Assembly (NCBI GenBank): GCA_032622095.1
Contig: CP136064.1
Coordinates: 212,488,205 to 212,552,204 of the forward strand
Origin: Siphonodentalium dalli
Lineage: Eukaryota; Mollusca; Scaphopoda; Gadilida; Siphonodentaliidae
DNA: 64,000 nt
Direction of reading: 5' to 3'
Made by a program: the position numbers and the translations under genes. The notes under the pieces were generated by a model. It saw only the letters and a list, made by a program, of their open reading frames with translations. It did not search any database and was not told the origin of the DNA. Position 1 is the first letter of the stretch. Each line of letters opens with the position of its first letter. This document shows, piece after piece, positions 1-64,000 of this stretch.

Positions 1-480
1 AACTGCACAATTCGGCGGGATATACCGCCGTCTGCGACTGCTTGTTTGACTAATATTTTTCCGGTTAGATAATCTCATGCGGTGAAAATCATTGTATCAA
101 TGTTTAATTACAATAAAATTGTCTCATATAGGAATTAGGTTTGATAAGATTCGATTCGAAGATTTGATATCAATCATTCGGCCAATTCGATTCAAGATTC
201 GAAGTGTAAACTGCCAATTCACCGGACTCTACACTGAAAATAAAAATTATAAATCATCCTGCCACTTGACAGACTACTGACCATAAATTGAGCTTGTATT
301 TGAATCACCATTGTTATCTCTGATAATATTAATTTTTTTCTTTTTGGTTTCTTTAAACTATATGTGCTTTTATTAGATACCCATTGTTGTATTCTCACTA
401 AAAGCAATGGCTTTCTATCGTGTGGCAATTTTCGACAGAAAGCCCTAGAGTGATCCTAACATTTTTTGTGTGGCAAGCTA

Positions 481-679
481 CAGTAATGCCCTAAGTAATC
501 GACTCTTTAACCACAGCAGAATTGTGGGTAACTTTTCAGGATTTAGTCGGAATTTTGGCTTGTTGCCATTCATCGGAAGCTTTCCGATGAATGGCAACAA
601 GCCATATTTCCGACTTAATCCTGAAAAGTTACCCATAATTCTGCTGTGGTTAAGAAGTCGATTAATTAGGGCATTACTG
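481..679. mobile_element. Foldback MITE, CAGTAATGCCC ends, TA duplication
   Basis: TA at 479-480 and 680-681. Arms of about 95 bp from CAGTAATGCCCTAAGTAATC to TTCATCGGAAG are inverted. TA target and CAGT ends suggest Tc1/mariner (pogo) mobilisation. Confidence 0.88.
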
Positions 680-785
680 TATGTCATGATGTTGCTACAG
701 GCGAAGTAAAGAGAATTTTTTATTTTTGTGATGCCAAAATTGTTGGAAAACAATGAACTTCATCGAAAAAAACTTCTTATAATTA

Positions 786-887
786 ACAATCCGTGGCTCA
801 AATTCATTCATTTCTTGCATATATTCTGTAGAGTATAAAAGTATATGGTTCCGTAAATGGCTGGATTTAGTGTACAGCCCCCTTTAA
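786..887. mobile_element. TTAA MITE fragment (right half)
   Basis: Matches the right half of 5567-5842 (GGCTCAAATTCATTCATTTC ... TTAGTGTACAGCCCC), ending in TTAA. Confidence 0.7.
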
Positions 888-935
888 CAGTTTGATTGTT
901 GTAGAAAAATCACTGGTCATAGAGATAGATATGAA

Positions 936-1400
936 CGTGTCAAAGACACTGTAGCTCAACTTGGGGGGGGAGATAATTTCATGTGTTACAGTCAATGGAG
1001 CGATTAGGAATGCGAAAAGTTGAAATGTCAAAGTAATACTAGATGTCAACATGCGGATATATATATAAAGTAAAATCCAAGATTAATGCTGGTGGCCATG
1101 TTTGTCATAGAAAATTTTTCAAATTCGATAGCTCCCATCTAGAGGTGATCCTAAACATGCCAATTAATTTTCAAAACAATTCTCCAATAAATGCGGACTG
1201 AAGGGTGTACGAATTGATTCAAATTTGAAATCCAAAATGACTGCTGGTGGCCATGTTGTTTGACAAATATTGGAAAAATTCAACGGCTCCCAACTAGAGG
1301 TCACCCCAAAGATCCATATGAAGTTTGGTGAGGATTGGATGAAAGATGTGACCTGTAGGGTGTGCAACGGAAATTGTTGATGGACGGACTGAAGGACTAT
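936..1400 (+). repeat. Dispersed repeat of the AAGATGGC/GTTGAGCT family
   Basis: Starts with CACTGTAGCTCAACTTGG. Units with AAATGACTGCTGGTGGCCAT, then AGGATTGGATGAAAGATGTG. Related to 2.8-4.0, 22.7 and 33.7 kb. Confidence 0.75.
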
Positions 1401-1427
1401 TGTGCTCCATAAACGACCCAATATGTT

Positions 1428-1616
1428 TAACCATGCACACAACAAATGGACTAATACATAGATACTACACTTTGTAAACTGTTTAACCAAGCACACAATA
1501 AATTTATTAATAAATAGATACTACACTTTGAAAACTGATTAACCATGCACACAATAAATGGACTAATACATATATATTACTTTGTAAACTGATTAACCAT
1601 GCACACAATAAATGGC
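1428..1616 (+). repeat. Tandem repeat, about 66-bp unit, 3 copies
   Basis: Repeating TTAACCATGCACACAATAAA, then TGGACTAATACATAGATACT, then ACACTTTGTAAACTG. Units are diverged. Confidence 0.75.
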
Positions 1617-1712
1617 ACCTCATTTTGAAAAACAATTAAAGGTCTAATTCTATAGTCCCCCAAACATTTTTTAGATGACAAATAGTTTTAAAACATTAGA
1701 TGAAAAACTCAC

Positions 1713-1839
1713 TGAACCCTTCTGGTGGATGTCGAGACCAGCCTCCGTAGCAGCCACCAGAATGTAATTTATCTCTCCAACTGACAAGTTATAAATCGGG
1801 AACGGGATCTCAACCAAATCTTTGTCAGCTTCAAATTCT
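1713..1839 (-). CDS. FKBP6: FKBP6-like exon: C-terminal extension
   Basis: The acceptor is TTTTGTTTTAG. It encodes EFEADKDLVEIPFPIYNLSV, then GEINYILVAATEAGLDIHQK. I end it at a good GTGAGT donor in phase 0. If that donor is not used, the frame reads on for about 13 codons to a stop near 1671, which would make this the terminal exon. The sequence is clearly coding-like, but the domain is not one I recognise. Confidence 0.7.
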
Positions 1840-4800
1840 CTAAAACAAAATAATTCCTCATAAACCTTACAGTAAAACATTTATTATCACTGAGAAATAA
1901 AGTAGAAAACGTAGGTTATTTAATACAGAACATCAAAGAATTTACAAATTGGAGCTGGTATTTAATAATCTGCTTATTTTTCGTCTTCGGGCTGGAATAT
2001 AGAAGAGTTAATCCCAAAAACCAACAATCCAATATACTCCTATTTCTATCCAATGAAACTTCAAATGGATGTTATTATAGAAAAGATTTAAACATCAAGA
2101 CTCTTGGCAAGAAACATTTAGAACCTTGGTATGATGAAACATCTTTTACATGTCACTTCAATAGTATTAAATGTGCCAGCCCTCCACAGAATGTGAAGTA
2201 ATTTTATCTGAAAAAGTGTACCTGCTAAATATTTTCAACAAGATGGTATTGTGAATTTTCCGAGATGTTACATATGCAGGACCTGAGCAAGCCTTGAAAT
2301 AGTGTGTCTGTCATTTGCAGAATGAGGTCCCCAGAGGGTGAATTTGGTGATGCTAGCCCGCTATGCGGGGTAGCATTACTAAATTCACCCTCTGGGAACC
2401 TCATTCTGCAAATGACAGACACACTATTTCAAGGCTTGGACCCGAGGCTTGGGGGTCGTGGGGTCATTATAATTGTTCAGTTGAGTCCGATACATCTGAG
2501 CACTCCTATTGAAACATTGGAAATATTAATTTATCATATGACTTGCACCTTTTATTGGACATCAGATATTTGTAGTGCTTAATAATACCTTCCGTTGATT
2601 GGTTAATTTTTCAAAGCATCTTTGCGATTGGCTATCACCAAAACCTTCTAGGTCAAATTCATGCATTGAAAGGTGTTGCACTGCGGCCGTTGGGCACATT
2701 GTGTGAATCGGTTCATACTAAATGCACTTCGTTGGCCACAGCAATATACCCCTCAATAAAACACACTCAAACTACATTAATCCATCGGCCAATTTTTCCA
2801 TCGAAAATTGCTAAAATTTGATAGATCCCATCCAGAGGTGATCCTAAACATGTCTGTAAATTTTCAAAACATTACTCCAATAAATGTGTGCTGCAGGGTG
2901 AGCCGATGAATTCACATTTATAAATCCAAAATGGCTGCTGGTGGCCAAGTTTTTCAAATGAATATCTGAAAGAAATTGATGGCACCCATCTAGAAGTCAT
3001 CCCGAAGATCCATATAAAGTTTGGTGATGATCGGATGAGGGATGAGGCTTGTAGGGTGAGCCAAAGGAAATTGTTGATGGACAAACGGACAGGACAGACG
3101 GTCGACAGATGCCAACTAAAGCAATACCTCAAATTTTACAAAGTAAAGTTGAGCTAATAATGAGTGTCAATGGCACTGTAGCTCAACTTGGGAAGGAGTT
3201 TATTTTTTGCTGAGCAATGAATAAAATGATAAAGAAGAAGGAAATCCAAAAGTAAAGGTCTTGTATTGTGTGAATGAAATTATTTTCATTTGAAACATTT
3301 CACCAATAAATGTGGGCTGCAGGGTGTGCGATGGATTCAAATTTGAAATCCTTGATGGCTCCAATCTAGATGACACCCTGAAGATCCATTTGAAGTTTGG
3401 TGACAATTAGATGAGGGATGTGGCCTGTAGGGAGTGCCGAAGGATTTAGTCAGGCAAAGAGTAAAATCCAAAATGAATGCTGGCAGGCATATTTTTCTAC
3501 GAATTTCGAGAAAAAAACAATCTGGAAGTCACCATGAAGATCCATATAAAGTTTTGTGATGAGGGATGTGGTTTGCAGGGTGTGACAAAGGATTTAGTCA
3601 TGCAGAGAGTAAAATCCAAGATGGCTGCTGGCAGCCATGTTTTTTTAAACAAATTTTGGGAAAAAAATTGATGGCTCCCATCTAGAGGTCACCGCGAAAT
3701 TCCATATGGTGATGATTGGATGAGGGATGTGGCATGTAGGGTGAGCCAAAGGAGTAAAATCCAAGATGGCTGCTGGTGGCCATATTTTTCATTGAAAAAT
3801 CGCTAAAATTAGATAGCTCCCATCTGGAGGTGATCCTAAACATGCCTGTAAATTTTCAAAACATTTTTCCAATAAATGCAGACTGCAGGGTGTGCTGATG
3901 GATTCAAATTTGAAATTCAAAATGGCTGCTGGCAGCCATGTTATTTAACAAATTTCGGAAAAAAGGAAATTGTTGATAGACGGACGATGGATGCCAACGC
4001 ATGGCAATAGCTCAAACTTTACATCTGAATACATTAAACTGGCAAACAGTCAAAAAATTTATTCACTACTAGTGACGTTGCCAGCTCCTAAATCGCAATG
4101 TCCAATGTTCACCACAGAGATGGCATCTAACATGGCCGCCCCCAAAAGGAAACATCACCAACTGTAATTTATAACTATACCCACTTGGGTCTTGGGTTTG
4201 TATTGGAATGCGCATTTAGAAATGAGAACTACTTTTTGCAATCAAATGGTGCCTAGATGTCTAGACGTAAGTGGAAATCACACAAGAATTCTGCCTATTT
4301 GGTCTAAATGTTAATTGTAGACAATTATAGAAGAATCAAGTGGCACGCTAGTGACTATGATGTAGTTGTTGTTTAACTAGATTCATTATTTACCTGATCT
4401 TTGCATCGACTAGAGCTTTAAATTCTGGAGAGCATTTCTTACATTTTTCTTCCTTTTCTTTTTCACGCTTGTTCTGTGCTTCCCGAGTTTCTTTATCTGA
4501 CAAAGGAGGGACAGAGAATGGATGTTCAGGTTGATAATATCATAAAATACATGACAATTTTCTCATTTTTAACCCTTTGATGACTAAATTCTCGCTTATG
4601 AGTAGGTCACTCGTGAATTTTCAGTTAATAAGTTTAAAGGGATGTGAAACACTAAGCTGAGGTTTTCGGAATTGAATTGCAAACGATCATGCCAAAATTA
4701 AAATTAGTTATTTTCATAAATTTGATATCCAAATATACAGAAAACAGTGTTGGTATTAACGAATTACACACCATGACTATTTGTCTGCAAAATCATTGCC

Positions 4801-7800
4801 GTATGTTTATCAGCCAATAATTCATCCCAAATATTTACATTTGTGCTTTAATCATATGTTGTGTTCTCTGCAATGGTACAGATGATGTGGTCGGAATTTT
4901 CAAAAATCTCAGTTGATTGCAACATTCATTCTTCCAGGAGAGATGTTTGGATACAAACTTATCGGTTTTATTCACAAAAGAAGCCAACAATGTCTTTAAC
5001 AAATGCCAGAATAGGAATCCTATATCTGCAGCACCTATGTGATCAAAATACCCTTCCAACTAAATATTACACCATTCCATAATAGTTAATTGTAGTATCT
5101 ATTTTTGTAATAATTGTAATTTTAAAAGGGAATAAACATGCTGTCGGTGTGATTTTGAGATGTTTATCAACGGGTTTTACAATAGAAAATACAGTTTGTG
5201 TCACTGGTAGAAACAATATGTTTCATAAAAAATCCCACCGATAAATGTCCAAGAGTCTGCCAAATAATTGTTGAACACATGGCTGACAGTTTTCATAAAC
5301 AGTCCATGTCACCCCTCGTAGAAATTTTGTCCTGATCCAAGAAAATATAGTCCCATAATTCGAAGAGAAATAAACAGAGCCACTGAAAGGAATCGGTGAA
5401 ATCCATCAACTTGATTTCCATATCAGGCCAATTTGACACTGAATATACATAATTTACATTTTTCGTGTCCAAGTTATACCAAGGCAGTACATACTATTGA
5501 CACGGTATTGCATATTGAACTTCACACTACCTACTAATCAATGAATGGGAAACAGTGAAGATGCAGTTAAAGGGGTACTGTACACTAACTTCTGCCATTT
5601 ATGGGATCATCTCCTTTTATACTCAACATAATATATGCAACAAATGAATGAAGTTGAACCATGGATTTGTGCAAAACACACTTATGTGCTCAATGAACGA
5701 GGCAAACAACCATGGTAATTATAACGAAAATATTTTGCACAAATTCATGGCTCAAATTCATTCATTTGTTGCATAAATTCTGTAGAGTATAAAAGGAGAT
5801 GGTCTCTTAAATGGTCGGATTTAGTGTACAGTCCCCCTTTAACAAAGGGTTAAAGGGACTTAAGGCCTGCATTGTGGGTTCATGCAAAATAACATGAAAA
5901 TCTGAAAATCTAACATCAACAATTACAAAACATGAAAAAATAGATAGAGTAGTCTTATTTTAATTATTAATTACTCTGCAATAATGAGATTTTGAATGTC
6001 AAAACCATTGTTATATAAACGTTACTGTTACAGTGGAATTACCGATAAAAGTCCAATAAAATCCGAAGTTTAATCAAAACTTGACAGTAAACAATGGAAA
6101 AGGTCAAAGCATTGAAAAATATTCTGAAAATGATATTCAGACTAAAATATTTGAACTTACTACATGACTAGCGATATTTATTAACAAATAACTGTAACAG
6201 TTTTGTTTACATAGCACTGGCTTCAAAATGCAAAATAATAATAAAATATTAACATCACTAATAACACACTGTCCGACCTGCACGCGGCCTATCATTGTAA
6301 ACAGCAGCCTATCAGTGTCCCACATAGACCTATCTGTGTTTTCTGTTGATCTAGAGAAAGTCTAATCACAAGTAAACCAATAATCTGCTTCAAAACATCA
6401 CAAAATAAAGGTATATATAACCTGTATTGTATTTATCCAGTGGAGGGGTCATCTGGCGATATCCAGTTCGACTCCGTGCAGTCTGGCTTTTGTTTAAAGC
6501 AGAACAATAGTTTGTACAAACTCGTAGGGGGGGGGGGGGGGGGGGTATAGGTCAAATTTGTGCATAATTGAGCATAACTTGTAGAATGGATTTATAAAAT
6601 GTACACATGTACATCAAAGTAACTGGTGTATATCTGTTGAAAATACGTGAAAATAAAACGAAATGAGAGAGGTGATCACACAAATGGTCAGTTAATCTCA
6701 TTTTATCATTCAATATGACTATGTGACTAAGAAAAACTATCATTGGAGACAATGAAGCATGTATATCAGTGAAAGAGGCAATAATTAAAGAAATTTCATT
6801 GAAAATTACCTAGTTTCTCTCCCTCCACACCTAAATTTTTCTTACCTTAACATGTAGTGGCCAATTGGTCCCATTTTATCATTCAATATGACTATGTGAC
6901 TTAGAACGAGAGGCCGATCACGATCGGCAGATGTTTAACCCATACCTTGGCGATAGTGATTGATGGCGACAAGGACATGATTTCTTACATTAGTAATGTG
7001 AACATATTTATATATACACATATGATTCTGACCAAGAGACACAAAAAATTGTCAAAAGAATTAAAAAATTTGGTTATATTTGTACTCATCTCAGGCTTTC
7101 TTTTTACGGCTACATCTTACATGACAGAATGACTACCAGTGTATATATAATTGGTTTGATGAAATAAAATACCTGGCATAAGAGACATCAGAAAATAATA
7201 TAGCCATATTAATAGCTAAGTAGTCCAAAGGCATGGGATGGAATTGGTGAATATGGTTCCATACAAATTCACCAGTACATGACAATATTTTGGACCGATT
7301 TAAACCAAATTTGGTGTGCTGACTCGGGGTACCCTTGGCGGAGTTATAATAGTGTTAGTTTTTAAAATTTTGTTAGGCGTTAGCAATTTTATTAGTTGGT
7401 TTACGAACCCGCCGACAACTTTTTTCCCGAAATGCGAAAAAAAATAAATATATATTTTCAATGGAAACACGTTTGTACTTTACCCGTTTTATGTCTAAGT
7501 TTCACTCCGGTTCCGATTCCGGACTAATTAATGTTCACACCCTCGGTAGCTGTCGTAAAAGTATAAACAATAGATTTAATAATGCCACTTAAATAACTAC
7601 TAAGTCACAAACCATGCGAACGGATGTGTCCATTTCGATTGCGGGAAAAACTGTATAAACGAGTCCATTTTATACTTTCGGTTTCGTGCATATCCGGCCG
7701 TATCTAGTGGAATTCTACGTATTTTTACGTATTTTAAACGAAGTGTCTTTCTAAATGTTGCTGGTCTGAGAAGTGTGCAGCTGTAGGCCTATTGTTGGCC

Positions 7801-10800
7801 ATCATTGATGAACAGTAACTGTTCTTAGTAACGGATTAGAGGTACGCATTGTGAACGGAACGTGTACGTTTCGTTTCGGGTAAAATTGCAAGACAGTCAT
7901 TTGTACTTTCGTTTTCACCCATTCATGTCCGGTTGTAACCTTTGTAAATTGGGTTCGTTTTTTACTTATTTTAAACGACGTTTCTGCTTCTATTACAACA
8001 ACCAACAGGACATTCATTACCATTTTATTTAGGTCTATATATTTATAAAATAAACACAGAAAACTAACTATTGAAAAACAAAGAAAAGAAGTAATTTTAC
8101 GTGTACATGTGTCATCTTATTTTTTATTGTTCCTGTTGATTAACAAGCTATAGTGGTTTATTTTATAAATACCCATATTTTCCACTTGCAGATAGACCAT
8201 CTTTATACTTAGTTTTGTTTTAAAACTAATATTTTTATGTTGCTTGACATTGGTCAATAAAGGAAGTCAGTGGCCGAGTGGATAGCGTACTGGTCTCTCG
8301 TGCTAAAGGTCCGGCGATCGATTCCCGGTCGGGTATTCTGACAAAAATCCAAACTTGGTCAGATTACCACGTTGTACGACTGAAAAGTCTCATTCGTGAT
8401 CACACAATATATATCCGAATACAAAACTGACTTCCCTTCACGGCGACATCATGTCCAGGTATGTTGTCGTGAGTGCGGTACGCTGTCGGATCGTAAGCCG
8501 ACATAAATGGCTGACCCGTGTACATGGGTGACTATGTGCAAGTTAAAGAACCCGGCTGTAGGTTAGAGTAGCCCACCAAAGCACCGACCACGATCGAGAC
8601 CCGGAGCCTGTCTGTAATACCCGAAAGGGGAGTTGACAGGTAATTCTAGATAGGTAGATTGGAAGGTATCCAGTCAGTTGTTTTATATTATTATTTAATA
8701 TATTAAATATTGATATATTTGAAAGTTTAAGTTGAATAAAGTGTTCAGGGTAAATAACATGTCCATTAAAAGTTACAAAATTCCAGTGGTGATGTCGTGT
8801 GAAAATTCATACCGGTGTAACAGGATATCTCCCCCCCCACCCTGGATATCTTCCCCCCCATGTACGACTAAAAAATAATTTCACTCATTTGATATCGTTT
8901 GGTTCTGAAATGGCCAGAAAAATGTTTTTTGAGATTAAATTTTTTTTTTTTTTTTTCACGAATTTGATTGTCTTTTTTTTTTTCTTTCAAATGTCCAGGC
9001 TTGGATATTCCACCCCCCCACCCAGCACCTACATGACAAAAAAATCATCTTATGGTTTTATCGCTTATTTTGCTTTATATATTCATGAGTCAGGGTTTGG
9101 GGTGGGGGGAAGATGTCCAGGTCAGGATATCTCCCCCCCCCCACCCAGCACCTACATGACAAAAAATAATCTTATGGTTTTATCGCTCGTTTTGCTTTAT
9201 ATAGTCAAGAAACAGCGAGAAATTAACTTCTTCTGAGAACAAGTTGTTGAGTCAGGGTTTGGGGTGGGGGGGGGGGAAATGTCCAGGTCAGGATATCTTC
9301 CCCCCCCACCCAGCACCTACATGACAAAAAAATAATCTTATGGTTTTATCGCTCGTTTTGCTTTATATAGTCATGAAACAGCGAGAAATTAACTTCTTCT
9401 GAGAACAAGTTGTTTGAGTCAGGGTTTGGGGTGGGGGGGGGGGGGGAAGATGTCCAGGTCAGGATATCTTCCCCCCCCCCCCCACCCAGCACCTACATGA
9501 CAAAAAAATAATCTTATGGTTTTATCGCTTGTTTTGCTTTATATAGTCATGAAACAGCGAGAAATTAACTTCTTCTGAGAACAAGTTGTTTGAGTCAGGG
9601 TTTGGGTGGGGGGGAAGATGTCCAGGTCAGGATATCTTCCCCCCCCCCCCACCCAGCACCTGCATGACAAAAAAATAATCTTATGGTTTTATCGCTCGTT
9701 TTGCTTTATATAGTCATGAAACAGCGAGAAATTAACTTCTTCTGACAACAAGTTGTTTGAGTCAGGGTTTGGGGTGGGGGGGGGGGGGAAATGTCCAGGT
9801 CAGGATATCTCCCCCCCCCCCCCCCACCCAGCACCTACATGACAAAAAAATAATCTTATGGTTTTATCGCTTGTTTTGCTTTATATAGTCATGAAACAGC
9901 GAGAAATTAACTTCTTCTGACAACAAGTTGTTTGAGTCAGGGTTTGGATTGGGGGGGGGGGGGGGGGTAGGATGTCCAGGTCAGGATATCTCCCCCCACC
10001 CAGCACCTACATGACAAAAAAATAATCTTATGGTTTTATCGCTTGTTTTGCTTTATATAGTCATGAAACAGCGAGAAATTAACTTCTTCTGAGAACAAGT
10101 TGTTTGAGTCAGGGTTTGGGTGGGGGGGAAGATGTCCAGGTCAGGATATCTTCCCCCCCCCCCCCCACCCAGCACCTGCATGACAAAAAAATAATCTTAT
10201 GGTTTTATCGCTCGTTTTGCTTTATATAGTCATGAAACAGCGAGAAATTAACTTCTTCTGACAACAAGTTGTTTGAGTCAGGGTTTGGGGTGGGGGGAAG
10301 ATGTCCAGGTCAGGATATCTTCCCCCCCCCCCCCCACCCAGCACCTACATGACAAAAAAATAATCTTATGGTTTTATCGCTTGTTTTGCTTTATATAGTC
10401 ATGAAACAGCGAGAAATTAACTTCTTCTGACAACAAGTTGTTTGAGTCAGGGTTTGGGGTGGGGGGGAAGATGTCCAGGTCAGGATATCTTCCCCCCCAC
10501 CCAGCACCTACATGACAAAAAAATAATCTTATGGTTTTATCGCTTGTTTTGCTTTATATAGTCATGAAACAGCGAGAAATTAACTTCTTCTGAGAACAAG
10601 TTGTTTGAGTCAGGGTTTGGGTGGGGGGGAAGATGTCCAGGTCAGGATATCTTCCCCCCCACCCAGCACCTACATGACAAAAAAATAATCTTATGGTTTT
10701 ATCGCTCGTTTTGCTTTATATAGTCATGAAACAGCGAGAAATTAACTTCTTCTGACAACAAGTTGTTTGAGTCAGGGTTTGGATTGGGGGGGGGGGGGGT

Positions 10801-13800
10801 AGGATGTCCAGGTCAGGATATCTCCCCCCCACCCAGCACCTACATGACAAAAAAATAATCTTATGGTTTTATCGCTCGTTTTGCTTTATATAGTCATGAA
10901 ACAGCGAGAAATTAACTTCTTCTGAGAACAAGTTGTTTGAGTCAGGGTTTGGGGTGGGGGGAAGATGTCCAGGTCAGGATATCTTCCCCCCCCCCACCCA
11001 GCACCTACATGACAAAAAAATAATCTTATGGTTTTATCGCTTGTTTTGCTTTATATAGTCATGAAACAGCGAGAAATTAACTTCTTCTGAGAACAAGTTG
11101 TTTGAGTCAGGGTTTGGGGTGGGGGGGGGGGGGAAATGTCCAGGTCAGGATATCTTCCCCCCCCCCCCACCCAGCACCTGCATGACAAAAAAATAATCTT
11201 ATGGTTTTATCACTCGTTTTGCTTTATATAGTCATGAAACAGCGAGAAATTAACTTCTTCTGACAACAAGTTGTTTGAGTCAGGGTTTGGGGTGGGGGGG
11301 GGGAAATGTCCAGGTCAGGATATCTTCCCCCCCACCCAGCACCTACATGACAAAAAAATAATCTTATGGTTTTATCGCTTGTTTTGCTTTATATAGTCAT
11401 GAAACAGCGAGAAATTAACTTCTTCTGACAACAAGTTGTTTGAGTCAGGGTTTGGATTGGGGGGGGGGGGGGGGGGGGTAGGATGTCCAGGTCAGGATAT
11501 CTCCCCCCCCACCCAGCACCTACATGACAAAAAAATAATCTTATGGTTTTATCGCTCGTTTTGCTTTATATAGTCATGAAACAGCGAGAAATTAACTTCT
11601 TCTGACCTGACATCTTCCCCCCCACCCCAAACCCTGACTCAAAAAACTTGTTCTCAGAAGAAGTTAATTGCTCGCTGTTTCATGACTATATAAAGCAAAA
11701 CAAGCGATAAAACCATAAGATTATTTTTTTGTCATGTAGGTGCGGGGTGGGGGGGGGGGGTGGAATATCCAAGCCTGGACGTTTGAAAGAAAAGAAAAAA
11801 TTTGAATTAAAAAAAAAAAAAATTCTGGTCATTTCATGAACAGACAATCAAATTCGTGGAAAAAACTAATTTTGTCACCTTTTTTTTTTTTAAATAAAAA
11901 AAAAATTAATATATATTTTTTTTTAATCTCCAAAAACATTTTTCTGGCCATTTCAGAACCAAACGATATATGAGTGAAATTATTTTTTAGTCGTACATGG
12001 GGGGGGGGGGGGGGAAATATCCAGGGTGGGGGGGAAGATATCCTAGGACATCTTCCCCCCCGGGGGGGGAAGATGACGTGTTACACCGGATAGAACAAGC
12101 CCGAAGGGAGTTTTTTTTTTTTTTTTCCCTCCTCCATCTACATTTTTTTGGGTCCCATGTTCGTAAACCAACTAATTAAATTGGTAAGGCCTTATTTAAA
12201 AAAAATAAAAATAATTTTTTAATTATTTAAAAAATATATTTAAATTTTTTTTTTATTATTTTATATTTAAATTTGTTTGTTTTTGTTTTGTTTTTGTTAG
12301 ATTGAGCAAGGAATAAAATCAATTTTTTTTTGTTTAATTATTTTTAAAAAATATTTAATTATTTATTTTTGTTATTTATTTAATTGTTTTTTTTTTGTTT
12401 TTTTTTTAGATTGAGCAAGGAATTAAATCTATTTTTGTTTGTTTTACTATTATTTTTTTTTTTTAAGAGTGAATATTTTTTTTAAAAAGGGCCATAACTC
12501 AGTTAAAAATAGTCGGATCAAACCCATATTCGAACTCGATCTGTCTTTTATGCCGAGAAATTCATATACAAAATTTGGTTCCGATCAGATATAAAATGTT
12601 CGAGTTATCGCACCATGCATAAAGTGTCTACAGACAGACGGACGGACGGACGGACTGACTAACGACGAGTGGTCAATCCGGACAACAACACTATGTTTAC
12701 CATACTATGGTATGGGTAAACATAAAAACTATCTTTGGTGACAAGGAAGCCTCTTTCACAGAAAATACATGCTTCCTTGTTATCAATGATATTTTTTCTT
12801 AGTCACATAGTCATATTGAATGATAAAATGAGACTATCTGGCCATTATCTGTTGAGGTAAAAACATGGGAGGGGGGGGGTAAACTAGGAAATAAAAAAAA
12901 AACATTCTGAACTGTAACGCCAATGTCGAAGAAAAAAACATGCTTCCTTGTCACCTATGATAGTTTTTCTAAGTCACATGGTCATCTTGAATGATAAAAT
13001 GAGACTAACTGGCCACTGGTATCAATTGTAACCAACTCTCCCTCCCTCTCCCTCTCTCTCCTCCTCTCTGTGTCTCTACTCTCTTGCCCCATTAATATGC
13101 CCCATCCCTCTTTCTGCCCCCTTTTATTCTGTATCAATATTGATAATTAATTTCTGAAAAAAATTAAAAATTTCCAACACTTCCCGCACTTAATTGAATT
13201 AGCTTACTGGTAATTGAATTCATCACAGAGGAGAAGACTTACTTGTGGTCTAATCCTCTTTTTCTATATATACTATCTTCTTCTATTATATCATTTTATC
13301 TTCAATTGTATGTTTAATATCTGATATTGGAAATAAAAGTTTAAAATAAAAGGAAAAATAAGTTTACACAAAACATACCTGACTTAGATTCTGTCTTCCC
13401 TGTTGGAAACATCCTACGGTATATAGTTTCTTCTACAACCTTGAAGTTTGTCATATCCCTATAAATAAGAGTGGAAACGAATAGACTTCTCTTCCTGTAA
13501 TATTTATGAATAACGAATAATAAATAAAGACTATCGGGGTTTGTGCTGCCGTTTGCTAAATGTAAAACAAATCTAAATTTGGTTAAATTTTTTTTACATA
13601 TGGTAAAATATTCGGTAAGTGTTATATTAATTCCTCAAAATAGTACAAACTATTAATTAAAAAAATGGTTAATCACAACATCCATGTGATGAAATCCCAT
13701 ACCACAATTTTGTCGAAGTGGCTTATGAAAATAGGGGCATGAAGGTGATGTTCACCGAACTAATCCCTTTATCCTCTTTCTTTCTGAAGGTGCCGAAAAT

Positions 13801-16800
13801 TAATTTAGCACATCTATAAGTCAATGCATTCTCTTATATATGCAAGGCTCCCTATGAGAGACTCACATATATAAGAGAATGCACTGACAAAGGATCTCCA
13901 CCAGCGCAGCTCCCATCATGAAAGGGTTTGAAAGTTATTCTACTAATGAGTAGTAAGGTCAACTCCACCCCTTCCCTCTTCTTTCCCTTCATCAAAATTT
14001 TATTATTCCAACCAAACCACTGACCAAACAGAACTATAACCTGTCTGCTTTACCCCACTGGTATCTATCCTAAGATACCTGGAGTAACATTTATTTTCTC
14101 TGGAAAGGACTGTACAAAGTCTTTTAGTGTTGAAACGATTTGTCAGTCGACGTTGACGAATTGATCACCAAAAGTTGACTCCAGAATCCCAAGTCGATTA
14201 GTTGCATTAAATTGAGCACGGACTATGTTTTAACAGAACAATGGTACAATACAATATACCAACAATGGCCACGACAGTGTTGGAAGTTTAAACAAAAGAC
14301 ACACTATTTAGTATTTACACAAATGCAAGTTATCAAATCGACGATGTGGCTAATAAATATACATCGTTGCACCGTGCTTTGAAGCCTATCTGTATCTGTA
14401 GATATTTCAATGCAGGAACCTTGCGGTTATGGACGCATTGATGTTCTTTCAATTTATGTCGCATCAAGCCACGTGCACATATTGTGGACACAGTTAGGAA
14501 TTAACTCAGTATGAGACTATGAGTATGGACTAATACTAATGCGTCTGGATACATTATGATGAATGTATCATAATACAATGTTAAATGAGAACCTATACAA
14601 AATCAAATGCAAACCAAGACAGCGGGTATTAATTAGCTGGATACAAATTTAGTAGCACAGGTTTCCAAGAGCACCGCTTCCGAGTCTCGATGTAACTACC
14701 GCAAAAAATGGGAACTTGTTAACAGCAGTTATCTCGCAATGATTTACTTCAATTTAAAAACGATATCAAATATAATTTGATGACCTATTTAAAGGTAGAT
14801 ACTTACTACATTTGTTGACAATGTTGGGTAGATCAAAAGACATTATCATTAGGCAAATCTCTCATTTTTTTGTACTCAATAGCCACATAATAAAAGGGAT
14901 GTTTTCCATGGGAATGGGGGTTGTCGTTTAGTTGACTTCAACTCAATTTTTGACTGCCGATTAGTCGACTTTGAAAAACACTTTTCAACAATAAAGTCTT
15001 TATGGCTTGTTACCTGATCCTCTTTTTGAACTTGTATTTATAGTGTCATGCACTTACTTATCTAGTTTCTCTAGCTTCTTCATGATATCTGGATCATTTG
15101 GTTTCAGTTTCTGTGCCTTTTTATACTCTATTTTTGCTTTATCAAAATGTCCAGAATTGTGAAGACCCTGTCAAATGTGAAAAGAATATTATTAATGCCG
15201 CCAGAGTCAAAATGAACCAGTGCATTTCAACACATGACAAATATTGCTCTGTTATGTTATTTGTTATAAGAGTGCCAAGCAAAACCTGTTCTATGTGGCT
15301 ATTATTTCCCCTATGCTGGTTCATGAGCATACCAAATATCATTAACCATTTCAGTGCCAAGTCCGATTTTTGTATCAACCCATATTTCCTTGATAATTTT
15401 TCAAATTTATTGATTATAGTAATGTGATACATTGATGGAAAGAGCTCTAAGCTCTAAAATCGGACTTGGCACTGAAAGGGTTAAAGTCTGGTTTATGATG
15501 ACTGAGATTCACAGACAAACGAAACCAATCTCTATTTGCTCCACCAAAATATGTTTTCAATTTATCCTTACGAACATGCTTAGAATGTATGTATGCACAG
15601 AAAAATGGAACCCATTTCTATTTCCCCCCAACAAAATATGTTGTTACTGTAGAAGCCGGTGGATAATTTGCAATTATTTTAGCCAATTGTCCTTAACATA
15701 TTCCTGCAACTTATAGATCATTTAGTCAATGAGGGGCATATTTTCAGCAGAATTTTGCAGAATAAACGATGACCACAGGTAAGCCAATGAGACAGAATCT
15801 TCAAATTAAAATTTTCCAGCATAAACTAACTCCGATGTGATAAGATCGATTTATAAGAAAATATGCATTGGTATCTCAGAACTCAACATCCATGAGAACT
15901 ATATAGTAAGTCACAAAGAACTGCAAACAGTTTGCGTCCTTGACTAGACTGACTGCAGTGCACATGCATGATTGACCCCTATTCAATGACTGCAGTATAA
16001 TCCTTTTGGTGTCTCTATTGTTGCAACATAGTTTACTGCACGCGTCTGCAACTGACAGATTTCTACTGGATGACGTCACATCGGATTGATGTTCATTTAG
16101 ATCCCAGGAATGAGCATTATACAATCTCTGACAGCATGTTCTCATGAGGCATTAGCACAAACCTGTACAGTAATACCCTAATTAATCGACTCCTTAACCA
16201 GAGCAGAATTATGGGTAACATTTCAGGATTTAGTCGGAAATATGGCTTGTTGCCATTCATCGGAAATCTCTACCCGAGAGCTTTCCAATGAATGGCAACA
16301 AGCCATATTTCCAAAAGGCAGCAATTTAGCTTCAAAATTCAATGCGACTTATCCAACGATGCGACTTATCCATTGGCCTCTATGGTAATTTATCCCTATT
16401 AAAGGCCCACTTAATTTTTGAACCCCCAGATCACATTATATAAAATATATGCCATATTATACAGTAAAACCTCTCTAAACCGAACACTCTTTGGACCGGC
16501 CCTTCTGTTCGGTTTAGAGAGGTGTTCGGTTTACAGAAAATCGCAAAACCATCGGAAATATTGCCGCTGTCGGTTAAGAGTTATCGAGACCAGAACACCC
16601 CTGTACTGATTAATTAAACTTTATTCAATAAACTACAAAATACAACAAAAAATAAATTGCAATAGATAAACATGTTATAATAAGACATAAATATATGTAC
16701 AGATAAACCTGGAAACACGGAAATGATACATTTTACGGTTATTAGCGGTTTTTGAAAATGTTGTTGACGGTAGATTTCAACTCTGATTTGTCGTTTTCCC

Positions 16801-19800
16801 GACGGCTCATAAGTTGATTAAAACTGTGATGGTGACAATAAACCACCATCCTGTACTTTTAGCTAATTAGTGTTTAGTTTGGACAATTGTTGTACAAACA
16901 ACGAGTCCCTTCCAGTGCAATAACTGATGTAAAAACAATGTGTCGCTGCTCTAATTAGCTGTGATGTCACCATTGTTCAATCATTTTGCGAAATAAGCAA
17001 ACATGTATCTATGTGTATCTGAAGGTGGTGCAGTGCAGTAACAAATTCTGGTTTAGGCATATCCAATTAGACACCTGTTGTTTTAATCCATTTCAAAGCT
17101 TCACCGAGACAAAAGACCGCTAATTAAATTGGTACGATTATTCAATAGTACATTACCTATGTGCACGCGCGTTCGCCTGGTAACCTTTCGGAATTTATTT
17201 ATATTTAGAATAAGATTAATTTATAAATACGGCCATATCTTTTTATATCAGGCATTATATTCGTTTTAATTTGTAATTAATTTACCAAGAACACTTCGTC
17301 CGTTTGTAACTAACTGTGACGCTGATCGGGGTCACACACACTCAAAAACGGAAACGTTCACATCATTACTTTTTAACTGATTGCGTTCGGTCTCTTCAAT
17401 CACTTTCAGCGTTCGGATTGTGGAGGTAAACATTAGTGTATTTGTTCACTTATGGACTAATAAAGCCGTCCGGTATTCGGAGTACAGAGGTTTCGGATTA
17501 CAGAGGTAATCATTAGTGACAATGCACTTGGGTAAATTCTGGACCGAACAATTCGTTCGGATTGTAGAGGTTTCACTGTATGCCATTTGAAAAGGAAGCT
17601 CCAAAACATTATATTATCAACTTATCCGGTGTAATAAAATGTGAACATGTTGTTTTTGTTGAGTTGTCAACGCGTTTTGTCATCAGGATTGAAGTAAAAA
17701 TCAGTATAATTTTCAATGCAGGAGGAATAACTCTATATATTAAAGATAGAGTTCTTCCCCTTCCATTGAAAAAGTTTGAATTCTGTTGCATTCTGGATGC
17801 CAGAGGGGGGGAAGTCATTTTAGGATTTCGGCAGTTTTCTATTTCTCTGTGGGCATCGTCTGAGACACAGATGTTTCAAATAGTGATGAATTATAGTATT
17901 TTAATCATATTTTATGGCATAGATTGTTACTAAAACCATATATCAAGTCACTATAAAAAAAAAAAATCTGCGACTCGAAAATTTATTTATTTTCATTTAT
18001 TAGCTTCTCACCTGAGCTTTGAGGTAGAGTGCCTTGGCATTATTTCTCTGTATATCTAAAGCTTTGTTGGCATAGGTGACAGCTCTGCCATTGTGAGATA
18101 GTCGTAATGAACACAGAGCCATGTTAATATAGACTGTCTGCAGATCACTCGCTTGTGCCTCTTCCTCTTTGTCATTTTTGAGGTGATAATTTTCTAGAAT
18201 CTCTGAAGCCTGCAATATCCGAAAAAAACATTCCTATATGTTTAACCCTTTCTATACTAAATGGATTCTCCCACCCAGTTATAAAAGTAAATATTGGAAT
18301 ACTCTATTATTCATTTCGAAGAGAGCTGACGAAAAATGAGCAAACAACAGTATGACGAAAAAATAATACAAGTGCAGAAGTATTCATGTTATTTGGTGGG
18401 AAATGTTCAGATAATATGGTTGTTTGTTGAACTTATAATCTGAACAGTTCCTAAAAGAAATACTCATCAATGATCATTTAATATAGAAAGGGTCAAATAT
18501 ACTTTGTTTGTGTATGGTATGCCAATGGGATCACGGCACAGTATTCCTAGATAATGTGTTTGTGTTCATTATCTGAATTTATTTTAAATACATTTCTATT
18601 CATTCACAACTTATTATGAAGACCTTGAGGGGCTTTTAAAGGTACTCAATCCGAATCGATGGTCCCCATATCATCAGATTCCAACAACATTTTTTAAATG
18701 CCGCTTCAGTTATCAGAATCAATTAATTGCCAAAAAATAATGTTAACCACAGTCAACTATAGCATAAAATTGCCCAAAAGATGTTATTTTTCAACATTTT
18801 GGACAACAAAATTTTCCGGGTTTGTCAAATATCTGACACAAAAAAGCCACTTGATTTTAGAGTTATCCATCTTCATCTGCAATTTGGTCAGAAAAAGTCC
18901 CCTCGTCGACTGTTTACTGGGCCACTTAAAATTATATCAGTGATGTATATTGCAGACAATATACTGTTGAAACTTGTTCTTGATTTTTTTGTCAGTTCAA
19001 ACTCAACCCTGTTAAAGATACTCAATCCGATCAGATGCTCCTAAATTACTATTTCTTTGGTTTCTGGGTTAAAAAATATTTGATTCGAGTCGAGGAACCC
19101 ACCCATCAAAGCTCATTATTACCACTTGATTTTAGAGTTATCCATCTTCATCCACAAGACCGTCCGTTTGACTACGTGTTTCTGGGCCACTTGTTATAGC
19201 AGATCTCGAGAAATAACAAACTTCAAACATCGATATCTGATCACTCGGAGCTTTGATGGGTGGGTTCCTTGACTCAAATCAAATATTTTTTACCCCCAAA
19301 GCCAAGGAAATATTAATTTGTGAGCGTTAATTCGAATTGAGTACCTTTAAGTGTATGGGATACTAAAGTTGAGAATATTACCCCTTTCTTAAGAATGGAT
19401 TCTTCTAGTAAGTTAGGCCAAAAAAAAAAGATTGTATGTTTCCGATAACGGAGCGAAAAAATTAGGGTAGGTAGGTAGGGAAATTTATTATTTTTATTTT
19501 ATTTTGATATTTTCTATCCAGCTTCAGAAATATTGAACTACCTCGACCGAAATGACATAAAATGCCAACTCGGGTTGAGGGGAAAGTATTACTTGATCAA
19601 CACGGTGGAAATATACATTAAGATTGATAAAAGATCAAACTTACTTCATGCTTATAAAGTATGTTTTTTATTATTCACATTCCATATTTTCATAAATTTG
19701 GCTATAAACTTGGTACGAAATTCATGTCGCTAACTTTTTATAAGAATTTTACACATAATACCGCCATTATACCGTACTTGTATTGTGACGAATACATCCC

Positions 19801-22800
19801 ATTGTCTGGAGGTAGTCATGAGTACACCCAACCTAGCATGCCTGGTTTTGGAAAAAGTAGCTCAGTATACATGTACACCTAACATGTGGTGATAACCTCT
19901 ATACATGTACATGTATATATACAGATAAACACCCACCATGTCTGTTGATAGTGTTCCTATGTTCCATAAGACCCAAACAAGGCATAAAGCAGGCATGAGT
20001 GCAAAACTTTAAACAATTCACACCTTACTATTAATTCACAAGTGAAATCACACTTATTGGGCACCTTGCTCACATTAACACAATGTTAACACAGACGTGG
20101 CTTTGATTTCAACCTATTAGTGACTCCAACACAGATACATGTATGTCTTATAGAGTTATAAGGCTAATTAAGCTCAATCCATAGTCGGAGAGAAGCACCT
20201 TAGCTGTTAAATATCAAATAGTTAAGAAATTAGGTAGATAAACATCATAGCAACTCAATTTATCTATTTGTTACATTGGAACATGAGACATTACATATTG
20301 TGTGTTTTTTTTAATTATCATTGCTATTTATTGTTTATTATATTTTGTGTCAGCTGCATATTAAAAATTCATAGCAACCTATTAATATTTCACCACTAAA
20401 AAACAATCAATACCAGATCAACTATAGAAGTGAGGGATGTATAAACCTGGATATAAAATATGATTGCTAATGATTGGATATAAATGTTAATTTTCTTGTA
20501 AGTTGATCATTAGAAAGTTATGTTTGTGAACAGTTTAAAAATAATTAAAGTTAAGGTTAATATTATCACAACCATTCGATCGATACCAAAATCTATACAG
20601 GTGAAGAATGTGTCATGATTATCACAGATGTGATTATTTATAGAGTAATCATGCAAAAAATATTTAGCTATCACATTGTGTCAACAGGATTGGTGAAGGA
20701 TGTTAATATATTTAAGCAAATAAACCAAATAACCCACACTATGCAGGTTAGAGGTGTGTTATCATAAACTGTGCCAGAACTATAAACATAATCAATGGAA
20801 ATATTTGAGTTATCCAATTGGATAGTAAGGGGTTAATCTTACCCAAACTAATGAACTGATAAACACAGAGTAGTCAACAAAAAGCATGTCATTGGATTTA
20901 GAAACCCATACAATAAGTCAGTCTCAAGAATCCCTGCACTGTTAATATTATCCTGTAGCCCAAATGCAATTGAGGGAATTTCAAAATAAGACATATCCTC
21001 TAATGATGAATTTCAATTGGTCATTTCTTGAAACACTGACTGAACCTGGCTCAAAGTTAAAGTGATAATTTAATATATGTCTATCAGATAATATAAGTCA
21101 ATCGAATGGGTTAATTTTAATCCCAAATCCATGCAAATTAAAAGTGGATCACCATCAACATGTACATAGAATAGGAGAATGATCAAATAAAAAACATCAG
21201 AAGACCATATGATGTGTGCAGAGGGTTAATCATTTTCAATGACATCATATAATGGAACTAAGGAATGCTGTATTAATTATTTTCTAAGTTATAACAACAG
21301 TGTCTCTGTAAACAATAATGCCATGAACTGCATGGTTTCAACAGAGAACAGAACTGGAATAAAGAGTCTAACATCAATCACAGTTTGACAGAAGTCTGCA
21401 GCCACCAGTGGAACTATCAGGTCACTGTGTCCAAAGCAATAAATTATCTCCTTCCAATAACACAGGTGTGTGTTGTGTCTTGTTCTATTCAAATTTAATA
21501 GTGCATGGAAAAGAGGTATGAATTATAAAGGGCCATAACTATGTTAATATATACCGAATCAAACCCATATTCGCACTTGATCTGTATTTAGGGGTCAGAA
21601 ATTCATATACCAAAATTGGAGTCGATCAGATGAAAAATGTTTGAGTCATCCTGGCTTGGATGAATTCTATTTAAAAACAAGAGTGGAAAGGGTTAACTAA
21701 ACAATACCAAAATCCATACAGATGAAGAACGTGCTAAGAAAGACCTAGGTCAGAAATATGAGGCAGATCAGAAGAAAATTGTTTGACTTCGATACATTGG
21801 ATAGCATTTGTGAGCAGGGTTAATTATTTTCTAAACCGATCAACCAATCGATACCAAAAACTATACAGGTGAGCCATGTGTCATCATAAACCTGCATATA
21901 AAATATGAACACAATGGGTAAAAAAATACATGAGTTATGGCATCAGATAGAATATGACCAGGTATGGATGAAAAGTGTTAATCATTTCTAAACCGATCAA
22001 CCGATCGATACCAAAAACTATACAGGTGAGGGGTGTGTCATCATAAACATGCACATAAAATTTGAACATGATCCGATAAAAACTACTCAAGTAATCGAAT
22101 CGGATAGCAAGTGTCTACGGACAGACGGACAGACGGACGGACGTACCAACAAATGGGTAGATATGTGGCTTCGACCTATGTGGCTAGAAATGGTAATGTG
22201 GCTTTAGGTTTTATGTGGCTTCTCAAGTAGCCATAAAATTTTAAGTGGCTATCAAGTGGTAGATTGTGATAAAACTCCAGATTATGGATTCATAACATGT
22301 TGGAATTATAGCAGAAGAAGCTGATTAAAACTCAAAAACTTGCTCACAGCAACTGGGACAGTGGAATAGGAGAAACTGACAGGTCCGTGATTGGGTGGCT
22401 AGCCACATAAATGTCTTGTCAGTGTCCGACATCTCCTATTGACGGGTCATGGATGTCTAAATCGATGGACTTTTTTTTCTCCAAATTTTGAGTGACTACA
22501 AAATTAAATAAGCTGATTAGGCCAAATAGATCATTTTAGAACGTCCATCTGAAAGCTGTTACGTGGCTAGCCACGCAACGGAAGTTATGCACATAAATAT
22601 CCATTTTACACAATCTTAGCCACATAAGTAGTCATTAGTAAACACGGACGGACAGACAGATGGACGAACGACGGATGGTTGATCCGGACGTCGGCATTAT
22701 GTGTACCATACATGGTATGGGTACACATAATGAAAGTGTCAATGACACTGTAGCTCAACTTGGAAAGGGAATAATTTAATGTATTACAGTCAATGGAGCA

Positions 22801-25800
22801 ATTAGGAATGTGGAAAGTTGAATGTCTAATACTAGTTTATAGACATGAAGAGAAAAGTAAAATCCAAGATGGCTGCTGGCGGCCATGTTTTCGGCCGAAT
22901 GACCCCAAAATGAGTCGTTCCCATCTACATTTCATCGTTAACATCCATGACAAATTTTATGACGATCAGACTAAAGGTACGACCTGTAGCCCATGCTAAA
23001 GAATTTAGTCATACAAAGAGTAATTTCCAAGATGGCTGCTGGCGGCCATGTTTTTTGGCCGTATGACCCCAAAATTACTCGTTCCCATCTACATGTCAAT
23101 ATTATCATCCATGACAAATTTCATGATGATCAGACGAACAGTACGACCTGTGGCCCGTGCTAATGGATTAAATTTTTTAATCCAAGATGGCCGCTGGCAG
23201 CCATGTTTTTTGTCCGAATGACCCCAAAATGACTCGTTCCCATCTACATTCCAATTTCATCAACCATGACAAATTTTATGATGATCAGACTAAAGGTACG
23301 ACCTGTAGCCCGTGCTAAAGGATTTAGTCATACAAAGAGTAAAATACAAGATGGCTGCTAGCGGCTATGTTGTTTCGGCCGAATGACCCCAAAATGACTC
23401 GTTCCCATCTACATTTCATTATTAACATTCATGACAAATTTCATGATGATCAGACTAAAGGTACAACCTGTAGCCCGTGCTAAAGGATTTATTCATACAA
23501 AGAGTAAAATCCAAGATGGCTGCTGGCGACCATGTTTTTTGGCCGAATGACCCCAAAATTACTCGTTCCCATCTTCATGTCATTGTTAACATCCATGACA
23601 AATTTTATGATGATCAGACTAAAGGTACGACCTGCAGCCCGCGCTAAAGAATTTAGTCATACAAAGAGTAAAATCCAAGATGGCTGCTGGCGGCCATGTT
23701 TTTTTGGCCGAATGACCCCAAAATTACTCGTTCCCATCTACATGTCAATATTATCATCCATGACAAATTTCATGATGATCAGACGAACAGTACGACCTGT
23801 GGCCCGTGCTAATGGATTAAATTTTTAAATCCAAGATGGCCGCTGGCGGCCATGTTTTTTGTCCGAATGACCCCAAAATGACTCGTTTCCCCATCTACAT
23901 TCCAATTTCAACAGCCATGACAAATTTTATGATGATCAGACTAAAGGTACGACCTGTAGCCCGTGCTAAAGGATTTAGTCATACAAAGAGTAAAATCCAA
24001 GATGGCTGCTGGCAGCCATGTTTTTTGGCCGAATGACCCCAAAATGACTCGTTCCCATCTACATGTCATTATTAACATTCTTGACAAATTTTATGATGAT
24101 CAGACTAAAAGTACGACCTGTAGCCCGTGATAAAGAATTTAGTCATACAAAGAGTAAAATCCAAGATGGCTGCTGGCGGCCATGTTTTTGGGCCGAATGA
24201 CCCAAAAATTACTCGTTCCCATCAACATGTCAATATTAACATCAATGACAAATTTCATGATGATCAGACAAATAGTACGGCCTGTAGCCCGTGCTAATGG
24301 ATTGAATTTTGAAATCCAATATGGCCACTGGCGGCCATGTTTTTTTTCCGAATGACCCCAAAATTAATCATTCTGGTCTAAATGTTGATGTCAACAGCTA
24401 TGACAAATTTCATAATGATCCGACCAAAGGTACGACCTGTAGCCTGCATTGTTGACGCCTTACGTACACACGTACACACGAACACACGGACGACGGATGA
24501 CAAAGCCATGGCAATAGCTCAAACTTTACAAAGTAAAGTTGAGCTAAAAATGCATGCCCATCAGTCAACAACCCATCACACACCTGTGGGCGATTGAGAC
24601 AGCAGTCACTTCATGGTCACTTTTCACAGGGATATGTTAGAAACCATGTGTTTTGAACACTAATGACCATCAATATTTATGTGCATTAGTGATAAAAACA
24701 ATAAAACAAAAAAAAAAAATTTATTTTTAGAAAATTTATAATTTTTCTCAGAATATCAATAAAAAGATTAGGGTCGGCGGGTTATTTTTACGGTCGGTCG
24801 ATGTACGGAAACATAGCATCTTTTTTTTTGGCCTTATCAAAGTATTCATTGGAAAAGTCTATTATTCATTTGAAGGGTTGTTCAGAAAAAATTTACCAGA
24901 CAAAAAGATCATACAAGTGCAGCTCTAGGAATTCATATTCTTTGGTGGTAAATATTCAGACAATAAGTTCAACAAACAGCCTATCATGGCCATTTGTTGA
25001 ACTTATTAAATGTATCTGAACATTATCTGAGGGAACTACTCAATGAGTATTTATTTAGCAAAGAAAGGTTTTAATAAGTGATCGCTAGAGTGCCTAAAAT
25101 ACTGAAAATTATCTCCCATCTCTCAATTTGCACATGAATATACTTGTTAATATAACATTACCTTTCTGTATTTAGAAAATGCCGCTTTGAACTGATTTGT
25201 CTTAAAATACTGCATGGCTTCCTGGAATAAAAATTAACGATTAATAACTAATTTCATTATATCACAAGTTGTCCACATAGTGGAATGTCGACATGCGAGT
25301 ACACCCTTAACCCTTTGAGTGACACGGGCCGATCTCATCGGCCCTAATTTACGGTGTGTAAAATCGGCCCTAAAAAAAACACTCTGAGGCGTAAACGATG
25401 AGAACGGAAATCTGTCGGAAATTGATACGAATCGGCGTCTCTGGCGTCCAGAAATTACCCCCACACCGCTCTGGTAAATCGACATTTTGGCCCCAGAGGC
25501 GTAAACGACGAGAATGGGAAATCCATGGGGTTGAATTTTTTTCGGGTATGCTTAAGCATGCTATAGCGAATTTAAAAACAAACTGGATAACACCTTAGGG
25601 GCATGTTATAACTTAAAACTATCACCAAATATTCATAGTAATAATTTTGATGCCCATAAAAAACATAAGATTCCCTGGCACTAAACCTACTAAATATACC
25701 TGTTAAAGAATATAAGAAAAAATTATCAAAATTGTCAAAAATTGTCAAAAATAATAACAAAAGATGAAAAATTGTTAGGCCAATGCATTCTCTTATATAT

Positions 25801-28800
25801 GCGAGGCGACCTATGGTCGACTCGCATATATAAGAGAATGCATTGGCACAGGGTATATGGGTTGATACAAAAATCGGACCTGGCACTCAAAGGGTTAATG
25901 CATGTGTAGAATGAAGCAGTCACAGTATATAACCAGTTGTGATTGACCCCCTCCCATGGCACCTGACGCATGAAGATTACTATAAACAGGGATTTTTCTG
26001 TCTATTTTGGGAATGGGTCCGGGTCCCTTCGAATTGGGAAAAATGTGTCTTTTACAGACCAAAATTGGGAATTTTCCATGTTTTAGAAAAAGCCATGGAC
26101 ACCAAACTTCGACAAGTATTTACTGTACATGTGTTTTATATAAATCAGCAATTTATTTAGAGTTATCCTCCCTCTTTCATAAATGCGCTGACTGGTAGAG
26201 GGGAGGTAATTCGCAGTTAGGTCGCCGCGTGTACATTATACGATGCGGGCTCCCGCTGATTTACTACGGGTTTTCAGCTGTTTATCGATCGACTGAGTGT
26301 ACAAAACATCGGAAAAAATTGATAATTATTCAATAAGCCCAATGGTATTATATACCTGCCTGCAATTGGGAATTTGGTGGTTGAAAATTGGGAATAAAGG
26401 TGCCTTTTTCACATTGGGGATGGGGCCGAATACCGGACCCTGAGGACACCTAAAAAAATCCCTGATAAATGAGCATCATTTTTATCATGTAACAACCCAA
26501 TTATTGAAAACTCCCCACCAATGTCATCATCTCATAACTTCATCTGTCCCTTCTGGTCTTCTAGTTTCTCCTCTCTCGCTATATCTCTCTCTCTCTCTCT
26601 GCCTCCTGCTATCCCTAACACTATCTTCTCCATTTTCTTCCATCCCCAACTCAATTTCAGTTATATATCTCCATTTCTCCTAAAAAACAGTATTTCCAAC
26701 TCTTCCCTTCTGACCTATACCACTCCCTCACTTATTGGGGATGGGGCATGTAGCCAAAGAGGAGAAGACTTCATATAAGCCCTCCGGCTTGTTGTCTGAT
26801 CCTCGTTTCCATACATAACTCTTCTATTTTGCATATATGTGTCATCTGTATATTATGTTATTTGTTTGGATTTGGAAATAAAAATATGTTTACATCAAGC
26901 AGTCACAGTAAAATCAACCTTGCTCAAGGGTCACAAATATGCACAAGATTTTAACAGTGTGTAATTGTAGTCCCGCAGTCTGCGGCTGAGCGTCAATTAC
27001 AAGCCAAACATTCTAACCATTCAGCTATCAAGCTCCACATAACTAAATATATAATAAAAACTCACCTCTCGCATCCCCCTCCAGACTTTCTTTATGCCAT
27101 CGTAATTCACTTTTCTTCTTTCTGCCTGTAATGATTTGGATAATTGTTTTATAATCTAGACTAATAATAAAAGTTGAAATTGTTTTTTTTTTAAATGCCC
27201 TGTCCGATTTAAAACATATAAATTAATATTTCTTGGCTTCGGGGTGGTGAAAATTAGTTGATTTGTGTCGAGGAAGATCAGAGCTATTTGATTTTTATTT
27301 TTTATATCTATTTATTCTCCACCTCGATTTCCATATATGGTTCGAACTGCAATTCCCTAGTACGTGTCATCACAAATGAAAACAAACATTTTCATTCTCG
27401 TGTGATCCATTTTAATGCATAATACAGTATTTCTGAATCAGGAATAAGTATCCACATGCCAACTATGACAAGATATTGTCCATATTGATTCTGAAGATAA
27501 ATGTTCTTTGTCTTTTATATATGAGAATCATTTCAATCACAAAAGCCACCGCTAACAAGAGACATTGAGTGACCTCCTAAACATAATTACGTCCGTATAT
27601 ATTTCCAGTGGATTTTTTGCTAGGCTGATAATAATTCGAGGTGTAGAAAATAAAAATAAAAAAATAAAAATCTAATAGCTCTGAACTTTTAAGGGTGGGT
27701 TTCTTGACTCAAATAAAATATATCCCCCCTCCCAAGCCAAAGGATATAGTAATTTAGGGTGTTAAATCATACAAGCAAGCTTTAACTTTAACTTGCACAG
27801 GGTGTTGAGATGAAAACATTCTATCAAACAAAATATTTTCCACATACTGCAAACTACTTAAAGGGTCATACTTTAAAAAGTCGTACAATACCAGGATCAA
27901 GATTCAAGACTTGGCATACAAAGTCAAATATAAGTGTTTCATGTATTTATCAATCTATTTGGTACAGAACGTGGCAAGTGCATGCAATTAAACTATTTTC
28001 TTTACTTCCTATTCATAGTTAATAAGAACTTACTTCAGTCATGAAGAAGTATTCATCCATACCCTCTTGGTCGATGAAGTCTATCACTTCGATGTCGAAT
28101 AGCACTGAAAGAAAAAGTAGGAATAAATTCTCTTAAAACTCTTGATAAAACATTTCTTTCTAAATACTCATTGGCAAGTAGTTAGGAAATGTTCAGATAA
28201 CAAGTTCAACAACGGCTTGTTGAACTCATAACCTCAGATTTTCCATCCATGAATAGCAATCCCTGTGCACTTTTATTATATTATCTGTTGTATGATAATA
28301 TATCTGAACAACCTCAAACTTAGTAATAAACCATGTAGGCTCCACAATTGTGCCATAGAAAAAAAAATTAAAATGAACCTTTCAGTATTTTCCCTGCAAC
28401 CTCAACCCTTTGCAATGTAATGGATGCTACCAGTCCTATCAATTTCTTTAAGAAAAAGTAGCTAGTGTCGACAATGATGCAACTGCATTAATCGCAGCTG
28501 AAACGTGGCTTTTCTAAATAAGATCGGGCGATTTTTACTGTTTGTGCTGTACCCACTGAACTGCTGAACAACTCTTTGAACTGCTGACCTGGCATGGCAG
28601 GGAGTCAAAGTGCATCACCTCGTCATCTTAGAGTAAACTCCCTTGATCACACACGACAGGCACAACCTTCAACCAAATTACTTCATTTTAATTCAGTTGA
28701 ACTGAGTTCACTCGAATCTGCTGATCAGCACTTCAGTATGTAAACTGCTTACCAGCAGCTGATCAGCATCTTTATGATACACAGCATATGGTCCAAATTT

Positions 28801-31800
28801 GGGCTAAATCATATCTATTGATGAAATGTTATAGACACGCGAAAATCATGACAGAGATACAGACATTGGGTAGAGATATTTCTCCCCAATTCAATATGCA
28901 TTCTGTGCACACACTCCATAGTATTACAGTACGAGACTATGAGTATCCAATAACCATCCATATGGATATTTTAGTAAAAGTAATCAAAAAGTAATCAAAA
29001 TGTAATCATGATTACAGGTACAATTAAATGTAATCGATTACGATTAATTGTAATCAAGAAATGTCATGATTACTGATTACAGGTTATTACTAAACAATTT
29101 GTAATCGATTACTTTGATTACGATTACTGATTACAATTACCCCAACCCTGATGCACTGTCCTATATAATTTAAACTTAAGTAAATGCATGGCATGGTTTG
29201 TTTTGTTTGTTTAGTTAGGTTTTAGTTGGTGCAGTTGGGATAATTTCATGGCAAATTTTTCAGAAAGTTTATCATCTAGAATTGAAGCTTCATCCTCGAA
29301 TTTATGGATTCATTGAAAAGCACTTATCTAGTGCAAATACCTGTTTATTTTGTGGGAAAAGGTTATATTAAAGTACTTTTGGACACTTCCTAAAAAACAA
29401 CTATTCCTTGTTTTCAAAATAAAATCCCTGTTCTCTATCAAAGTGAATCTATTTGAACCAATAAGCCAGTGAGCAAGCCTTGAAATAGGGTGTCTGTCAT
29501 TTGCAGAATGAGGTCCCCAGAGGGTGAATTTAGTGATGCTACCCCGCATAGTGGGCTAGCATCACCAAATTCACCCTCTGGGGACCTCATTCTGCAAATG
29601 ACAGACACCCTATTTCAATTCTTGCCAGTGAGTGTACTATATTTCTGTTTTTGTGAATTTATAAGGATGCAACAACAATTTAATTTAGTTTTTAAAAATA
29701 TTTTCTTTTCAAAAACATGTATTTTAACCAAATTCTGAGGTATGCATTATCTCTGTTTTAAATCCAACAGTAACGCTATTTAAGAAACAATGTTTGAAAA
29801 CAGTCAGACAACTAAAACTAAAGTTATGACCCAGATACCAAACTAATTGGCAAATTCTAAGTCAACAAGAACCATAACTCCGGCAAAAGTGGGTGGACCG
29901 AATCCAAATTTAAACTTGATCTGTATTTCCATGTGGGTAATCCATATACAAAATTTGAAAACAATCAGATACTAAAACTAAAGTTATCACGCAGAAACAA
30001 TCTGGGATGGACGGACAAATAGCTATTTGTAGTCTTGAAATCGGGGATATATAAAAGTTAATACTAAATAGATCATCTTTAACCCTTTGAGTGCCAGGGG
30101 CCGATCTCATCGGCCCTAAACCTACAATATAAGTCTGTTAAAGAATATAAGAATAAATTATTAAAATTGTAAAAAATTTAAAAAAAAAAAAAAAAAAAAA
30201 TTGTTAGGCCAATGCATTCTCTTATATATGCGAGGCGACCTATGGTCGACTCGCATATATAAGAGAATGCATTGGCACAGGGTATATGGGTTGATACAAA
30301 AATCGGACCTGGCACTCAAAGGGTTAAATGGAATGGTTTATAAAATAATACCTTCTGCTTGAGCTGGGATTCTGGGAGGACATCCCATTTTACCATAAGC
30401 GAGATCAGGATGTATGATGAATTGTGATAACTCGCCCTTTCTCATGGTTGCCACAGCTTCATCATAGCCAGGGATTACATCACCTAAAAATAGTACATTG
30501 AGAGAAAACTTTAGGTTTAAATGGATTTGAAACCAATTGTTACTGCATGCACATTATTAGATGTGGAAACAGTATCTGCTAGATAGCCTGTCTAGTAGTT
30601 TCAACAAGGACTAGATAGCGAACTAGCAGGGTTTTCGCTAGACACAACCTAATGGGGCAACTATGGTTTGCCCTGTTAGGAGAAACTTTGGGTTTTTTTC
30701 ATTAACAAGTAACCTATTCCTTGTATCTGTGCTAACCAGAAAGCAACTAAAAAACTTTGGAAATAACGCCAGTTGAACCTGGACGCATCCTGTTTCTATC
30801 TGTGGTCCTTGCATTTCCATTGCATTTAGTACTCTTACACATGGTATCCAGATATACTGTGAAATAGCACACTTTACATGAAAGTAAGTCAACCGGAAAA
30901 ATGGCCAAAAAAAGCAAAGCCGCTGAAAATGAGTTGTGATAGTTAGGGCACGTGCCATAAATGAACATATGTGTTATGGCAAGAAACAGTGGCTACACTC
31001 CTGTTGTTAACATGATTGTTCTGGGGCTAACAGCATATTATTGGCTCTCCGACTTCAATGGGAATATCTTTGCATTTATTCTCAAATCATGCTATGGTTG
31101 TGATGACTACTATATGAATATCAATGGGTATGAATCCTTGCTATACATAATTGTGACATGTTCAGTATTATTATGAAATGCTCTTTATTACTTTTTGGTG
31201 TGTGCTGCCATTTTCAGTCATTTTCAGTTTCCATAATAGCTAAATGCAATTAATGACAAAATTAAAATTAAACGATTGTTTCTACCCCCGCGCCTTTGTA
31301 TGAAATGAATGCTGTCCTGACAATTTATTTAAGAGATGTTGATAGTACAAACAGTGATGTAACTGTGTTAATCCATATCCCATGCCCAACCTATAACTTA
31401 GGGACGAGGCTAAAGTGTGGATTCTTCACCCAATTCTGACTCACTTCGCCCTAATTTTGCAGTCTGACGAAAATCGGCAAAATGCCAAATTTACTTGGCT
31501 TACAACTGCCAACAGTGATTGTATACAATTATCCACTGTTGGGGAGTTATAGAAACACTATATTGATCCAAACTTCCCTCCTCTAACCAGTAATAGTTCT
31601 GGTTTGAAATAGGTGTTATGATATAAATGAGGGCAGACTAACGGTCAAATGTCAAGAGTTATCAGCATTCAATGGCAACAACAATAATTTCTATACATAC
31701 CATGACCGACTCTCAATCTTTGAGGTTCATTTCTCAGCCGAGTGGAATCATACGGCTCATCATTACACTCAAGAAATGCATTGTGATGAACTGAAAAAGA

Positions 31801-34800
31801 AATAAAAAAGAAATTTTATACACACCATGACAGCGTCTCAATCTTTAAGGTTCATTTCACAGCCATCTTGAATCATATGGATCATCATGTACAGAATACA
31901 GAATACAACCCATTGTTACAAACTGACTCTCAAATAATCCAGAAAAAGACTCTCCAAAAACCCATATGTTTTGGTTGAAAACAAATGAAGGGCAATGAAT
32001 GCTACTATTTTTTATAACTCTGTTTCAATCCTCGAAATTGGCTATGGCAACAAGCAATGGCATGGGAAACGCAGTTTGCTGTGGGACATTTTTCCCTAAT
32101 ATCGAGGGCTGCTGTTTAATAGTAATATGTGTGAGCTCTTTGGTGAGAAATCTCTTATAACCCTTTTATTACTGAATGGATTCTCCCACTCAGTCATAAA
32201 AGTATACAGCTATGCTCTAATTAATCGACCCCTTTAACGAGGTTATGGGCCGGTCATGACCGCGGTCATACCGCAACTACACCGCGGTCATGCGGTATTA
32301 CACCGCAGCCATGCGGTAGTACACCGCGGCCATGCGGTAGTACACTGCGGTCATGCGGTAGTACACCGCGGTAATCTAGTCCGTTACCGGCGTACACCGC
32401 GGTAGTATTTTCCGCGACCGCCTTACACCGCGGTCATTCCTCGTGTCAACTGCGATCGAATAATCTGCCGATAAGAATAATTTTCGTTGTTTTTTTTGAA
32501 GACTCAAGGCTGTGTGATATTTTCGATCTGTTTTGTTCAAGTTGGCCTATAATATGCGTTAATATAGTAAGAAACTGACCTTACATTCATTCATCGCGTG
32601 AAACTAAATATATTTTAATGGAATGGCATATTATTCATTTTCGAAGGAGTTTTCAGATAGATAGACAGTTAAAGGGGTACTGTACACTAAATATGTTCAT
32701 TTATGGGACCATCTCCTTTTATACTGAACAGAACATATGCAACAAATGAATAAATTTGAGCCATGGATTCTACGAATGATGCAAAACACATGGTAATTAT
32801 AATTAAAATGAATTTATGGCTGGAGTCATAAATTAATTTTCATTATAATTACCATGTGTTTTGCATCGCTCGGAGAGCACACAATTGTATTTTTCACTAA
32901 TCCATGGCTCAAATTCATTCATTTGTTGCATATATTCTTTTGAGTGTAAAAGGAGATGGTCCCATAAAAGGTCGGATTTAGTGTACAGTACCCCTTTAAC
33001 AAAAGTACAGGAGACTTATTTATAGCAAGCAAATGTTCTGATATGGTAGTTTGTTGAACATATCTGAAAATTTGCTAAGGGAGAACTATTCGTCAATGAG
33101 AATTTAGAATAGAAAGCGCTAATCACCTACTCTCAGGTGCCTAATAATCGTGATGGCCTAATAATAGTGATGTGTGGGGGTTTAGGCTGAAATTAATAAT
33201 AGTGATGGCAATTTCACTCTATGTCTCAATTCCAAATAATAGTGTTTGTTTGGAATTTTCTCCAAAATTAATAATCGTGCTGACACTATTATTTGGCACC
33301 TGAGAGTACAAGTGGTGAAATGTGTGATACCAGGTGCTTTCATACATTTTTTGGAAACATAAATACATATAATAATGGTGCTTATATAGTGCTTATCTCC
33401 TATACCAGTGGACCCTAAGTGCTTCACATTATTACACCAGCTGTTGAGTAATGCCGAGTTTTATGTCTGCTGCCATTTTACAGGCGCTTCACTAGAGTGG
33501 CTTACGCTTACCCAACAACCAGGTCCCTATCTTGGTATGACGTAGCGAGCACAGTACAAGTAACACTGTAAAGTATTACGTCATCAATTATTTAGTGTGT
33601 CTGCTTGTGAAAACGCTTCGAATCAACGAGAAGCCGATCATGATCGTCGAATATTACCTGAAGTGAGGTGACTATTCGATGAAGTTTCGTTACAATCAGA
33701 TAGGGTGTGTCACAGGATTTAGTCATGCAAAGAGTAAAATCCAAGATGGCTGCCTGTGGCCATGTTTTTCATGAATTTAAAAAAAAAATTAAATAAATCT
33801 CATCCAGAGGTGAAACTAAACATGCCTGTAAATTTTAATAACAATTCTGCAATAAATGTGGGGTGTAGGGTGTGCTGATGAATTAAAATTTAACATCCAA
33901 GATGGCTGCTGGATGAAGTCAGGTGAAGAGCAGATTAGGGATGTGCCCTGTAGGGTCCGACGGACACCAACACATGGCAATAGCTCAAACTTTACTTCCT
34001 CAAGTTGAGCTAAAAATTGTAATAAAAATGAGCTTCATAAATTTTCTTATATATGCGTGTCTCCCATAGGGAGCACTGGATTACAAGGTCAAGATATATA
34101 TTGTTAGGCCAATGTATTCTCTGATACATGCAAGGTTCCCTATGGGAGACTCGCATCTATAAGAGGATGCATTGGCAAAGGGTATTCACAAAATTTAAGG
34201 ACGCTCCAGTCATGGAAGAGTTATACAAGTATTATTACTTACCCCGGACCAGAGAAGAATAACGTATTATGCAGCCAGAACCCTCTTTTATAAGCTTCTT
34301 AAAAATCTTTCCACTTCCACTCTTATTGGGAGTTATGTCAACCATCTTTTTCTTCAGCTTACTAAACTCAGTACTAGCGATATCATCATCCGATTCTGAA
34401 TCTGAGAGTTCAGCATCATCTCGCCATCTGTTATATATCTCTTCATTGTACTCCGGTTTGGTAGCAGCTTCTGAAAAGATGCATGTATGATGAATATGAT
34501 TGAACGACTTCTCAAATAAATTAACGTTGTACACAGAATAAGCAATTAAACATGTACCATATACATTCTGCAGGTGATCTCACCGCATTCAAATCTCTAA
34601 GAGAGAAAATATTTATTTGATGATGTCAGCACACATAGACATTTTAGTGCACCTTTAGCTGTTGTAGTACCAAATATTGATTTTTTTCACCAGGACGTCT
34701 TATCTGATGTTGAACATCTATACCAAATTGCATTGAGACCCTATAACCAATGGCGAACAACATCATTGTACCCTCTGTTGAAAGACCTCCTAATGGCTAA

Positions 34801-36023
34801 CCTCCATAACAAATTTCATTCAGATCTGATAATCAATGGCTGAAAAATCTGCATAGATGGACAGAAAACCATCATTTCAAATGAACAAAGAGGAATAACT
34901 CTAGAACAAAAAATTAACGTCATCGGGTCCTATTTTGAGAGCACTTATGACGGTGAACATCCATACCAAGTTACATTCAGATCAGACAACCCATGGATGA
35001 GATATACAGTAATGCCCTAAGTAATCGACTCTTTAACTACATCAGAATTATGGGTAACTTTTCAGGATTTAGTCGAGAGCTTTCCGATGAATGGCAACAA
35101 GCCATATATCCGACAAAATCCTGAAAAGTTACCCATAATTCAGCTGTAGTTAAAGAGTCGATTACTTAGGGCATTACTGTATGCCGGATTGACAAACAAA
35201 TGGATAAAGTTAATCCAGTAAATCTAATAGTGGGGGTATAATGACAGATTTGACAGTCTCAGATATTTTATCATAGCAACATTGTTTTATCACATAATTA
35301 GCCCCTAAACCTGGCCTCATATTTTTTATTGAGACAGACATGTATTATCGGCATGTGCAGTGATGTAAGAGCTTAGCGCAATGCCGCAATGATTTTGATG
35401 TCAATGCCGGAACTTTATTATAATCTTAATTACAATATCATTAAGATATTCAATTTGTGTTGGTTATTTTGTGTTTACTGTGTGATAAACATACTAGTAG
35501 GGTGATAAGGGTGGTTGAACAATTTTGTCAGCATGAAAGGACATATTTAAAAACAAACTATATTTTATGTGACCCTACTTCCTCTTTGGTGGTGATGAGA
35601 AATTGTAGATTAATTATTTTTAACCCCAGCCATTTTTCCTTGCTAAAATGTGATTATTTGACAAAATGGAACTCAAATTGGTTGGAATTCTATACAAAAT
35701 TTATTAACCTCGTTCACTAAATTTGATTTGAATCAAATTTGGTGCACTCGGTTAATAAATTTTGTATAGAATAGCAAATCAGTAGAGATCCTCTATCAAT
35801 AAATAACAACATGCACTCCACTTCAATATAAGGAATATGAAAGCTTCGATAAACGAAATTCATCTAATGGCAGAAATAGAAACTCTGCTTGTGGTATACG
35901 ATTAACAATTGTACCTTCTGGAAATCCATCTTGCTGTTCATTAATCTCAATCACGACCCCATCACTATTAGGATTCTTCAGAGCATCCAAGTCAATGCTA
36001 TCCTTCAAGTCAATTGGAACGCA
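1713..36023 (-). CDS. FKBP6: FKBP6/Shutdown-like FKBP-TPR co-chaperone (partial, 12 exons)
   Basis: Twelve exons on the minus strand join in frame with GT/AG borders into 476 codons. Residues about 75-86 are acidic (DAELSDSESDDD). Residues about 111-218 form one FKBP domain. Residues about 236-372 are TPR helices. A charged C-terminal extension follows. Compared with FKBP12, the pocket keeps Asp37, Arg42, Val55, Ile56, Tyr82 and Phe99 but has Phe36-to-Tyr, Phe46-to-Gln, Trp59-to-Tyr and His87-to-Cys, so isomerase activity is doubtful. In animals FKBP6 (Shutdown in flies) works with Hsp90 to load piRNAs onto Piwi proteins in germ cells; that role here is inferred from homology. Human FKBP6 is 327 residues, so this protein is longer at both ends. 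The first exon with the start codon and the true last exon are not certain. Introns are packed with transposons. Another FKBP-TPR paralogue is possible, but the single FKBP domain and the CPP loop favour FKBP6. Confidence 0.82.
2289..2437. mobile_element. Foldback element (AAGCCTTGAAAT ends)
   Basis: A near-perfect hairpin. AAGCCTTGAAATAGTGTGTC and its reverse complement close it, with GCAGAATGAGGTCCCCAGAG and its inverse inside and a short loop near GCTATGCGGGG. Confidence 0.85.
2805..4030 (+). repeat. Dispersed AAGATGGC-type repeat, two adjacent blocks
   Basis: Block one is 2805-3150, ending GCCAACTAAAGCAATACCTC. Block two is 3160-4030, starting GTCAATGGCACTGTAGCTCA. Units of about 150 bp share TCCAAGATGGCTGCTGG, CTCCCATCTAGAGGTCA and GATGAGGGATGTGGC. 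Confidence 0.8.
4394..4496 (-). CDS. FKBP6: FKBP6-like exon: charged C-terminal extension
   Basis: The acceptor is CCTTTGTCAG and the donor GTAAAT. It encodes KETREAQNKREKEKEEKCKK, then CSPEFKALVDAKI. This is beyond the end of human FKBP6. A short coiled coil or basic-acidic helix is likely. The CKKC pair is visible, but I do not recognise a domain. Confidence 0.75.
4500..8265. other. Intron DNA, mostly unannotated
   Basis: Apart from the MITE at 5567-5842, I see only AT-rich sequence, a G-run of about 18 near 6530-6546, and two segments sharing CATTTTATCATTCAATATGA (6700, 6870) that recur near 12810 and 12980. The short ORFs here look like chance. Confidence 0.6.
5567..5842. mobile_element. 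TTAA-flanked MITE, AGGGGTACTGTACACTAA ends
   Basis: TTAA at 5567-5570 and 5839-5842. The left end AGGGGTACTGTACACTAA is matched by the inverse TTAGTGTACAGTCCCCCT. An inner pair of inverted segments (CAAATGAATGAAGTTGAACC and its inverse) makes it foldable. Confidence 0.85.
8266..8690 (+). mobile_element. tRNA-derived SINE
   Basis: A pol III A-box-like TGGCCGAGTGG is at 8271-8281 and a B-box-like GATCGATTCC at 8316-8325, at tRNA spacing. No acceptor stem closes it. About 350 bases of tRNA-unrelated body follow (ACTATGTGCAAGTTAAAGAA, then CCCACCAAAGCACCGACCAC), ending in AT-rich DNA. The head resembles a Leu/Ser-type tRNA. Confidence 0.75.
8812..12089. mobile_element. 3.3-kb inverted element with internal 168-bp tandem array
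   Basis: The left end CCGGTGTAACAGGATATC and the right end CGTGTTACACCGG are inverted, with ATA on both sides (8809-8811, 12090-12092). The arms (8812-9020 and about 11755-12089) are inverted copies: GTACGACTAAAAAATAATTT on the left, its complement on the right. Between them lie fifteen direct units (next entry) and one inverted partial unit (11605-11755). No transposase. Confidence 0.8.
9020..11605 (+). repeat. Tandem array, 15 units of about 168 bp with G- and C-tracts
   Basis: GTCCAGGTCAGGATATC recurs 15 times (first near 9115, last near 11487) at 158-183 bp spacing. Each unit has a G-run of about 6-19, then that motif, then a C-run of about 6-17, then a constant AT-rich part (CACCCAGCACCTACATGACA, TTTATCGCTCGTTTTGC). 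Tract length varies from unit to unit; the constant part is nearly identical. Confidence 0.95.
12090..13020. other. Intron DNA, low complexity
   Basis: T- and A-rich low complexity to about 12480, a GACGG-type repeat to 12725, then two copies of TGATAAAATGAGACTA-containing sequence. No gene. Confidence 0.6.
12480..12725 (+). repeat. Dispersed repeat ending in GACGGACGG
   Basis: AGGGCCATAACTCAGTT, CAAACCCATATTCGAACTCG and ATTTGGTTCCGATCAGAT, then ACGGACGGACGGACGG and an ACCATACTATGGTATGGGTA hairpin. Relatives near 21520, 22640 and 29875. Confidence 0.7.
13021..13345 (+). mobile_element. LINE 3' end fragment
   Basis: A CT-rich stretch, then AGAGGAGAAGACTTACTTG, GGTCTAATCCTC and ATATTGGAAATAAAAG. 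Same tail signature as 26.7 and 39.4 kb. It ends close to the FKBP6-like exon at 13379. Confidence 0.7.
13379..13458 (-). CDS. FKBP6: FKBP6-like exon: post-TPR segment
   Basis: The acceptor is TTATTTATAG and the donor GTATGT. It encodes DMTNFKVVEETIYRRMFPTG and then KTESKS. ETIYRRMFP aligns with the EMWHRMF motif near the human FKBP6 C-terminus. Phase 2 in, 1 out. Confidence 0.87.
13960..15050 (+). mobile_element. LINE 3' end fragment, split by a hAT-like element
   Basis: The left part (13960-14124) has CTGTCTGCTTTACCCCACTG and GGAAAGGACTGTACAAAG. The right part (14994-15050) has CTTGTTACCTGATCCTC. Removing the element at 14125-14993 and one 8-bp duplication rejoins the standard tail signature. 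Confidence 0.75.
14125..14993. mobile_element. Non-autonomous hAT-like element with 8-bp target duplication
   Basis: The perfect direct repeat AAGTCTTT flanks it (14117-14124 and 14994-15001). Ends are TAGTGTTGAAA and, inverted, TATTGTTGAAA. The 869-bp interior has no transposase ORF. Eight-base duplications and TA-G starts fit hAT. Confidence 0.82.
15058..15167 (-). CDS. FKBP6: FKBP6-like exon: last TPR unit
   Basis: The acceptor is CATTTGACAG and the donor GTAAGT. It encodes GLHNSGHFDKAKIEYKKAQK, then LKPNDPDIMKKLEKLD. The spacing of G, F, A, Y and A and the LKPND motif are typical TPR. Phase 0 in, 2 out. Confidence 0.92.
15342..15484. mobile_element. TTAA-flanked MITE, CAGTGCCAAGTCCGAT ends
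   Basis: TTAACCATTTCAGTGCCAAG at the left and its inverse CTTGGCACTGAAAGGGTTAA at the right. A 143-bp relative of 30079-30327. Confidence 0.8.
16168..16312. mobile_element. Foldback MITE, CAGTAATGCCC family, truncated
   Basis: Left arm (CAGTAATACCCTAATTAATC) intact. The right arm breaks off after AACAAGCCATATTTCC. Confidence 0.8.
16462..17578. mobile_element. 1.1-kb pogo/mariner-like non-autonomous element
   Basis: TA on each side. Ends CAGTAAAACCTCTCTAAACC and, inverted, CAGTGAAACCTCTACAATCC. Internal copies of GGTTTCGGATTACAGAGGT also occur. No intact transposase. Confidence 0.75.
18012..18209 (-). CDS. FKBP6: FKBP6-like exon: central TPR unit
   Basis: Sixty-six codons, phase 0 in and out, with acceptor GGATATTGCAG and donor GTGAGA. 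It opens with ASEILENY, continues with YINMALCSLRL and ends NNAKALYLKAQ. NMALCSLRL and NAKALYLKAQ are canonical TPR helices that occur at the same place in FKBP6 and in the FKBP51/52 family. Confidence 0.93.
18242..18496. mobile_element. TTAA-type MITE, CCCTTTCTATA ends
   Basis: TTAACCCTTTCTATACTAAA at the left; TATAGAAAGGGTCAA at the right (one end mutated from TTAA). Related pieces near 24836-25075, 28140-28310 and 32159-32220. It lies 32 bases from the 18012-18209 exon. Confidence 0.6.
18636..19350. mobile_element. TTAA-flanked element, AGGTACTCAAT ends
   Basis: TTAAAGGTACTCAATCCGAA at the left; TTCGAATTGAGTACCTTTAA at the right. Inside, TGGGTTCCTTGACTCAAATC and inverse copies form a large imperfect hairpin (about 19055-19315). 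Confidence 0.75.
19351..20399. other. Intron DNA, nothing recognised
   Basis: AT-rich. A TACATGTACA-type cluster near 19870-19925. No coding or clear repeat structure. Confidence 0.6.
20400..22149 (+). repeat. Diverged tandem units of the ATACAGGTGA family
   Basis: AACCGATCAACCGATCGATACC, in shorter or altered forms, near 20570, 21690, 21830 and 21985, each followed by a CTATACAGGTGA-like motif. Ends in ACGGACAGACGGAC repeats that host the 490-bp element. Confidence 0.6.
22150..22641. mobile_element. 490-bp element inside a GGAC microsatellite, copy 1
   Basis: It begins AAATGGGTAGATATGTGGCT and ends CACATAAGTAGTCATTAGTAA. ATGTGGCT is repeated at the left and its inverse AGCCACAT at the right. 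It sits within GACGGACGGACG-type repeats and is nearly identical to 40831-41321. Confidence 0.8.
22732..24552 (+). repeat. Tandem array, ten units with palindromic AAGATGGC core
   Basis: Units start near 22865, 23028, 23183, 23347, 23511, 23676, 23829, 23997, 24161 and 24316 (153-168 bp apart). Each has a core of AAGATGGC, a short spacer and GGCCATGTT, then CGAATGACCCCAAAAT and TTTTATGATGATCAGAC. Flanks are a CACTGTAGCTCAACTTGG start and a GTAAAGTTGAGCTAA end, which are inverted. Confidence 0.9.
25162..25221 (-). CDS. FKBP6: FKBP6-like exon: first TPR helix
   Basis: Exactly 20 codons, phase 0 on both sides, with acceptor TTATTCCAG and donor GTAATG. It encodes EAMQYFKTNQFKAAFSKYRK, a TPR A/B helix pair (aromatic-A-A-x-x-x-Y pattern). 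Confidence 0.85.
25307..25898. mobile_element. TTAA-flanked MITE, CCCTTTGAGTG ends
   Basis: TTAACCCTTTGAGTG at the left and CACTCAAAGGGTTAA at the right. It contains the hairpin CATTCTCTTATATATGCGAG with its inverse (25786-25847). The left half has an extra GGCGTAAACGATGAGAA-type duplicated segment. piggyBac-like by TTAA target and termini. It sits just upstream of the 25162-25221 exon. Confidence 0.85.
26521..26895 (+). mobile_element. LINE 3' end fragment
   Basis: A pyrimidine-rich stretch, then AGAGGAGAAGACTTCATATA, CTTGTTGTCTGATCCTCG and TTGGATTTGGAAATAAAAA. It matches the 3' ends at 13.2 and 39.4 kb. No coding part remains. Confidence 0.7.
26943..27040 (-). mobile_element. Possible truncated tRNA-derived SINE
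   Basis: On the minus strand AGCTTGATAGCTGAATGGTT, then AGAATG and CTTGTAATTGACG, looks like a tRNA 5' half with an A box. No B box is evident. Confidence 0.35.
27066..27125 (-). CDS. FKBP6: FKBP6-like exon: linker helix
   Basis: Exactly 20 codons, phase 0 on both sides, with acceptor ATTACAG and donor GTGAG. It encodes AERRKVNYDGIKKVWRGMRE, the helix that leads into the TPR region. Confidence 0.85.
27204..27770. mobile_element. Degenerate relative of the AGGTACTCAAT element
   Basis: Inverted halves: TTCTTGGCTTCGGGG near 27230 and CCCAAGCCAAAGGATATAG near 27730. Poor ends, old copy. Confidence 0.5.
28034..28104 (-). CDS. FKBP6: FKBP6-like exon: last FKBP strand and linker
   Basis: The acceptor is TTTCTTTCAG and the donor GTAAGT. 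It encodes LFDIEVIDFIDQ and GMDEYFFMTE. LFDIEVIDF is the final FKBP strand (VFDVELL in FKBP12). Phase 1 in, 0 out. Confidence 0.9.
28976..29150. repeat. GATTA/TAATC cluster, likely element end
   Basis: About sixteen TAATC or GATTA pentamers in both orientations, ending in ATTACCCCAACCCTG. The CAGGGTTGGGG end resembles a hAT-type terminus, but the other end was not found. Confidence 0.5.
29475..29618. mobile_element. Foldback element (AAGCCTTGAAAT ends), copy 2
   Basis: Same hairpin as 2289-2437 with small changes (AGGGTGTCTGTCATTTGC arms). Confidence 0.85.
30079..30327. mobile_element. TTAA-flanked MITE, CCCTTTGAGTG ends, short form
   Basis: Same ends and same ATGCATTCTCTTATATATGC hairpin as 25307-25898 but lacking about 340 internal bases. 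An A-tract lies near 30180. It lies 24 bases from the 30352 exon end. Confidence 0.9.
30352..30483 (-). CDS. FKBP6: FKBP6-like exon: FKBP core
   Basis: The acceptor is TTTTTAG and the donor GTATTA. It encodes DVIPGYDEAVATMRKGELSQ, FIIHPDLAYGKMG and CPPRIPAQAE. VIPGY aligns with VIRGW of FKBP12 and DLAYG with DYAYG. Cys replaces His in the GHPG loop, as it does in vertebrate FKBP6 (GCPP). Upstream in the intron lies a TTAA-flanked MITE. Confidence 0.92.
30484..32210. other. Intron DNA around the 31701-31790 exon
   Basis: Just left of the exon I see no repeat structure. Right of it, 31805-31880 is a diverged copy of the exon's own complement (CACCATGACAGCGTCTCAAT), suggesting a local partial duplication. 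Otherwise AT-rich and featureless. Confidence 0.55.
31701..31790 (-). CDS. FKBP6: FKBP6-like exon: FKBP domain
   Basis: The acceptor is TTTCTTTTTCAG and the donor GTATGT. It encodes HHNAFLECNDEPYDSTRLRN and then EPQRLRVGH. The PYDSTR motif aligns with FDSSRDR of FKBP12, which carries the Asp37 and Arg42 pocket residues. Confidence 0.9.
32252..32440 (+). repeat. CpG-rich minisatellite, 21-bp unit
   Basis: About seven copies of a 21-bp unit carrying CACCGCGGTCATGCGGTAG. The first five are clean and the last two drift. Each unit holds CCGCGG. It stands out in AT-rich surroundings. Confidence 0.9.
32669..32998. mobile_element. TTAA-flanked MITE, AGGGGTACTGTACACTAA ends, copy 2
   Basis: Same ends as 5567-5842. 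The interior has the ATTATAATTACCATGTG hairpin. Confidence 0.88.
33700..34014 (+). repeat. Dispersed AAGATGGC-type repeat
   Basis: Two degenerate units with AAATCCAAGATGGCTGC and ATCCAAGATGGCTGCTGG, ending CTCAAGTTGAGCTAAAA. Confidence 0.75.
34243..34470 (-). CDS. FKBP6: FKBP6-like exon: acidic stretch and start of FKBP domain
   Basis: The acceptor is CATCTTTTCAG and the donor a perfect GTAAGT. It encodes residues 58-132 with AATKPEYNEEIYNRW, an acidic run rich in D, S and E, and the first FKBP strand KIFKKLIKEG. The phase (1 in, 1 out) matches both neighbours. Confidence 0.85.
35007..35179. mobile_element. Foldback MITE, CAGTAATGCCC family, TA duplication
   Basis: Starts CAGTAATGCCCTAAGTAATC, ends with GGGCATTACTG, with TA on both sides. 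The inner part is shorter than in the 481-679 copy. Confidence 0.88.
35697..35772. repeat. Short palindrome
   Basis: ATTCTATACAAAATTTATTA and its inverse enclose a second palindrome (TTTGATTTGAATCAAATT). It lies 83 bases from the FKBP6-like exon at 35855. Confidence 0.75.
35855..36023 (-). CDS. FKBP6: FKBP6-like exon: N-terminal region
   Basis: The acceptor is TTTTTTTCAG before TGC; phase is 0 in and 1 out. It encodes residues 1-56 of the assembled protein, from CVPIDLKDSID to PLDEF. The donor chosen is GTTTAT because it leaves phase 1 and fits the next exon. An earlier donor, GTACAA after FPEG, also leaves phase 1 and would drop about 20 residues. I prefer the longer form because the extra stretch reads like protein, but this is not settled. 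It is preceded by at least one unseen exon. Confidence 0.65.
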
Positions 36024-37231
36024 CTGAAAAAAATATTTTTAGAATGTTGAAATAGTTAATTGTATTAAAGACATATTCAATCCTGAATTTAGTGTGTCTC
36101 AGTCTGACATTTACAGAAAATATAGTTAAAAAAGCTGTTGTTGACCATCGTGCACTGCTGGCGGTTGTTTAAATTGTCTTCTAGCAATTTCAAAGGTTTA
36201 CCACGCACTCCATAACTTGTAACATGTATAAAGTCCATATTCGAGAGGTTGACACAGGTGATTGTATAGATCTATGAGTTGATGAGATGTACTTTGCCCT
36301 GGCATGAAACGCAATTGGCGCAATTTACCAGAATAGTAATTTGCTTTCATTTAAGACATTCCTGATCTATTTTTAGACAACTTTCTCGAATATTTTCCCC
36401 AAGCAGGGTAGAAGGGGAAATAGGACACTAGTTTTTCTAACTAATTATGTCGTAACAATGGGCCTCGTTCAATTAAGTAATTTAATTACCAAAATTATTT
36501 CATCTTCGGTGAACTTAAAGTCATCTATCTTGTTGTTACAACAAGAACTGAACACAGGTAAACAATTTTTGCCATGTATATGGATTATAATTTTTTAGGG
36601 TTTGGACAACATACTTGTATCTGATCATAGACAAGTACCTGGTCACCTAAGACAAATCGCACTGAAACAAGGCTTACTGTTGGCACATCATGTCTGCACT
36701 TTGAACAGCATGCTCAGAGACAGGTTGACTCAGTGACGCCATGACTCATGGAACCTATTAAAATTACATGGTCCCCAAAACAAGGCAAAAATAAAAGAGA
36801 CAAAAGTGAGAATTTCCAGGTAAAATTTGAGGGCCCAAAATAAGAAGGAAAAGGTTATTGAAGAGATTACACCTCGGGTGTGAGAATATTCTCACGGTGA
36901 CAAATTGAAAGATCATACATGGGCAGGTCAGAACTCAGAAATTTAAAATAAACAAAGGATAAATAACTCTAAGAGAAAATGTGAACATCACCAACACATC
37001 ATTGGAAGGCCTTGTGATGGTAAATATCCATACCAAATTACAATGTGATCCAATAACTAAGTTACTTACCCTGATGGACAAAAAAACATTATTTCCAGAT
37101 CAACAAAGAATGATAATTCTAGAATGGTAAAGTCAAACAACGTTATTGGAAACTCTTTTGACATCAGTCTCGATTGTGAACCTAAAACTTGTACGTCTTG
37201 GACAGACCTCGTTGTTGCAATAAATGCAATA
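36024..37231. other. Upstream intron or gene flank
   Basis: AT-rich. 34650-35000 and 36950-37200 share CATACCAAATTACA-type repeat text. I found no credible upstream FKBP6-like exon here. Confidence 0.5.
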
Positions 37232-37751
37232 CAGTTAAACTTCGTTAAGTCGAATCGCAAGGGACCGTTTGATTACCTCGAGTTATCCATGTATTCGACT
37301 TAACCATTTCAACCATTTAGTGACTCCAAATTCCAACTAGTCGAATTAATTTTTTATTTTGTCTGTCAACACTATACTAATCCTCACACGGTGGAAATTG
37401 ACCTGAACACCTCGTTAATATGTTAAATAAATAATGCATTAGGACAAACAAAGACTCTAAGCAACTTCACAGCTTTGTATGCAATTGAATGGAAGCACAC
37501 TGAGATAGAATCACATGGCGATGTGTCGCCGATGGCACGCACTTCGACTTAACCATAGTAATTAGTGTTATAAGCTGGCTGGTGGGACCAAATTTTGTTT
37601 CGCCTTAAGCGGGAATTTAGACTTATCCGCCTTCGATTTAACCATGATTATTCTATTGGTTTTGCACACAAGCTCAGCCGGGACCAAGCAATGGCTTCGA
37701 TTTAAGTGGGGTATTCGAGTTACCGACGTTCGACTTAACGAAGTTTGACTG
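37232..37751. mobile_element. 520-bp pogo/mariner-like MITE
   Basis: TA at both sides. Ends CAGTTAAACTTCGTTAAGTC and, inverted, CAGTCAAACTTCGTTAAGTC (one mismatch). No ORF. Confidence 0.85.
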
Positions 37752-38529
37752 TAATATATTGTGAATTATGACAGAAAACACCCCACCCAATGGTTTATAC
37801 CTACAAACATAGCGGTACAGTAAAGGTTCATGTTGAAGCCATGTCACTCCGAGTCCTGTTGAGATAGCCTCTATCCGACTGACAACTAATCACGCAATTA
37901 GTTCTATCAACACTCATGTAAGAGCCCAGTCTGGGTGAACGTCGACTCAATATTTGAAATATATATATTCAATGTTGTAATGAATATTTAGGTATGAGTT
38001 TACTCAGACTGGTAAGAGCCTAAGAGGACAATTAATATTAATAGTGTTTATACAATATTTTGCCATAACAAGTCATGCAGAGGACAATTATTTGAGTTCA
38101 TACAATATTTTGTCATAATAACGCTATAATTAGAGGACAGTTAATTGTGTATACAACACTTTGCCGTAAAAAACACTGTCTCGTCAAGGAACTTAATGAA
38201 GTAAATAACTCATAAAAACAAGACAGTCAATGACTGTGGAGATGCTCACCAGACTGAAAAGACTGAGAAGACTGGGACCCGGAAGACCATAAGAGTTAGT
38301 ACTTGTCAAATTCACTTTAAAACAAGTAGTCCTAAAGAGGGACATAGCCTAGAGGGTCTCCATTGAGCAGTGGGGTGTCCATCTTGAAATATGGTCCAGA
38401 TCCCCCCACCCCACATAGTCCATAGTCTGCTCCCTCCCAACTGAAGCAAACACACTCTTAAGTTCGTAAAATTCCTTTGCACATGTTGGAATTTTACAAC
38501 AAATACCTCAAGCTTTCCTAACTGTGGCA

Positions 38530-38840
38530 AAGTTACAACCTGACATGCCCCCCTTTTTTAATCAAATTTTGATCCCAACTCTCCATAGGCCATATATACC
38601 AAATGCCATTTCTTGATTGGTCGAACCCATTTTAACAAATCTGTAACCCAGTCCCAAGTAACACAAGGACCATCCATACTAGTTACTACATATAAGCTAA
38701 ATAGGACTGATGGTTCTTGAGGAGGAGCCATTTTAAGATTTACTATATGGGGGAAGAGTTATGTCCCTGGTTGCACCCCTATTTGACCTGGTGAACCCAT
38801 TTTGACAAATCTGAATCCCAGTCACCCAAGGACTCTATAC
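38530..38840 (+). repeat. Dispersed TTTGACC-type repeat
   Basis: Two diverged units of the family with AGTTATGTCCCTGG, TTTGACCTGGTGAACCC and CTGAATCCCAGTCACCC. Confidence 0.6.
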
Positions 38841-39520
38841 CAAAATGCATGTGGTAGTTTTGAATCAGAATCAGCTTACCATTTCTTCTTCCGATGCCCT
38901 CTTTACGCCAGAATTAGATCAGAACTTCTAAGTAACTTACCCATAAGTATGATAACAACCGATGTTCTATTATACAGATCTCATGAACTTCCAAACAAAT
39001 TAAATTTCGAAATATTCTTTGCGGTACAGAAGTTTATTTTAGATAGTGGCCATTTCTCATAGATCACTTCAGGTGATGCGGCTAGATTCCATTATTTGCA
39101 TGAACCGCCTTTTCTCCTCCGTGGTCGTGACGCATTCGTGCAAGTGATTTCCCCACTGAACGGATGTTGTTGTGTTGTTTTATATCGAATGTATGTTGTC
39201 AAACCTCTCTCTCACTCACTCACTCACTCGCTCCTTTACTCTCTCTCTCACACACTCATCCTTAACTCCCATATTACAATGTTATACCCATATCTCAATC
39301 CTAAATATAATTACATTCCAATCAATCAAGACTATATATCCCGTCTGCTTTACCTCAAGTGATATTTCTGTCACTTGAGGTAACATTTGTTCCACGAGGA
39401 GAGGACTTTAAAAAAGCTTTTTTCTTGTTGTGCAATCCTCTTCCTAAATCTCTATGTTTCTATGTGTATTGTGTTTGTGTGATATGTTTGATTTTTGAAA
39501 TAAATATTGTTTACACCAAA
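38840..39520 (+). pseudogene. LINE fragment: C-terminal domain and 3' UTR
   Basis: 38840-39062 encodes ACGSFESESAYHFFFRCPLY, then ARIRSELLSNL and a stop, the same C-terminal LINE motif as at 57.4 kb but from another family. It is followed by CGTCTGCTTTACCTCAAG, then GAGGAGAGGACTTT, and a tail ending TTTTTGAAATAAATATTG. The same 3' signature occurs at 13.2, 14.1 and 26.7 kb. Confidence 0.8.
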
Positions 39521-39569
39521 ATGCATGCTAAATATGCCAAATGGTTCTTGAGAAGATGTTTTAAAAATA

Positions 39570-40810
39570 ACTAATGAGGGAAAGAATTATGTCCGTGGCT
39601 CTTACCCTATTTGACCCAGTGATCCAATTCTGAATCAAATCTGAATCCTAGTCACCCATACCAAATATAAGTTGAATAGGCCTGATGGTTCTTGATAGGA
39701 AGACATTTTAAGAATTAGATTGGATGGACAAGTTATGTCCCTGGCTCCCCCTTTATTTGACCAGGTGACCTCATTTTAACACATCTGTATCCCCATCACC
39801 CAAGGAGCTTCCACACCAATTATAAGCTAAATAGCCCCGTTGATTCTTGAGAAGATGTTTTAAGAATTATTATGGATGGAAAGAGTTAGTTCCCTAGCTA
39901 CGCCATTTTTTTGACCATGTGACCCCCATTTGAACAGAACTGAATCCCAGCCACCTAGGGACCACCCATACAAAATATGTCTCCATTCTTCATCTCAGGT
40001 AAGCTAAGAAAAATGCCTCCTTCTTTCCAATTCAGTTTCCCATATGTAATTGCCTGAGAGAACAGGTATTTAGTTTTACTGGCCTAACTGTCAGATTCAT
40101 CATTGGGAGTTTGTTATCATAAGCCATAGGTCATTTATAGACAAACTCTCTAACATACAGAGAATTTTAGGATATTAATCAAGGAGCTGTCATTCCAATC
40201 AGATTTTGTTAACACTGCCATTTCATTTATTACTTTATAATCAATATGACTTCTATATGGTGTTAAGTAAACATTCTGTGATTGCAGGCACCTTCCTCAT
40301 ATCTCACAGAGCTCTGAGTATCTGCTGTTTGCATGTTCTTGATTTTAGACTGATTTAAACCAAATTTGGTTGAGTCACCCTGGTGGATGTTATAATGGTG
40401 TTATTTTGTTTTAATTGAGCAAGAAATTAATCTCAAATAAAATAAAAATAAATTTAAAAAAAAAAAATTGAACAAGGAGTTCAATCTAAAAATTTTTTTT
40501 TTTAAAGAGTTGTGTCCCTGGCTCTGCATCTATTTGACCCAGTGACCCCATTTGAACAAATCTGAACCCCAGTCACCCAAGGACCCTCCATACCAAATAT
40601 AAACTAAATCGGCCCAATGGTTCTTGAGAAGTCATTCTAAGATTTTCTATGGAGGAATAGAGTTATGGCCCTGCTTTCAGAACTATTTGACCCAGTGACC
40701 TCATTTGAACAAATCTGAACGTGAGTCACCTAGGGAACATCCACACCAAATATGAACCCATTCGTTCTTATGGTTCCGAAGAAGATGTTTAAAGAATTGT
40801 TGACGGACGG
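39570..40810 (+). repeat. Tandem TTTGACCCAGTGACC-type repeat block
   Basis: About five units of 140-150 bp share GAGTTATGTCCCTGGCTC, TTTGACCCAGTGACCCCAT, AATCTGAACCCCAGTCACCC and CCATACCAAATATAAGC. Interrupted at about 39990-40500 by unrelated AT-rich DNA. Ends in GACGGACGG. Confidence 0.75.
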
Positions 40811-40830
40811 ATGGACAGACGGACGGACGA

Positions 40831-41321
40831 ACAAATGGGTAGATATGTGGCTCCGACCTATGTGGCTAGAAATGGTAATGTGGCTTTAGTTTTTATGTGG
40901 CTTCTCAAGTAGCCATAAAATTTTATGTGGCTATCAAGTAGTAGATAGTGATAAAACTCCAGATTATGGATTCATAACATGTTGGAATTATAGCAGAAGA
41001 AGCTGATTAAAACTCAAAAACTTGCACACAGCAACTGGGACAGTGGAATGGGAGAAACTGACAGGTCCGTGATTGGGTGGCTAGCCACATAAGTGTCCGT
41101 CAGTGTCCGACATCTCCTATTGACAGGTCATGGATGTCTAAATCTATGGACTTTTTGTTTCCAAATTTTGAGTGACTACAAAATTAAATAAGCTGATTAG
41201 GACAAATAGATCATTTTTGAACGTCCATCTGAAAGCTGTTACATGGCTAGCCACGCAACGGAAGTTATGAACATAAATATCCATTTTACACAATCTTAGC
41301 CACATAAGTAGTCATTAGTAA
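40831..41321. mobile_element. 490-bp element inside a GGAC microsatellite, copy 2
   Basis: Near-identical to the copy at 22.15 kb, with the same end points. It again sits in GACGGACGGACG repeats, but those belong to a different host repeat family (ending GACTATAGCTCCACCGG). Confidence 0.8.
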
Positions 41322-41442
41322 GGACGGACGGATGGACGACGGACGAGGAGTGATGACTATAGCTCCACCGGAGACTTCATCTCAGGTGAGCTAAAAACAG
41401 AACAAAAAGAATTATTATATGGGCATCCACCTGGGACGGCAT

Positions 41443-42084
41443 CTGGAGAAGTAGGCCCCATGCGAAGTCGGCCCCAAAGAAATTTGATTGAGTTAGTGTT
41501 CAAGTTGCCTAATTAATTGTAAAGTCATCAACTTAATTTGACTGAGATAGTGTAGTGTTTATGTAGGCTAATTGTGAAGTCCGCAATGTTTTCTTAGTTA
41601 TAACAACAAAAAGAAACACACCTAGATCCTGATGAAACGATTACTCAATCCACGCCGGCCAATACGACATGTCTCCAACACGCCGTGATGACAATCCAAG
41701 ACCATCATTGGAAACGTCGTACAGAACGCTAGACACCCTCAAACACCTGACATGCCCCCTTCAACCTGTCAAGTTCCTTTGAGCAACCAGCCAGTCAACA
41801 ACCAGCAACAGAGCACCTCGTCAGATCTCCAACTGAGACACTGATTTGATTTTTCCCAACTGATGGCCATTTGAGTCCAAACATTTTACCGTAATTTGGA
41901 TAGTATTCGACTTAAATTGGTCCAAAACAATTACTTTCATTTGTTATGTTATTTTGTGATTATTATTGTCATATCATAAGATAAATAAAGAATGAGTTTA
42001 AACTATGGCCGACTTCTCTGGGGCCATCTTTGTATGGAGCTCTCTTCGTATGGGGCCGACTTCATGCGGGGCCGACTTCTCCTG
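41443..42084. mobile_element. Element with inverted subterminal GGCCGACTTC units
   Basis: The left end CTGGAGAAGTAGGCCCC is followed by GAAGTCGGCCCC. The right end has GCCGACTTCTCTGGGG, GGGGCCGACTTCATGC and GGGGCCGACTTCTCCTG. The unit is tandem at each end and opposite in orientation. The 640-bp interior is AT-rich without an ORF. Confidence 0.7.
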
Positions 42085-42219
42085 TATTCCCTGGGACAAG
42101 TCACCCTAGACATGTGAGACAAGTCAGTCCGAAGTCGACCCAAAATCACTGCCGGGGCATGTTGTCTTCGGCCCGAGTCCTCACAGAACCCTTTAATACG
42201 GTTAGTCGGTTACACTAAT

Positions 42220-43858
42220 TGCAGCAAGTCCCTAGAAATGCAGCAAGTCCCCTAGAAATGCAGCAAGTCCCTCTAGCCAAGGGTGGATTACGCGGATTAG
42301 TGATGCGTGTTTACACAACCATATGTTTAATCAGTGGAGGTGCTGATTACAAAGGGCTTTGTTCATCATCAAAGGACTTTCATTTTATCGATATGCTGAT
42401 AGATTATTGAAGAGAATTGGACTGAATTTGGAGACTGAATGATAAAATTAAGAGTTGGATTTTTTTTCCAATTTTTTTATTTATTATTCTAATTATATAA
42501 ACGGTAACTGATATATATGAATACACATACACATAATTTTTATTAAATAGTGAGATAAAAGAAATAGCAACTTAATAAATCTTTGAAAAACTTTTATTTT
42601 ACAGTTAAAAATCTACAAATACCCATCTTAAATAATTATAAAGGGATGAAGAGTTCCAATCAACTATAATCAACTGCCACAGATCATAAATCAAATGGAT
42701 AATTAAACACTGATTAAACTCGAATCCCGGACATCTCCCCACCGGACATTTCCCCACTTTCAAAAGCAGACATTTCCCCACCCGGATATTTACCCACACA
42801 GACATTTACCCACTCGGACATTTACCCACCGGACATTTCCCCACCTAATAAAATGCTTTATGCTACATCCTTTATCACAGACATCGAAGAATGTTTTGAC
42901 TGGTCAGTGAAGCCTGGTCAGTGAGGCCAACTCAAGCGATGTCAACTCAGCCGATGTAATGTTTTGACAAACTTGAAAACGTGCAAACATGAAAGAGTGT
43001 TTTGACGATAGTTTGGGACATCAACGCAGTTGAAACAATGTTGTGACAATTATGATCACAGTATTAATTCTAGTGAGTGAACTCTAGACAGCCTATATAA
43101 CTTTAGCAAAGAAATTAGATAAAGAGCATTCATCGTTAATTTGCTTATTCAAAAATATATGTGCAAATTTCCATTTTATAAAGAGCATTTAATTTGATAT
43201 TTTTTCTGAAGAACAGAAATAAAGATCTCGATCTGCTACCATAACCAATGATAAATGACTGAACACTTGATATACATGTATCTTTAATTACTTTAATAGA
43301 CAATGGTTAAAACCACCAAGTATGAGAAAAACATATTAATAACAGATTTAACACGTTCATCGGTAAATACCCAATTATTCAAATAATGAATGTGTATATA
43401 TATATAGTGAATAATTGTAATATTTTTGTTCTTTATGTAAAAACAGTTAACAGCAGCACACAACATTACCATGACAGTGACCAGACATAACTTGGACTTT
43501 CCGCTCTGTACAAAGGCACTGTTGGCCATTCCATTTGAATTAAGAAAGGTTAAGTGATGTGTTATGTATGGTTACCATTTGTTGTTGTTGTTGCTGTTCC
43601 ATGAATTTTTTATTGAAATAAATTTGATTTTACCACACACCCATAGTAATAATCAGTCAAAGGTGGGGAAAAGTCCGATTTGATATTGAGTAAGTGGGTA
43701 AATGTCCGGGTGGTAAATGTCCGGGTGGGGAAATGTCCGGTTACCATTAAACTCATCAACAACTCCACTAATCCACCCTCAATTAGAGGGACTTGCTGCA
43801 TTTCTAGGGGAATTGCTTCATTTCAAGGGACTTGCAGCATTTCAAGGGACTTGCTGCA
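42220..43858. mobile_element. Element with two nested sets of inverted subterminal repeats
   Basis: Outer set: three TGCAGCAAGTCCCTAGAAA-like units at 42220-42277, and the inverse GGGACTTGCTGCATTTC units at 43790-43858. Inner set: CGGACATTTCCCCACC and CGGACATTTACCCAC units at 42729-42846, with the inverse GGGTAAATGTCCGGGTGG at 43694-43744. AT-rich interior, no coding region. Confidence 0.75.
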
Positions 43859-43859
43859 T

Positions 43860-44657
43860 TTAGGTAAACCCCTTTGATAAGGCCAATATAAAAAAAACTG
43901 CTTGATTTACATCCCCTCCTGACCCTATTTTTTAATTAGTCCCCTCATAAATTTTTTTAATTTTGGTTATCTTTTAATATGTAAACTTTTTTCTCATGCC
44001 TTAAACCTTCAAATTACATTTCAATGACCATTTTTGCATTAATCAGTCTGTTTTGATCAAATTGGACTTGTAATCTAAATCACCTTGTAGGCCTACCGGT
44101 GCTTCAATATCGAGAACTGTCCTTGACCATTTATGTTAGGAAGAATGATATATAAAAAATAAATTTGACCTCCTGCCCCATTTTTCTGAAAAAGTTGGAA
44201 ATAAATCTAGCAATTTATTTATATTGGCCTAAAGTTTGAATTGGGGCCCTTCACCTACCGCCGCTACCGGTACAGCGAACTACATTATTGAGGGCCAGAC
44301 ATTAACTAAGTAATATAGTAATGCTAGGGCCTGACGAAGCTTCGAGATTCGATTCGATTTCGAATCTTATGTTCCGATTCGATTCGAAGCGGTCGTGTGA
44401 TTCAGGATATTTCGAAACGTTGTATACAAGTCCTTTATCACTGGGAATAGAATGCATTATATATCCACAAAACATTCATTATATCCCCAATTCTTAACCT
44501 GAGGCTCCTTCCGCGACCATCTGGGACCTCCGTGGTCCAATGTGTAAAGGGTAAGTTGTCCAATAGCCCACTGCTCATATATATATATTGGCCTCCCATT
44601 CCCAGCACTGGTTACTCGTGGCAGGTCGGTGGGTTACTCGTGCAACCTGCTGGTAGG
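43860..44657. other. Unannotated DNA before the hAT-like element
   Basis: AT-rich, with a GATTCGATTCGA segment near 44345-44395 that recurs near 130-210 and 59605-59690. It may be the end of an old element; the right copy ends TCGTCGGGCCCTAATT. Confidence 0.5.
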
Positions 44658-44665
44658 TCTGTAAT

Positions 44666-45626
44666 CAGTGTTCGCGCTGTCGGTAGCCAAATTAGCCAAT
44701 GGCTATTCTTTTTCGAATTTGGCTAATAAAAATTTCATTTGGCTAAACTTTTGGCTAAACTTGTTTTGACCCCGCCAAATGGAGACTGAAAGCATGATTT
44801 TTTGGCAAGTGGGTTTTCGTTGTGAACGATCTAGTCCGAAAACATCGTAAGTGGGAATATATCGCCGACTGTACAAAGGGAAACCCGATCGCGGACAGTA
44901 CAAAGGAAAACCCGTCACTCTGCACGAAACAGCAAAAGGTCATTGTTTTACATTTAATCCGCTAATCCCCCATTGTCTGTCTGGTTACTGGCAGGGCTCC
45001 TGCACAAGGCATGTTTATAGTGAAATTGTATTTATGACGGTCAAGGTTTATGAGCACCAATTGTAAGACAATAGCTTAATCAGCCAAATGTGAATCACGA
45101 CAGATATTTTGCGGCTATATGTCGTCAATACCGATGCATTCAAAATAATATGCTTTTACGACAGATTGTAATTTGATAATGTGGCGTAAAAAGTTATTAG
45201 TTTCCAGATGTCACTTAGATATTTTCGCAAGGATAATTAATATTTATTTACAAAAATATATTGATATAAAACAAAAAAATAATGACATTAAAAAGGACAA
45301 TCCCTGGTTACCCCCCCCCCCCCCCCCCCCCCCAAATCGTTCTTTCACATAAAGATTAATAAATGTTTAATAAATGATATATATATATATAAATATTTTT
45401 AGTTCATAAAAATCAGTTAAATTATTATGTATTTTACCTGTGTCTGTTAGATTTGACGTTTTAGTCATTAATTGTGATCCAACCACAAAACGATGATTTA
45501 ATTTGGCCATAGTTTTTTTTAATTTGACCAAAAAACATTTGGCTAAAGTTTTTTTCATTTGGCTAATATAATTTACATTTGGCTAAACTTTTGGCTAAAG
45601 TTTTTTTCGGTCCAGCGCGAACACTG
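44666..45626. mobile_element. Non-autonomous hAT-like element with 8-bp target duplication
   Basis: TCTGTAAT is duplicated at 44658-44665 and 45627-45634. Terminal inverted repeats are CAGTGTTCGCGCTG and CAGCGCGAACACTG. Several direct TTTGGCTAA motifs cluster near both ends (44720-44760 and 45537-45600), like hAT subterminal binding sites. The interior includes a C-tract near 45310. No transposase. Confidence 0.9.
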
Positions 45627-45743
45627 TCTGTAATGGTTCGGGTGTTCATCACGGTTGTACCATAATCGTAGCACACACGGGTTTCCTCCACCACATAAAA
45701 CCAGCAATGTCGCGATTTTGCCCGGCCCCAGCTGCGGAAGCGA

Positions 45744-46598
45744 GTGAATTTGTTGTGGGACATACATTGTGGGGTAGGAAAGAATCAGTACAAAAGTTTT
45801 ACTTGGCAAAAAAAAGACTATAAGCGCGCGATACAACGCAAACACAGAAAATTCAGGGAAAATTTAATAGCGCAACTACAGAAAATGGAAACATCCGACA
45901 CATCTGCCTTTTGGAGATCAATTGATGAATTAACATCTGGTCGTAATAAACAAGACAACCTCTTGCGCGACTTATCCGTCGATGATTGGGTCGCGCATGT
46001 AAAGCAATTAATGTGTGGAGACCCCCCTTCGTGTAGTGAAGAAGATTATACGAATATCATGAACCATACCGATACACTCAACAGAGTTCCGGTCTTGGAT
46101 CGTGAAATCACACCTGAGGAAATTTTGCATGCGGCAACCAAATTGAAAAACGGGAAAGCTTCTGGCATAGACCTAATTTCCAATGAGATGATCAAATCCT
46201 CCATGGCGGTTATGTTACCATGCTACGCTAAACTTTTCAACTCTATCCTTTCCAGCATGCAATTTCCTGATCTGTGGCGACAAAACATAATGACGTATAT
46301 CCATAACGGTGGTGCAACAAACACCCCTAACAATTTCAGAGGACTAGCCATTTCGAGCTGTCTTAGCAAGTTCTTTTGCAAGATTCTTGACGTAAGACTT
46401 GAAAATTATCTCGCGGACAATCATATAATTTCTCCATGTCAGATTGGGTTCAGAAAATCTGGACGTACCAGTGATCACATATTTTCGTTACACACCATAG
46501 TTGATAAAATTCTGTCCCAAAAGAGACGTCTGTACTCTTGTTTTATCGATCTAAAAAAAGCATTCGATAAATTTTGGCGTGACGGCGTCCTTAAACTA
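45744..46598 (+). pseudogene. LINE ORF2 piece: reverse transcriptase N-terminal half
   Basis: Open for about 285 codons. It carries LKNGKASGIDLISNEMIK and FRGLAISSCLSKFFCKILD, then QIGFRKSGRTSDHIF and LYSCFIDLKKAFDKFWRDGV. KASGID, the RGLAI box and FIDLKKAFD are reverse transcriptase blocks 1-3 (FIDLKKAFD is motif A with its catalytic Asp). The frame stops where a 4.1-kb insertion begins. The true 5' end of the LINE, including its endonuclease, is not visible upstream. Confidence 0.9.
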
Positions 46599-47259
46599 GA
46601 GGTGTGACTGTCCCAATGGGACTACGGATACCCCCCTGTTTTTAAAATACTAAGATGTTTCACATGTCAGTAAACATTTAGTTAAAATAATAAAATAACA
46701 GTTCCCATTGCAGGTGTACAACCATAACCTTAATCTTAAACCTATTGACCAAAAAATGTAAGAATAAAAGCTTGGACAAAATTATGTATGTTGCGGAAAA
46801 AATTATAAGTCGAAAAAGGGGAATAACTCCACACAAAATATGTCGGACAGACATCATAATCGCAGGTGCACAGGTTCCCATGGTACTAAATATCAGTGCC
46901 AAGATTAAACAAGACAGTCAATGACTGTGGGGTCGCTCACCAGACTGCAAAGACTGATAAGACTGGGACTCTGGAGACCAAAACAGTCAGCACTTTTCAT
47001 AATCACTTTAAAAGAAGTAGATTTAAACAGGATATGTGGCTAGAGAGACTTCAAGTATGTAGCTTGGTAAAAAACCACCTTGAAATTGCCAACTGTACAC
47101 TACTGATCACCCCCCTCCTCCAGCTCAACAAGTCCCCTCCCGACCGGGATCCAGACTCCCAAGTCTTAGGTTGGAATTTCACAACCGACACCTCAAACTT
47201 TCTCAATTGTTGGAAATTTCCAATCTCACAAGCGCCTTTTTCTAAAACCATTTAAACAT

Positions 47260-47900
47260 GTTTGAAGCCCAATTATCCATGGACCCAAAACACAATACAT
47301 GTATGTCAGACCAATCAGTCAGGTGGTTCCAAGGTAGATGTTTTAATGAATTTGGTTTTTCTATGATTTTATTGGACACAAAAGTGTTAACTCCCCATAG
47401 ACTGCCATTTCTTGACAGGTTGACCTCATTTTAACAAATCTGTATCTCAGTCACTAAAGGATCTTCCTGATTCCTCCATACTATATGTAAGCTAAATAGT
47501 CCAAAATCCCTTGAGAAGACATTTTAAGAATTACTATAGAGACATATAGTTATGTCCCTGGTCCCACACTATTTAACCGGGTGACCCCATCTGAATAAAT
47601 TTGAATCCCAGACACCAAAGAACCCTTCATACATATCATAAATATCAGTCAAATAGACCTGATGGTCCTTGTGAAGGAAGCATATTAAGAGGGAAACTGT
47701 CCTTCGCTTGGCCCCTATTTGACCAAATGACCCCATTAAAAAAATCTGAATTGCAGTCAACGAAGAACATTCCATTCTATATAAGCCAACTAGTTCTTGC
47801 AAACATATTTTAAGAATTACTATGTAGTGAAATAGTTAAGTCTCTTGCTCTGCCCTTATTTGACTTTGTGATCCCAATTTCACAAATCTGATAAGGATAA
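47260..47900 (+). repeat. TTTGACC-type repeat block inside the 4.1-kb insertion
   Basis: Diverged units (ATTTGACCAAATGACCCC, TCCCAGACACCAAAGAACCC) as at 39.6 kb. Confidence 0.65.
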
Positions 47901-47908
47901 AAATTAAG

Positions 47909-49030
47909 TTCCCCAGTTGAAGTTGGTGATATTCACCCATTGGGCACCTCATTTATGAATTTTATCTTCTGCAAATTAGGGGATATAGAAACTTCCTAGA
48001 AGGGAAATTTAACTAACAACAATGTAAATTTGATACTATACTCTATAGATACTTCCCAGAAGATGAGGCCTAAGCAGAATGAGGTCGCCAGAGGGTGAAT
48101 TTGGTGATGCTAGCCTGCTGTGCCGGATAGCATCACAAAAAGCGTGTCTGTTCCTACATTGTGTATGCCTGGCCTCAAGCAACACAATGTATTATACAAC
48201 AAGCCTTGAAATAGTGTGATAGTGTGTCTGTCATTTGCAGAGTGAGGTCCCCAGAGGGTGAATTTAGTGACGCTAAATTCACCCTCTGGGGACCTCATTC
48301 TGATAAAGTCCTCAACTGCTATGGAAGACCTAGAATAAAATTGAATTTCCCCCAGTTGAAGTTGGTAATGTTCACCCATTGAGCCCCTCAATTATGAATT
48401 TTATCTTCTGCAAATTAGGGGATATAGAAACTTCCTAGAAGGGAAATTTAACTAACAACAATGTAAATTTGATACTATAGATACTTCCCAGAAGATGAGG
48501 CCTAAGCAGAATGAGGTCCCCAAATGGTGAATTTGGTGATGCTAGCCTTGAATCAAGCTTTGAAATAGTCTGTCTGTTATTTGCAGAATGAGGTACCCAG
48601 AGGGTGAATTTAGTGAGGCTATCCTGCACAGCGGGCTAGTATCACTAAATTCACCCTCTGGGGACCTCATTCTGATAAGGCCCTCAACTGCTATGGAAGA
48701 CCTAGAATAAGATTGAAGTTCCCCAGTTGAAATTGGTGATGTTCACCCCATTGGGCACCTCAATCATGAATTTTATCTTCTGCAAATTAAGGGATACAGA
48801 AACTTCCTAGAAGGGAAATTTAACTAACAACAATGTAAATTTGATACTATAGATACTTCCCAGAAGATGAGGCCTAAGCAGAATGAGATCTTGAGACTCT
48901 AGATACTTCCCAGAGATGAGGCCTAAGTGGAATAAGGTTCTCAGAGGGTGTATTTGGTTATGCTAGCCTGCTGTGTAGGATAGCGTCACTAAATTCACCC
49001 TCTGGGAACCTCATTCTCCAAATGCCAGGC
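47909..49030 (+). repeat. Three direct copies of a 370-440-bp repeat with foldback cores
   Basis: CCCCAGTTGAAGTTGGTGAT and its variants start copies near 47909, 48349 and 48718. Each ends in a foldback made of AATGAGGTCCCCAGAGGGTG and its inverse. The foldback is the same as at 2289-2437 and 29475-29618. Confidence 0.75.
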
Positions 49031-49429
49031 ACTCTGAGAAAATGAAATTAATCTGATTTTAATGACCACTGAGTGATAATGTAAACAACAAGGGTGCTTC
49101 ATTGATAACACCATTAATCTCATTTAAATTATGGATGACATGAATACACTCCCTGGGGACTCTGCCTAAGGCTGCAGAAGCTATCTTTATCTCTCTATCT
49201 GCCTTGCCATGTGTCTATCAGTTCATAGGAGAGTTGCCTTGTAATGGGAATTTAAAAAACAAACAAACTTTATTTACCTGTGAGTTAGGATATGAGATAG
49301 GGTGGAATGCTGTTGGTTGGGGGCAGGGTGGGGTTCTGGGTCATGTGGGGGGGGGGGGGTGATATTTTTTTTTGTATGTTAAATTGATCAAGGAGTTCCT
49401 GAGTTTTTTATTATTTTTTGGGGAATTAT

Positions 49430-50240
49430 GGAACTATTTGACCCAGTGACCCCATTTGAACAAATCTGAACCCCAGTCATTCAATGACCCCACATACCAA
49501 ATATAAACTAAATCGGCATAATGGTTGTTGACAAGAAGTCGTTATAGAATTACCAAGGAGGAATATAGTTATGGGCCTGGTTTCGCAACTGTTTGACACA
49601 GTGACCTCATTGAACAAATCTGAATGACAGGTACCTAGGGAACATCCACACCAAATATGATCAAAATGCAAAAATGTAATTTTTTGGTTTTTAGAGTTAT
49701 GTCCCTGGCTCTGTCCCTATTTGACCCAGTGACCCAATTTGAACAAAATCGGATTCCCAGTCACCCAAGGTCCCTCGGTAGCAAATATAAGCTAAATCGG
49801 CCAAATATATTTTTAGAAGAAGTCATTGTAAGAATCACTATGAGTTATGGCCCTGGTTTCTCACTAATTGACCGGGTGACCTCATTTGAACAAATCTGAA
49901 CACCAGTCACCCAAGGACTCTCCATACCAAATATTAGCTAAATTGGTACAATGGTTATGGACAAGAAGTTGTTGTAAGAATTACTGTGGAGGAATAGAGT
50001 TATGGCCCTGGTTTCGCAACTATTTGACCCAGTGACCTCATTTGAACAAATCTGAATGAGAGTCACCTAGGGAACATACACACCAAATATGAACCAATTC
50101 GGTATGATGGTTAAGAGAAGATGTTTAAAAAATGTTGACGGACGGACAGACGGACAGACAGACAGACGGACAGACGGACGGACGGACGACGGACGAGGAG
50201 TGATGGACTATAGCTCCACCGGAGACTTTGTCTCAGGTGA
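49430..50240 (+). repeat. Tandem TTTGACCCAGTGACC-type repeat block
   Basis: Five units of about 145 bp (cores near 49438, 49592, 49722, 49869 and 50022), then GACGGACGGACAG repeats (50136-50200) and CTCCACCGGAGACTTTG. Confidence 0.8.
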
Positions 50241-50713
50241 GCTAAAAACATTGACCGAAAAATGTAGGAATAAAAGCTCGGACAAAATTATGCATGTTGC
50301 AAAAAAAGTTTCTAAGTCGAAAAAGGGGGATAACTCCAGCAAAAAATGTCGGACAGACGTCATAATCGCAGGTGTACAAGTTCCCATGGTACTAAATATC
50401 TGTGCCACGTTTTAAAAAATTGACCGAAAAATGTAGGAATAAAAGCTCAGACAAAAGTATACATGTTGCGAAAATTTTCTAAGTCGAAAATGGGTGGAAA
50501 ACTCCAGCAAAAAAGTCTGACAGACGTCATAATCGCAGGTGCACAGGTTCCCATGGTGGTTGATGTCTGTGCCAAGTTTCATGGAAATTGATCAAAAAAA
50601 CGACTGAGAAAACTCCGGACAAATATGTGTCCACGGACGGAGGACGGACGGACAAGCTGACTCCGTATACGGTAATACCCCCCCTAACTTCGTTGCGGGG
50701 GGTATAAAAACTA

Positions 50714-51634
50714 AACCAGTACGGAATTAAAGGCAATTTCCACTAAGTACCAAGATATTTCCTTTTCCATCAAATTTAAAGATGGACTAACTGATCACAT
50801 ACGGACCACTACAGGTGTGAAACAAGGGTATGTATTAAGCCCCAATCTATTCAACATATTTATTAACGATTTACCCAATGTACTGGACCAAAACATGTGA
50901 CCCAATTATCAATAAATATGCACGACACTGCTATTAGTTGTCTCATGTATGCAGATGATATAGTACTTGTTTCATTAAGTGCAGTCGGCCTACGCAATGC
51001 ACTAAAGAGGGTCAATTCATATTTTCAAAATGGCACCTTTCTGTAAACATAGAAAATTCTAGAGTCCTCGTATTTAATACAGGTGGAAAACTACTAAAGC
51101 AAGAGCCATTCAATATTGATGGGAATCCATTGGACCTTGTCACAGAATATCGATATTTGGGTATAAATATACTTGCTTCCGGAAAATTCAATCATGGGCA
51201 ACTTGCACAGAAAGGGAGAAAGGCGCTTTTTGCATTAAGGAGTCGCCTACCCCTCTCAGAAATGAATGCGGAAATCAATCTGAAACTATTTAATTCATTA
51301 ATTAAGCCCATAATTACATACGGAGCCGAAGTCTGGGGCGTGCTAACACTTAACACAGACCACCTAGGGTGTAACGTCCAACTCGGGGATCTTTATGACA
51401 ACAATCTAAGCAGTAAATTAGCGCTCCAATTCTGTAAACAAACACTGATAATTAACCGCCATAGTTCAAACATCGCCACACGTGGTGAATTAGGATCGTA
51501 TCCAATTGATATATTCATCATAATTCACATGGTCCGATTTTGGCTACATATTCTTGAATTGGACGATGATGCTATAGCATATAAATGTTATATGGATTCT
51601 TTCTGGGGACATAACTCGCTTTGGATGGAACGAT
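50714..51634 (+). pseudogene. LINE ORF2 piece: RT catalytic core (YADD) and thumb
   Basis: Reading resumes as QYGIKGNF, then needs a frame change before SIKFKDGLTDHIRTTTGVKQ. The block GYVLSPNLFNIFINDLPNVL is followed by a stop and then SCLMYADDIVLVS, the YADD catalytic box (near 50943-50980). From 51130 to 51634 the frame is open, with YRYLGINILASGKF, KPIITYGAEVWG and GELGSYPIDIFIIIHMVRFW. One deletion and at least one stop break the protein. It ends at a TTAA-flanked MITE. Confidence 0.88.
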
Positions 51635-51990
51635 TTAACCCTTTACCCAACAAACCGGCCAAAACCGGCCAAATAAAGATTCAACAGCCTAAAATATCTT
51701 CGGTCTGTCTCAATAGAACCATACAAATATGGATATCATTGGAACCGGCTCCTTGACCACATTGTGATAGTTACAGTTATACCCTGTGCCAATGCGTTCT
51801 CTTATATATGCGAGTATAGGTCGCCTCGCATATATAAGAGAATGCATTGGCCTTACATTCTTTAACAATTTTATAATTTTTAATGTGTTAAGCCAATGCA
51901 TTCTCTTATATATGCGAGGCGACCTACGGTCGACTCGCATATATAAGAGAATGCATTGGCACAGGGCCGTTCTGTTGGGTAAAGGGTTAA
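51635..51990. mobile_element. TTAA-flanked MITE inserted in the LINE
   Basis: TTAA at each end, then inverted termini CCCTTTACCCAACA. LINE coding resumes immediately after the right end (MNHIGFAHVWENQ). The interior holds two hairpins built from CATTCTCTTATATATGCGAG, shared with the MITEs at 25.3 and 30.1 kb. TTAA duplication and CCCTTT termini suggest piggyBac-type mobilisation. There is no transposase. Confidence 0.85.
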
Positions 51991-52064
51991 GTAGTCAATC
52001 ATGAATCACATTGGATTCGCCCATGTTTGGGAAAATCAGTCAACTACCAAAAATATAATTTTTA
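51991..52064 (+). pseudogene. LINE ORF2 piece: short segment between two insertions
   Basis: Encodes MNHIGFAHVWENQSTTKNII. It lies between the MITE on its left and the 34-bp inverted repeat of the next transposon on its right. It links the 51.1-kb and 57.2-kb parts of the LINE ORF. Confidence 0.75.
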
Positions 52065-52439
52065 AAGGAGAAGCCCTTCAACTGAACTATATGGATTAGA
52101 ATGCAAGCCCAGGAGGAGGCAACGAGCAATAAATTTAATATTCCATTTTGACGGGAATGTACTCTTCCAAACAGATTTCATGTAAATGTGATTTAGTCAT
52201 GAATCAGCTTTGATATGTTATGTGAAAGAGCTCATAAATTCAGATTCCAGCATTGCTCAAGCTTGTACCTCCCCCCCTTGTCTTTTGGAATAAACATCCC
52301 AGGCAGTGCCATACCATACGTGCCAGCTACTAGTAGAAACCGAGCAGTAGAGACTTCTTCTTCTGCTGCTGCTTTTTTCTCGTTTTCTGCGATGAGAGTG
52401 ATGTCTGTATTTACTATTTATATCTTCCCAAATAGAAAG

Positions 52440-54360
52440 CGCTATTGACGGTACGCGACAGCGAGTCTTCCTCACACAGAACAGCCTCCAAAGGCTCGGG
52501 TGCTATTGTCCCGGAGGATTGGTTGCCCGAATCTCAGAGAACGGCACTTTGCCTGCCACGGTCTGCTGATGCAGGACCAGGGGGTGCGAAATGGTACAGC
52601 CCGAGGACTGGTACAGTTGTGCAAAGTTTGTGTAATTCATTGTAACAAGATTTGACACATATCCTGTGATGAAGTTTTTACAAGAGATCGACCCGTGTCG
52701 TTTCCGTACGCAAAGCGAGTTCCCGAGGAACGACAGAATCCTTGACCGACAGTGGGAACCACCGTCGGCCCGAGATCCTTGCTCATTGTCGTCAAAGCCA
52801 TCAGACGCCAGGAGAATTAGAGAAACTAGAAAGCATGTCAGGATCGACGCCAGCAACAGAACAGCCTGCATCAGGTTGAGGTAAGGTACTAGAGGGAAGC
52901 CCACACTGGGAATGGCTCTAACGAGGAACAATTGCGCTCGCAGTTAGATTTTAAGGTGTTATTTCCCACCCCAAGGCCAGAATGGCGGAAAAAAGGGAAA
53001 TTGAAAGGATCCATTTGACCAGGGAAAGCCCCCCACCGAATCTCCCAAATACAGGTGGTCCTGACACGCTGACATAAACGTCAATGACATACCACTAGGA
53101 TCCCCTGACGGCAGAGGAGCAGGCCTGGACGTATCACTTGGGATGACGTTTCCAGGGGGACAAGACCGACCCTCGTAATGGAGTGGGCCACGGCGCCGTG
53201 GGGAAGCGTCAGAAGGCCAGTTGGCTGGTGCGCTTTGTGCGGCACGGGACAACGAGGCTTCCCCACCCAGAACAGTCGCCAAAGGCGCGGGTGCTTGTGT
53301 CCTGGAGGATTGGTTGCCCGAATCTCCGGAGGACGGTACCCTGCCTCCCACGGTCTGCAGAAGACGGGGCTTGCAGCATGACCAGGGGGGGACCGAATGG
53401 TTCCTGCCCGAGTTAAGACTGGTACGTTTGCTCAAAATGTAAAACCATGGACCAATGGGCCCTCAACCAACTATGACAATATCGCGTATAATCATGAGCA
53501 ACCCGTACGGCCATCAAAGTCGAATCTCGTTCGACTATAAGCAAGACAAGACATTCTGTTAGTTATTAGCAAGCATAATATACAAAACATTTGTTAGTTA
53601 TTGCAAAACAAGGTTAATAAGGTAAATTCCGTTATTTACTATGGCCACGTGATCTTACCTGCTAGAAATTAAACCGCAGGTAAGATACTGTCTTTTCTCG
53701 GCGAAGAGGACGATGAGATCCGATTTCTCCTGTGCAAGAACATAGCGGTGTCCTTGCTTACGGTGAGGAGAACGTTTTATACACTTACGGAAAGTCCGCA
53801 GATGGTGGAGCAGGCCTGGAATATCCCGAGGGAGTATGAATCCAGGGGGACAAGACCCACTCTCGTAATGGAGTGGGCCACGGACCGTGGGGAAGAGTCA
53901 GAAGTCTCAGTCCTTCCCAGGAGACAGGAGACAGGAGCAATTGTTCACGCAGCCGTATGCAATTGTAATTTTCTAATTCACGAATATTAAACTGTGCACT
54001 GTTCCCTCTTGACAAAATGTGCATGGTCACAGTAATCGTTGATTCAATATTAAACTATTGGAAGGGATATTTAAAACCGTTCCCATCGCAGTTAAATTAT
54101 GGGAATGTGAAAGTGCCATGGAACATGCATGTTTTGAGGTCTATCCCACAATGACATTGAATTTGAGAAAAACACAACTGATGATTATACAGGCGCAAGT
54201 ACATCCGTCTTCTGAATTGCGAGAGCAAATGAGAGCTCGAGCTGCGTTTACATCTGGGAAGAACTGAAGTCTGGTTGGCTGGCGCGCTGTTAGTGGCACA
54301 TGATGAGTCTTCCCCACCCTAAGGCTCAGGAGCTGTGGCATTCGCCCTTTAAGATTTGTT
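52440..54360. repeat. Diverged GC-rich duplicate blocks inside the transposon
   Basis: GGATTGGTTGCCCGAATCTC occurs near 52516 and near 53307, each followed by a CACGGTCTGC segment and then a CCAGGGGG segment. TCGTAATGGAGTGGGCCACG occurs near 53173 and near 53864, each preceded by CCAGGGGGACAAGACC. A third, weaker match (TTGGCTGGCGCGCTG) lies near 54276. The blocks repeat in mixed order, so this is scrambled duplication rather than a clean array. Confidence 0.7.
52503..52871 (-). CDS. Hypothetical secreted-type ORF inside the 5.1-kb transposon
   Basis: From the internal Met at 52871 the frame starts MQAVLLLASILTCFLVSLIL, a convincing signal peptide or membrane anchor. A Cys- and Arg-containing segment follows (SHCRSRILSF, NSLCVRKRHG, SISCKNF). 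The frame stays open about 122 codons and may start up to 20 codons earlier at 52931. The lower part lies in GC-rich repeat DNA also found at 53.3 kb, so only the first 60-80 residues may have been coding. I recognise no family; it could be a captured host exon or chance. Confidence 0.25.
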   Translation of the reverse strand: MQAVLLLASILTCFLVSLILLASDGFDDNEQGSRADGGSHCRSRILSFLGNSLCVRKRHGSISCKNFITGYVSNLVTMNYTNFAQLYQSSGCTISHPLVLHQQTVAGKVPFSEIRATNPPGQ

Positions 54361-54399
54361 TGCCAAATCAACGATGGTAGCACCCCGCCAGTCACTGGT

Positions 54400-55060
54400 A
54401 CTAGGCAGTGGTCATGCACAATATAAAGGCGTCTTGCGGAACGGCGCTTTATATGTGTGATGATACAAATGCTTTCATTTGTGTTATTCATTTAGGTTTT
54501 CTATTCACCAGATAATCATATGGATATGTAGTAATAGAAGGAGAAGAGCCATGTTTTGGACTCTTTTCTGTCGGTTGTCGGGTTGTGCTTAGGTACCCAT
54601 AGGTTACACAAACTGTTATATTCAGTATCACGAGAGCCACATACACTTTGACGCGACCTAGATTTCACAACCTCCAGGTGAACCAAACCATCGTTCGCCT
54701 CCAATATGCAGGCCTGCAGTGGTCGTGCGCAATATAAATATAAACGCTGTTTATGTAACTGCACTTAATATGTGTGACAATACAAATGCTGTCCTTTCTG
54801 TTATTTGCCCGATAATCAATTGGATATGAGGCAATAGAAGGAAAAGAGCCATGTGTTGGTCTCTGATGGAAATTATAGTGGCAACGGCCCTGCGCAATAT
54901 AAATGCATTTCATGTGACTGTGCTTTATACGTGAGTGAAGGCTATTTGACATTTGAACTTTTCTATATGTGGAAATAGAAGGTAGAGAGCCAAGTGATGG
55001 ACTGTTGGAAAGGCTATTGGCAGTGCATCGGGGGCACATGACAATATAAATGCATAGTAG
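54400..55060. repeat. Three to four diverged tandem units, 150-300 bp
   Basis: AATAGAAGGAGAAGAGCCAT near 54533, AATAGAAGGAAAAGAGCCAT near 54831 and AATAGAAGGTAGAGAGCCA near 54973 mark the units. Each follows or precedes a GCGCAATATAAA-type motif (near 54416, 54725, 54893 and 55041). Confidence 0.7.
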
Positions 55061-57158
55061 TTCACCTTGACTATTCACGGATTGAAAGCGCAGAAGTATG
55101 TCGGTATCAGTGAAAATTTACGCCATATTGATATAGTCAGTTCGTATGTCATTGAGCCTTTGAGGCACTGATACCCTTGTACTAGTATGGAACAATTATG
55201 GCTGGCCATACATGTTTTTAAACTCACCATTTTGTATCATTGAAATTCGTAATTTGAATGTATCGACAAACACTAATGTCTGAGGATAACAGTTCAGATG
55301 TTGTCTATTTGGTACAGTGAACACATGGAAATGTCAAACATCAAAATCATCAAAAGTATAAACATTGATTGACTGAAAATTTATTGAGACACTGGCTAGC
55401 CAATGAATCATTTCAACACTGCGACCAAGCTAGGTCACACAGATATGGTGACTTGCCACAAGTAGGCCAGCCAAAGGCTCTCATCCAAAATTTCTCCAAA
55501 GAGATCTGACCACGGACGGAAGTATCCTTGGATATTTAAGCAAACTATAGCTGAAGGTTCAGGCTACTGCACTTGCATATCTGTACAGTCATGGAACAGG
55601 GAAGCCCATTCCGCAAAATGCATTGAGTGATTGCAAAGAAACAGACACAATTGTCGCCAAAATAACGACAGAGTACCGATATGAATTGATGGAGATCGCC
55701 ATTCGACAATGGGAACTCAGGCTTCAAGATTCGACGAGAATCACCGAATCGATTCCCGTAATGATGCTCACAAAACTTTACAATTTTCAGTGCCTTATGA
55801 CTGACATGATTCAGCATTTGATTCTCGTAAAATTAAATGTATTTGGAGCCCTGGAACTTGAAATGAAAATCCTTGGTGCCCAATCTTGTGTCAGATAATC
55901 CTAGTCCCCAATCAAACCAGTTGCACGATGCGTAGCAAGCGGACACTGTCAGTAATACTGGACAGGCATGTAAAGAAAGAGACTATTCAAGGGACACAGC
56001 ATTATTTGAACACAGGCCATATAATACTATATGTTATAACAAACATAATCTCATTGTTTCTAACGATTGTTCCGATAATACAATGAGGGAAAGGAAATGG
56101 AATCGCAAGAACAGAGTCAGAATTTCAAATAAATATCTTGAAGTCGATGTAACGTTTGCGACGTTCCAAGTATCCAAATACGAGCCCTCATGTTAATAGT
56201 AATACATTCGGGCTAGCTAAGATTTGCAAATATTAATCGGTAAGCACAATTAATTATAACGACATGTTGTATATGTACAATGATGTTCTGTGATAATCAT
56301 TTACCAAATGTCGGTTAAGTTCCAGTCACTCAACTTCAACTTACAATTAGTTGAGGCAAAAGAAATTTCATTGGAATACAAGTTCTATCTTGTTTATTAA
56401 TACATGTAAATTATCGCCAAAGGAGACATTTCTGTCCTGGCCAACATTCTGCGCACTAACAGAGCTGTTGCATATACGATTAGGTAGTGTACATGAAATG
56501 AACGTAGCGACAAGTCGACTTCATGAAATATAGTTAGCACGAAATTAGGAGACTTCGCATACCGTACCACGTGGACTCAGAAATCGGACGATTCATGCCA
56601 CCGTATATGTTGCACAATAATGCAATATAGGTTTGCTACAAGTAAACGATGTGCGTCTGTAGTCATTGTCAAAATGGCCATAAATGGCGAAGTTCTCAAC
56701 GTGATTTTGTCAATTCCAACAGATTCCAATCCCAAAATTTTCGAGATAAAATGTGTCGATAAAACACGGAATTTTTATAAATAGCGTTGCGCATACTACG
56801 AAACGAAGAGTTTCTGCGTGAACTTAAAAATATTAAACGACCGGGTAAGCAACGGAAAAATTGCAAGTTCGTTATCAACAATACATATTGAGTTGATAAA
56901 CTCGCAATAGAGAAATACTTCCTTTAGTTAAAACCACGTCTGATAGGTCCAAGGAGAGAAATAAAACTGGCTAGATGAATTGTTAAGAGTGCGGGATTTG
57001 CACGGGACTCATTCATGCGTGGGCTAATCCGAGCGCTGATTGACCGGAGTCGCTGATTGACCGGAGTAAGCAAATAAACGGACAATAAATTTTAACCCTC
57101 CTGATAACACAAGGCCGAGGATAATAATCCATATAGTTCAGTTGAAGGGCTTCTCCTT

Positions 57159-57697
57159 GGCGGAAACACGCATCTCTAGTCTATTCAATAAAGACAAAAC
57201 TAGAGACAATGTACCATCAGTGGTGGTCATCCAGACTTGAAACCGATGGAAAACTTTATTTCTATCGGAAATTCAAGCGTGAGTTTAAGTTTGAGAACTA
57301 TCTTCTATCCCCAAATACCACAGATGAGCTAATGGCGCTTACCCGGCTCAAGATAAGCGCTCACTCATTGTCGATAGAAACTGATAGGCATAAACGTGAC
57401 GTCAATGGCAAAGCGCCTGCCAGAAATCTTCGAAAATGCCAGACGTGCGATGCAGAAACAGAGGATGAAGCACACTTCATCTTACATTGCCCAACATATC
57501 GAACGTTAAGACGGGAATTATTTGAAAGCATTGCGAATATTAGTAGCATTGACTGCAATAACGTAACTGAAGAATATTTCCTTAACATTATCTTCCGTTC
57601 ATTCGATCACGACATCACGCAGAATATCGTAAGGTATATATATACCGCATTCGAGCAACGAAAGAACTTAGTGTCTAATGCCAACCTCAAGCAGTAA
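57159..57697 (+). pseudogene. LINE ORF2 piece: C-terminal domain
   Basis: Resumes as KHASLVYSIKTKLETMYHQW and is open to the stop at 57697. It carries CQTCDAETEDEAHFILHCP and then TYRTLRRELFESI. The C-x2-C...H-x4-C arrangement is the terminal zinc-knuckle-like motif of many invertebrate LINEs; a relative is at 38.84 kb. Confidence 0.88.
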
Positions 57698-58003
57698 CGA
57701 TTTACCCTATACACTTACGTCAGTTGTATAGCCTTGGCGTACCACATTCAGCCTTCATAATTGGCTACGGCAATCAGCATTGCCGAAGCAATTTGCTGAA
57801 GCAAACTGGGGCACGGCATACTGTTGCCGTAGCGGATTGCCGAAGCCAAACAATCTGAATTTAGAGGGCTGCACATTACAGTACTTACGTAAATATTTGT
57901 TTTATTGTCTATGTGAAATGTTCATGTATATGTTTCATTTGTGCTTTATGTTAACCTTCAATGTTGAAGTTGTGACAATAAAATCTTATCTTATCTTATC
58001 TTA
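57698..58003 (+). mobile_element. LINE 3' UTR and TTATC tail
   Basis: A non-coding tail after the ORF stop contains GTTGTGACAATAAAATC and three or more TTATC repeats, which mark the LINE 3' end. Confidence 0.75.
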
Positions 58004-60131
58004 CATGTATTTGTATGTCGTTATTTGACATTCTTACCAGAAAAGCCTATATTGCGTTACTCAGCTCAATCAAATAATATATTTTTAAATTTGTTTTAAT
58101 TTAAAACTTAACACGATATAAATATATAAAATAAACATTTTGGGCTCCAACATGTCGTGTCCAAATCTGATCAACATCTGTATACAGCATATGTTATCCG
58201 GGAAATGGAATATGCATGGTTTCAAGACCATTTATCTTTCATGACAACTCAAATGATCCGATGGACAGTGGCGTAGGAGCGGGTACGGCCGGACGGTTTT
58301 GGCCGTACCAATATTCGCAGCTGTGAAGTTTTTTGTTGTTACACGCGTGGGAAAGGTGCGATTGGCGATAGTCATAAAACACAGAATGTGAATCTTCTAC
58401 GATGCCATGCTGCTTAATTTATAGTTCTTATCGAAGAAACGTCGTTGACTATATCATGTTATCCCTATCCGTCTTCGATAATTAAGGCCCCGGGCCATAA
58501 ATTCCCAGCATGACATATAATATGTATCTCAAATTCCCTTTCCCTGCTTCTCCCATAATTTAATTTAACTTAATTTATTTATAGTGTACTGCTCTTTTAC
58601 TGTCTCAAGTTAGCAGATATGTGACTGTGTCAAGTTAGTAAAAATGTCAATATTAAGATAGAAGACATGTGTACCACATTGCGGCCATGATTCCTGGAAC
58701 AACCATACATGTATGTCTCATCTATTATTCAAGCTCTATATATTCATTGGTATGATATATATCTCTTCCATTCAGCAAAATTAATTATCCATCGTCGTTC
58801 CTGTATTCGTGGAATTTTCTTTTGGAGGAGTAATTTTATCGTGGAACACCGCTTTAAGTTTTGCAGAACATTGGTGATTAATTTGTACTGCAACATTGTT
58901 TGTCTTATTTGTGTGACACGTGCGTCGGGACATGATTCATTCAGATGCTATATATGCATGGTTGTTATACCGGTGAGTATTGATGCATGTTTCATTATTT
59001 TCTCCCAGCATGTGTAATGTAACATTGGTTACGCCAAAATGCACCAGAAAGCGCCATTTCAATATTGAATATTTAAAAAATTCCCAATTTTGGAAGGGGG
59101 GACAACCATCCCCCCTTCTCGGCGCTCCACGAGCCTCGGAGCCGCGCAAGCGCGGCTATGGAATTATGCCTATGGGCCGTAGGAATACTTATAACCTTCC
59201 TACGCCTCTGCCGATGGACAGGCCCAAGTTGGGATACTATACATAGTTCCTGTAATCCCGTTTGTGTATGCGTCATTCCCAAGTCACGATGCGCAATTTT
59301 GCCTGCTGTGCGCGACAGGGTGAAGCGTACATGCGCAGAAGAGTTTCCGTTTGCAATGACTCAAATCAAACTCCATTGACTCCAAAGTTTCAAACTGCTT
59401 ACTTTCATGAACTTCACACATAGTGGCAATGTCACAAAATATGAAATGATGTCATTAAATACTTTTCATATCATGTCATAGAAATTAAGTTTAATGAACC
59501 TCCTTCGTAATCTGATACTGAGTTATCTCACTGACGATATAAAATCATCGCCGGGACATTTGCCCCCATTTTTGTTCGTACCTCCCACTGATCGGTGTTA
59601 GAAAAAGATTTGATTCGATATTTGATTCAATTTTGAATCATTATCATGATTCGATTCAAGATTCGAGATGTTGATATTGCCGATTCGTCGGGCCCTAATT
59701 AAGTAATGCCTGCAATATTTATTTTTCAATGTTATAAAACTTCCCTGTCACAACATCAAAAAGTTCACAGGTTTTGTACTGGTGTAATATGAACTCTCTC
59801 TCTCACAGCTGTACTGACACTACTGACTGTATTGTGATAATTGTCGTGTAGACTGTACCGGTAGTATAAAAGTCTCAAGATTCGTGGCATGATCTAACTT
59901 TTTTGTATGTCACATTTTTGTTTCCAATTTGCGATACATTTCAAATCAATAAATCATTTATTTTAGCTGACAATCAAAATAAGCTATATGTCATTTAATT
60001 GTAAAGCCCATTTTTGTTTAATGAAAACCCTCACATCTTCGTCAAACGTGGACATTTCTGTATTTTTTGCTCTGCAACTTTCTTGAAAATGTGTTACAGA
60101 AGGGTATTCCCAAAATCTATTTTTATTCTGA
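58004..60131. other. Intergenic DNA between the LINE and the BSDC1 promoter
   Basis: No coding signal. 59080-59160 is GC-rich with two hairpins (GGGGGGACAACCATCCCCCC and AGCCGCGCAAGCGCGGCT). Confidence 0.6.
60035..60055 (-). CDS. Candidate first coding exon of the FKBP6-like gene
   Basis: A seven-codon exon encoding MSTFDED has A at -3 of its ATG and ends at a GTGAGG donor in phase 0. That is the phase the exon at 35855-36023 requires. It lies 260 bases from the BSDC1 start on the opposite strand, beside CCAAT and CRE sites. It implies a 24-kb first intron. This is a pattern match only; a nearer exon could have been missed. Confidence 0.3.
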
Positions 60132-60271
60132 TGACGTTTAATTGGCTGACCAATCAAATAAATCGAAATGAGAGTCCATTCGATTGGTTTTGTGTACAAA
60201 ATGCGACCAATGACGTCACTCAGAACCCATTATCTCCCATTTTCGTGTTATGATTTTGATATGCGGAAGTG
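60132..60271 (+). promoter_or_regulatory. CCAAT/CRE/ETS promoter upstream of BSDC1
   Basis: Four CCAAT boxes lie at 60141-60145 (ATTGG), 60150-60154, 60183-60187 (ATTGG) and 60207-60211. A perfect palindromic CRE (TGACGTCA) is at 60211-60218, a half CRE (TGACGTTT) at 60132-60139, and CGGAAGTG (ETS/GABP type) at 60264-60271. No TATA box stands out. CCAAT boxes in both orientations with CRE and ETS sites are typical of TATA-less, often bidirectional, housekeeping promoters. Confidence 0.6.
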
Positions 60272-60314
60272 AATGAGACAAAGTTTAAAAAAAAGAAGCT
60301 GGATAAACACGACT

Positions 60315-61670
60315 ATGGCTGAGTCCAACGACCAGGATGATGGTCAATGGTGGGGTGGGTGGTGGCAGACAGCCAAAGAAAAGTCATCGACGGCATTGGA
60401 ATTCATGAAAAAAGATTTTAGCGAGTTCTCAAACACCATCCAAAAAGACACAAGCACTTTTGTTGCATCTGCAAGCGAGAAACTCAAAGAAAACTTTCAA
60501 TCATCAGGCACATCCGAAGCCACGTCGAGAATGAAGGAAGGTGTTAAGACCTTTTTGGATGGTATATCTCATGCTGTTAGAATAGAGCCTGATGATTCTG
60601 ATCAAGAAGCCTGTGTTTATTCAACGTCAAGGGATTCAGCTTTCTTTGACAGAACACAAACACGAATTCATTACATACAAATTGATCCTGAAACCTATAT
60701 TAATGAACCAACTGGCCCACCAGAGCAATTTCAGATATGGCAAGAATCATTTGATATGGAAAACATGAAGGGTGATTTATCGGAATTGCTTGTATCAAAG
60801 GTTGAAGTAAGGGCTCTTTATACAAAACTCGTACCTGCTGCTGTCTCACATTCACAATTTTGGCAAAGATACTTTTATAGAATTCATCAACTTCATATAG
60901 ATGAACAAAGAAAGAAAGATTTGATGAAAAGGGCTGATGCAACAGAAGCCAGTGTGGTCGAAGATGATTGGAGTGGTGACGAAGACACAAGTGATGGTAC
61001 ACAGTTACCATCCCTAACATCTGTTAGTTCTATTGTACCAGAAATGACTGACAGCGATTTTTCAAAAACTAGTGATACAGGTAATACATCAAATGCTGAT
61101 TCGACATGTATGCATATGACTGATAAATTAAACGAACCATATAGTGCAGATGGCTCAACAAGAAATGATGAATCCCATATTTCACATATGAATTCCCCAC
61201 CTAACCAACTTTCTGAACCTGCTGTAGTTGAAAAGTTTCAGGAAGAAAATGAACAGCAAAATGAAATGACAAAAAATAATGTACTTGACGATCTCCAGAT
61301 TAAAAGGGATGAGAAAATATCACAGTGTGATGAGAAACAAGAAATTTATCCTGATAATGATCATAAAACAGCTTCACTTGTGAAGGATGACTCAATTCCA
61401 GTTGATAAAAAAGATGATATAGAGGAGTTCCCTGTGCGAATAAAGGGTGATATTGTAGTAGTTGGTTCTGATGGCACATCATCTTCTACCAGTACTTCTT
61501 CCAACAATAAAGACAGTACTAGTGAGGATTGGGAGAAAGATTTTGACATTGAACTTGCTGAAGAAGACATAGAAAATGTTACTGATAAAGACCTGAAGCT
61601 TGCTACTGGTGTTGCTAAAAAACTAAAGGAATCTGGTGTCCAAGAGGATGACTGGGAGAATTGGGAATAA
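60315..61670 (+). CDS. BSDC1: BSD domain-containing protein 1
   Basis: A complete 451-residue protein in one exon. The ATG at 60315 is chosen over the in-frame ATG at 60273: it has A at -3 and G at +4, and it starts MAESNDQDDGQWWGGWWQ, like MAEGEDVGWW of human BSDC1 (about 430 residues). Residues about 9-75 are a helical region (KEKSSTALEFMKKDFSEF). Residues about 123-200 are the BSD domain, with GPPEQF, LSELLVSKVEVRALYTKLVP and the invariant Phe-Trp at 182-183 in HSQFWQRYFY. A low-complexity acidic Ser/Asp-rich middle follows. The conserved tail is SEDWEKDFD near residue 400 and DDWENWE at the end. The cellular role of BSDC1 is poorly known; the BSD fold occurs in TFIIH p62 and synapse-associated proteins. 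Human BSDC1 has many introns, so one exon here is notable. No flanking poly-A tract suggests a recent retrocopy. Confidence 0.95.
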   Translation: MAESNDQDDGQWWGGWWQTAKEKSSTALEFMKKDFSEFSNTIQKDTSTFVASASEKLKENFQSSGTSEATSRMKEGVKTFLDGISHAVRIEPDDSDQEACVYSTSRDSAFFDRTQTRIHYIQIDPETYINEPTGPPEQFQIWQESFDMENMKGDLSELLVSKVEVRALYTKLVPAAVSHSQFWQRYFYRIHQLHIDEQRKKDLMKRADATEASVVEDDWSGDEDTSDGTQLPSLTSVSSIVPEMTDSDFSKTSDTGNTSNADSTCMHMTDKLNEPYSADGSTRNDESHISHMNSPPNQLSEPAVVEKFQEENEQQNEMTKNNVLDDLQIKRDEKISQCDEKQEIYPDNDHKTASLVKDDSIPVDKKDDIEEFPVRIKGDIVVVGSDGTSSSTSTSSNNKDSTSEDWEKDFDIELAEEDIENVTDKDLKLATGVAKKLKESGVQEDDWENWE

Positions 61671-61671
61671 A
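61666..61671 (+). terminator. AATAAA overlapping the BSDC1 stop codon
   Basis: AATAAA overlaps the TAA stop. Another AATAAA is at 62077-62082, about 400 bases downstream, and fits an ordinary 3' UTR better. Which one is used cannot be told from the sequence. Confidence 0.3.
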
Positions 61672-63697
61672 TTTGGTGGATAATATTGGCATAATGATAT
61701 TGTCATATATTATTTATATTTTTCTTGGGAACAGTCCACCCATGGATAATATATTTTTGATTTAATATTTGGTAATTGGAGTCAATGCTCATCTAGCTTC
61801 ATTCACTTACCAGTATTCGTAGCATTATATGACAAAATATAGACTCTCTTCCAAACAGAATTTTCTTAAATATTTTCAAAGAAAATATAATTCAACAATG
61901 TTTCTTATATACATACCGTATATGGTGTGTAAATGATGAGTCTAAGCTAAGAGCATTCATTTCAAAATGTGTATGTTGTCAGTTTAATAACTGTTTTACT
62001 ACTCTATTTATTTTACCCAGTTTTAATAGGGTCATGACAGTGGTCATGACTCAAGTTTTTTTCCGGGCAAAAAAATAATAAATTTCGTATTTATATGCTG
62101 AATATATTTGTCATGAATGTCTGTGTTGTGGCACTTTTTTTTTTAGAGAAAAGAACCTTTTTTTACTTATAGGACTGAATTGATCAAATTCACCCAGTGG
62201 TTTTATTAACCTACTAGGGTTCCTTGGATCTCCGTGCTGACTAAGGTACGGTACCCAGTATTTCCAAGACTCGTGAGAGGCAAGAAGTTGAGAAGTTTAA
62301 TTAAAGCATATCTTCTAAAAATGTAAGGTTCGTTGGAATAGAAAGAATTCATTTTCAAAATGGCTACAATGCTTTTAAATTCTATAACACCCATTTTAAA
62401 TTGTTTACCAATACGGTATGAGGATATCTTCTGCAATTGAATACAAATTCAGAACCACTAAAAATCTAACAGTATACATTTTTTGAGATTTGGAGATCCT
62501 ATGCTCTTTAGGCAATTTTCAGAGATGCCTGTTAGTCAAATAAACACATTGAGAATTTGAGATGCTTAGTACCCTACATGTAAATCATATAATTCATGCC
62601 AACTTGGTAAATTCAGCATTAATGGTATGAGTAATACTAAATAGTACGTGCAGTGTATATATATATACTGATTTATTGAAAAATAATGTTGTGTTGTTGT
62701 ATCTGGGAAGAGAGTCTTTATCTTTGAGGATCAGATTACTATGATGTATAATATTAATTACACTTTATTCAGCCATCTGACCAATGCATTTTCATACCAT
62801 CTGATATTGTAGGCATTTCATATGCTGTACATGTAAGAGTAACAAAAGTGTATAATCTGTAAAGCCGTTCCGTGCAACATAATAGTATCAGTACTTTTTA
62901 CAAATTACACCCTTGATAATCATGGGAATCCAAGTTTGAAATTTTAAACTTAAGTCTTGGTATCCATACTATGAGCAGAAATTCTCTCTTGTTATACTTA
63001 ATGTAGAGACTGAACCATTTGATTTAGCACGTGGGGATGATCATATTACAAATTTTTTCTAACAGGCTACAGGGGCCATCCTATCAGTATTGCTGGTGGC
63101 GTCATTGCCACAAGTCTCTGAACACATTCGTAATAAGCTTTTCAAACCAGCCACATGTGCAGTCATTTTACCCCCCGCGATCACTTTATAGTCAACTTTT
63201 TATATTCGCGCATATAAGTTAGAACTTGTCCAGGTTTTCACATTATAAGCAGATGAAAGAAGCAACCCGGTACACAATTTCAAGAAATTTGTACAAGACA
63301 AAATATTATTATCCATCCCTTAACTAACACCTTTTCTGATTGGGCAAAAGCCGTCATGTGATAATCCGAGAGAAAGTCATATTGGACTCCCGAATGTCAT
63401 ATTGGACTCCCAAGTGTGCAATATTACTTTTTTATCGGGACTCTGTGACGTCACGAATTAACTATTGCGAAATGAATCGGCGAAATTGTGATGCATGCAA
63501 CACTGGTGGATTTACCAGACGTTTCACTTCCGCATTGAGTTTTTTTTTCATTTCCGTGCTTACTGTTCCTAATCATGCCTTCTGATGATCAAATACAGGC
63601 TTTTATAACGAATTAAGTGCCGACAAATAACAGAAATAACCACTAAATTTTATTCCCAAAAATTGAATAAACATACAGATGGATAATAAAAATGTCA
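61672..63697. other. BSDC1 3' flank
   Basis: AT-rich, probably 3' UTR at first. At 63446-63453 there is a TGACGTCA and at 63525-63532 CACTTCCG, a promoter-like pair near the right edge. Confidence 0.5.
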
Positions 63698-63848
63698 TTA
63701 TACAATGTTGTGTACAGTATGAGTTTTTCTTGTACTCGTCCAGGTTGTGGTAAAAAGTCATATTGGACTGCGCGTTTCTCCAATATGACTTTTCACCACA
63801 ACCTGGACTCATACAAGAAAAACACATACTGTACACAACATTGTATAA
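63698..63848. mobile_element. Foldback element, near-perfect 150-bp hairpin
   Basis: Starts TTATACAATGTTGTGTACAG and ends with its reverse complement. Arms of about 65 bp carry CCAGGTTGTGGT, AGTCATATTGGA and the inverse. Confidence 0.85.
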
Positions 63849-64000
63849 TAACTTTATAAGAATTGATGTTATATAATGCAGATCAGTGAGAAAACTTTAT
63901 TCATAGATCAACGGTGTTACAATTTTGTCACATACATAAAGACACAGATGGACACTAATTCAGAATCCAACATCAAGTTTTAGTGGCCATCTACTCCATA

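Follow-up and report, generated by a model that had tools for sequence, protein, structure and literature searches.

The stretch 41430-43879 of the 64-kb window (the whole stretch of Siphonodentalium dalli DNA that was analysed, 64,000 nucleotides) holds three insertions and not two. With good confidence, we regard these elements, A, B1 and B2, as non-autonomous transposons of the foldback type, each of which inserted on its own by a cut-and-paste route; the enzymes that moved them in trans were most likely Mutator-like (MULE) transposases whose genes lie elsewhere in the genome. What can be seen directly in this stretch are the inverted arrays, the nested layout and, for A and B2, the symmetric tips and the exact direct repeats of 8 and 9 bp, respectively, that bound them. 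The 'terminal tandem array' plan, on which the earlier note had based a class of transposons, is the foldback-type plan known from Mutator-like elements.

Ends and target duplications of elements A and B2

The ends of A, B1, B2 and of a further element, C (the 8.8-kb element), were set by eye first and tested afterwards. Element A consists of the following features.

41438..42089, no strand: element A, foldback-type, non-autonomous, 652 bp, with inverted arms, symmetric target duplication (TSD) and a single-strand fold
41430..41437, + strand: left TSD of A, CCTGGGAC, exact copy at 42090-42097
42090..42097, + strand: right TSD of A, CCTGGGAC, 8 bp, exact match to the left copy
41438..41478, + strand: left arm of A, 7-bp tip GGCATCT followed by two GGCCCC-ending units (by eye)
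42005..42089, - strand: right arm of A, 4.6 units of period 16 at 42007-42079 (72% matches), then the end of the outermost unit and the 7-bp tip

The word CCTGGGAC occurs twice in the 64-kb window, both strands counted, and these two occurrences are the two ends of A. Between the TSD and the first shared word, GGAGAAGT, a non-repeated tip of 7 bp is present on both sides. The unit is about 16 bp long and reads GAAGTMGGCCCCATGC on the left and its complement on the right, with about 2 units on the left (counted by eye) as compared to 4.6 decayed units on the right. In the window-wide census, blastn by itself placed the arms of A, and the 8-bp TSD lies at -7/+7 from them. A is the sole element that was folded; its single-strand fold has a z of -5.31, and none of 20 shuffles folded equally well.

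The second element with an exact duplication is B2, which is located inside B1.

42722..43745, no strand: element B2, inserted in B1, 1024 bp, with symmetric 9-bp TSD and inverted arrays
42713..42721, + strand: left TSD of B2, ATTAAACTC, exact copy at 43746-43754
43746..43754, + strand: right TSD of B2, ATTAAACTC, 9 bp, exact match to the left copy
42727..42846, + strand: left array of B2, 15-16-bp units (CCGGACATTTCCCCAC) in runs of 2.1 and 4.9 copies
43661..43740, - strand: right array of B2, 3.0 units of period 15 (43694-43740) and one separate unit at 43662

As in A, the duplicated word ATTAAACTC is found twice in the window on both strands together, at the two ends of B2. The end arrays carry GGACATTTCCCCAC and are unequal in the number of units (about 7 on the left and about 4 on the right), and a non-repeated tip of 5 bp leads from the TSD to CCGGACAT on both sides. 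The TSD of B2 is absent from the list of the automatic census because the left arm called by blastn began 42 bp inside the true end while the search was limited to 40 bp.

Short tandem units in opposite orientation had been reported by the earlier note at these termini, and inverted arms made of such units are indeed present in A (41445-41476 and 42051-42082, 32 nt, 84%), in B1 (42217-42308 and 43751-43842, 92 nt, 82%, blastn E 3e-20) and in B2 (42764-42846 and 43661-43742, 83 columns, about 80%, blastn E 1e-14). The AT-rich interiors proposed at the same time are seen in B1 (GC 0.261 at 42310-42712) and B2 (0.319 at 42850-43655) as compared to 0.376 for the window, but not in A, whose interior (41480-42004) has a GC of 0.377.

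The lengths of the duplications were compared to random site pairs drawn from this window with the large tandem arrays excluded. With free sliding of up to 10 bp, 39 of 4000 pairs had a repeat of at least 8 bp and 10 of 4000 one of at least 9 bp; with symmetric sliding of up to 10 bp the numbers were 44 and 19 of 40000 pairs, respectively. This null replaced an earlier one that had been inflated by the tandem arrays, in which sliding of up to 15 bp gave at least 8 bp in 0.66% and at least 9 bp in 0.52% of 20000 symmetric pairs, and in 3.2% and 1.5% of 3000 free pairs. The window is rich in short tandem units (44 Tandem Repeats Finder rows, some of which overlap), and one could therefore imagine that no transposons are involved and that minisatellite-like arrays were inverted by local rearrangement or hairpin replication. 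Such an origin is hardly credible given the direct repeats, exact and symmetric, that flank A (8 bp) and B2 (9 bp).

No stop-to-stop frame of at least 120 aa is present in 41438-43870 which, together with the exact TSDs placed symmetrically about the arms of A and B2, supports the proposal of non-autonomous transposons with terminal tandem arrays. Nine of the ten frames of at least 120 aa in the window were scanned against Pfam and contained no transposase; matches at E <=0.01 were found in three of the nine, namely a reverse transcriptase, a weak zf-RVT (below cut-off) and a BSD domain. Within A, B1 and B2, decayed pieces of a transposase may be present. When the A, B and C regions were used as blastn queries, no second copy of A, B1 or B2 was found in the 64-kb window. 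A match between 43392-43423 in the interior of B2 and 62653-62684 (32 nt, 84%, E 0.002) is TA-rich and was set aside as low-complexity, and the A-region query also gave a 20-bp match at 41380-41399, outside element A. The double unit of B1 had 0 matches in viral contigs, and that of B2 had 0 matches in viral contigs and 0 in the prokaryotic collection; such an absence is expected of a eukaryotic repeat and says little.

Insertion of B2 within B1

The stretch 42220-43858 had earlier been taken as one element with one kind of unit outside and another inside. The more fitting reading is of two insertions, one nested in the other, with B2 residing inside an outer element, B1.

42199..43869, no strand: element B1 (outer), exact ends uncertain, with inverted arms
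42189..42198, + strand: candidate left TSD of B1, CCCTTTAATA, one mismatch to its partner
43870..43879, + strand: candidate right TSD of B1, CCCTTTGATA, one mismatch to its partner
42217..42308, + strand: left arm of B1, 2.8 units of 20 bp (42220-42276) and a non-tandem stretch (AGGGTGGATTA)
43755..43861, - strand: right arm of B1, 3.9 units of 19 bp (43787-43861) and a non-tandem stretch

Both sets of arrays are inverted around one common middle, as would be expected if a single element carried two concentric sets. That arrangement is nevertheless improbable, since an exact 9-bp direct repeat edges the inner arrays on their outside, separated by 5 bp from the first unit of either array and found nowhere else in the window. 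The inner arrays are also placed very unequally within B1: the gap between inner array and inward-facing edge of the outer arm measures 10 bp on the right and 418 bp on the left. Because the TSD of B2 is located at their outer edge, the inner arrays are most simply no part of the B1 ends and B2 is the later arrival. According to the nested reading, B1 would have inserted first and B2 later within it, and the nesting thus orders the ages of the two elements, B1 being the older. After removal of B2 and one copy of its TSD, B1 measures about 640 bp, which is near to the 652 bp of A.

The exact ends of B1 are uncertain because the candidate TSD is imperfect and the tips are unequal, differing in length between the two sides. 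The candidate copies agree in 9 of 10 positions, a likeness equalled by 3% of 1500 random site pairs. For B1 the automatic census gave nothing but a piece of B1's own unit. The number of units differs between the ends of B1 as well (2.8 in the left arm, 3.9 in the right). The left tip of B1, CGGTTAG (42199-42205), lies beside the weak 10-bp duplication and agrees in 6 of 7 bases with the motif A1, CGGTTAA, given for Tm1 (PMC3169594), possibly by chance; CGGTTAG occurs 2 times and CGGTTAA 5 times in the window.

Element C, the kinship of end units and other repeats

Element C had been described as having the same plan as the other elements.

8812..12089, no strand: element C (8.8-kb element), with the 11-bp terminal inverted repeat CCGGTGTAACA, subterminal units with G/C runs and an inner 169-bp array

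The repeat CCGGTGTAACA is present at 8812 and its complement finishes at 12089, and short units with G/C runs are located near both ends. The middle of C, in contrast, is a tandem array of 14.9 copies of 169 bp, and no direct repeat of at least 8 bp with up to 1 mismatch was found about the ends with sliding of up to 12 bp; the flanks share a weak ATA on both sides. C resembles A, B1 and B2 in style but not in duplication. Part of the census rows are given for 8000-12500. In the census as a whole, several of the rows that carry candidates belong to other repeats. The 169-bp unit (about 15 copies) holds an interrupted palindrome of G/C runs, GGGGGGAAGATGTCC...GGATATCTTCCCCCC. It is possible that C is a case of a transposon turning into a satellite.

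In sequence, the end units show no significant likeness from one element to another. Of 300 shuffles, the observed score was reached by 281 for A and C, 248 for B1 and C, 300 for A and B1, 295 for A and B2, 285 for B1 and B2, and 24 for B2 and C. The last comparison was ungapped, between the arms of B2 and the pieces 8813-8880, 9086-9254 and 11985-12090 of C, with a best score of 15; as 24 of 300 shuffles match this score, a common origin of the B2 and C units is not claimed. The pattern GGAYATYTYCCCC was considered as a sign of kinship, having 32 matches in the window against 0.01 expected, yet all 32 are within C and the excess therefore reflects only C's own repetition. Since the unit sequences of A, B1, B2 and C are not significantly alike, they give no ground for assigning all four elements to a single transposase. 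A more far-reaching and doubtful proposal is that the four are unrelated terminal-unit systems in one animal genome, each of which evolved inward-pointing subterminal arrays ending in C runs, and that C, which shows no 8-10-bp duplication, may use another transposase; this would reflect selection acting convergently, across superfamilies, in favour of iterated arrays that bind transposase, with the units of C turned satellite.

Several other repeats and genes are present in the window. A 545-bp repeat with GGACGGACGG at its edges is found at 40802-41346, directly left of element A, and at 22120-22667, the copies being 94.5% identical. Two copies of a short hairpin repeat, near-identical by eye and in the same orientation, are located at 25775-25890 and 30200-30330; they contain a long palindrome, CCAATGCATTCTCTTATATATGCGA and its complement, and the inverted pair appears in the census. 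A tandem array with a 164-bp unit (about 9.8 copies; periods of 329 and 484 were also called) covers 22856-24444, and overlapping inverted pairs, 77-92% alike, are clustered at 48058-49035. A retrotransposon reverse-transcriptase fragment (Pfam RVT_1, E 9e-8) is located at 45699-46607, and the long open frame at 60273-61670, in which a BSD domain was matched (E 1e-14), is probably a host gene.

Class assignment and comparison with known systems

Long inverted ends made from short tandem units are known from FB of Drosophila and TU of sea urchin, to which the present elements are likened by structure and not by sequence. The foldback features, namely inverted terminal arms of tandem subunits and unequal numbers of units at the two ends, are present in A, B1 and B2 alike. 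An 8-bp TSD by itself also fits hAT or P-type elements; the TSD of A (8 bp) has the length known for hAT, while that of B2 has 9 bp. A search for target duplications had been advised by the earlier note, and within the 8-10 bp of MULEs they are exact in A and B2; B1 has a candidate alike at 9 of 10 positions, and none was found for C. TIRs of more than 100 bp are typical, though not universal, of MULEs, according to the Aedes survey (PMC5225508). With their tips, the arms measure about 101-116 bp in B1 (aligned part 92 nt), 125 and 85 bp in B2 (83 nt) and about 41 and 85 bp in A (32 nt), and the short arms of A are a point against the MULE reading. Further points against it are that neither a transposase nor a further copy of A, B1 or B2 was found in the window, that the duplication of B1 is imperfect and its tips are unequal, and that no 8-10-bp duplication was found for C.

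A minor chance is left to a transposase from another superfamily, either hAT or the P type known from Galileo, that makes 7-9-bp duplications; the tandem ends would then have arisen by convergence. Galileo, of the P superfamily, is described as having internally repetitive long TIRs (PMC3573991), and foldback-like ends accompany different transposase classes, as stated in the Tm1 paper (PMC3169594). The 9-bp TSD of B2 speaks against this alternative, and short subterminal units of 12-16 bp with short tips are closest to the MULE cases as these are described (PMC5225508, PMC3169594). We infer, with reserve, that the superfamily is MULE, that the units have a role in binding and that the partner acts in trans. 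By analogy, the terminal arrays most likely consist of repeated binding sites for the transposase, and we propose that the units are oppositely oriented because each end must offer them to the transposase facing inwards. The transposase would cut at the tips and insert with a stagger of 8 or 9 bp, the repair of which would give the flanking duplications, while the number of units at each end may drift independently through slippage or unequal exchange.

The earlier note recognised no described family. At the level of class this is not supported, since the foldback-type MULEs Muta1 (PMC5225508) and Tm1 (PMC3169594), as described, share the plan. That the end units of A, B1, B2 and C are not significantly alike might suggest an undescribed class of transposon, defined by terminal tandem arrays and with an enzyme of its own; this is very unlikely, as Muta1 and Tm1 are reported to have the chief structural traits of A and B2 (PMC5225508, PMC3169594). 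The anatomy of A and B2 is close to that of these two elements, and the architecture of A, B1 and B2 is therefore already known, the three being probably further non-autonomous members of the foldback-type MULE kind. They may represent unrecorded sequence families, which is routine in animal genomes. Exact ends and duplications are now given for two elements, A and B2, which would make it straightforward to search the host genome for copies and an autonomous partner.

Muta1 of Aedes aegypti is described as an active Mutator-like element of the type2 Foldback kind with 8-9-bp TSDs, whose end consists of a 10-bp terminal motif and nine 12-bp subterminal tandem repeats with 3-4-bp spacers, and which has more than 300 putative non-autonomous derivatives, often varying in unit number and interior (PMC5225508). 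The same report gives subterminal tandem repeats of 9-15 bp for 10 of 12 long-TIR Aedes MULE families, and for Muta1 and Muta5 an anatomy, with 8-9-bp TSDs, that is very similar to that of A and B2 (PMC5225508). Like A and B2, Muta1 and the Aedes MULEs described there have 8-9-bp TSDs and a short terminal motif followed by subterminal tandem repeats (PMC5225508). In contrast to Muta1 as described, A and B2 have arms that are shorter or further decayed, the units are 15-16 bp (A and B2) or 19-20 bp (B1) long, and no transposase was seen in the window; the likeness is one of anatomy and not of sequence (PMC5225508).

Tm1 of the root-knot nematodes (Meloidogyne) is presented as a Mutator/Foldback element with 13-15-bp units, 7-bp non-inverted tips and TSDs of 8-10 bp, mostly 9 bp, in 45 of 53 cases (PMC3169594). 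Short tips between the TSD and the tandem units, and numbers of units that are unequal from end to end, are common to Tm1 and to A and B2, and the Tm1 paper also describes a nested inverted-repeat element, comparable to B2 in B1 (PMC3169594). The unit sequence of Tm1 differs from those of A, B1 and B2, and its Tm1-HH members bear a histone hairpin (PMC3169594), for which 40400-45000 gave no Rfam match at E <=1; the sole match at that level is unrelated and far below its gathering score. The Tm1 / Phantom subclass is marked by a FLYWCH zinc finger, a MULE transposase and the Tm1 end motifs; A, B1 and B2 are without a coding frame.

Tetris of Drosophila virilis resembles A and B2 in being a non-autonomous foldback element with 8-10-bp TSDs, and the expansion of its tandem repeats into satellite arrays, as reported, is comparable to the 169-bp array of C (PMC4079207). 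C differs in that no 8-10-bp TSD was found, and the Tetris unit is given as about 220 bp (PMC4079207). In Galileo the tandem repeats of the TIRs are said to grow and shrink at either end independently of the other and, for one subfamily and citing work then submitted, have been proposed as secondary transposase-binding sites (PMC3573991). Unlike the units of A, B1 and B2, the tandem region of Galileo is described as about 210 bp per copy within TIRs of about 300-1200 bp (PMC3573991). Pearl-family elements of bivalves (DTC84, CvA) are likewise short, non-autonomous and tandem-repeat-bearing, but their repeats are described as satellite-like and internal and not as short units in inverted arms (PMC5139131). 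MULEs themselves are reported from every genome that was analysed in a survey of molluscs (PMC10294476).
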